From the IMG/VR virus record IMGVR_UViG_3300027842_000018, positions 1 to 28,964 of that record: a DNA stretch of 28,964 nucleotides; one strand, given 5' to 3'. The notes beneath the pieces were generated by a model, which saw only the letters and a program-made list of their open reading frames with translations, had not been told where the DNA came from and made no database searches. The position numbers and the translations under genes were made by a program. Of this stretch, positions 1 through 28,964 are shown piece by piece. Each line of letters starts with the position of its first letter. The first letter of the stretch is position 1. The stretch comes from a virus.

Positions 1-52
1 AACCAGCCTCATAACCTGGGCCAGCGAGGTTCAACTCCTCGGGCCGCAACCA
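1..52 (+). tRNA. tRNA-Met(CAT) type, 5' part cut by window edge
   Basis: The anticodon arm pairs 3-7 with 15-19 around the loop CTCATAA (anticodon CAT at 10-12). The T arm is CGAGG/CCTCG around TTCAACT, and the 3' acceptor strand at 42-48 is followed by A and an encoded CCA at 50-52. The innermost anticodon-stem pair is C.C. The three G-C pairs of an initiator are absent, so this is elongator Met or an Ile (lysidine) tRNA. The acceptor 5' strand and D arm lie outside the window. Confidence 0.8.
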
Positions 53-53
53 T

Positions 54-127
54 CGCGGATTAGCTCAAGGGCAGAGCAAGGCCCTCATAAAGCCAAGACG
101 AAGGTTCGACTCCTTCATTCGCGACCA
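54..127 (+). tRNA. tRNA-Met(CAT) type
   Basis: The acceptor CGCGGAT (54-60) pairs with ATTCGCG (117-123), followed by A and encoded CCA. The D stem is GCTC/GAGC, the T arm GAAGG/CCTTC around TTCGACT, and the anticodon CAT is at 86-88. The anticodon stem is weak, with A.A at its outer and C.A at its inner pair. It could be elongator Met or Ile2 (CAT read as AUA after lysidine modification); the sequence does not decide. Confidence 0.85.
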
Positions 128-128
128 A

Positions 129-177
129 CTCATCTAGAGCCCGAAGCCTAAAAGCTGGTAGGGTTATCGATGATGAG
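129..177 (+). other. structured spacer between tRNAs
   Basis: CTCATC (129-134) pairs with GATGAG (172-177), and inside it AGCCC (138-142) pairs with GGGTT (161-165), making a nested stem-loop about the size of a small tRNA. There is no TTCRA-type T loop, anticodon arm or CCA. It may be a processing structure or the remains of a tRNA; I do not call it a tRNA gene. Confidence 0.4.
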
Positions 178-182
178 ATAAT

Positions 183-258
183 GCGGGCATGATGTTTAAT
201 GGCAGCATGCGAGTCTTCCAAACTTGACGTACGGGTTCGAATCCCGTTGTCCGCTCCA
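183..258 (+). tRNA. tRNA-Gly(TCC)
   Basis: The acceptor GCGGGCA pairs with TGTCCGC, followed by T73 (usual for Gly) and encoded CCA. The anticodon stem CGAGT/ACTTG holds the loop CTTCCAA with anticodon TCC, and the T arm is ACGGG/CCCGT around TTCGAAT. Confidence 0.93.
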
Positions 259-356
259 CTCCCGAATGGGATGGTGAACGCCGACCGTGACCAACTAGGC
301 GTGACTTGATGACTACGTCATCTGAAACTGGAATGGATCAGAGAATCCTCTCCCAT
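259..356 (+). other. tRNA spacer with small hairpins, no gene seen
   Basis: This 98-base spacer holds three simple hairpins: TCCC/GGGA at 260-271, ACGCC (278-282) with GGCGT (298-302), and GATGAC (308-313) with GTCATC (317-322). No tRNA fold and no open reading frame with a ribosome binding site is visible. It may carry processing signals. Confidence 0.35.
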
Positions 357-430
357 GCGGATATGGTTTAATGGTAGAATCCCATCTTGCCAAGATAGGG
401 GTACGAGTTCGATTCTCGTTATCCGCTCCA
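357..430 (+). tRNA. tRNA-Gly(GCC)
   Basis: The acceptor GCGGATA pairs fully with TATCCGC, followed by T73 and encoded CCA. The anticodon loop TTGCCAA gives anticodon GCC on a stem with one C.A mismatch. The T arm is ACGAG/CTCGT around TTCGATT. With Gly(TCC) just upstream it covers much of the glycine box. Confidence 0.92.
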
Positions 431-496
431 TTCGGGGAAGTAGAGCAGCGCGGCAAACGCTGGAAGCAGTGGGTTCGATTCCCACACCGCGAAAGG
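431..496 (+). pseudogene. tRNA-like relic, Cys(GCA)-like, no D arm and no CCA
   Basis: The element starts directly after the CCA of tRNA-Gly(GCC). It keeps a perfect T arm (GTGGG/CCCAC around TTCGATT) and a perfect 5-bp anticodon stem (CAGCG/CGCTG). The loop CGGCAAA would give anticodon GCA but has G at position 33 instead of U. Only about eight bases remain where the D arm should be, the acceptor has a G.G mismatch, and AGG replaces CCA. A normal tRNA-Cys(GCA) exists at 2114-2190, which suggests a decayed copy; a minimal tRNA is less likely. Confidence 0.5.
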
Positions 497-559
497 TGAG
501 CCCTTGCCGGGGACACTCTAGTAGCAAGGTAAATGGCAGCTTCACTTCTCTGATACTAT
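497..559 (+). other. tRNA spacer with one stem-loop
   Basis: CCTTGC (502-507) pairs with GCAAGG (524-529) around a 16-base loop. No tRNA or gene is seen in the rest of the spacer. Confidence 0.35.
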
Positions 560-635
560 TGGCATGTGGTCCAACTGGTAGGACGCCTGACTGTTAATCA
601 GGACGGTGTGGGTTCGAATCCCACTGTGCCAGCCA
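560..635 (+). tRNA. tRNA-Asn(GTT)
   Basis: The acceptor TGGCATG pairs with TGTGCCA, followed by G73 (usual for Asn) and encoded CCA. The anticodon stem CCTGA/TCAGG holds the loop CTGTTAA with anticodon GTT. The T arm is GTGGG/CCCAC around TTCGAAT. The next tRNA follows after a two-base AT spacer. Confidence 0.94.
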
Positions 636-637
636 AT

Positions 638-712
638 GTCTGTGTAGCTCAACGGAAAGAGCACTCGTCTACGAAACGAATGATAGGGGTTCGATTCCCC
701 TCATGGACTCCA
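638..712 (+). tRNA. tRNA-Arg(ACG)
   Basis: The acceptor GTCTGTG pairs with CATGGAC, followed by T73 and encoded CCA. The D stem is GCTC/GAGC. The anticodon loop CTACGAA gives ACG, which would need A34-to-inosine editing to read CGC and CGA. The outer anticodon-stem pair is mismatched. The sequence resembles tRNA-Arg(TCG) at 1191-1265, suggesting duplication. Confidence 0.92.
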
Positions 713-789
713 GGAGCTATCGCGTAGAGGCCCATCGCGCCCGACTGTCTATCGGGACTTCGCCGGTTCGAATCCGGTTAGCTCCGCCA
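713..789 (+). tRNA. tRNA-Asp(GTC)
   Basis: The acceptor GGAGCTA pairs perfectly with TAGCTCC, followed by G73 (usual for Asp) and encoded CCA at 787-789. The anticodon stem CCCGA/TCGGG holds the loop CTGTCTA with anticodon GTC. The T arm is GCCGG/CCGGT around TTCGAAT. The ATG of an HNH gene begins at the very next base, 790. Confidence 0.94.
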
Positions 790-1128
790 ATGTTTGATAA
801 TAAGGCATATCAAAAGGATTGGTATCAGAAGAATAAGGTAGACCTTATTCGAAGAGCCAGTCAAAGAAAAGCTGAGTTTAGAAAACTTGTTCGCAAAATT
901 ATAGAGGATTTGAAGAGGTCTCCTTGTATTGATTGCGGATTGAACTTCCCTCCAGAGTGTATGGATTTCGACCACGTGAGAGGAAAGAAAAAGTTTGATG
1001 TAGGACAAGCTGCTCGATTGATCGGGAGATTAGAACCTCTTTTAGTAGAGATCGAAAAATGTGAGCTTGTCTGTGCAAACTGTCATAGAATTCGTACTAA
1101 GAAAAGAAACGGCCCTATAGCTCAATGA
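790..1128 (+). CDS. HNH endonuclease nested between two tRNAs (copy A)
   Basis: This 112-residue protein is probably a site-specific nuclease of the HNH (treble-clef metal finger) class, likely a homing endonuclease. It has CxxC at 46/49, the catalytic-type Asp-His at 61-62 in MDFDHVRGKK, and CANCH at 95-99, after a basic helical N-terminus. I choose the ATG at 790; an upstream in-frame ATG would place the whole of tRNA-Asp inside the protein. This ATG abuts the tRNA-Asp CCA and has no Shine-Dalgarno sequence. The last five codons and the stop (TGA, 1126-1128) lie inside tRNA-Arg(TCT), which starts at 1111. It is a clear paralog of the gene at 2736-3098. Confidence 0.88.
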   Translation: MFDNKAYQKDWYQKNKVDLIRRASQRKAEFRKLVRKIIEDLKRSPCIDCGLNFPPECMDFDHVRGKKKFDVGQAARLIGRLEPLLVEIEKCELVCANCHRIRTKKRNGPIAQ

Positions 1129-1186
1129 ACAGAGTACTCCGTTTCTACCGGAAGGGTTCGGGGTTTGAGTCCCCGTAGGGCCTCCA
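1111..1186 (+). tRNA. tRNA-Arg(TCT)
   Basis: The acceptor GGCCCTA pairs perfectly with TAGGGCC, followed by T73 and encoded CCA. The anticodon loop TTTCTAC gives anticodon TCT. The T arm CGGGG/CCCCG has the loop TTTGAGT, where position 56 is T instead of the near-invariant C. Its first 18 bases also encode the end of the HNH gene upstream. Confidence 0.9.
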
Positions 1187-1190
1187 TTTT

Positions 1191-1265
1191 GGACTCATAG
1201 CACAATGCACAGTGTGCTCGTCTTCGAAACGAGTGATCGGGGTTGGAGTCCCCGTGGGTCCGCCA
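1191..1265 (+). tRNA. tRNA-Arg(TCG)
   Basis: The acceptor GGACTCA pairs with TGGGTCC, followed by G73 and encoded CCA. The D stem is GCAC/GTGT. The anticodon stem CTCGT/ACGAG holds the loop CTTCGAA with anticodon TCG. The T arm CGGGG/CCCCG has the loop TTGGAGT, where position 56 is G instead of C. A TTTT spacer separates it from tRNA-Arg(TCT). Confidence 0.9.
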
Positions 1266-1268
1266 TAC

Positions 1269-1357
1269 ATTGGAATGAGATGGTTCTCCCAACCCTCTTA
1301 TAAAGGGTCGCACTAGATCGGTGCTTGGCAAGAGTTCGATTCTCTTTTCCAATACCA
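1269..1357 (+). tRNA. tRNA with anticodon TAT and a long (class II) variable arm
   Basis: The acceptor ATTGGAA pairs perfectly with TTCCAAT, followed by A73 and encoded CCA. The anticodon stem ACCCT/AGGGT is perfect and holds CTTATAA, so the anticodon is TAT, reading AUA (Ile). The T arm is AAGAG/CTCTT around TTCGATT. The 21-base variable region (1309-1329) forms its own GCAC/GTGC stem, as in Leu, Ser or Tyr tRNAs and unlike any standard bacterial tRNA-Ile. The D arm is short (GAGA/TCTC around TGGT). Which amino acid it carries is open: Ile by anticodon, possibly Leu by shape. Confidence 0.7.
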
Positions 1358-1388
1358 TTGTAAATCTAAGACCAAAGGTCATTGATTT

Positions 1389-1799
1389 ATGTCGAATACA
1401 AAGAAGAGTGCTACTCTCGGAATGCCGCATGGCACAGCCGCGAATCGTTTACGAAAACTTTTATTATTTGACGCGCTAAAGCGTCATGCGGAAAATCGCT
1501 GTTACCGATGTCATAAGTTGATTTATGCGGTTGAGGATTTGAGTATAGAGCATATTAAGCCTTGGGAAGGTGTTTCGGCTGATTTGTTTTGGGATTTGAG
1601 TAACGTCGCTTTTTCTCACTTGCGGTGTAATGTTCCGCATTCGTATCAAGGTGGAGTCCCGTTACGTAAAGTAGGCCCTGAGGGCACAGCTTGGTGTACG
1701 GGCTGTAAGAAATTTGAGTCTGTAGAAAAGTTTTGTAAGAGTGAGACGCGATGGAACGGTTTACAGAAATATTGTCGATATTCAAGACCAGATAGATAG
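1389..1799 (+). CDS. HNH endonuclease with C-terminal zinc finger
   Basis: This 136-residue nuclease has C38xxC41, then SIEHIKPW with Glu-His at 54-55, Asn72 in WDLSN and H77/C80 in SHLRCN, giving a complete HNH core. A second metal module follows (WCTGC at 102-106, then a Cys near 129). That tail looks truncated: the usual second cysteine pair ends as YCRYSRPDR. Unlike the other two array HNH genes it has its own leader, with AAAGG ten bases before the ATG, and does not overlap a tRNA, though it stops three bases before tRNA-Lys(CTT). It is from a different HNH subfamily and is probably an independent mobile insertion. Confidence 0.88.
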   Translation: MSNTKKSATLGMPHGTAANRLRKLLLFDALKRHAENRCYRCHKLIYAVEDLSIEHIKPWEGVSADLFWDLSNVAFSHLRCNVPHSYQGGVPLRKVGPEGTAWCTGCKKFESVEKFCKSETRWNGLQKYCRYSRPDR

Positions 1800-1802
1800 T
1801 TT

Positions 1803-1878
1803 CGCTCTATAGCTCAACGGCTAGAGTACCCGCCTCTTAAGCGGTGGGATGAAGGTTCGAATCCTTCTAGGGCGACCA
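1803..1878 (+). tRNA. tRNA-Lys(CTT)
   Basis: The acceptor CGCTCTA pairs with TAGGGCG (one G-T), followed by A73 and encoded CCA. The D stem is GCTC/GAGT. The anticodon loop CTCTTAA gives CTT, with the outer stem pair mismatched. The T arm is GAAGG/CCTTC around TTCGAAT. Confidence 0.93.
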
Positions 1879-1880
1879 AT

Positions 1881-1954
1881 GGGCTTATCATCTAGAGGAA
1901 GGATACATCGTTCTCAGCGATGTAACGTGAGTTCGAATCTCACTAAGCCTACCA
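1881..1954 (+). tRNA. tRNA-Glu(CTC)
   Basis: The acceptor GGGCTTA pairs with TAAGCCT (G-T at the end), followed by A73 and encoded CCA. The anticodon stem CATCG/CGATG holds the loop TTCTCAG with anticodon CTC. The T arm is GTGAG/CTCAC around TTCGAAT. AT spacers flank it on both sides. Confidence 0.93.
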
Positions 1955-1956
1955 AT

Positions 1957-2032
1957 GGCCTGATCTTCTAACGGATCAGGATACTTCCCTTTCAAGGAAG
2001 AGATGAGGGTTTGATTCCCTCTCGGGCCACCA
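1957..2032 (+). tRNA. tRNA-Glu(TTC)
   Basis: The acceptor GGCCTGA pairs with TCGGGCC, followed by A73 and encoded CCA. The anticodon stem CTTCC/GGAAG holds the loop CTTTCAA with anticodon TTC. The T arm GAGGG/CCCTC has the loop TTTGATT, where position 56 is T instead of C. Confidence 0.92.
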
Positions 2033-2034
2033 AC

Positions 2035-2110
2035 AGGCGACTAGCTCAATGGCTAGAGCACTAGTCCTACAAACTAGGGGTTAAGGGTTCGAGTCCCTTG
2101 TTGCCTACCA
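2035..2110 (+). tRNA. tRNA-Val(TAC), C33
   Basis: The acceptor AGGCGAC pairs with GTTGCCT, followed by A73 and encoded CCA. The D stem is GCTC/GAGC. The perfect anticodon stem CTAGT/ACTAG holds the loop CCTACAA, giving anticodon TAC with C instead of U at position 33. The T arm is AAGGG/CCCTT around TTCGAGT. Confidence 0.88.
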
Positions 2111-2113
2111 CAT

Positions 2114-2190
2114 GCCGGGAATGTCGAAGCGGTCGAGACGACGGTCTGCAAAATCGTTCTTAGTGAGTTCGAGTCTCACTCCTGGCTCCA
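2114..2190 (+). tRNA. tRNA-Cys(GCA)
   Basis: The acceptor GCCGGGA pairs with TCCTGGC, followed by T73 (the Cys identity base) and encoded CCA. The anticodon stem ACGGT/ATCGT holds the loop CTGCAAA with anticodon GCA. The T arm is GTGAG/CTCAC around TTCGAGT. Confidence 0.93.
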
Positions 2191-2201
2191 GTTGTTTAGA
2201 T

Positions 2202-2277
2202 AGGAAAGTAAGATAGCGGCTAATCGGCCTGTCTCCAAAACGGTGCAACGGGGGTTCGAGTCCCTCCTTTCCTGCCA
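2202..2277 (+). tRNA. tRNA-Trp(CCA)
   Basis: The acceptor AGGAAAG pairs perfectly with CTTTCCT, followed by G73 (usual for Trp) and encoded CCA. The anticodon loop CTCCAAA gives anticodon CCA, with the outer stem pair mismatched. The T arm is GGGGG/CCCTC around TTCGAGT. Confidence 0.91.
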
Positions 2278-2389
2278 GAAACCACAGCACGAGCGAGCTT
2301 CGCAGTAATAAGCTCGCCCGGAGATTGAGAAAGACCATGACCTCATCACCCAAATCGTCTAGTAGCAGCAAATGCTACGATAGTACTTT
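2278..2389 (+). other. structured tRNA spacer with two strong hairpins
   Basis: GCGAGCTT (2293-2300) pairs perfectly with AAGCTCGC (2310-2317). GTAGCA (2362-2367) pairs with TGCTAC (2373-2378) around GCAAA. No U tract follows either hairpin, no tRNA fold with a T loop is seen, and there is no open reading frame with a ribosome binding site. It may direct processing or stabilise the precursor. Confidence 0.4.
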
Positions 2390-2479
2390 GGAAGGGTGAC
2401 GGAATCTGGTAACGTAACGGTTTGCTAAACCGGAGTCGAGTTCACGCTCGTCGGGGTTCAAATCCCCGCCCTTCCGCCA
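2390..2479 (+). tRNA. tRNA-Ser(GCT)
   Basis: The acceptor GGAAGGG pairs perfectly with CCCTTCC, followed by G73 (usual for Ser) and encoded CCA. The anticodon loop TTGCTAA gives anticodon GCT. A long variable arm marks it as class II. The T arm is CGGGG/CCCCG around TTCAAAT. Confidence 0.93.
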
Positions 2480-2482
2480 AAC

Positions 2483-2574
2483 GGAGAGCAGCGCTGAATG
2501 GTCGGCCACGGTCCCGAAAACCGAGACACGTCACTTAGTGGCGTGACAGAGTTCGATTCTCTGGCTCTCCTCCA
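2483..2574 (+). tRNA. tRNA-Ser(CGA), C33
   Basis: The acceptor GGAGAGC pairs perfectly with GCTCTCC, followed by T73 and encoded CCA. The anticodon loop CCCGAAA gives anticodon CGA with C instead of U at position 33. A long variable arm with a CACGTCA/TGGCGTG stem marks class II. The T arm is CAGAG/CTCTG around TTCGATT. Confidence 0.89.
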
Positions 2575-2576
2575 AT

Positions 2577-2652
2577 GGGTCGCAGGTGTTAGCGGCAACA
2601 TACCCGCCTTTTAAGCGACGGGTTGAGAGTTCAAGTCTCTCGCGGCCCACCA
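2577..2652 (+). tRNA. tRNA-Lys(TTT)
   Basis: The acceptor GGGTCGC pairs with GCGGCCC, followed by A73 and encoded CCA. The anticodon loop CTTTTAA gives anticodon TTT; the two outer stem pairs are mismatched. The T arm is GAGAG/CTCTC around TTCAAGT. Confidence 0.91.
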
Positions 2653-2660
2653 AATTTTAT

Positions 2661-2735
2661 TGGCTGTTAGTGTAATTGGTAGCACGCCACTCTTTGAAAG
2701 TGGAATTCTTGGTTCGAGTCCAAGACGGCCAGCCA
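2661..2735 (+). tRNA. tRNA-Gln(TTG)
   Basis: The acceptor TGGCTGT pairs with ACGGCCA, followed by G73 (usual for Gln) and encoded CCA at 2733-2735. The anticodon stem CCACT/AGTGG holds the loop CTTTGAA with anticodon TTG. The ATG of an HNH gene begins at the very next base, 2736. Confidence 0.94.
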
Positions 2736-3098
2736 ATGCTATGTTCTACGTGTGGTGTAAAAGAACGTCGGGTAGGGCAACGAACGTGTGCCGGATGCCA
2801 TAACGAATATCAAAAAGCGTATTATAAGACGCATCCGCGCAGTACAGTTGAGTCCCGAAAGAGACGTAAAGAACAAATTCGTGCTTTGATTGTTGCGAAG
2901 AAATCTGTTCCTTGCAAAGATTGCGGGCACTCATTCCCATCATATGTGATGGACTTTGATCACGTTCGTGGTAAGAAAAGATTCGATATCTCGGTTGCAG
3001 CCAGTCACCTTTGGAAGGTTACAACTGTAGAAGCAGAAATTGCAAAATGTGATGTTGTTTGTGCAAACTGCCACAGAATTCGTACATTTGGCCGATAG
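2736..3098 (+). CDS. HNH endonuclease nested between two tRNA-Gln genes (copy B)
   Basis: This 120-residue HNH nuclease is a paralog of the gene at 790-1128. The two share PCxDCG, FP, MDFDHVRGKK, EIxKC and VCANCHRIRT. Metal-site cysteines are at 60/63 and 109/112, Asp-His at 75-76 and H113. It adds an N-terminal Cys4 finger (C3, C6, C18, C21). I choose the ATG at 2736; an upstream in-frame ATG would read through tRNA-Gln(TTG). The start abuts the tRNA CCA and has no clear Shine-Dalgarno sequence. The stop TAG (3096-3098) is formed by bases 8-10 of tRNA-Gln(CTG). The role is inferred to be tRNA-array homing. Confidence 0.88.
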   Translation: MLCSTCGVKERRVGQRTCAGCHNEYQKAYYKTHPRSTVESRKRRKEQIRALIVAKKSVPCKDCGHSFPSYVMDFDHVRGKKRFDISVAASHLWKVTTVEAEIAKCDVVCANCHRIRTFGR

Positions 3099-3163
3099 TG
3101 CAATCGGTAGCACGGCGCTCTCTGAAAGCGCAAGTCTTGGTTCGAATCCAAGTCAGCCAGCCA
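3089..3163 (+). tRNA. tRNA-Gln(CTG)
   Basis: The acceptor TGGCCGA pairs with TCAGCCA apart from one C.A mismatch, followed by G73 and encoded CCA. The anticodon stem GCGCT/AGCGC holds the loop CTCTGAA with anticodon CTG. It has the same length as tRNA-Gln(TTG) and matches it at 62 of 75 positions by hand alignment, with compensatory changes at pairs 7-66, 27-43 and 29-41. Its first ten bases also encode the end of the HNH gene. It is the last tRNA of the array. Confidence 0.93.
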
Positions 3164-3188
3164 GTTAGACCCCGACGTAATTCCGCCG

Positions 3189-3206
3189 AGGCCTCTTCGG
3201 AGGCTT
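3189..3206 (+). promoter_or_regulatory. UUCG hairpin holding the ribosome binding site of the next small gene
   Basis: GCCTC (3191-3195) pairs with GAGGC (3200-3204) around a TTCG tetraloop, extended by A-T and G-T pairs. The GGAGG at 3199-3203 is the only Shine-Dalgarno-like sequence before the ATG at 3207 and lies in the 3' arm, so folding would hide it. With no U tract following, a terminator role for the tRNA operon is less likely but possible. Confidence 0.45.
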
Positions 3207-3305
3207 ATGTGGACACGATTGTGCCCGATCTGTAAGCATTTACTTTGCAAGCTGCGCCAAGGAGACGGCATCGTTAAGTGTGAGTGCGGATGGTTATGGC
3301 GATGA
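3207..3305 (+). CDS. putative 32-residue Cys-rich zinc-ribbon microprotein
   Basis: The predicted peptide has C6-P-I-C9, C14 and C25-E-C27-G, a spacing that suits a small zinc ribbon (short phage Com-type fingers have a similar layout; this is resemblance only). GGAGG lies three bases before the ATG, a tight spacing. Its stop TGA overlaps the next start as ATGA at 3302-3305, the first of two such couplings in a row, which supports it being a real gene. Function unknown; nucleic-acid binding or a regulatory role is possible. Confidence 0.5.
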   Translation: MWTRLCPICKHLLCKLRQGDGIVKCECGWLWR

Positions 3306-3388
3306 AGCGGTTTATGCTTTATGTCATGATCGTTTTCGTCTCCATAGTCGGTAGAGTTTATGTATGGAAGAGAGAACACTTTCGATGA
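3302..3388 (+). CDS. putative 28-residue single-pass membrane microprotein
   Basis: The predicted peptide begins MKRF, has a hydrophobic segment at about residues 4-17 (FMLYVMIVFVSIVG), then a basic tail (RVYVWKREHFR). It begins inside the stop of the upstream microprotein (ATGA) and ends inside the start of the next gene (ATGA at 3385-3388), so translation is probably coupled. An alternative ATG at 3296 would add two residues. No family is recognised. It could be a small membrane effector, for example in lysis or superinfection, but nothing in the sequence proves this. Confidence 0.5.
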   Translation: MKRFMLYVMIVFVSIVGRVYVWKREHFR

Positions 3389-3603
3389 AATACGTTCGAG
3401 CATTCTTCATCGTCGCGGGATTGTTAATCCTTGGTTTCGGTGCGGCTCACACAAAAGCCCAAACAGAAACAAAAGCTCAGATCGTGATTGTACCCGGCGG
3501 ACGATATGATCAAGTAGTTCTCCCACCCGGAGAGATAATTGGATTCTCTTGTGCCGCTGGCATCACGGATGTACAACCAGATTGTTACATCCTGATCAAG
3601 TAA
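3385..3603 (+). CDS. small exported protein with signal peptide
   Basis: I take the ATG at 3385, which overlaps the upstream stop. An ATG at 3364 would put seven polar residues in front of a good signal peptide. The 72-residue product starts MKYVRA, then a hydrophobic core at about 6-20 and an A-H-T-K-A-Q region that fits signal peptidase I cleavage near residue 26. The mature part is about 46 residues with two cysteines (in FSCAAG and PDCYI), which could form a disulfide. I do not recognise the family. It is the last member of the coupled microprotein chain and precedes beta-rich virion-type genes. Confidence 0.75.
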   Translation: MKYVRAFFIVAGLLILGFGAAHTKAQTETKAQIVIVPGGRYDQVVLPPGEIIGFSCAAGITDVQPDCYILIK

Positions 3604-3615
3604 GGGAGATGTAAG

Positions 3616-3999
3616 ATGGCGATTACACAGATCAACGTATCGAGCCCGACCAATGAGATTTTGTTTACTGATACGGTCATGGGCAATACCTTGGATGCGA
3701 TCAAGGCGAGTTCGGCCCTTGTGCTTTGGGTTCAGGTTGATAATACCGCAAACGCTGTTGTCGCCTCTTATGTGAAGTTGTTCAATGCTGCTGCAGGTGG
3801 TATTACTTTGGGAACCACTGCTCCTGATGAGGTAATCTACGTTCCTGGTGGTGTGAAGCGCACACACATGCTCTTCACGGGAGCCAACCCAGGTGTTACG
3901 TTCGCGACAGCCTTGGCAGCAGCTTGTGTAACCACAGGAGGTACCGCTGGTACAACCTCCCCAGCAAGTTCGGTAATTGTTACTATTGCCTTCGTGTAA
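3616..3999 (+). CDS. beta-rich phage protein, possibly virion-associated
   Basis: This 127-residue protein is rich in Ala, Thr, Val and Gly and lacks membrane segments and long charged stretches, as in many phage decoration or fibre-associated proteins. It begins MAITQINVSS and ends in alternating hydrophobic strands (SSVIVTIAFV). A good ribosome binding site, GGGAG, precedes the ATG. No catalytic motif is visible. The position after the exported microprotein and before a virion-like zinc-ribbon protein suggests a structural role; this is an inference from composition and context. Confidence 0.75.
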   Translation: MAITQINVSSPTNEILFTDTVMGNTLDAIKASSALVLWVQVDNTANAVVASYVKLFNAAAGGITLGTTAPDEVIYVPGGVKRTHMLFTGANPGVTFATALAAACVTTGGTAGTTSPASSVIVTIAFV

Positions 4000-4018
4000 G
4001 TTTTGAGTGGTAAAATCA

Positions 4019-4047
4019 TCCGACTCTAATTTGGGTCGCTAGTCGGA
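4019..4047 (+). promoter_or_regulatory. hairpin in leader of the zinc-ribbon gene
   Basis: TCCGAC (4019-4024) pairs with GTCGGA (4042-4047) in the gap before the ATG at 4067, followed by the ribosome binding site AAAGGTG. There is no U tract, so it is more likely a processing or translation-control element than a terminator. Confidence 0.35.
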
Positions 4048-4066
4048 CGACCGTTAAAGGTGAAAC

Positions 4067-4936
4067 ATGACGTATAAGCGTAACTTCGTAGTTGCTGTAA
4101 AAGTTGGAGGCAAGATTCTTCGCGAGAGTGGAGACGAGGTTCAGCTTCCATTCGGTAGCGAGTACTCGGTTCTGTTGAAGAATCTGAACAGTGTTCGTGC
4201 CATGGCCCAGATTAGCATTGACGGCACCTTAGCCGGGCCGTGGTACGTTCTGGGACCAAACTCTAGCGTCGAGATTGAGCGCTTCAACAATAGCGGCAAT
4301 AATGAGCGCGGAAACAAGTTCAAGTTCATTGAGCGAACGCAAGCGGTGGAGGAACATCGCGGAATCAAGATCGAGGACGGTTTAGTTCGCGTCGAGTTCA
4401 AGAAAGAAAAGGTGTGGGAACCGCCGAAGACGGTAGAGCATCACACCTATCATCACCATGAGTATCATCATATTCCTTATTACCCATGGCGATATATTCC
4501 TGCTCCTCAGTGGCCGATAAATCCACCCCTAACGTGGGGTAATAGTTCAGCCCAGGCCCAGAACCTTTCTCATCATTCGGTGAAAAGTACCAACGTTCCG
4601 ACTCGGAGCCTCGGCTCTGTTTCGGGCCGAGCTTCGATGTCATCGAATTCGGGTCGGTTAATGGCCATGAATATGATGACTACGTCTCTTTCAAATGAGG
4701 CGGGCATCACCGTTCCTGGTAGTGAGAGCAGCCAAGCCTTTACAAGTGTTTGGGGGTTTGATACCGAGTCCCAGACAGAAGTGCTTACGTTGAAGTTGAT
4801 AGGTCAGAACGGGCCGGTCGCGGTAGAGACGCCGGTTACGGTGGACCTTCGAGCACAATGCCAAACATGTGGTAAGAGAGCAAAAGGTAGTGCAAAGTTT
4901 TGCTCGCGATGCGGTACGTCTTTGAATCTGATTTAA
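4067..4936 (+). CDS. phage protein with beta N-domain, His-rich linker and C-terminal zinc ribbon
   Basis: This protein has 289 residues in three parts. Residues 1-90 look like a small beta domain (LLKNLNSVRAMAQISIDG, PGPW-type turn, VEIERF, FKFIE), a pattern I associate with phage virion-associated proteins. Residues about 120-165 are rich in His, Tyr and Pro (nine His between 125 and 135). The C-terminus has a zinc ribbon with C265, C268, C279 and C282 (CQTCGK...CSRCGT). The His cluster may bind metal. A Ser/Met-rich linker joins the parts. A strong terminator follows, so it closes a transcription unit. Function is unknown; a virion or capsid-associated role is likely. Confidence 0.8.
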   Translation: MTYKRNFVVAVKVGGKILRESGDEVQLPFGSEYSVLLKNLNSVRAMAQISIDGTLAGPWYVLGPNSSVEIERFNNSGNNERGNKFKFIERTQAVEEHRGIKIEDGLVRVEFKKEKVWEPPKTVEHHTYHHHEYHHIPYYPWRYIPAPQWPINPPLTWGNSSAQAQNLSHHSVKSTNVPTRSLGSVSGRASMSSNSGRLMAMNMMTTSLSNEAGITVPGSESSQAFTSVWGFDTESQTEVLTLKLIGQNGPVAVETPVTVDLRAQCQTCGKRAKGSAKFCSRCGTSLNLI

Positions 4937-4964
4937 GTCTTCGATTCGCTATCGAGGATTAGAG

Positions 4965-5001
4965 AAGGCGAGAGCCCTATACTCTCGCCTTTTCGCTTTT
5001 T
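4965..5001 (+). terminator. rho-independent terminator
   Basis: AAGGCGAGAG (4965-4974) pairs perfectly over 10 bp with CTCTCGCCTT (4982-4991) around a 7-base loop, followed by the T-rich run TTCGCTTTTTAT. This is the clearest intrinsic terminator in the window. It separates the zinc-ribbon gene from the endonuclease VII-like gene. Confidence 0.85.
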
Positions 5002-5014
5002 ATAGGGAGAGTTT

Positions 5015-5365
5015 ATGGCAAAAGGATTCTGCAGTAAGTGTGGGGAACCCTTATCTAAGGAAAATGCTACACCGACGACTTTGAAGCGTATGACGGGTTT
5101 TTGTAATCCGTGTTATAACGCCGGGAAGCGGAAGTACAGATACGGAGTGACAAAAGAAAGTTTTGAGAAGCAACTAGAACTCCAAAAAGGGCTGTGTGCT
5201 ATTTGTGGAAGTGCAATGGCCCGACCTGAACAGGATCACAACCATGTTACTGGGGAGGCACGTGAGTTGCTATGCCATAGTTGTAATTGGTTGTTAGGTT
5301 GCTGTTTTGAAAACAAAGACATTCTTCTAGCTGCCGTAAGGTATCTAGAGAAACATCTGCCGTGA
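5015..5365 (+). CDS. recombination endonuclease VII-like nuclease
   Basis: This 116-residue protein matches the endonuclease VII family (phage T4 gp49 type), which cuts branched DNA such as Holliday junctions during packaging, and which also includes free-standing mobile nucleases. C61xxC64 and C87xxC90 make the zinc site. D74-H75-N76-H77 corresponds to the catalytic Asp-His, and N91 follows the last Cys, as in the family. The C-terminal helix NKDILLAAVRYLEKH is typical. Two extra N-terminal CxxC pairs (6/9 and 30/33) form another finger. A good GGGAG ribosome binding site precedes it, and it is the first gene after a terminator, so a promoter or read-through is needed. Either junction resolvase or mobile nuclease is possible. 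Confidence 0.88.
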   Translation: MAKGFCSKCGEPLSKENATPTTLKRMTGFCNPCYNAGKRKYRYGVTKESFEKQLELQKGLCAICGSAMARPEQDHNHVTGEARELLCHSCNWLLGCCFENKDILLAAVRYLEKHLP

Positions 5366-5481
5366 GTACGGCAGCAAAAATTACTCTTGTTGAGTTGGCC
5401 TGTGATATGGATGGATACTGGGGACTAATCTCCTGCCAGCCTGTGCCATATATGGACACCAGCAATAAGGGAAAAACATGA
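5362..5481 (+). CDS. putative 39-residue protein overlapping both neighbours
   Basis: A GTG-start frame begins within the stop of the endonuclease VII-like gene (GTGA, 5362-5365) and ends within the next start (ATGA, 5478-5481). It exactly fills the 112-base gap without an internal stop. The predicted peptide contains LVELACDMDGYWG and ends in NKGKT; two cysteines, no membrane segment. No Shine-Dalgarno sequence is obvious, so it would rely on coupling. A shorter version from the ATG at 5407 is possible. No family is recognised. Confidence 0.45.
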   Translation: MSTAAKITLVELACDMDGYWGLISCQPVPYMDTSNKGKT

Positions 5482-6131
5482 TTCTAGCAGATTATCAGGT
5501 AAACGGCCAGTTTCCGTCGAAGGTAGCTACAAGCGGTATAGCCGCTGTCTATTTTCCACGTACACTAGGCACAAACGGTCCTGGCACAACACCATCGACC
5601 CCAACAGCAGCTAACTTTACAGGTCAGTTGAATTTGCCGGGCTCGCAGTATTTCGGCGCCATTCATGGCCAGCGTCTACGAGTTGTTGCTGGTGGTTCAA
5701 TTTGGACCGCTGCATCGCAGACGACAACCATTAACGTAATCCTTAATACAGGAACGTTGGCTTCTCCGACGCCTACAACTATAATGACATTTGTTACCGC
5801 ATCACAGTCGGGCCGAGTATCGTGGTTTTTGGAAGGCCACTTCGTTATTGCCGGTAATGCTTCGTTGACAGCGGATAACGGAACAGGATATCAGGCGAAC
5901 TTTGGTTCTGCTGCTGCCTTGATTCAGGGGCAGTTGAGCGGATATTACCAAGGCAGTCAGAATCAGACTCTTATCGGCGTAACGACAATGGGTACACCCC
6001 CAACAGTTACGTTGGTGAACACAAGCTCTGGTTCTCCGAACGTTAGCGGTTTGGTTGTAAACGCCACATTCTCTGTTGGTACAGTAGGTAACAACGCCAC
6101 ATTGAATGAGTTCGCAATTCTGGGCGACTAA
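5478..6131 (+). CDS. beta-rich virion-type protein
   Basis: This 217-residue protein is rich in Gly, Ala, Thr, Ser and Asn with regular hydrophobic alternation and no charged helices, typical of phage capsid-decoration or fibre proteins. The N-terminus (MILADYQVNGQFPSK) looks like a short docking strand. The C-terminal half ends FSVGTVGNNATLNEFAILGD. No enzymatic motif is visible. GGG-rich sequence and AAAAAC precede the ATG, and the start overlaps the stop of the tiny upstream frame. A weak hairpin follows, so it may end a unit. Confidence 0.78.
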   Translation: MILADYQVNGQFPSKVATSGIAAVYFPRTLGTNGPGTTPSTPTAANFTGQLNLPGSQYFGAIHGQRLRVVAGGSIWTAASQTTTINVILNTGTLASPTPTTIMTFVTASQSGRVSWFLEGHFVIAGNASLTADNGTGYQANFGSAAALIQGQLSGYYQGSQNQTLIGVTTMGTPPTVTLVNTSSGSPNVSGLVVNATFSVGTVGNNATLNEFAILGD

Positions 6132-6221
6132 TCGCCAAATAATATCGCGGCTGATCTTGGCGGTACGCTAATTATTTAAGCGGCCTCAGCAGCCCGAAAA
6201 CCTTCGGTGGAATTCCGAACT

Positions 6222-6253
6222 GCCTCCGTTATAGTCGGGGGCGCCTTTATTTA
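6222..6253 (+). terminator. possible weak terminator
   Basis: GCCTCCG (6222-6228) pairs with CGGGGGC (6236-6242, one T-G) around a 7-base loop, followed by the moderately T-rich GCCTTTATTTAG. It lies between the virion-type gene ending at 6131 and the next gene. It could equally be a leader hairpin. Confidence 0.35.
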
Positions 6254-6263
6254 GGGGCTGGTC

Positions 6264-6608
6264 ATGGTTGCGCAACCGTCACTCTTCCACGAGATTATTA
6301 AGTACGTCACGATAGCTACCAGTCTTGGTGGCGCGGTGACGGGAGTTTATCATTTTGGTAAACGCGTTGTGGACTGGTTCATGGTGCCACGTAGAACGAT
6401 TTTGAAGTTGGCGACGAATCATCTTCCACATCTTCAGGCAACGTTGCAAGAGCATACAAATACCATGGTCGCAATGCAGTCTGACCTTCGAGATTTGGAT
6501 ACGAAAGTTTCGGGATACAGCGAACGTCTTGATGACACCAAGAAAGCTGTAAATTCCTTGCACGACGCTTTCATCCAGCACCTGGAGCGTAACGTCCATG
6601 CCGTTTGA
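6264..6608 (+). CDS. small membrane-anchored coiled-coil protein
   Basis: This 114-residue protein has a hydrophobic N-terminal segment at about 11-29 (IIKYVTIATSLGGAVTGVY), then a basic patch (VPRRTILK) and a long helical, heptad-like region (about 65-108: MQSDLRDLDTKVSGYSERLDDTKKAV). That layout occurs in small phage membrane proteins such as some holin-like and spanin-like proteins. There is no lipobox, endolysin or partner gene nearby to confirm a lysis role. AGGGG precedes the ATG at a suitable distance. Its end overlaps the next gene by 11 bases. Confidence 0.75.
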   Translation: MVAQPSLFHEIIKYVTIATSLGGAVTGVYHFGKRVVDWFMVPRRTILKLATNHLPHLQATLQEHTNTMVAMQSDLRDLDTKVSGYSERLDDTKKAVNSLHDAFIQHLERNVHAV

Positions 6609-6771
6609 TAGCAAAGCGCAACAACGATATATGTATGCGCATCCTGAGATTCTTGGGGAAAAGGGTTTGAAAGAGTGGAGCGGCAGCACAGATTTTAAGA
6701 AGCTTCCTGAGCACGTCCACGAACACTCGAATGCGTCCTATAAGATGGTGCAGGCCGCGCGAAAGAAGTAA
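6598..6771 (+). CDS. small conserved phage protein (PFDSKAQ type)
   Basis: This 57-residue protein begins MPFDSKAQQRYMYAHPEI and contains a Lys/Glu-rich middle and a C-terminal helix ending in ARKK. The N-terminal pattern P-F-x-S-x-A-Q-x-x-x-M-x-A-x-x-P-E-I is a recurrent small phage protein motif whose function, as far as I know, is not established. It overlaps the end of the upstream coiled-coil gene in another frame and is followed ten bases later by the Cys-rich gene. No metal site or membrane segment is seen. The motif and the tight packing make a real gene very likely. Confidence 0.85.
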   Translation: MPFDSKAQQRYMYAHPEILGEKGLKEWSGSTDFKKLPEHVHEHSNASYKMVQAARKK

Positions 6772-6780
6772 GGGGATTTT

Positions 6781-7347
6781 ATGGCTTTAGTTCAAGTTGA
6801 GCGATGGGCACTCGGGTGGGTTGGTGGTAAGGATACAAAGAATCAGCCGAAATCTTGTTTTAACTGCCCATTGTTTTACATAAACCAGAAGCGATGCCAG
6901 ATCATAGGCCCGGACATTATCATAGATAGCATCAAGGTAAAGGGTGAGGTATACACTCCTGTTTGCATTTATCAGAATGGGGGTCTTCCTCGTGTGGTTG
7001 CGGATTCGGATGCTATTTACAACGCGACTTTGCAGGGGCCGGATAAAGCAGACCAAGCTGGTCTAGAGTGGGCTAAGGGTCCAGGCACGAATTGTAACGG
7101 TTGTGCCGGTGGGGCGCCTTGCAAGCATTTTGTGGCAGATGACGAGAAGGGTATAGACGGCATTTGCAATGTGATGGAGAAGTCAGATAACGAAGTGGAC
7201 TGGGACGACTGTTGTGATGCCCATAACGGTGAGTCTATTTCGTGGCGTAAGGCTCAGGACATTCTTAACAGTCCCGATAAGAAGAAGGAAAGTTCAACAC
7301 TTAAGGCGTTGGCCGAAGGACTAGATCATGGCGGAGAAGAAGCATAA
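6781..7347 (+). CDS. Cys-rich protein with two Cys4 modules (metal or Fe-S binding candidate)
   Basis: This 188-residue protein has a first cysteine set at C26-x2-C29, C39 and C62 and a second at C105-x2-C108, C114 and C129, with an extra C144-C145 in an acidic stretch (VDWDDCCDAH). Each set follows a CxxC...C...GxC-like plan, as in phage proteins resembling high-potential iron-sulfur modules; zinc binding is an alternative. No catalytic motif is visible. AGGGG lies upstream of the ATG. The C-terminus overlaps the His-rich gene by 20 bases. Gene order suggests a minor virion or maturation role, which is inference only. Confidence 0.78.
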   Translation: MALVQVERWALGWVGGKDTKNQPKSCFNCPLFYINQKRCQIIGPDIIIDSIKVKGEVYTPVCIYQNGGLPRVVADSDAIYNATLQGPDKADQAGLEWAKGPGTNCNGCAGGAPCKHFVADDEKGIDGICNVMEKSDNEVDWDDCCDAHNGESISWRKAQDILNSPDKKKESSTLKALAEGLDHGGEEA

Positions 7348-7594
7348 GTTTCATACGACTACCGTTAAGCATCACAAAGACGGCAGTCATACAACCACCC
7401 ACCATCATGAAGATGGCGATCACATGAACGTGGAGTACGCTACCGGAGATCATGATGGCATGATGGACGGAATGATGCACCACACCTCGGAGCCGGATGA
7501 GGAAGAGATGGCTGCTGATAAGGGTGAGCACGGTATTCCTGACCAGATCGCTGAGAAGGCTATGATAGCCGGACCTCGACCGACAGGAGCGTAA
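7328..7594 (+). CDS. His/Asp-rich small protein, metal-binding candidate
   Basis: This 88-residue protein has about 18 histidines, many in KHHKDGSHTTTHHHEDG and in MMHHTSEPDEEE, with abundant Asp, Glu and Met. The composition suggests divalent metal binding. Similar short His-rich proteins occur beside virion genes in other tailed phages to my knowledge, without assigned function. The N-terminal half looks like a beta hairpin with alternating His/Thr, and the C-terminal half (AADKGEHGIPDQIAEKAM) is helical. The 20-base overlap with the Cys-rich gene and one-base gap to the next gene indicate one translation unit. Confidence 0.78.
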   Translation: MAEKKHKFHTTTVKHHKDGSHTTTHHHEDGDHMNVEYATGDHDGMMDGMMHHTSEPDEEEMAADKGEHGIPDQIAEKAMIAGPRPTGA

Positions 7595-7595
7595 T

Positions 7596-7787
7596 ATGGC
7601 CGCAAAGAATCCTTCACTGTATCGAGCGCTCCATAAACTTCGTAAGGGTGGTTTGCACCGAGCCTTGGGTGTTGCCGAGGGAGAGAAGATTCCAGCAGAG
7701 AAGCTGGAGGCTGCTCGTCACTCGAAGAACGCTCATGTTAAGCACATGGCAAACTTCGCCCACACAATGAAATCATGGAAGCACTAA
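7596..7787 (+). CDS. small basic phage protein
   Basis: This 63-residue, strongly basic protein has the segment GGLHRALGVAEGEKIPAEKL followed by ARHSKNAHVKHMANFAHTMKSW. The G-x-L-H...LG...G-x-K-I-P...KL...S-x-N plan recurs in small phage and prophage proteins of unknown function. The basic helices would suit nucleic-acid or virion-surface binding, which is inference. It starts one base after the previous stop, and its 3' end overlaps the next gene by 13 bases. Confidence 0.8.
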   Translation: MAAKNPSLYRALHKLRKGGLHRALGVAEGEKIPAEKLEAARHSKNAHVKHMANFAHTMKSWKH

Positions 7788-7993
7788 ACAAAATTTTAGA
7801 CGCGCTGATCAATAAGTTTCACACCATTATCGGCAGCGTGTGGATGGCCGCATTGCTTATCTATCGTTGGAAGACGGGTAATGATGTCGGCCCAGGCATG
7901 GCAAATTGTACGTATGCGTTCTTCGGATTCTTACTAGGCCACGCGTATACGTACCAAGTACATCCTGATCGTCCTGATCAGAATCAGCAGTAA
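7775..7993 (+). CDS. small membrane protein with two predicted segments (holin candidate)
   Basis: This 72-residue protein has hydrophobic stretches at about 18-31 (IIGSVWMAALLIYR) and 43-60 (ANCTYAFFGFLLGHAYTY), joined by a short polar loop, and a charged C-terminus rich in Asp, Pro and Gln. Two short membrane helices with a charged tail is compatible with a class II holin, but the first helix is short and no endolysin lies next to it. The start overlaps the upstream basic-protein gene. Nothing else in the sequence decides its role. Confidence 0.72.
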   Translation: MEALNKILDALINKFHTIIGSVWMAALLIYRWKTGNDVGPGMANCTYAFFGFLLGHAYTYQVHPDRPDQNQQ

Positions 7994-8024
7994 GGCCGAG
8001 CAGGGGACCCGCAAGGGGCGGCTA

Positions 8025-8058
8025 GTGATCGTAGGTGCTCTGCCAACATAGCGATCAC
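8025..8058 (+). promoter_or_regulatory. leader hairpin before the serine protease gene
   Basis: GTGATCG (8025-8031) pairs perfectly with CGATCAC (8052-8058), ending ten bases before the protease ATG and next to its AGGTT ribosome binding region. No U tract follows. It may control processing or translation of the protease. Confidence 0.4.
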
Positions 8059-8068
8059 AGGTTAGAAC

Positions 8069-9019
8069 ATGAAGCTTGCCAACGTTCTTCTGGCATTGAT
8101 TCTTTCTCTTCCACTTGCTGTCAAGGCAAGCTCTATCCAGCCTCCTAAGGGTTTTGAGGGTGAAGTCTACAAAGCGACCTTCGCTCTGTACGAACACCGG
8201 GGAAAGCAGGAACGATTCATCTGCACGACTGAGGCCTACGAAACAATAGTCGGCGGATATCATTTGATCGGCGCCGGGCACTGTATCGATCCTAAAGCGG
8301 ATTCATTTTCGGTCGCGGAAGATATCGGCGGACCCGAAACTCCTGTGACTGTGATTAAGCACGAGCAGGACAAGGATGCCGATCTCGCGATCTTCGAAAT
8401 GAAGACCGATAAGGCCTACCCCGTAATCCCACTAGGTACCATCGACGGTGAGCATGTAGGCGATAGCGTTATCAATGTCAATTTTGCTGTTGGTATGGCT
8501 AAGCAGTTGAGTGAAGGAAAGATTTCTAGCGGTGTAATCCCCGCAGGTGATGATGGGGATACGGATGTATTTCTGGCGCAGATTTTTGGGGCCGGAGGTT
8601 CATCGGGCTCCGCTGTTATATCCGCAAACACGCACAAGATCATCGGTATCCTTATTTATGGATTCAATGATGATTACGAGGGTTTGCCGGTACCACTGAA
8701 TATCGGTGCAGGTGTTGAACCCATCGATAAGGTCCAGGACTTTTTGAAGCGTGTTATTAAACCGGCTCCAGTGATTTCTGATACGGAGTTTAAACAAAAG
8801 TTCGGACCAGATCACTCTTTCATGTTGACTGTGCATGGCCCTAACCCAACATTTACAACGGGTGGGCACACGTTCCAGGCTGAGATTATGGGTTTTGAAC
8901 TTGAGGACTCCCTTTATTACGATGTCCCTGTCTATATCGAGAAGACCATAACAGGTGACTATCGTCTAGTCTCTACCCAGGACCCAAACTTAGGTGTGAG
9001 TGTTAAATTGATCTCATGA
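8069..9019 (+). CDS. exported trypsin-like serine protease
   Basis: This 316-residue protein has an N-terminal signal peptide (Lys3, hydrophobic 4-18, A-x-A-type site near residue 20). Chymotrypsin-fold motifs follow: H71 in GAGHC, D105 in DADLAIF, and S179 in GGSSGSAV with the Gly-x-Ser-Gly nucleophile context. The order His-Asp-Ser is that of S1/trypsin-2 peptidases. C52 and C72 could form the usual disulfide beside the His. Residues about 240-316 form an extra C-terminal beta-rich part of unknown role. The signal peptide points to export from the infected cell or periplasmic action, which is not what a head-maturation protease needs. Its stop overlaps the phosphatase start (ATGA). Confidence 0.87.
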   Translation: MKLANVLLALILSLPLAVKASSIQPPKGFEGEVYKATFALYEHRGKQERFICTTEAYETIVGGYHLIGAGHCIDPKADSFSVAEDIGGPETPVTVIKHEQDKDADLAIFEMKTDKAYPVIPLGTIDGEHVGDSVINVNFAVGMAKQLSEGKISSGVIPAGDDGDTDVFLAQIFGAGGSSGSAVISANTHKIIGILIYGFNDDYEGLPVPLNIGAGVEPIDKVQDFLKRVIKPAPVISDTEFKQKFGPDHSFMLTVHGPNPTFTTGGHTFQAEIMGFELEDSLYYDVPVYIEKTITGDYRLVSTQDPNLGVSVKLIS

Positions 9020-9645
9020 AATCTTCGCACTATATTCGGCCCGTAGCTTATTTCGTGCGTCATGGGGAAACCGATCTTAACGATGAGAACATCTTTCGTG
9101 GAGATTTGGACGTATCCCTTAACGACACAGGCAAGAAACAGGCTCAGCAGATAGTGCAGTTCTTCAAGAACAAAGACTTGGGTCGCATTTATGGTAGTGA
9201 TCGAAAGCGCGTAATCGAGACTCTGGACCCATTGGCGAAAGAGAAGAAGATGAAGGTTGTCGTTATAGACGATCTTGAGTCTCTGAATACAGGAGACTTT
9301 TCGGGTAAGCCAAAATCGAAAGAAAACCTGAAGGCGCTGAAGTGGTATAACGAGCATCCAGAAGTCATGATTCCGGGCGGCGAAACCGTTCGAGGGTTCC
9401 GTGAGCGCGTTGACCCGGTCTTGATGAAGGTTATTCACGTTGGAGACGACAATGGTATTCCGACTGTTGCCGGTGTCCATGGTTCGGTTCTAAAGGAGCT
9501 TTATCGAGTTCTTTATGGAACTATCGAGAGCAAAGCCCGAGTAGAGCCCGGTGGGATCGTTGCAATTTTTAAAGGCAGTCATGGATACGAAGCCATTCCG
9601 GTGCTCGGAGAGAAAGACCGGGAAGACATTCGTCCTGGGAGCTAA
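9016..9645 (+). CDS. histidine phosphatase (phosphoglycerate mutase-like)
   Basis: This 209-residue protein belongs to the histidine phosphatase superfamily, which forms a phosphohistidine intermediate. R15-H16-G17 (FVRHGETDLN) carries the nucleophilic His, R63 sits in SDRKR, E88 is the likely general acid, and H155 in GVHGS completes the phosphate pocket. The region around GGETVRGFRERV (121-132) is also typical. The length fits the small branch of the family. It has no signal peptide, so it acts in the cytoplasm or virion, unlike the protease it is coupled to. The substrate (sugar phosphate, nucleotide or phosphoprotein) cannot be told from sequence. A TAATG overlap leads to the next gene. 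Confidence 0.9.
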   Translation: MKSSHYIRPVAYFVRHGETDLNDENIFRGDLDVSLNDTGKKQAQQIVQFFKNKDLGRIYGSDRKRVIETLDPLAKEKKMKVVVIDDLESLNTGDFSGKPKSKENLKALKWYNEHPEVMIPGGETVRGFRERVDPVLMKVIHVGDDNGIPTVAGVHGSVLKELYRVLYGTIESKARVEPGGIVAIFKGSHGYEAIPVLGEKDREDIRPGS

Positions 9646-9926
9646 TGATGGCGCAGACAGTTGAAGAGATTCTAGCCGGTGCTAAGAAGACGTTGGCCGG
9701 GGCCGATGCGTTGTCGGCAAAAGTAGAGGCTGAGAAGCCGAAGCCAGATGCACCGCCTAAAGCAGCCGGGCCGCTGGGAGCAGTTACCAGCAATATGCAG
9801 CACGAATATTCAAATGCGCCGTACAAGCTGGCGGCGCCAAAGAAACCAGCAGCCAAGCCGAAGGGTGAATTGAGCAAGTCCCTCGATTGGAACGCTCAGC
9901 AGCGTAAGGTGGCTGAAGCGCAGTAA
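9645..9926 (+). CDS. Ala/Lys/Pro-rich small protein before the terminase
   Basis: This 93-residue protein starts at 9645 in a TAATG overlap (an ATG at 9648 is the alternative). The N-terminal 35 residues look helical (VEEILAGAKKTLAGADAL); the rest is low-complexity with Lys, Pro and Ala, ending in a polar helix (SLDWNAQQRKVAEAQ). It lies eight bases before the large terminase, where small terminase subunits often sit, but it lacks a recognisable DNA-binding domain and is short for that role. Function unknown. Confidence 0.72.
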   Translation: MMAQTVEEILAGAKKTLAGADALSAKVEAEKPKPDAPPKAAGPLGAVTSNMQHEYSNAPYKLAAPKKPAAKPKGELSKSLDWNAQQRKVAEAQ

Positions 9927-9934
9927 GGAACCCA

Positions 9935-12190
9935 ATGTCCATATCCGTCGAGGAAGCAGCCCGTCTAGGTTTTAAGTTAACAGAGACGGAAGCGAAGGTA
10001 ACAACTCGCGAGACTCTTGAAAACAACTTCCTAGACCGTATGAAGGCGTTGGATGCGGGTAATCAAGCTCTAGCTATTACCCCAGAAGCGCGTGGAAGCC
10101 AGGAAAAGGTTTATGGGCCTACCGATGAGTGGGTTCAGTTTGTTCTTGGACTGAAGCGCAAGGAAGACGGAACGTATCCGTGGTATTTATCTGAGGCCGC
10201 AAATTGGCATCACTTAGGCCAAACCTTTGTAGGCCGAGAGTGGCTGGGACCAGAATCTGAAGAAGAGGCCGAGGACGAAGAGGAAGAGATCGCCCGTCGT
10301 GCCGGTAAGGACAAGAAAAAGGCCAAGAAGAAAGAGCCGAATTCTGTTCCTGTCCCATATCGAGCCCAGATTCTGAAAGAGGAACCGTCCTTTGTAGGAT
10401 GGTTGGGCTACCGCGATAAGGCCCGCAAAGATTTATTTTGGCTTGGTGTCTCCGTTCTTAAGAAGAACTGGGTTTCTGAGACGCACCAGCAAGTCTGCGA
10501 TCAGTTTGTGCAGAAGAACTTCGACGGTGTCTATCACCCAGGATATAACCTAACACACGTCCAGAGTGCTTTCGATACTCAGAAGCGCTTTGATGGCGAG
10601 GGTCGTCCAACAAAAGAAATGATTCTGTTGGATTCCCGAGGATTTTTCAAATCGACTATTGATGGTGTCGATTGCATCCAGTGGATGTTGAATGTTCCTG
10701 ATATTCGAATCATGATCGTTACGGCCACGAAAGAGTTGGCCCGTGGCTTCATGAAAGAAATCAAGAACTATTTGTTCTATCAGCCGCACAACGAAGAAAG
10801 CACGTCTCTGGATTTGCATCTACTTTTTCCAGATTACATTCTTTCGAAGGCGCCGTCTGAGAACAACACCCCGTTGTTGCTTCGTGTGCGCAAGCATTGG
10901 CAGAAGGATAAGAGCGTTTCGATCTCCTCGATGGAGTCGGGACAGGCCGGTGCTCACTGCGATGTGCTGAAGCGCGATGACTGCACGAACGAACAGAATT
11001 GTACACCCGGCACACCTAAGCCGACATTAGCGTTATTGAACTCGAAGATTAACACCACGGGCAACATCCCTATGCCGTGGGGCTTTATCGACAACATCGG
11101 GACTCGTTATCGAGCCGATGACTGGTTCGGACAGCGTATTGCGTTGCTGTCAGTCAGCCCGGCGAAGTATTTCTGCCGAGCTTGCTGGGTTGTAAAAGAA
11201 CAATACAAAGCCGTTCCTTTGAAGCAGCTTACGGAAGAAATGGTTGTTCTTAACTTTCCGAAGCTTTCAAAGACAGCTTTCCAAGATTTGCGGATGAAGT
11301 TGGCGGTAGACGAGATGGTCTTCCGTTGCCAACAGCTTAACGAACCCGCTATGGAAGCTGAGGAAGACAAGTTCAAGATCGCGTTCACGATTGAAGAACT
11401 TCGTCGGTCCACAATTCACCCTTCAGCCGCTGCCAAGGAAGGCAACATCTACATTGCCTGGGATACTGCTTATTCCAAGAACAAGCAGAGTGATTACTCA
11501 GCAGGCGCAGCCGCAAGACGGTTTAGACGTGCCGATGGACGTTGGGGATTAGAAATCCTTGAAATCCGTCATGGCAAGTGGACATCGTCCGAGTTGGCCC
11601 AACAGATTGCTCAGATGGATAAGGACTGGAACCCAGTTCAGACCATTATTGAGAAGACAATTAACGCGGAGCTTTTAGAGCTTCGACTTCAGGAATGGTA
11701 CAAGCGTTTGGATTTCTTGCCACGAATTTGGTGGAGAGAACCGAACCCGGAACCGGACGCGAAGCGAAACAGAATCAAGCAGCTTGAGATTTTGTTGGTT
11801 GCGGACCTGTTGAAGTTTGTTTTCGGAGTAGCCAAAAAGCAGTTGGACTGGATCGATCCGACGTTCGATCAGTTGACCAGCTATACGGGCGAGAGAAAGA
11901 ACAAGGGTCGTAAAGACGATATCCCGGACGCGATGTCGATGTTGTGGTACTTCTTGCCACTTCATGTTCCGACACAACAAGAGCTTGACTTGATGCAGCA
12001 GCGTCAAGAGTTGTTGTGGCAGGCACACGCTCGTCAGGTTTGGCAAAAAGCAATGTTTGGCGGTTGGGGAACACAGAAGCCACAACAGCCTTCTTTAATA
12101 CCTAACATGGCTCCGCCAACAGCGGACCAGCGTCGTGGTGCTATGAGCGATGCAGGAAAAAGATTGTTAGGACCAGGATTTAGAATCTAA
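9935..12190 (+). CDS. terL: terminase large subunit (packaging ATPase and nuclease)
   Basis: This 751-residue protein drives DNA packaging into the procapsid. The Walker A-like motif is DSRGFFKST at about 232-240, with Phe where many terminases have Gly. A Walker B-type LKRDD is at about 345-349. The C-terminal RNase H-like nuclease shows AWDTAYSKNKQSDYSAG (first Asp about 509), a middle acidic segment (IIEKTINAELLEL) and a final KDDIPDAMSML (about 660-668). It is longer than the usual 450-600 residues; part of the excess is an acidic-then-basic insertion at about 105-140 (SEEEAEDEEEE, DKKKAKKK). AAGGA precedes the ATG. It couples to portal by TAATG. No separate small subunit is recognisable. 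Confidence 0.93.
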   Translation: MSISVEEAARLGFKLTETEAKVTTRETLENNFLDRMKALDAGNQALAITPEARGSQEKVYGPTDEWVQFVLGLKRKEDGTYPWYLSEAANWHHLGQTFVGREWLGPESEEEAEDEEEEIARRAGKDKKKAKKKEPNSVPVPYRAQILKEEPSFVGWLGYRDKARKDLFWLGVSVLKKNWVSETHQQVCDQFVQKNFDGVYHPGYNLTHVQSAFDTQKRFDGEGRPTKEMILLDSRGFFKSTIDGVDCIQWMLNVPDIRIMIVTATKELARGFMKEIKNYLFYQPHNEESTSLDLHLLFPDYILSKAPSENNTPLLLRVRKHWQKDKSVSISSMESGQAGAHCDVLKRDDCTNEQNCTPGTPKPTLALLNSKINTTGNIPMPWGFIDNIGTRYRADDWFGQRIALLSVSPAKYFCRACWVVKEQYKAVPLKQLTEEMVVLNFPKLSKTAFQDLRMKLAVDEMVFRCQQLNEPAMEAEEDKFKIAFTIEELRRSTIHPSAAAKEGNIYIAWDTAYSKNKQSDYSAGAAARRFRRADGRWGLEILEIRHGKWTSSELAQQIAQMDKDWNPVQTIIEKTINAELLELRLQEWYKRLDFLPRIWWREPNPEPDAKRNRIKQLEILLVADLLKFVFGVAKKQLDWIDPTFDQLTSYTGERKNKGRKDDIPDAMSMLWYFLPLHVPTQQELDLMQQRQELLWQAHARQVWQKAMFGGWGTQKPQQPSLIPNMAPPTADQRRGAMSDAGKRLLGPGFRI

Positions 12191-14316
12191 TGGCTGAATT
12201 GGAAAAGGCAAGCAGCAGCGAACTTGATGCATCTCTAGCTGCGAAGTTTATAGACCCAGCTTCCGAGATCACTGTCGAGAGTTTGATCAAGGATGCCGAT
12301 ACAGATACGATCCTATTCCAAGATCGCGAAGCGGTCATGCTCGTGATCAAGGATGCGGAACGCGCTGATCAGTGGTTGAACATCAACCAGTGGCCTAGCG
12401 GTTGGACTCTTGCCGATACCATTTACCAGTCACCGGCTGCGAACTCCGCCTTCGATGGCGGTCAGGTTGCGCAGGCCAACGTTCCGAAGTTTACGGTTTC
12501 GAATCACATCAGTTCGATTGTGCCGAAGATTATGGGTGGTATCTTCTACGAGAAGCCACCGTTCGAGCTTCGCCCACGGCCCGGAACAGACAAAGGCACT
12601 GTTGATGCGAAGAGATCGCTATTTACAACTCAGCTTGACCTGATGCACTTCGAGGAAGAGACCGAACTAGCCATTGAACATATGGCGTTGTTCGGAACCT
12701 TGATCATGAAGTGGGGTTACACCGAGTATAAAGAGAAGCGCAAGCGTTACGTGCGCAAGGGCGAGCAGCAACGGTACGTACACGCAACCGGCCAAGTCGA
12801 GATGATCGATACGGCGGAGTCGGATGAATTCGAAGTAGTTAACGATAATGTCGTTCAGTCGCACCCCTGGATTAAGTTTTGTGATATTCGTACTGTTCTT
12901 GTAGACCCAGGAACACGTGTTGGTGATATCCGTAAAGCGAAGTGGGTTGTTTATCGAGACTACGCGACATATGAAGACCTGAATCGTTTGCGTGGTGTCG
13001 AGGGTTATAAGATTCCTTCGGAAGCCGAGCTTAAGAATCTGTTCTTGAGCAAGCCTACGTCGGGGCCGGACAACATCACCCTTACCATTCCCGAGGGAAT
13101 GTACGGGTACTTGCAGCATGCGTTGCCACGTAGCTACAAGACAAGTGCGAACCCGCTCGATCTACCTCTTGAGATTTTAGAGCGTTGGGATAATGAGCGC
13201 GTTATCGTGATTTTGTCGTTTAACGGGCACAATCTTTTGATCCGTAATGAGGTAAACCCTTACCACAAGATTCCGTTCCTATCGGCCAACTGGCGTAATA
13301 TCCCGGATTGTTTCTATGGACAAGGTCTAGGAATACTTTTGGGACCGGAGCAGTTGATTGAGCAAGGGGTAACGAACCTTTCCCTTGATCTGTTGGCTTT
13401 CTGTTTGCAGCCTCCTGCGGTTCGTAAGAAAGGGTTCAACACGCTACAGCAGAACCAGCGATGGTCTCTTGGCGGCATTATCGACGTTGATGAGGATGTG
13501 GACAAGGCCTTCAGATTTTTGGAGATGCCTACGCCTCCTGCGGCAGCTTTTACAGCCATTCAGATGAGTCAAGCTGCGAGCGCGGCTTCTTCTGGTGCTA
13601 ACGAACAAGTTGTTCAAGGCGCTAGTTCGTCTGCGGGTCGAGGTACCGGCATGCGTAGCGGAACCGGCGCTGCGGCTGTTATTCAGGCCAACGCCTCCCG
13701 TCTAGATAGTCCGATGGGACGTTTCATTCGTCAGGTATTCGAGCCATGGCTCCAGATCATGGATGAGTTGAACAACGATCTGTTGCCGACATCCGTATTG
13801 AAGCGAGTTCTTGGCGAAGAGCTAGGACCGAAATTTAAGATTGATCATATTCAGTTCCGAGAAGCCGAACTTGAGTTTGAAGTATTGGCCGGAGCCCACC
13901 TGGGCGCTAAGAAAGAAATGGCGCAGTTTTTGCCGATCATGGTGCAGTTGATGACTGCGCCAGCCTTTAACACTGGCCTTCAGCAAACATTCATGAAGTG
14001 GGATGTTGTTGCTATCTTCAAGGCGTTCGCAGAAGCTGCAGGCTGGAAGTATAGCCAGAACTTCTTGGTGAAGATGACCGACGAAGAGAAGAAGCAAGCT
14101 CAACAGAATCAGCCAGCCGCTTTGCAAGAGAAGCAGGCTCAGGCACAACAAGTTCAACAGAACCAGAAGTTCCAGCAAGATCAACAGAAGGAAGCACAGG
14201 AACAACTGGGTAAGGCGCAAAATGAAGTAATGCGAGGCGCCGTCGAACACGCTCTTAATTCGGAAGTGACTGGGGAGCCGAGTAACGTCGGCTTCGGAAG
14301 CACAACCGACCTCTAA
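12190..14316 (+). CDS. portal protein
   Basis: This 708-residue protein should form the dodecameric head-tail channel through which DNA is packaged. Support comes from its place directly after the terminase, its length (podovirus portals are often 600-750), and features such as an N-terminal region with QWPSGWTLADTIY, a central beta-rich body with repeated Trp/Arg motifs, the stretch QGASSSAGRGTGMRSGTGAA around residue 480-500 (Gly/Ser-rich loop near the channel), and an extended helical, Gln-rich C-terminus (about 640-685: QQNQ, KQAQAQQVQQNQ) suited to a barrel or core-binding crown. Start is by TAATG overlap with the terminase. Confidence 0.87.
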   Translation: MAELEKASSSELDASLAAKFIDPASEITVESLIKDADTDTILFQDREAVMLVIKDAERADQWLNINQWPSGWTLADTIYQSPAANSAFDGGQVAQANVPKFTVSNHISSIVPKIMGGIFYEKPPFELRPRPGTDKGTVDAKRSLFTTQLDLMHFEEETELAIEHMALFGTLIMKWGYTEYKEKRKRYVRKGEQQRYVHATGQVEMIDTAESDEFEVVNDNVVQSHPWIKFCDIRTVLVDPGTRVGDIRKAKWVVYRDYATYEDLNRLRGVEGYKIPSEAELKNLFLSKPTSGPDNITLTIPEGMYGYLQHALPRSYKTSANPLDLPLEILERWDNERVIVILSFNGHNLLIRNEVNPYHKIPFLSANWRNIPDCFYGQGLGILLGPEQLIEQGVTNLSLDLLAFCLQPPAVRKKGFNTLQQNQRWSLGGIIDVDEDVDKAFRFLEMPTPPAAAFTAIQMSQAASAASSGANEQVVQGASSSAGRGTGMRSGTGAAAVIQANASRLDSPMGRFIRQVFEPWLQIMDELNNDLLPTSVLKRVLGEELGPKFKIDHIQFREAELEFEVLAGAHLGAKKEMAQFLPIMVQLMTAPAFNTGLQQTFMKWDVVAIFKAFAEAAGWKYSQNFLVKMTDEEKKQAQQNQPAALQEKQAQAQQVQQNQKFQQDQQKEAQEQLGKAQNEVMRGAVEHALNSEVTGEPSNVGFGSTTDL

Positions 14317-14336
14317 TCTAATGACCGGAGTACCCA

Positions 14337-14717
14337 ATGGCAGAACCGTTGTTATATGACGAATTGACCGCTCAACAGCGACAGATGCTTGCGGCATTAT
14401 CCAAGCACCCAGGCTGGGAAGTTCTCGTCATGGTTTTTCATAAGTCATGCGACATAGTCAACTCTCGTTTGGTGAAGTTAGACCCAATGGAAGATGGCTA
14501 TGAGAAGAAACTCGCATCCGCTCATTTACAGGCCCGGACTGTGAATGAGTTTTGCTCGGTTGTCAAGAAGTCGGTCGAGTTCCATGCTCAACTAGAATCT
14601 ATTAAGAGACAAGTGACGGACGAGAGCATTCGTAGAGAACTTCAAGATGCCGATACTCAATTACGCGCGGGAAATCCTATCCCGACGTATCCGGTCGAAT
14701 CGAATATAAAGGAATAA
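14337..14717 (+). CDS. small helical protein between portal and scaffold
   Basis: This 126-residue, mostly helical protein begins MAEPLLYDELTAQQRQ and has charged amphipathic helices (EKKLASAHLQARTVNEF, RRELQDADTQL). There are two Cys, no membrane segment and no known catalytic motif. It sits between portal and the scaffold-like gene, three bases before the latter, in the head morphogenesis operon. A core, assembly-chaperone or portal-associated role is possible; no family is recognised. Confidence 0.78.
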   Translation: MAEPLLYDELTAQQRQMLAALSKHPGWEVLVMVFHKSCDIVNSRLVKLDPMEDGYEKKLASAHLQARTVNEFCSVVKKSVEFHAQLESIKRQVTDESIRRELQDADTQLRAGNPIPTYPVESNIKE

Positions 14718-14720
14718 AAT

Positions 14721-16016
14721 ATGTCGTCCATGATCACTCGTGCGAATGATTTGGCGCCTATTTCCCCTGAGGAAGTTGAGGCGCTAACGAAAGATTTAAA
14801 AACGCGGGCCGACCTTTACAAACTGCCAAACAAAGACTTGGCGCGTTTGATGAAGAGCCCTGAAGGCATAACCAAGCTTGATGCACTAGCGAAGGTGACG
14901 CCTGAGATGGTAGCAGAACAAAAAGCTGCTGAAGAGCAAGCGGCAAAAGAAGCGGCAGATAAAGCTGCTGCCGATGCTGCATCTGCTGAAGCTGCACGAG
15001 TTGCAGCCGAACAAGAAGTGGCAAAAAGATCGGCAGAACCGACCCCTAAGTCGTGGGAAGCCGAAGAGGCAAAGTACAAGGAAACCTTCGAGCGCCTAGG
15101 CATCTCCGTAACACGAGATGACCAGGGTAACATCACGAAGGTAGTCCAAAATTTCCAAGTCAAGGATGAGACAGGTAAGCCGGTAGGCCGACCTACTCAC
15201 TTTGAAACTTCGGATATGGTCGAGCTATTGCTCAAGAACAACGAGTCTTATACGCAGGCTGTTCGAGCGTTCGACCGTCTGAAATCCCAAAAAGTTTCGT
15301 TTAAGAACCAGCAGCAGCCAGAAACTCCTATCAACAAAGCGTTGACTGACGAGGAGATGGCGCAGGCTATCAAGGACCTGAAGAGTTCCGATGAAGCGAA
15401 AGCCATTGCGGCTGCTCGAAAGATTTCTGGTTCTGAAGTCGCTAAAGCTGAGCAGAAAGCTCGCGAAGCAGAATTATTCGCCAAGGGCAAAGCAACAGCC
15501 CTGGAGTTCATGAAGCGACATATCCAAGATTATAATCCTTGCCAAGCGAATTCCGACGTTATCGGAAAGTATCTTGAGGATAATCAACTCGAATACACCG
15601 TCGATAATTTGGAGCTTGCTTTCCTGGCTAAGGAAAACGAGTTGGCTCCGGTAATCCCGAAAGAACCCGTAAGACCGACACCGCCTGTGGCTAATCCACC
15701 AGTACCGGCGTCACCCGTAGCGCAAGTCGCTACCCCAGTAGTACCGGCTGTTGTTACTCCTCCTGTAGTGACAGCCCCACCGGCATCTGCCACGGTACCA
15801 GCAAATCCTGAGTTACCAGCGGCTAGACCGGGAGTTAACGGAACAGTTGCCCCTGGCTCCCTATCGGGAACAAGACCAGCGGTAGCTTCTACCGGAAAGC
15901 TCACAAAAGCGGACATTCTAACATTGGCTAAGACGGACACAGCGAAATTTAAGCGCATGGTCGCAGACCCGAAATCACGGGCTGAGATGAATGCGATACT
16001 GGCCGGACAAGTCTAA
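14721..16016 (+). CDS. putative scaffolding protein
   Basis: This 431-residue protein lies between portal and capsid, the usual scaffold position. Residues about 65-105 are an Ala/Glu/Lys coiled coil (EEQAAKEAADKAAADAAS), further helices follow (EEMAQAIKDLKSSDEAKAIAAA), about 310-385 is a Pro/Val/Ala-rich flexible region (PVANPPVPASPV), and the C-terminus is a short helical basic domain (LTKADILTLAKTD, AEMNAIL) like the capsid-binding ends of scaffolds. No protease motif is seen. AAGGA lies at the end of the upstream gene, before the ATG. The call rests on position and composition. Confidence 0.75.
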   Translation: MSSMITRANDLAPISPEEVEALTKDLKTRADLYKLPNKDLARLMKSPEGITKLDALAKVTPEMVAEQKAAEEQAAKEAADKAAADAASAEAARVAAEQEVAKRSAEPTPKSWEAEEAKYKETFERLGISVTRDDQGNITKVVQNFQVKDETGKPVGRPTHFETSDMVELLLKNNESYTQAVRAFDRLKSQKVSFKNQQQPETPINKALTDEEMAQAIKDLKSSDEAKAIAAARKISGSEVAKAEQKAREAELFAKGKATALEFMKRHIQDYNPCQANSDVIGKYLEDNQLEYTVDNLELAFLAKENELAPVIPKEPVRPTPPVANPPVPASPVAQVATPVVPAVVTPPVVTAPPASATVPANPELPAARPGVNGTVAPGSLSGTRPAVASTGKLTKADILTLAKTDTAKFKRMVADPKSRAEMNAILAGQV

Positions 16017-16052
16017 AAGTTCGCGCAAAGACATGGAGTGACGAGGTAAGTT

Positions 16053-17084
16053 ATGCCAGCAGGTGGACCAAATCCGTCAGCAGCTAACGTAGGAAACGTA
16101 TTAACCGCGCAGGCGATCTTGTTCGATAAGGAACTGATCCCCAACCTAAAGGGCGAAACGGACGCCTTTGTAGCATGCGCGGAACGACGTGTGCAGCCTT
16201 TGCACATGGGCGTAAACCGTACCTTCTTCCAGTACAACACGCTAACTGGTGATACAACCCAGCGAGCAGACGGTACTGTAGGATCGCCGGAATTGATCAC
16301 CCAGTTGAGCGCACCTGCTCAGGTGGGCGAGTGGAACGACTACACAAACTTCTCGGCTTTCGCAATCGCGGCAGCTATCGATGAGCTTGTGGGCAACTCG
16401 GCGGTTGAGTTGGGCTATCAGGCCGGTCAGTCCATTAGTGAACTTTACAGCGCGGTAGCTGATTCCGCTTCCACAGTTGACGGCAACGTTAACCAGAGCG
16501 GTTTGCTATCGGCCCCTTACACACTCGATTTGGCAACACTTCGAGAAATGAAGCAGCAGTTGGTAAGCCACAACGTGCTTCCTTGCAAGAAGGGGAAGTT
16601 CATGGGCGCAGTATCGCCTAACGTGCTAGGTGATATCTACAACGCCACAACAGTCAACGATTCTATCGCTGATTTGTTGAAGTTCCAACAGATTGAGAAG
16701 TTCGACAAGATTGCTGGCTCGGACCAGACACAGGATATCGAACTCCCAGGCACAAACATAATCCTGCGTCAGACACCGTTCGTTACGACAACCGCCAATT
16801 ACCAGTCAACAGGTAAGACAGCGTACCGTACGTACGTGTTTGGCAACTACGCCATGATCGGCGTGTGGCTCGAAGTTCCGGGCGACACCGACCTTGACGA
16901 AGGCGATTGGCGAACAATTCAGTGCTACGTCGTAACAGACGCCCCACAGAGTGCGTTCGATCCAACAGGCACAATTGGTGGATGGGCCTCCTACAAGTTC
17001 CACCAGACAGTTACATTGCCGCCAGCGACAGGCTTGAATACACAGCGTATTCGTTGGATTGACAGCGTACCTGCAGTGCAGTAA
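16053..17084 (+). CDS. major capsid protein, HK97 fold (N4 gp56-like group)
   Basis: This 343-residue protein is the likely main shell component. It has the N-terminal helix region (LTAQAILFDKELIPNLK), a Thr/Arg-rich E-loop-like section (TGDTTQRADGTVGSP), then an alternating helix-strand pattern (NFSAFAIAAAIDEL, GYQAGQSISELYSAVADSAS) and the LATLREMKQQLVSHNVLP helix leading to GKFMGAVSPNVLGDIY, as in the spine helix and P domain of HK97-type proteins. The length fits. It follows the scaffold gene after a GAGG ribosome binding site and is followed by a 13-bp hairpin. Assignment to the N4 gp56 group is my reading, less certain than the capsid role. Confidence 0.85.
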   Translation: MPAGGPNPSAANVGNVLTAQAILFDKELIPNLKGETDAFVACAERRVQPLHMGVNRTFFQYNTLTGDTTQRADGTVGSPELITQLSAPAQVGEWNDYTNFSAFAIAAAIDELVGNSAVELGYQAGQSISELYSAVADSASTVDGNVNQSGLLSAPYTLDLATLREMKQQLVSHNVLPCKKGKFMGAVSPNVLGDIYNATTVNDSIADLLKFQQIEKFDKIAGSDQTQDIELPGTNIILRQTPFVTTTANYQSTGKTAYRTYVFGNYAMIGVWLEVPGDTDLDEGDWRTIQCYVVTDAPQSAFDPTGTIGGWASYKFHQTVTLPPATGLNTQRIRWIDSVPAVQ

Positions 17085-17091
17085 AGAATTC

Positions 17092-17121
17092 GTTTGGGGA
17101 GGTCTTTGGGCCTCCCCGAAC
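17092..17121 (+). terminator. 13-bp hairpin after the capsid gene
   Basis: GTTTGGGGAGGTC (17092-17104) pairs along its whole length with GGCCTCCCCGAAC (17109-17121), with two T-G pairs, around a TTTG loop. It begins seven bases after the capsid stop. No U tract follows, so it is better explained as a 3' stabiliser or partial terminator that keeps capsid mRNA abundant. Confidence 0.55.
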
Positions 17122-17152
17122 TCAATCCTAATCCCTCAGGGAAGGAACACCA

Positions 17153-17800
17153 ATGGATAACTGGACAATTAACCCAGAGTACAAAAATATAGAAGACCCA
17201 ATTAGAAGTGCTCACGACATCAAGACTACTCGTGAGAGTGTTCGACACATGCTTGCAGGCGGCACCCCAAATTGGGTGAAGTGGCCTCAGGATTATAAAG
17301 CATTTGTCAAGGAAGCGTTTCAGTTCGAAAAAGAGAAGTCGGACGCGATGGTCCAGCAGTATAAGATGGAGGACCAGGATATCTTGGCTAATCCCCAGGG
17401 TCGAATGGTGAACTCAATCTCTACGTTTGATTTCATCGCCAAACTCCGTAACAACGGAATCCGGTGTTTCTTTATCGATAATGGATTCCCGCCACAGACA
17501 GTGGCGTTGTGGGCAGCTAGACCTGGATCAGATCAGCTTGTCTACATTACCTATCTTCAGATTCCACGTATGTACGAGTGGGATGTGTTGAAGTTGGATC
17601 GACATGGTTTGCCAGCCGGATTAGATTATCGCGGGTGGCGTTCCCCTGTATCTAGACTGATTACCGAGAGAATCTTGACCGAGGCGAAAGCCCACGAGAT
17701 TTTCGGGAAACCAGTTTTGAGTCCCGTAAGTAGAGTATATCGGCGTACCCTATGGCTTTTCAGAAATGGAAAGCTTGATTCGACACCGAATCGCGTTTAA
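17153..17800 (+). CDS. conserved-looking head-region protein of unknown function
   Basis: This 215-residue, soluble, mixed alpha/beta protein begins MDNWTINPEYKNIEDPIRSAHDI. It has a Trp/Lys-rich segment (GGTPNWVKWPQDYKAF), a central strand (NNGIRCFFIDNGFPPQTVALWAAR) and a basic C-terminus (SRVYRRTLWLFRNGK). No catalytic or metal motif is visible. GGAAGG before the ATG is a strong ribosome binding site. Position after the capsid and before adaptor-type genes suggests a head-completion or internal role, but nothing more can be supported. Confidence 0.78.
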   Translation: MDNWTINPEYKNIEDPIRSAHDIKTTRESVRHMLAGGTPNWVKWPQDYKAFVKEAFQFEKEKSDAMVQQYKMEDQDILANPQGRMVNSISTFDFIAKLRNNGIRCFFIDNGFPPQTVALWAARPGSDQLVYITYLQIPRMYEWDVLKLDRHGLPAGLDYRGWRSPVSRLITERILTEAKAHEIFGKPVLSPVSRVYRRTLWLFRNGKLDSTPNRV

Positions 17801-17835
17801 GTTCCCGGCACTTTATAAACCGGCGAAGGTGATTT

Positions 17836-18510
17836 ATGGCTTACACAGAGCAGGACCTTGATAAGTTATTCAAGGCCGTTAGTACCTTGGCTAACATTCT
17901 TGCAGCTAAGGAAACAGAAGCAACAGAAAAGACCGACGAGACATCGCAGATATTGGAACTTGTTCTAAAGCGTGAAGCTCGTTTGGAAGAGAAAGAAAAG
18001 AGTTTTCAGATCGCCCAGGCACAGCGTGATAAACAGCGCCGTGCAAACGCGCGAGAGTTTGATGCAAATCTGAAGGCTATACAGTCCCGATGCAGACACA
18101 AGAAGGGCGGCGGCAAGAAGTGGGGAGGAATCCCCGATGGACGAAATGATTTCGCTATCGTTCATCACGTTTTTGTTGACCACTCCGAAATGCGTATGTG
18201 TCAGATTTGCAAAATGAAGTGGTACCCAGGCGACACCGCGAAGGGTATTGTTCGAAACGGTAAGGTTCTTCCGAACCATACGAAGTTGTCTTGGGAAGAT
18301 GTAGCTGCTCTCCCGACCACAAACACGATGACTGCCTCGGAAGCTCCTATCGCTCCTTCGACAATGCAGCGCGATACCGCCACGAAGTTGCTTGATTTGG
18401 TGAAGGATAAGGACATTGACAAGTTGATGGCATTCTTGAAGTCCCCGGAAGGCCAGCACTTTGTTGATGAGCGAAATGTTCTAGCACCAGAAGAAGCAGT
18501 AGCCGCTTAA
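17836..18510 (+). CDS. coiled-coil protein with Cys/His metal-binding module
   Basis: This 224-residue protein has a long charged coiled coil (about 30-82: EKTDETSQILELVLKREARL, EEKEKSFQIAQAQRDKQRR). A Cys/His module follows: C86-R-H88, H110-H111, H116 and C122-x2-C125 (MCQICKMKWYPGD), compatible with one zinc. The C-terminal third is a Ser/Thr linker and a short helical domain (ATKLLDLVKDKDIDKLMAFL). GAAGG precedes the ATG. The function is unknown; the mix of coiled coil and zinc knuckle suggests an assembly or nucleic-acid adaptor. Confidence 0.8.
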   Translation: MAYTEQDLDKLFKAVSTLANILAAKETEATEKTDETSQILELVLKREARLEEKEKSFQIAQAQRDKQRRANAREFDANLKAIQSRCRHKKGGGKKWGGIPDGRNDFAIVHHVFVDHSEMRMCQICKMKWYPGDTAKGIVRNGKVLPNHTKLSWEDVAALPTTNTMTASEAPIAPSTMQRDTATKLLDLVKDKDIDKLMAFLKSPEGQHFVDERNVLAPEEAVAA

Positions 18511-18523
18511 GTAATTGTACTGG

Positions 18524-18565
18524 CCCGGCAGGCTGGTCTCGATAGGCCGGGATATCTATCGAGAC
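18524..18565 (+). promoter_or_regulatory. 10-bp hairpin with pseudoknot-forming upstream strand
   Basis: GTCTCGATAG (18536-18545) pairs perfectly with CTATCGAGAC (18556-18565). The loop holds GCCGGG (18546-18551), which can pair with CCCGGC at 18524-18529 just upstream. The order a-b-a'-b' is that of an H-type pseudoknot. The AGGAAGG ribosome binding site starts six bases later and the ATG is at 18585. It may control translation of the adaptor gene, or be a processing site. Confidence 0.5.
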
Positions 18566-18584
18566 GATTTCAGGAAGGAACTAC

Positions 18585-19709
18585 ATGGCGTTCTCTCTTT
18601 CCACAGTAAAGTTGCAAGATATCGTAGACATAGCCCAAACGTCGGGTTATCTTGCGCCCAACCTTAACGTTCCTCAAGCATCATCCCAACCAGCCTTAAC
18701 AATTGCAAATGATGTGATGTCCGCGATCTGCGCTATTCCTTTCCCTTGGAAGTGGAATGAGCTTAAGATTCCGCCATTTTACACAAACTCGTTTCAGCAG
18801 GATTATGCAGGAATCTATTTGCCGGTGGCTTCGGGCGGCGACCCGACCATCTCCATCCCTAGTCTTGTCGGTCAGTCCATTATGAATTTGTCGTGGTTAG
18901 AGCGCGGTATTTGCGTGAACGTTACGAACACGTCTGAGCCTAAACCATGGAAAGCAGTTGAGGTAGGACGATCCCTACCACAGCAGACGGGGTCTCAGTA
19001 CCTTAACACCAACTTTAATGCCCCACTTTATTTGGTGAACTGGTACCCGAACTACATGCTTTATTACGGTACTTGGGGCGCAAGCAATACCGGAAACAGC
19101 ACATTTGGAAACAATCCGGTCTCAGGATCGGTTTATACGAACCCGTTGTCGGTAACGAACGCGATGCCGTCGAATCCGATTACTCAGATTCGAGATGCGA
19201 ACGGAAACTTCTTGGTTATAACAGGATATGGAACCGAGGGCACAACCGCTCCGGTCGCTCCTGCTAGTTCTGCAGCCGGAACCATCGCCACACCCGGCGC
19301 AGGCGCGACAACGCAGTGGACTGTCGTGGACCCGAGTGGTTGGGGATTTAGAATCGTGCCCGCTCCTTCGCAGACAGGTGTGACGTGGCAGTTTAATCTT
19401 GTGGGCCAGATGGCTCCGACTCGATTCACATCGTTGTCACAGACATTGGCGCCGCTACCAGATGAATACGAACCGTATTTCCGTCAGGGATTTATCGCGC
19501 AGTGTCATCGTTACGCTCCCGAAGCTAAGATCAAGGCACAGTTTGCCCAGGAATGGGGACTGTGGTTGAGAGCGGTAATGGAGCTTCGAGCTAAGGACGC
19601 GCGTGAGCAAGAAGAGTATAGTTTTGTGCCGGGTCGCGGTATTACTGGTTACGGTCAGAGTAACGCGCAGCGGCTTAACCCGCAGTGGCCTTTCCCACCA
19701 ACTAGATAA
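18585..19709 (+). CDS. head-tail adaptor-like protein 1
   Basis: This 374-residue protein has an N-terminal helical region (LQDIVDIAQTSGYLAPN, ANDVMSAICAIPFPWKWNEL), a long Asn/Ser/Thr/Pro-rich middle (about 100-290), and a C-terminal LPDEYEPYFRQGFIAQCHRYAPEAK helix followed by a charged helix and Pro-rich tail. The plan (helical ends, beta middle, P-x-Y...F motif near the C-terminus) is like podoviral adaptors that join portal to nozzle. It is very likely related to the next gene, which has APIPDSYSDIYNNLFLGEAF at the same place. Start is by a strong AGGAAGG site after a structured leader. Confidence 0.75.
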   Translation: MAFSLSTVKLQDIVDIAQTSGYLAPNLNVPQASSQPALTIANDVMSAICAIPFPWKWNELKIPPFYTNSFQQDYAGIYLPVASGGDPTISIPSLVGQSIMNLSWLERGICVNVTNTSEPKPWKAVEVGRSLPQQTGSQYLNTNFNAPLYLVNWYPNYMLYYGTWGASNTGNSTFGNNPVSGSVYTNPLSVTNAMPSNPITQIRDANGNFLVITGYGTEGTTAPVAPASSAAGTIATPGAGATTQWTVVDPSGWGFRIVPAPSQTGVTWQFNLVGQMAPTRFTSLSQTLAPLPDEYEPYFRQGFIAQCHRYAPEAKIKAQFAQEWGLWLRAVMELRAKDAREQEEYSFVPGRGITGYGQSNAQRLNPQWPFPPTR

Positions 19710-19718
19710 GGTTGCGTA

Positions 19719-20444
19719 ATGGCGAATACACTTCAGACAACATTGAATTATGTGGCGCAGTTCATCTACGGACAAGCTATTTCTTCACAAACCGGCAACG
19801 AGCCAGCCATTTCGATTGCGTCTATGATTCGTAACTCCTTTCTTGGGGCTCCGATGACGTGGGCTTTTAATCGAGCAGAAGATTCGAGCCAGAGCACAAC
19901 AGTAGGGAATCAGGACTATACCTACAACATCGCTACTTTTGGGTTCTTGGAAAAAGTGTCCCTCACAGATGCGGGCGGCAAGATTTGGGAAATAAAAGAT
20001 ATCTACAACAGCTTGCCCCTTTCGAAGACCGGGTCGATTGCGGCTCAGCAGCAACGTCCATCAGCCGTGGCCGTAATAGCTTTCACTCCGGGTACAAGTT
20101 TTAAGATTCGTTTCATGGGCGCCCCTGATGCGATTTACACAATCAATTTGACGTATCAGACAGCGCCAGTTCAATTCGCGGCCTTGAGTGACGGGTGGGC
20201 ACCTATCCCGGACTCATACAGCGATATCTATAACAATCTCTTCTTGGGTGAGGCCTTTGCAGTGGTCGATGACGCGCGAGCGCAGTTGTATCGACAACGC
20301 GGGGTCGCTGCCTTCTTGGCTAAAGCCGAGGGCTTGACCGACACCCAGAAGAACATCTTTGCCCAGCAATGGCTGGCAGCAAGCAAGGAACAAGCATCGG
20401 CAATGCTGAAATCTCAGCAGGCAGTTCAAGCACGCGGAATCTAA
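19719..20444 (+). CDS. head-tail adaptor-like protein 2
   Basis: This 241-residue protein resembles the upstream protein in plan: an N-terminal helical part (TTLNYVAQFIYGQAI, IRNSFLGAPMTWAFNR), a middle beta domain (DYTYNIATFGFLEKV, FKIRFMGAPDAIYTINLTYQ), then APIPDSYSDIYNNLF and helices to the end (FLAKAEGLTDTQKNIFAQQW). It lacks the first protein's long Asn/Thr insertion. The tandem pair before a nozzle-like gene fits a two-layer adaptor or a duplicated ring. Weak GGTTG precedes the ATG. No catalytic motif. Confidence 0.75.
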   Translation: MANTLQTTLNYVAQFIYGQAISSQTGNEPAISIASMIRNSFLGAPMTWAFNRAEDSSQSTTVGNQDYTYNIATFGFLEKVSLTDAGGKIWEIKDIYNSLPLSKTGSIAAQQQRPSAVAVIAFTPGTSFKIRFMGAPDAIYTINLTYQTAPVQFAALSDGWAPIPDSYSDIYNNLFLGEAFAVVDDARAQLYRQRGVAAFLAKAEGLTDTQKNIFAQQWLAASKEQASAMLKSQQAVQARGI

Positions 20445-20447
20445 AAC

Positions 20448-23400
20448 ATGAATCTTCTTCAGCAGCATAACGCCCAACCGCAAAAGCAGCCGAAGTATGT
20501 CCCTATCTTTATTGATCGCGCTTTTACGGGCCTCTACACTCAGCGAAATGTGCTGCACGATCCTTCTGACATTTATACTGCAAGATTTTACGGTGGCCGA
20601 CCGGATGCTTTGTGGATGGGCCGCAACGTTGAGCTTACGAATCGCTTGACGCTGCAGCGTCGTCCAGGGCATGTGACGTTCTCGACCACAACCTACCCAA
20701 CAGCGCCTTTGCGGGCGTTTCCCTTCCAACTAACTGATGGCACGATTCGTGTCATCATCGATACTGGTTCTACGGGATCATTGTCTATTTCTTCTGTTGC
20801 TAACTCCTCAGGTGGAAGTGCCGTTTACACAGGAACATTCCCTAATGGTGGTAGCAACGCCTATGCGGGTATGGTGTTCCAGATCGCCGGGTTCGTAACG
20901 AACCCAGGCAACAATGGAACCTTCATTTGCAGCGCCTCCTCCACAACTACATTAACGCTTAACAACGCGAATGCTATCTCTGAGAGCCACGCTGCGACAG
21001 CTATTTCTACAGGCGCCGTGTACTGGGATCAACAGAATGGTTCGAAGACTCTTTTGTTCGGTAAGAGCGTTGGTGCAGGGCAAACTTATTTCCAGGCTGT
21101 GGGCGGTGTGTTGTATATGGGCGATGGTGTGGACACTCTCAAGTGGACTCCGCTCAATACAAACTTGAATGCTGGAAACTTAACTAATCCGAACGTATCG
21201 ATTTGGAATTGGGGCGGTGTTGCTCCGACTGTTGCTCCGGGAGTGGTTGCTACATCCTCCGGCGCGGCTGCAGGTACGTGGCAAGCAAGTACCATGTTCT
21301 CGACCATGGGCTTGGCTATAGACGCCAACAACAACATTCAGCAGATTCATGCTATCGCGGGCGGTACGAACGTCGGAACCGTCGCGATATTGGGTAAGAC
21401 GAGCGCGGGTGGTCCGGGATGGAACCAGACTCCAGGTGGCACCACAACCGATAACACAGTCACATGGCGTAATCTGGGTAAGATAGTTCAGTGGCAACCT
21501 TTCTTAGCGATTGAGACTGAAACTCAACTCTTTAGCACAAACACGACCCCGGCTGCTGTCTACAGTAAGGTTTCTGGTTGTATCTACGTAAACATTGCTT
21601 CGAGTGGTCCAGGATTCTCCGTTATCGATCCGGGCACTATCACAAACGTTCCGGGCGCTGTTATAAATCCGAATCCATTCGCACTGCAAACTGCGGCATG
21701 GTATTGCCTAGGAAACATCAACCAAGCGAACAAGATTTTCCAAAATTGGGCGCCGAGCCAAACAACTAATCCTCCGCCAAACCAGAGACGAGTGGTAGAG
21801 CCTTTTACGGTGCCTCAGCCGGGCCAGCCACTGACGGCTACAATTTATCTGCAAGAGAGCACTAACTCGGGTACGACAAACACGACATTCGGGACGATTT
21901 CGTGGGCTACAAATTTGGGCTTCACCACAACCGAGCCCGCAAACGCAAACGGAAGCATTATCACATGGCGTCTAGTGTCTTTGACTAAGACGTGGCAGGC
22001 CGGTACTCAGTATAACGCTTGGACATCGCCATCCTCTGCGAGCTTCGGAGTAGTTGTAGATAACAACGGTAGCTTCTGGGTTTGCATCGGGAGTGGTCTA
22101 TCTGGCGGTAGCGACCCGTTTGCGGTTTGGTATTGGCAATCGAACCATGCCTATACTCAGGGCACAATCATTATCGACACGAACTCTAATCGTCAGCAGG
22201 CTCAGAATAGTGGAACCTCTACAAACGGTTCTCACCCAGCATGGGCAACTGCGCAGGGAGCAACTACATCCGACACGGGTGTGACGTGGAAGAACCTAGG
22301 GTCAGCTTATGGTATTCAGCAGTCCGATAACCAAGTAAACTGGACTAACGTTGGGCAGTCTACATCATGGGCCGCAACCACACAGTGGTATCTTCCAACT
22401 GCAGGATTCGACGCCCCATTCGGACAGACAGCATATGGTTCTCCAGACATCCAAGACACGAACAACCCTGCCGATATCGAGTTCGTGGTACAATCAGGTT
22501 TAAGTGGAACTAATCAACCAACCTGGAACACAAGTTCTGCAATTGGGTCGAGTCAGACGGTTGATAACGTAGCCGTATGGGTAAACAACGGACCTTTTAA
22601 GCAGAATCAGTTGGTGTGGTCGAGTTCTCACACCTGGGCGTATTCGTATAAGGCTCGATCTCTAACAGATTTTTATTCGGTTACTACGGGCGGAGTGCCG
22701 ACCAACACACCTCCTCCAGGCCAGCCATTTAACGGGCCGTTGCCTGCTCCAACGGGATCAGAAACAAATTTGATCACGACCGCGTCTCCTGTGACAACGC
22801 TCTCGGGTGCGAACGCAGGTGCGGTAGTGTCTATCTATGGAAACTACTCAAGCGATCCCCAGTTCGATACGATTGTGATTTGGCGAGATGCAGACGGCGG
22901 CGGCTTCGCGAACATGTTCGAGTTGACGGAAATTCCGAATATTCCTTCGTTGGCCGGAACAGCTAAGTATACGATCAATGGTGTTAACTATGATTGGGTG
23001 TTCCAGGATTTTTTGCCGGATGTTGCGACTTCGCAGTTCCCTGGTCTCAACAACCAAATTTCGGCGCCGATAAACCACGTCAATGATCCGCCGCTATCGA
23101 CATTCTTGCCGATGGCCTATAACTTCCAGAAGATTTGGGGAACATCGGGTCAGAATGTTTTGTTTAGTAAGGGTTTGGATACGCCAATTGTTGGCAATGG
23201 TGCGGAAGCTTTCCCTCCTACATACACTCTTCCGTTCTTGGCTACGGTCACGAGATTGGTGCGAACACCTGTGGGTATGGTGACATTTACCGTGGACTCA
23301 GTAGAAATAATCGGTGGCGGACCATCTACGTCTTCTTTCTACTCAGTCACTTTGAGCCCAGGAATCGGGTTATTAAGCTATAACTTCTTGGATGTGTACG

Positions 23401-24182
23401 GCGGAGAAATATTCTTCTTCAGCGCGGACAACGAGTTCATGGTCATGAGCCCGAGTTTGAACATCGCTAACTTCGGGTTCCCGGTAGGGGATCAGTTAGC
23501 GAATTTGCCAAGCTCCGGCGTACCGGATACGACATGGAACCCATCTGCGGGTTATGTGGCTGTTCACCAGAATGGTAACGATAACTGTATCTTCCTAGCC
23601 GATGGATCAACAGGTTGGTACCGTATCAACCCGCGTCAAGTTCCTGGAGGACCTCAAGGTCCAGAGCCAATTTGGAGCCCGTTTGCGGTCATCACAGGCG
23701 GAGCCCAGATGGTTCAGAGCGTAGAGTATGCTCCGGGTTTGAAGGCGTTGTTGGTCGGTCCTTCGGCGGGTGGAGGTTCGATCCTAAAGCGCAGTCTGTC
23801 GGTCTTCACAGATAATGGGACTTCATACGATGCCTTCTTCGTGATGGGCGGCATCATGCTTGCACACCCAGGTCAGCGAGCTTTGTTGAAATTTATAGAA
23901 TGTGACTTTAGCGGTATCAGCTATCGCCCAACAGTTTCTTTCTTGCTCAACGAGATTTCTGGATCGTTTACAGCCTTTGCGGCATCTCCCGTGACCGATC
24001 CGCCGTCAGTCTATGGCGCGAACGCGGCTGCGACATACAGCCCGAATCGATATTATTTCTCGGGTAACAACGGCATAGCTGTTGCTCGACATCTACAGAT
24101 TAAAGTCGATTTCGGAACAACAGCGAATGGTGATGAGTTGTATGACATCACAATCTATGGTCGTCTAGTGGTTGAACAGTAA
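20448..24182 (+). CDS. nozzle/hub-like tail protein with inserted binding-type repeats
   Basis: This 1244-residue protein follows the adaptors. The N-terminus (FIDRAFTGLYTQRNVLHDPS, then RNVELTNRLTLQRRPG at about 59-74) matches the start of podoviral nozzle proteins in style. A C-terminal, blade-like beta region (about 860-1150, with VYGGEIFFFSADNEFMVMSP and WYRINPRQVPGG) fits a propeller. In between, about 278-344, 516-552, 563-617, 641-713 and from 724 are repeats with Trp at the start and a TTxDNTVTWRNLG-type end, resembling small carbohydrate-binding (CBM5/12-like) modules. Exposed sugar-binding domains on a tail hub would help adsorption. It is much longer than typical nozzles (500-800). 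Confidence 0.75.
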   Translation: MNLLQQHNAQPQKQPKYVPIFIDRAFTGLYTQRNVLHDPSDIYTARFYGGRPDALWMGRNVELTNRLTLQRRPGHVTFSTTTYPTAPLRAFPFQLTDGTIRVIIDTGSTGSLSISSVANSSGGSAVYTGTFPNGGSNAYAGMVFQIAGFVTNPGNNGTFICSASSTTTLTLNNANAISESHAATAISTGAVYWDQQNGSKTLLFGKSVGAGQTYFQAVGGVLYMGDGVDTLKWTPLNTNLNAGNLTNPNVSIWNWGGVAPTVAPGVVATSSGAAAGTWQASTMFSTMGLAIDANNNIQQIHAIAGGTNVGTVAILGKTSAGGPGWNQTPGGTTTDNTVTWRNLGKIVQWQPFLAIETETQLFSTNTTPAAVYSKVSGCIYVNIASSGPGFSVIDPGTITNVPGAVINPNPFALQTAAWYCLGNINQANKIFQNWAPSQTTNPPPNQRRVVEPFTVPQPGQPLTATIYLQESTNSGTTNTTFGTISWATNLGFTTTEPANANGSIITWRLVSLTKTWQAGTQYNAWTSPSSASFGVVVDNNGSFWVCIGSGLSGGSDPFAVWYWQSNHAYTQGTIIIDTNSNRQQAQNSGTSTNGSHPAWATAQGATTSDTGVTWKNLGSAYGIQQSDNQVNWTNVGQSTSWAATTQWYLPTAGFDAPFGQTAYGSPDIQDTNNPADIEFVVQSGLSGTNQPTWNTSSAIGSSQTVDNVAVWVNNGPFKQNQLVWSSSHTWAYSYKARSLTDFYSVTTGGVPTNTPPPGQPFNGPLPAPTGSETNLITTASPVTTLSGANAGAVVSIYGNYSSDPQFDTIVIWRDADGGGFANMFELTEIPNIPSLAGTAKYTINGVNYDWVFQDFLPDVATSQFPGLNNQISAPINHVNDPPLSTFLPMAYNFQKIWGTSGQNVLFSKGLDTPIVGNGAEAFPPTYTLPFLATVTRLVRTPVGMVTFTVDSVEIIGGGPSTSSFYSVTLSPGIGLLSYNFLDVYGGEIFFFSADNEFMVMSPSLNIANFGFPVGDQLANLPSSGVPDTTWNPSAGYVAVHQNGNDNCIFLADGSTGWYRINPRQVPGGPQGPEPIWSPFAVITGGAQMVQSVEYAPGLKALLVGPSAGGGSILKRSLSVFTDNGTSYDAFFVMGGIMLAHPGQRALLKFIECDFSGISYRPTVSFLLNEISGSFTAFAASPVTDPPSVYGANAAATYSPNRYYFSGNNGIAVARHLQIKVDFGTTANGDELYDITIYGRLVVEQ

Positions 24183-26641
24183 TGGCCGAAGAAAAGAGAA
24201 GTCCACTTATTATTTCTGAGGATGAGGTTCCAGCTTCGTGGACTCCTGTAGAAGCTGAGCCTATCGATCCAAACGGGGCTGCATCTGCGCCACCGCCTTC
24301 AGCGGGTTCGTTGCCTCCGTATTTTAGAGGTACTCTTTCTCCGAACCTGCAACACGACGCCCAGTTTGTGGCAACGGACAAGAACCCGCGCATAGCAAGC
24401 ATTCCGTTGATGCCCCAGGCGCCTTCAGCAAACCCGCAGAACAATGCGGGTATTCAGACTCTTATCAAGAGCACAGTCACAACAGCCACTGACATCGATC
24501 CGTATCTGTTCTTTCGAGGCACATGGCAATCGTTTGTATCTTATAACATAAACGATGTCGTGGTTCAGAACCTGAGCACGTACGTAGCGGTTACGAGTAG
24601 CACTGGTTTACGCCCAGACCAAAACACAAACGCCTGGACGATCTTAGGCGAGAATCTTGTATTCAATCCGAGCACCGTAGGACTTCCTCAAGCTGGAGGT
24701 TTTGGAAACTTTGACGGTCAGCTATTGAATACAAGTGTTTCAACTGGCTTGAATACACCTAAAGTCGGACCACTGACCCCATCAACTGCAGGAGATTTTG
24801 CATTCCTCGCTATAACCCAAAGAGAAACAGACCTGGATACAACTTGGAAGGTATTGTATCAGAATGGTTCCACAGACGGTGTTTTTATAAAATCTCTGGC
24901 GACGGCGGCAACTTTAGGCCCGATTGTTTTAGGATCGACATCCTTTCCGTGGGGCGCCAATCTGTTGTTCTTTAAGGGCAACGGTGCGTCTTTGACGGGT
25001 ACTATTACCGCGACTGCTGTAAACAACAACGTTGTTACGGTTACATGCGCGAATAATTTTATCGTCGGCACGACCGTGACCTTTGCCGGTTTGACAACGG
25101 GAGGTTTTCTTGACGGTCAGTTGTTGGTCATTCAGAGCGCGACTCCGACTCAGTTCACTGTGAATTTTACACACGCGAACTATGGCACCACAGCCGATAC
25201 AGGAACCGCGACATGGCTTATGTATCGCCAGTCGGTGCAGGCTAGTTTTCCCGGAACCAATAATTCTGTTACGATTAACCATCTTCAGTTTCCAAATCCA
25301 GTTCAGGCTGGTAGCGTTTTACTATTCGTCGGCATAACGAACGATAATAACGCGAACGCAGGCTTGGTTTCTATCGCGGATACGGTAGGAAATGTTTGGT
25401 CGGCCTTCGGAGATGGTCATTTTGGGTGCGCTGGTTCAGTAGGTTATTGTCAGTCATCTAAACCGGGGACGGTTAATATGGCCTGTTCCGGTGTATGGTC
25501 TTCGCCATCAGACGTTGGTATGGCTTTTGAGTTCCCTGGAGCGGTTCTACAGGGTTGGGAACCTTACGATGTGGTTGAGTTCCGTGGCTCTATGTTCGTT
25601 TGTCTTCGGGAGACTATTTTTGATGCCTTTGCTGCACCGACATCCTGGGCTTTAATCGGCCCCGGAGTAGGATATGTTGATATCCTTTCCGGGAACTATA
25701 CGGCTGTTGCTACAGATTCAGGGCGATTATTGTCGTTTAATTCTAGTTCTGCGGTTACGTTGACCTTACCGAATCCGGTTCCGGCTCCGCCTTCAGGAAC
25801 ATCGGAAACAGGCTGGATGATCTTTATTCAGAATATCGGAACCGGAACTCTTACAATTTCAAACAACAGCTTGACCATCGATGGCGTGGCCGGAAACTTA
25901 ACACTCGGTCAGAATCAGGGTGTTGTGATCTTTGCAGACTCAACTGGTAACTATGAAACATATCATGGCATGAACTCGTTGATTGTTCCTGCTATTTTCA
26001 CGGTAACGGTTCCCAATGGCTCAGGCCAAGTGACTCTTGGTTTGGCGACACAAAACGCTAACTTGTTTTTTGCTGGTCCTACATCGGGCGGAGCCGCTAC
26101 CCCAACGTTTCGATTGATTGCGAATGCAGACTTGCCGGTTACAGTTCCGACTGTTCCTCCTGAGTTTACTCTTACAGGAAACGTAGCTTCTCCCGCTGGA
26201 GTTTTAACACTTGGTAAGGCTACTCAGGCGGCGAACACGTTTTGGCGCGGGCCGACATCTGGGGCACCGGCTGTACCTGTTTTCGGTCCTATAGTTTCTG
26301 CGGACCTTCCTCCGCTAGTTGTCCCGCCTTTGGCAGTGTCTGTTGTTGTCTTGACTCAGACTACAACTTCGAAGAGCGGAGTCTTTCTCATAAACGGGGC
26401 GAGACCACCAGCCGGAGTCTATCGAGTAAGCACTAACTTCTTCTTGCAAGCTAATCCATCTGCCGGAACCTTGGATATAGCAATAGGTTGGAATGATGGA
26501 ATCGCAACCCGAAGTGCAACAAACGGTACTCTTGGCGCTCCTGCAGATATAAGTACAGCGGGCTTGAACGTAGCTGACGGCACAATCGTGATTGTGTCAG
26601 ACGGCTTACACGACATCACATGGGCAATGAACCTAACCTAA
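24182..26641 (+). CDS. modular tail fibre or spike
   Basis: This 819-residue protein has an N-terminal polar tail (about 1-100), then a CBM5/12-like module at about 110-156 (FRGTWQSFVSYNINDVVVQN, ending in WTILG) and another at about 458-494 (GWEPYDVVEFRGSMFVC, ending in WALIG). Fibre repeats FFAGPTSGGAATPTFR...ADLP (about 631-652) and FWRGPTSGAPAVPVFG...ADLP (about 688-710) follow, of the GPTSG...ADLP type common in tail fibres. A C-terminal beta sandwich (GVYRVSTNFFLQ, DGIVIVSDGLHDITW-like end) may bind the receptor. The middle region 350-455 resembles the protein from 27124. TAATG overlap with the hub. Confidence 0.83.
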   Translation: MAEEKRSPLIISEDEVPASWTPVEAEPIDPNGAASAPPPSAGSLPPYFRGTLSPNLQHDAQFVATDKNPRIASIPLMPQAPSANPQNNAGIQTLIKSTVTTATDIDPYLFFRGTWQSFVSYNINDVVVQNLSTYVAVTSSTGLRPDQNTNAWTILGENLVFNPSTVGLPQAGGFGNFDGQLLNTSVSTGLNTPKVGPLTPSTAGDFAFLAITQRETDLDTTWKVLYQNGSTDGVFIKSLATAATLGPIVLGSTSFPWGANLLFFKGNGASLTGTITATAVNNNVVTVTCANNFIVGTTVTFAGLTTGGFLDGQLLVIQSATPTQFTVNFTHANYGTTADTGTATWLMYRQSVQASFPGTNNSVTINHLQFPNPVQAGSVLLFVGITNDNNANAGLVSIADTVGNVWSAFGDGHFGCAGSVGYCQSSKPGTVNMACSGVWSSPSDVGMAFEFPGAVLQGWEPYDVVEFRGSMFVCLRETIFDAFAAPTSWALIGPGVGYVDILSGNYTAVATDSGRLLSFNSSSAVTLTLPNPVPAPPSGTSETGWMIFIQNIGTGTLTISNNSLTIDGVAGNLTLGQNQGVVIFADSTGNYETYHGMNSLIVPAIFTVTVPNGSGQVTLGLATQNANLFFAGPTSGGAATPTFRLIANADLPVTVPTVPPEFTLTGNVASPAGVLTLGKATQAANTFWRGPTSGAPAVPVFGPIVSADLPPLVVPPLAVSVVVLTQTTTSKSGVFLINGARPPAGVYRVSTNFFLQANPSAGTLDIAIGWNDGIATRSATNGTLGAPADISTAGLNVADGTIVIVSDGLHDITWAMNLT

Positions 26642-26653
26642 ACGGAGACGGAA

Positions 26654-27124
26654 ATGGCAACACTTAAAGAACAATTTGCTGCGGCAGCAACGATAACGAT
26701 GTCGCTGGCGAGCCTTGCTTCGGGCTCTTGGTGGCAGTCCGCGTTTATTGATAACAGCACAAACGTTTATCTGGATGCTTTTGTTCAGATGAAGGTGAAG
26801 ACGGGAGCGACTGCCGCAGGAACTGTCGATTTCTGGCTATACGCCTCGATGGACGGCGGCACGTCGTATTCTGATGGTGCGTCTGGATCGGATGCTACGT
26901 TTACACCTACAGCTACTCCGAACCTTGTCCATTTGGGCACGGTGAATACACCGACAGCTACGACATCATATACGTCTGCGCATTTCTCGGTCGCGGCAGC
27001 TTTTGGTGGATCGGTTCCTCAACGATGGGGTCTCGCGGCCAAGAACACAAATGGTGGTGCTTTGGACGCAACCGGCACCAACTTCGTGTTGCAGTATCAA
27101 GGCCTGACTTATTTGAGCGCATAA
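26654..27124 (+). CDS. beta-rich fibre-associated virion protein
   Basis: This 156-residue protein contains WWQSAFIDNSTNVYLDAFVQ, then VDFWLYASMDGGTSYSDG and a C-terminal RWGLAAKNTNGGALDATGTNF. The combination of xSAxIDNx(N)xYxDAxVxxKxKTG and YAS.DGG-TxY is typical of a family of small phage virion proteins that I recognise by pattern but cannot name. No catalytic residues stand out. GGAGACGG precedes the ATG. It is TAATG-coupled to the next gene. Confidence 0.75.
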   Translation: MATLKEQFAAAATITMSLASLASGSWWQSAFIDNSTNVYLDAFVQMKVKTGATAAGTVDFWLYASMDGGTSYSDGASGSDATFTPTATPNLVHLGTVNTPTATTSYTSAHFSVAAAFGGSVPQRWGLAAKNTNGGALDATGTNFVLQYQGLTYLSA

Positions 27125-27864
27125 TGGCAATCTCACTCGTCAATTTTAGTGGCGGCAGTCAGCAAGGCGGTCCGTTTACAACGGTCGTATCCGCCGCTCA
27201 ATCTGTTGCTAATGGCAATTCGCTCGTAGTTGGGCTTCGGTGGTCTGCGCAAGCAGTGAACGATAATGCCGGAAATACGTATTTCCCTCTACCGCATTTG
27301 ATTGGTAACCCAATATCGAATTTGGGCGAGGGGTTCCAGTTTTTCTACTGCAATAATTGCGTGGGAAATCCGGCTTTGGTGGTAACTGCAACACTGGTTT
27401 CGACTAGCGTGGCCCTTGATACCTACACAGCTATGGGTGTTTGGAATGTTGCTGGCGGACCACTCACTTTAGATCAATATGGCGTAAGCACCGGCTCTGG
27501 TACGGTGATGACGTATGCAACAAGCATTACGAAGTTTGATAATACGATTGCTTGTGTGCTAGGGATGTCTACCACAAATCTTTCTACTAATTCTGTGACA
27601 GCACCATTAGTTCAAGATGGCGGAACAAGCATTGCCAGTCAACAGATTTGTGGCGCATCCCATGCTATTTTCACAACAAAGCAGACAGGACTATCGTTAG
27701 TCAGTACGAGTAGTGTCAACGGTACATGGCAAATCGGTGGTCCTATCTTCGGGATTGCGAACTCGACGCCGATTCAGAAAAAGCGTAAGAGCGCAGGCGC
27801 GACATCTCCTTTGTTCACGGGACGATTGTACGCTAGTTACATCACACTGGAGCGCTTGTTCTAA
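27124..27864 (+). CDS. beta-rich tail-associated protein
   Basis: I choose the ATG at 27124 in a TAATG overlap. A frame opening at 27025 would overlap the previous gene by 100 bases and adds an unlikely basic, Trp/Arg-rich leader. The 246-residue product has an immunoglobulin-like plan (SVANGNSLVVGLRWSAQAVN, DNAGNTYFPLP, QFFYCNNCVGNPALVVTATL, AMGVWNVAG), similar to the middle of the upstream fibre (about residues 350-455 there: AGSVLLFVGITNDNN, DTVGNVWSAF). The C-terminus is basic (KKRKSAGATS) and ends in LYASYITLERLF. Probably a fibre or receptor-binding accessory. Confidence 0.78.
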   Translation: MAISLVNFSGGSQQGGPFTTVVSAAQSVANGNSLVVGLRWSAQAVNDNAGNTYFPLPHLIGNPISNLGEGFQFFYCNNCVGNPALVVTATLVSTSVALDTYTAMGVWNVAGGPLTLDQYGVSTGSGTVMTYATSITKFDNTIACVLGMSTTNLSTNSVTAPLVQDGGTSIASQQICGASHAIFTTKQTGLSLVSTSSVNGTWQIGGPIFGIANSTPIQKKRKSAGATSPLFTGRLYASYITLERLF

Positions 27865-28283
27865 TGCTTAAGTTCATTCCGTCAGTCGAACAAGATGTCG
27901 ATCAAATCCGAGAATGGTCCGCAGCAGATACATGGCATCACGATCAGCAACAACCTGAGTGGTGGTTGACGGGAACAGACTGTCACATAGCATTTTGTGC
28001 CCAGGATGATAAGGGTCCGGTTGTATATGTAAAGGTTGAGAAGGAAGAGGACTGGTATCGGCTTCATTGCCAGTTCGGGCCACGATCCGAAGTGAGTCGT
28101 AAGAGATTACTTGAAGCCATGAATATCGGGTTGCCGGTTTTGTTCAAGTTGCTTAAACAAGATGGCGGCACCGGGGTTGTATTCGAATCCAGTAGCCGAA
28201 GTTTGGTCGCTTTCATGGCCGTGCATGGCTTCAAGCCGCGCGAGAAGGCCGGAGACTTTGAGTTGAAGTTCGAGGTGAGTTAA
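27864..28283 (+). CDS. GNAT-like acetyltransferase-fold protein
   Basis: This 139-residue protein has DVDQIREWSAADTWHHD at the start, PEWWLTG, then strands DKGPVVYVKVEKEEDWYRLHCQF and a C-terminal helix and strand with SRSLVAFMAVHGFKPREKAGDFELKF. The F-M-x-x-x-G-F segment resembles GNAT motif B. Small GNAT-fold proteins occur near ejection genes in podophages. The R/Q-x-x-G-x-G/A acetyl-CoA signature is not seen, so catalysis is uncertain and it may be a structural homologue. It is coupled by TAATG on both sides. Confidence 0.6.
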   Translation: MLKFIPSVEQDVDQIREWSAADTWHHDQQQPEWWLTGTDCHIAFCAQDDKGPVVYVKVEKEEDWYRLHCQFGPRSEVSRKRLLEAMNIGLPVLFKLLKQDGGTGVVFESSSRSLVAFMAVHGFKPREKAGDFELKFEVS

Positions 28284-28954
28284 TGTGTGGACCTAGCGGA
28301 AACGAAATCTTAGCGCAGCAGCAAGAAGCTAGTTTGTCAACGATGCTGCAGAATGTTTATCAGGAACGATTTGCGTCCCAGACCGCGACTCTGCAGGAGC
28401 TTAACACTCAGTTGCAGCAGCTTGCTAGCGGACAAACACCTCAGGGGTTCGACGCAGCAACTTTGGCGTCGATGAATACCAAGGCTATTAACGCAAACGC
28501 AGCCGGAGTCAGAAGCGCCCAACAGGCTACTTCAGATGCTATTGCCGGGCAAGGCGGCGGAGCCGCTAACCCAGCCGGACTTCAAAGTGGAGTTCAAGAG
28601 GCTGTTCGAGGCAATATCGCGGCGACGGGCGCGGCTAATCTGGCGAACACGCAAGAGAATATTACGCTTGAGAATCAACAGATCGGTCGAGAGAACTTGA
28701 TTCAGTCTATCGCCGGAAACAGAGAGTTGGCAGGACTTCAGGACCCGTTGAAGTACGCGGAAGGGGCTTCGAGCGCTAATGAGGCTTCATTTGGTATGGC
28801 AGATAAGATCAACCAACAGCAGAATCAAGAGTTTGCTGATATCGCTGGCGCTGTTACAGGCGTTGCAAGCGATGCTTTGACATTCGGAGCGGGTACCCTT
28901 GGCGGCGCCGGACTTGCCGGTGGGCTAAAGGCTCTAGCAGGGACAGGCGTTTAA
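28283..28954 (+). CDS. small internal virion (ejection) protein
   Basis: This 223-residue protein starts MCGPSGNE. It has a Gln-rich helix (QELNTQLQQLASGQTPQGF), Ala/Gly/Asn repeats (VRSAQQATSDAIAGQGGGAA, RGNIAATGAANLANTQ) and a C-terminal hydrophobic Gly/Ala region (about 185-223: GAVTGVASDALTFGAGTLGGA). This composition and the MCG start fit the small ejection or internal core proteins of short-tailed phages (gp14-like in T7), which enter the host envelope after adsorption. It starts in TAATG overlap with the GNAT-like gene. The sequence TAGGAG at 28958-28963 suggests another gene follows beyond the window. Confidence 0.77.
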   Translation: MCGPSGNEILAQQQEASLSTMLQNVYQERFASQTATLQELNTQLQQLASGQTPQGFDAATLASMNTKAINANAAGVRSAQQATSDAIAGQGGGAANPAGLQSGVQEAVRGNIAATGAANLANTQENITLENQQIGRENLIQSIAGNRELAGLQDPLKYAEGASSANEASFGMADKINQQQNQEFADIAGAVTGVASDALTFGAGTLGGAGLAGGLKALAGTGV

Positions 28955-28964
28955 TTCGTAGGAG

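Follow-up and report, generated by a model that had tools for sequence, protein, structure and literature searches.

Small HNH endonuclease genes seated against the 5' ends of tRNAs in phage arrays and cellular chromosomes

The tRNA array and its HNH genes

The window, the whole stretch of viral DNA analysed here, is a soil phage record of 28,964 bases whose first 3.2 kb hold 20 tRNA genes as called by ARAGORN. Three HNH genes lie within this array: HNH-1 and its paralogue HNH-2, which share one layout, and HNH-3, which belongs to a different HNH family. The features discussed below, all on the plus strand and with the tRNA and array coordinates taken from ARAGORN, are as follows.

54..3163, +, array of 20 tRNA genes holding the three HNH genes
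713..789, +, tRNA-Asp(GTC), upstream neighbour of HNH-1, with an encoded CCA at 787-789
790..1128, +, HNH-1, an HNH endonuclease gene of 112 aa, its ATG (790-792) flush with the CCA
1111..1128, +, overlap of the HNH-1 3' end with tRNA-Arg(TCT); residues GPIAQ and the stop codon TGA are the first 18 bases of the tRNA
1111..1186, +, tRNA-Arg(TCT), downstream neighbour of HNH-1, 75/76 bases identical to the copy in the related phage L159
1389..1799, +, HNH-3, phrog_23251, unrelated to HNH-1 and HNH-2, at the Ile(TAT)/Lys(CTT) junction
2661..2735, +, tRNA-Gln(TTG), upstream neighbour of HNH-2, CCA at 2733-2735
2736..3098, +, HNH-2, a 120 aa paralogue of HNH-1, its ATG flush with the CCA and its stop codon TAG inside the next tRNA
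3089..3163, +, tRNA-Gln(CTG), downstream neighbour of HNH-2, 75/75 bases identical to the L159 copy

The original prediction placed the ATG of HNH-1 directly after the CCA of tRNA-Asp and its stop codon (1126-1128) inside tRNA-Arg(TCT), and on both points the sequence and ARAGORN agree, the stop codon being positions 16-18 of the tRNA. The start at 790 is backed by alignment with relatives, and HNH-2 likewise starts where its relatives do. HNH-2 is 46% identical to HNH-1 over 97 aa and repeats its layout between two tRNA-Gln genes; its TAG stop codon is positions 8-10 of tRNA-Gln(CTG), the conserved U8-A9-G10. Both genes lie outside any intron or intein, the flanking tRNAs being complete.

Profile searches match HNH-1 to two groups of HNH endonucleases, phrog_3106 (E 6e-28) and phrog_2255 (E 2e-23), and HNH-2 to the same two (E 1e-23 and E 3e-26, respectively); matches are to HNH families only, with no GIY-YIG domain in either protein. 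The Cys2/Cys2, DH, N and H residues of HNH-1 are intact and HNH-2 keeps the catalytic and zinc-binding residues; across 53 sequences C46, C49, D61, H62, C95, C98 and H99 are invariant and N97 is nearly so. The best structure model of HNH-1 has a pLDDT of 94.9, with low confidence solely at the extreme C-terminus, the part encoded by the tRNA. A fold search of the PDB with this model gave no significant match, the weak ones being to HNH nucleases, namely Cap5, the Gme HNH nickase and T4 endonuclease VII, and a structure profile search was also weak (4h9d, E 0.08). The GC3 of HNH-1 is 0.35, against about 0.55-0.59 in structural genes.

Several other features of the window were recorded. TRNA-like pieces at 1-50 and 431-495 have no ARAGORN call, one being cut by the start of the record and the other containing a T-arm-like stretch, ggttcgattcccac. 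Two non-tRNA spacers may be small RNAs: 256-305, which is 92% conserved with L159, and 2281-2389, which lies within an 83% block shared with L159. The tRNA called Ile(TAT) at 1269-1357 is 89 nt long and has a long variable arm, which is unusual for Ile; it is 98% identical in L159. An Endonuclease VII-like gene lies outside the array at 5015-5365 (PF02945, E 5e-16). ARAGORN found no tmRNA in the window; a tmRNA is present in the arrays of four phages that carry tRNA-linked HNH genes (L180, L181, L182 and L184, the last two being PegLeg and Phabba).

Empty sites in a related phage

Phage L159 was found via the window's terminase (phrog_38), the two terminase proteins being 89% identical. Its tRNA genes stand in the same order as in the window and no HNH gene is present at any of the three sites. 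The original prediction read the HNH-1 locus as the insertion of an endonuclease gene at a tRNA-tRNA junction, and an HNH-less array with the same tRNA order supports insertion. The right edges of all three inserts lie 0-4 nt from the next tRNA. For HNH-1, window and L159 share sequence from an AAC 3 nt before tRNA-Arg onwards, AC directly preceding the tRNA; for HNH-2, the shared sequence starts within a base of tRNA-Gln(CTG); and for HNH-3, the GTTT leader that tRNA-Lys has at the empty site is kept, its G serving as the G of the stop codon TAG. The left edges of the HNH-1 and HNH-2 inserts are not fixable because the upstream tRNAs are not orthologous between the two phages: the tRNA-Asp upstream of HNH-1 and its positional counterpart in L159 are only 59-62% identical, and the tRNA-Gln(TTG) upstream of HNH-2 is 83% identical to tRNA-Gln(CTG) of L159, against 74% between the corresponding upstream tRNAs.

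It had further been proposed that a CCA-AT-G junction provided the start codon. At the matching places L159 instead has CCA-AC-G (Asp/Arg: the CCA of tRNA-Asp, AC, then GGCCCTATAG) and CCA-TTACAATAT-TGG (Gln/Gln), so there is no sign that the junction gave the ATG; as the upstream tRNAs differ, these junctions are not proof of the ancestral junction of the window's lineage, which may have been different. CCA-AT-G junctions are found in the arrays of both phages, and CCAATG occurs six times in the window's array, so that finding an ATG behind a CCA there is no improbable event in its own right. When exact copies of the tRNAs downstream of HNH-1 and HNH-2 were sought in viral contigs as a guide to more empty sites, only L159 was returned. 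A 100% identity of the downstream tRNAs between window and L159 was also considered as a mark of homing and dropped, because 6 of the 20 tRNAs are at least 96% identical between the two phages. By terminase, the nearest named phage to the window is Tunturiibacter phage Tunturi_3 (24% identity), which hints at an Acidobacteriota host.

Placement at the tRNA edge among relatives

Relatives were collected from viral contigs, annotated phages and GTDB genomes, redundancy was removed and ARAGORN was run on each locus, a downstream tRNA being counted if it lay within 250 nt. In these samples of GTDB and of phages, the HNH gene stops inside the downstream tRNA in 62 of 113 non-redundant relatives and at most 12 nt before it in 30 more, and in the first set of relatives the commonest stop positions within the tRNA are 8-10 (TAG) and 13-15 (TAA or TAG). 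For comparison with the background, tRNAs having 300 nt or more of upstream space were scored for the stop codon of an ORF 80 codons or longer: it lies within 52/105 HNH-adjacent tRNAs vs 24/240 others (p = 4e-15). The other side of the gene behaves differently, the spacer after the upstream tRNA running from 0 to about 195 nt. What stays constant is thus the 3' side, with a stop codon that comes from the tRNA, and the start side varies. A constant start spacer, on which the original prediction had staked itself by naming variable spacers as evidence to the contrary, therefore fails.

Within phage arrays, tRNA isotype carries no signal with respect to the HNH phylogeny (p about 0.3), and the neighbours of HNH relatives show a nominal excess of Arg and Gln only. 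A general phage habit of starting genes with an ATG directly after CCA is unsupported; in a partial sample of viral contigs, an open frame of at least 60 codons beginning with an ATG directly after a CCA-bearing tRNA was found in 0/6 cases. Genes other than HNH genes that also stop at tRNA positions 8-10 are PegLeg gp107 (L182), Auspice gp105 (L183) and Phabba gp183 (L184).

Cellular chromosomes

Among 81 non-redundant cellular relatives, 45 end at the 5' edge of a tRNA, 29 of them inside it. Their hosts include Saccharibacteria and other Patescibacteria, Chloroflexi, Acidobacteria, Actinobacteria, Planctomycetes and an archaeon (Nitrosotalea). Sixteen cellular loci hold a single tRNA, the one adjoining the HNH gene, and an upstream tRNA is lacking in most cellular copies. 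Of the 45 tRNA-edge cases, 34 belong to five tRNAs. Tracked through taxonomic groups—family or order, since a genus-level search around one Saccharibacteria genome returned only that genome—the placement is at tRNA-Pro(TGG) for 8/8 copies in one family (103 genomes), at tRNA-Arg(TCG) for 7/7 copies at 50% identity or more in one order (295 genomes) and at tRNA-Phe(GAA) for the 4/4 closest copies in a family of 73 genomes, and the HNH gene is absent from most genomes of all three groups. At the level of sequence, these copies display recurrent placement at the tRNA edge, a specificity of one tRNA per clade and sporadic occurrence. Empty cellular sites were checked for the tRNA-Pro placement: three bacterial genomes of the same family as the occupied locus (L490) have the upstream gene, 32 nt and then tRNA-Pro, with no HNH gene in between. 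In L490 the N-terminal zinc ribbon and the HNH domain are in different frames, which suggests a frameshifted or split copy.

In Saccharimonadales the link to tRNAs takes a second, opposite form: more distant HNH relatives (L562, L564-L567, L569 and L573) end next to an antisense tRNA-Cys(GCA), 1-10 nt from its boundary; in the same loci a tRNA-Leu(TAA) lies some 570-1330 nt away.

The start side and the message

To describe the start side we scored a strong -10 box as a match of at least 5/6 to TATAAT and measured its offset to the start codon. Such a box ends 6-7 nt before the start in 15 of the 51 relatives with an upstream tRNA, any other offset occurring at most twice, and in 12/41 of an independent set with an upstream tRNA; in relatives away from tRNAs the counts are 5/72 and 5/33. 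The difference between tRNA-linked genes and those away from tRNAs has p = 0.001 in the first set and p = 0.12 in the second, and because the latter is non-significant we treat the -10 box as a trait of the family, not of tRNA arrays. An offset of 6-7 nt is the spacing of a leaderless transcript, suggesting that many relatives may have leaderless mRNAs. A Shine-Dalgarno sequence is present in about a fifth of the relatives with an upstream tRNA. A further group, which includes HNH-1 and HNH-2, starts 0-6 nt after the tRNA with neither a Shine-Dalgarno sequence nor a -10 box. Certain bacterial enzymes cleave tRNA precursors just behind the CCA, and in this group tRNA 3' processing could create the 5' end of the mRNA.

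A bolder reading, which we consider doubtful, is that tRNA maturation defines the HNH message at its two ends and acts as a built-in off-switch that keeps a mobile nuclease low. Processing of the 3' end of the upstream tRNA would expose a 5' AUG and so a leaderless mRNA, cleavage by RNase P at the downstream tRNA would remove the stop codon, and each RNA molecule could give rise to the nuclease or to the second tRNA, but not to both. If start and stop were truly made by tRNA processing, a mobile gene would be expressed and held in check in a way that is new.

Replacement of tRNAs beside gained or lost HNH genes

Empty alleles also occur in pairs of cultured phages: Myrna/Phabba, ET08/Sebata and PegLeg/Auspice. 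ET08/Sebata and PegLeg/Auspice are otherwise about 96-99% identical, and in these two pairs, with a tRNA counted as replaced at below 85% identity, replacement affects 7/8 tRNAs beside an HNH gene present in one partner only vs 5/38 other tRNAs (p = 1e-4). Adding Phabba/Myrna and window/L159 gives 13/20 vs 25/72 over the four pairs (p = 0.015); both p values are approximate, because neighbouring tRNAs are not fully independent. Taken alone, window vs L159 gives a signal that is not significant and only suggestive, since many tRNAs differ between the two arrays. The downstream tRNA is unchanged in some cases (tRNA-Met of Phabba, tRNA-Gln(CTG) of the window) and replaced in others (tRNA-Met of PegLeg), so the pair data do not fix a cut site.

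Interpretation and alternative explanations

Judged from the sequences, HNH-1 and HNH-2 probably belong to a free-standing, homing-type family of small zinc-bound HNH nucleases whose preferred seat is directly 5' of tRNAs. The nuclease would cut at or near a tRNA in a genome lacking the HNH gene, and repair templated by an HNH-carrying genome would bring the gene in, often together with adjacent tRNA genes. The reading frame would then run into the tRNA and take its stop codon from the conserved bases U8-A9-G10 or A14-R15, and expression would begin at a leaderless-type start, set either by a -10 box at an offset of 6-7 nt or by a start codon that adjoins the upstream tRNA without a gap; for HNH-1 and HNH-2, which have the latter, tRNA 3' processing might make the mRNA 5' end. 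Insertion, stop codons inside tRNAs and replaced tRNAs beside gained or lost copies are visible in the comparisons above, as are two marks of free-standing homing endonucleases, HEG-minus alleles (L159 and the phage and bacterial pairs) and co-conversion of flanks (the near-identical phages); what we infer is the cleavage of DNA and its position, homing as such and translation without a leader.

The layout might have a plainer origin in compaction, small genes in dense phage arrays simply abutting or overlapping their neighbours, in which case it would say nothing about mobility. Near the 5' end of a tRNA, two of the three frames do contain a stop codon; the non-HNH genes of PegLeg, Auspice and Phabba noted above likewise end at tRNA position 10, Cursive gp117 begins immediately behind a tRNA and CCAATG is common in the window's array. 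We nevertheless find this quite improbable as a full account, since the stop lies inside 52/105 HNH-adjacent tRNAs against a background of 24/240, the placement recurs at isolated tRNAs in multi-megabase chromosomes, repeatedly at the same tRNA, and most related cellular genomes have empty sites; the single-tRNA cases in particular speak against it. The same cellular copies bear on the explanation put forward in the original prediction, insertion at an AT spacer between tRNAs with the CCA-AT-G junction supplying the start codon, because most of them have no upstream tRNA at all. The presence of CCA-AT-G junctions in both arrays and the start of both HNH-1 and HNH-2 at an ATG directly after CCA fit it, but the empty junctions of L159 read CCA-AC-G and CCA-TTACAATAT-TGG, relatives start anywhere from 0 to 195 nt after the upstream tRNA, and in PegLeg and Auspice the start codon is a GTG that follows a tRNA without an encoded CCA. 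As a general rule this explanation is refuted, and we hold it to be highly improbable.

The genes might also be resident and useful to the phage, for example by changing the tRNA repertoire or amplifying it against tRNA-cutting defences, instead of homing selfishly. Amplification of tRNAs driven by SegB overcomes tRNA-targeting defences (PMC13096335), in mycobacterial tRNA arrays the coding genes found most frequently are those for endonucleases, often of the HNH kind (PMC5966550), and flanking tRNAs change with the presence of HNH genes. Sporadic single-tRNA sites in chromosomes, away from any array, are hard to explain by a benefit to phages, and as a replacement for homing we think this unlikely; it is not exclusive, being compatible with homing followed by occasional co-option.

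A homing-type family seated 5' of tRNAs would give a simple landing rule for a widespread group of HNH genes, the tRNA 5' edge in phages, bacteria and archaea, and this rule helps to spot overlooked copies such as the unannotated ones in ET08 (L165, 2501-2824) and Myrna (L039, 4745-5038). Since the tRNAs beside a gained or lost nuclease tend to change, it would also offer a possible cause of the patchy tRNA repertoires of phages.

Comparison with known systems

The layout of HNH-1 had been thought to have no described counterpart. It does recur, in exact form, in annotated phages: Auspice gp113 has a GTG directly after tRNA-Asp (which has no encoded CCA) and a stop 15 bases into tRNA-Glu, and PegLeg gp117 is identical to it in DNA with a later start called. 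The abutting start is supported by the N-terminus MAYKDP, which matches Myrna gp144, MAYKD being shared with L014 too. In the part of the literature that was searched, we found no paper that discusses this layout, nor one on tRNA-edge placement, tRNA-borne stops, leaderless starts or single-tRNA chromosomal sites. The presence of HNH genes in tRNA arrays of mycobacteria and phages has itself been noted and linked to tRNA diversity (PMC5966550, PMC6409571, PMC6582537), and for cluster M phages they are tied to the diversity of the tRNA repertoire (Pope et al., 2014, as cited in PMC5966550). The HNH genes of mycobacteriophage arrays (PegLeg gp96, gp102 and gp117, Auspice gp113, Myrna gp144 and Sebata gp172) are homologous or similar to those described here and, like them, located in the array.

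Group I intron homing endonucleases in tRNA genes interrupt the tRNA, usually in the anticodon loop, whereas the HNH genes insert between complete tRNAs. The intronless homing endonucleases of T4, the Mob and Seg proteins, are alike in being free-standing ORFs with empty alleles and co-conversion of flanks (PMC2988022); their cut sites are reported to be hundreds to thousands of bases away from where the gene is inserted (PMC2988022). Of these proteins SegB comes closest. In T4 the segB gene sits at the tRNA-Arg/tRNA-Ile junction, and the tRNA region is given as its target (PMC2988022); the SegB of T6 makes its cuts within tRNA genes, causing these genes to be amplified (PMC13096335). By analogy, the best reading is that the HNH family may work like T4 SegB with a different enzyme family: both are free-standing nuclease genes in phage tRNA clusters, sporadic in occurrence and associated with transfer of tRNA genes (PMC2988022, PMC13096335, PMC6409571), SegB being a GIY-YIG enzyme and HNH-1 and HNH-2 HNH enzymes. 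SegB is reported to be under the control of an RNA hairpin at the ribosome-binding site of its gene (PMC2988022), whereas the HNH genes of the window have no ribosome-binding site. Unlike SegB, the HNH family takes its stop codons from within tRNAs and is also seated at chromosomal tRNAs of bacteria and archaea.

Follow-up and report, generated by a model that had tools for sequence, protein, structure and literature searches.

Histidine phosphatases hold the phosphate between a nucleophilic histidine, two arginines and a second histidine, with a glutamate (E82 in the riboflavin enzyme HFP) donating the proton, and this proton donor is said to vary between families of the superfamily (PMC12051542). 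Branch 1 of the superfamily (the PspA/CobC/PhoE type) is the closest described relative of a phosphatase encoded upstream of the terminase in the soil phage DNA analysed here, which shares with it the fold, the RHG motif, R65 and H155, and differs from it in having serine in place of the glutamate donor, in belonging to a phage-specific clade and in its linkage to portal genes. A family of phage proteins, PHROG 12933, matches both this phosphatase (7.5e-14) and related domains fused to portal proteins; its function is unassigned, and PHROGs gives neither a function nor the portal link. Enzyme domains fused to portal and MuF proteins of phages ('polyvalent proteins') are believed to travel in the particle and to be injected (PMC5512222). 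The same arrangement of an enzyme fused to a portal in a head operon is found in five relatives of our locus (L327, L328, L331, L333, and L151), whereas the enzyme studied here is separate, and the word 'phosphatase' is absent from the main text of PMC5512222. Among the papers available to our literature search, none links a histidine phosphatase with a portal protein. The capsid-targeted internal proteins of T4, such as Alt, may offer an analogy both for an enzyme carried in the virion and for a short peptide common to proteins of a head operon. The neighboring gene encodes a protease that shares the protease-domain fold, the His-Asp-Ser triad and an export-type N-terminus with the periplasmic HtrA/DegS (S1C) proteases, and differs from them in a C-terminal beta domain of its own, which in relatives is a short aromatic tail.

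Gene layout and the pairing of protease and phosphatase

The window (the whole stretch of DNA that was analysed, an IMG/VR virus record of 28,964 bases) carries 20 tRNA genes at its left end, followed by a string of small genes and then by the genes for the large terminase subunit (TerL), the portal, the head protein, and further proteins, with every gene discussed here on the + strand (Table 1). The tRNA cluster (54-3163) is interspersed with small ORFs, and several small ORFs of the window resemble HNH endonucleases (e.g., 703-1128, 1389-1799, 2676-3098, 5015-5365). A first-pass annotation of this DNA had described an exported serine protease and a histidine phosphatase as coupled genes directly before the terminase operon. 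Both ORFs were recovered with their ATGA overlap (9016-9019), and they do precede the terminase genes, although a 93-residue ORF lies in between. The product of the small gene immediately 5' of the protease could be holin-like, an unproven assignment, and searches of Pfam and PHROG gave no match for it.

Table 1. Coordinates of the window genes and of the portal-phosphatase fusion ORFs in related loci
Feature	Sequence	Coordinates	Strand	Basis or remark
Small protein, 57 aa, SKAQQRYMYAHPEI	Window	6598..6771	+	C-terminal end is a variant of the shared peptide (HEHSNASYKMVQ)
Putative two-transmembrane small protein	Window	7775..7993	+	Family alignment; immediately 5' of protease
Putatively exported HtrA/DegS-like serine protease, 316 aa	Window	8069..9019	+	Pfam Trypsin_2, AF2 model, invariant triad
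Branch-1 histidine phosphatase, 209 aa	Window	9016..9645	+	Pfam His_Phos_1, AF2 model, residue counts, tree
Small protein with HEYSNAPYKLA, 93 aa	Window	9645..9926	+	Between phosphatase and TerL; overlaps phosphatase stop codon
Terminase large subunit (TerL)	Window	9935..12190	+	phrog_38, 3.4e-32
SU10-like portal protein	Window	12190..14316	+	PF23899, 5e-19
Major head protein	Window	16053..17084	+	phrog_1357, 3.2e-05
Portal-phosphatase fusion, HK97 type	L327	3225-5477		TerL upstream
Portal-phosphatase fusion, HK97 type	L328	1933-4065		S78 prohead protease downstream
Portal-phosphatase fusion, HK97 type	L331	2-2068		5' end runs off contig
Portal-phosphatase fusion, HK97 type	L333	672-2870		S78 prohead protease downstream
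Portal-phosphatase fusion, Mu type, 1085 aa	L151	3498-6755		Terminase before, MuF-like gene after

The ATGA overlap is kept in L002 and L029, while in L072 the protease stop and the phosphatase start abut. Among 29 portal clusters (made at 90% identity and counted only where enough upstream sequence was available), the phosphatase occurs upstream of TerL in 20 and the protease in nine, with both in five, the phosphatase only in 15, the protease only in four, and neither in five (Fisher p 0.40). The 13 contigs of at least 80 kb, which hold at most one copy of each gene, demonstrate a similar distribution (phosphatase in 10, protease in eight, both in five; Fisher p 0.23), and in two large contigs more than 10 kb separate the protease from the phosphatase. 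An obligate pair was therefore rejected, as the presence of the two genes is uncorrelated and each is also found alone. Their adjacency nevertheless recurs: of 65 phosphatase clusters gathered from all loci, 50 had sufficient upstream sequence, and in 10 of these a protease lies at most 2.3 kb upstream on the same strand. The 10 include phages whose terminase is quite different (L296, L300) or whose phosphatase is of the proline type (L317, L323). The term 'coupled' thus describes a recurrent adjacency in very different phages, not an association in presence; the two are frequent neighbors, protease first, and neither needs the other.

A histidine phosphatase without the glutamate proton donor

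The phosphatase ORF matches Pfam His_Phos_1 (1.4e-31), and its AF2 model (pLDDT 88.4) is most similar to the phosphoserine phosphatase PspA (4ij6; Z 22.5, 2.6 A over 189 residues), followed by PhoE, the riboflavin HFP, and CobC. Judged from these comparisons of sequence and predicted fold, it is a branch-1 member of the histidine phosphatase superfamily, but is not classed as a PspA, CobC or PhoE. The phage phosphatases have no hydrophobic N-terminal stretch, unlike the protease. The RHG nucleophile motif (R15, H16) is present in all 23 aligned phage phosphatases, and the window enzyme has the full set of pocket residues (R15, H16, R65, H155). The first-pass annotation had listed His16, Arg63 and His155 as catalytic; both histidines are invariant across the 23 phage rows, whereas position 63 varies and the conserved catalytic arginine is R65. 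It had also missed that the canonical proton-donor glutamate is replaced, by Ser89 in the window, where positions 155-157 read H-x-S. When 80 cellular and 23 phage relatives were aligned, glutamate occupied the donor position in 78 of the cellular sequences and in none of the phage sequences (S in 12, P in eight, A in three), and position 157 was serine in 23/23 phage rows versus 3/80 cellular ones. The same holds for 80 further viral loci, among which glutamate was found in none of the 79 rows covering the donor position (P 29, A 23, S 22, T 5; one row not covered). Loss of the glutamate donor is, by these alignments, not exclusive to phages: in a profile-selected set of about 32 acidobacterial relatives, this position is asparagine in 12 cases and proline in one.

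Loss of catalytic residues in relatives had been named beforehand as one observation that would count against the two enzymes. In the 80 further viral loci, R15, H16, R65 and H155 are all kept in 74 of 77 complete domains; none of the 77 domains covering R65 (truncated ones excepted) has a change at H16 or R15/R65, and H155 is replaced by serine in three portal fusions only. The protease triad is likewise kept throughout its complete relatives (see below).

In a maximum-likelihood tree of 103 domains, all phage phosphatases, the portal fusions among them, form one group (support 100/99) that also takes in a single bacterial sequence, L194. This bacterial histidine phosphatase (1468-2127), from the same phylum as L151, has the phage-type RPWNLG sequence at the acid position, and it is possible that L194 represents the source of the phage clade or a capture event. 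Two other candidates were set aside, namely the 'histidine phosphatase domain' of PseuP_222, whose neighbors are repressor and replication genes of an early region and not a head module, and the human-gut record MT836799, in which the glutamate is present, marking a cellular-type phosphatase. The phosphatase is thus a phage-specific variant of a known enzyme fold, tied to portals again and again. Between the window and its nearest relative, L002, the phosphatase is 92% identical, TerL 89%, the portal 90%, and the protease 71%, and the phosphatase has the lowest dN of the genes compared (0.047, versus 0.067 each for TerL and the portal and 0.236 for the protease); dN and identity are given because saturation of synonymous changes makes dN/dS unusable for the protease and the phosphatase.

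In some phages (L046, L065, L070, L106, and relatives) the phosphatase carries a fused Cys-rich domain (C-x2-C ... CC), which is N-terminal in some phages and C-terminal in L329. Similar Cys-rich proteins also stand alone near head genes, as does the one encoded at 6781-7347 in the window.

A protease with an export-type N-terminus

The protease ORF matches Pfam Trypsin_2 (5.3e-11), and its AF2 model (pLDDT 83.8) is nearest to the protease domains of HtrA/DegS (Foldseek E about 1e-12), aligning with HtrA-family structures over residues of about 19-231 (VIA-align Z 22-24); sequence matches to DegS are weak. In keeping with the signal peptide claimed by the first-pass annotation, the N-terminus combines a lysine-containing start with a hydrophobic stretch, whose mean hydropathy is 2.8 over 11 residues, and with a cleavage site of the VKA|S type. 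A charged start with a hydrophobic stretch recurs in all 15 aligned family members, with cleavage-type sites present. A signal peptide of this type would predict export to the periplasm. The triad H71-D105-S179 is invariant in the 15-row family alignment and in 28/28 complete relatives, as are C52 and C72 in the same 28 rows. These cysteines flank the active-site histidine and may correspond to chymotrypsin-type disulfides, which would fit an oxidising compartment.

Two C-terminal types occur in the 15-row alignment, a beta-rich domain (about 235-316 in the window; also in L002, L028, L029, L034, and L108) and a short aromatic tail (L047, L056, L064, L072, L087, L088, and L100). A PDZ domain was sought in the window protease and Pfam gave no match, while the structural comparison barely covered the C-terminal part. 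An exported protein of L042 looks by eye like a stand-alone version of the C-terminal domain, a likeness rejected because the profile search was not significant (E 5.2). A capsid-maturation protease was also rejected, given the export-type N-terminus and a Pfam result of Trypsin_2 only, with no S78 match.

A small two-transmembrane gene is commonly found 5' of the protease in the syntenic region, and where the protease is missing its slot is filled by other proteins with a hydrophobic N-terminus. Searches of 15 contigs for an endolysin near the cassette with SLT_3 and Phage_lysozyme gave nothing above the cut-off, so it is from its neighborhood that the protease may be linked to lysis. L085 alone encodes a membrane-anchored SLT_3 protein in the same region as the cassette. 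In G408 the protease is preceded by a small exported HExxH protein (SprT-like at 0.0076 only), and L012, which has no serine protease, encodes a similar one (2027-2422); together these suggest that such phages may tend to carry an exported protease of one type or another. A related phage, L257, also encodes a small exported protein with this motif (4948-5370), and the HExxH proteins of L012 and L257 are possible metalloproteases. The window protease is itself a plausible late envelope enzyme of ordinary type, in keeping with the host-envelope role proposed for it earlier.

Portal linkage, the shared peptide, and possible roles

In four loci, a single ORF encodes an HK97-type portal (PF04860 Phage_portal, 1e-68 to 1e-93), a linker and a C-terminal phosphatase (His_Phos_1, about 1e-27 to 1e-29). 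A fifth fusion, L151, lies on a contig binned in an Acidobacteriaceae MAG and joins a Mu-type portal (PF06074 Portal_Mu, 1.6e-42) to a phosphatase (4.5e-32). All five fused domains likewise lack the glutamate acid. Among 396 genomes of the phylum of L151, it is the sole fusion among 14 Mu-type portals, and none was found among 12 HK97-type portal matches; a search of viral contigs for an L151-like domain also found none. Where the phosphatase is separate, its gene lies in L332 immediately 5' of a P22-type portal; in L316 it overlaps the end of an SU10-type portal gene and is followed by a head protein, and it is near a head-protein gene in L274, L303, L317, and L325 (the L274 call being by likeness to the head protein of the window), while in several phages it directly abuts TerL. 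Fusion to two unrelated portal families and location in head modules with two further portal types cast doubt, for the phosphatase, on the first-pass statement that neither enzyme is part of normal virion assembly, and the same enzyme with four portal families is hard to explain by chance hitch-hiking. Comparison of the window with L012 demonstrates that TerL has been swapped (6864-9335, 823 aa, in L012, only distantly related to the 751-aa TerL of the window) and that its neighbors, the phosphatase, the small tag protein and the portal, have been retained.

Several small proteins of the pre-terminase region that otherwise differ have a short peptide in common, roughly [HN]E[YF]SxA[PS]Y[KS][LM][AV] (about HEYSxAPYxLA). 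This peptide occurs in the window in the 93-residue protein before TerL and at the C-terminus of the 57-residue protein. Elsewhere it is found in small ORFs arranged in tandem (L008, L028, L029), at the beginning of a Cys-rich protein (L080, L107), and also N-terminally in the phosphatase of L058, L064, L083, and L094, with a good ribosome-binding site at the upstream phosphatase start in L083 and L094. A matrix built from 15 pre-TerL proteins scored about 40 distinct ORFs above 17.4, the second-best score of 35,000 shuffled ORFs, with a best score of 27.2. The strict motif is confined to this region in the window and in the whole 96.7-kb L012 contig. The peptide may be a docking or targeting tag, perhaps one that docks on a common head partner.

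The explanation that we favor, with confidence that falls a little short of even, is that a phosphatase associated with the head or portal and a separate exported late protease are encoded side by side, as two late genes with separate jobs that happen to stay adjacent. Within the particle, the phosphatase would stay on the portal or close to it, through fusion in some phages and through non-covalent recruitment in the window phage, and would either act during packaging or, slightly more likely, enter the cell with the DNA and there remove a phosphoryl group from a host substrate. H16 would accept this group within the pocket of R15, R65 and H155. As the usual glutamate acid is absent, the substrate would be expected to bring a good leaving group or its own proton, which would make phospho-histidine, an acyl phosphate or a phosphoanhydride candidates. 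The protease would be exported late to the periplasm and cleave envelope or released cell proteins, aiding exit or freeing virions from debris.

Since its clade sits in head-assembly operons and is fused to portals in unrelated phages, the phosphatase probably belongs to the virion or to its assembly and is not stray cargo. A domain fused in this way to a portal would be expected to lie inside the head, near the portal C-terminus; because the window phosphatase is unfused, its own presence in the particle is one that we infer. The number of fusions seen, five only, counts against a portal or virion role, and the change of H155 to serine in three of them suggests that activity there may be weak or lost.

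An enzyme of assembly or packaging, with the terminase-portal complex or a nucleotide product of packaging as its target and no entry into a new host, would suit a phosphatase that always lies near TerL, portal or head genes. Roughly a third of the clusters (9/29) lack the gene 5' of TerL, which makes this unlikely and also indicates that the gene is not essential in all, and we know of no packaging step that needs a histidine phosphatase. The view of the first-pass annotation, in which both enzymes are accessory cargo with no structural role, the phosphatase acting on host metabolism or signaling (possibly a defence signal) and the protease on the envelope, agrees with the patchy presence of both genes and with their intact catalytic residues. 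PADLOC gave no match for the phosphatase, which is therefore no known defence protein itself, and the weak protease matches (0.0004 and worse) concern the generic trypsin domain only, so that a known defence protein was rejected; the proposed action on defence second messengers found no specific support in this analysis. The portal fusions, the constant head-module location, and a phosphatase that changes more slowly than TerL or the portal in the nearest pair render the accessory-cargo view doubtful. That the phosphatase is catalytically dead, serving as a phosphate- or nucleotide-binding module or a structural portal plug, would fit the loss of the glutamate throughout and of H155 in three fusions, but is quite improbable given that H16 and R15/R65 are invariant and H155 is kept outside those fusions, as a dead enzyme is unlikely to stay fully conserved.

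A head- or portal-associated phosphatase can also be extended to a bolder proposal, which we regard as speculative and improbable in its full form: that a phage-specific, acid-less phosphatase family resides at the portal, as a fusion or as a partner, in many tailed phages that are unrelated to each other, enters the cell along with the DNA and strips a labile phosphoryl group from the host (phospho-histidine or a nucleotide-type signal), and that the shared peptide recruits the phosphatase and other small proteins to the head. The putatively exported protease raises a testable question of its own, namely how soil phages exit their hosts. For the phosphatase, the data give PHROG 12933, a family without a name, a proposed role that can be put to the test, as an enzyme linked to the portal, which is the only vertex by which DNA exits the head. 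Should the virion contain this phosphatase, it would represent a novel type of phage enzyme that acts early, and it could reveal a phosphorylated host molecule that phages must remove first.
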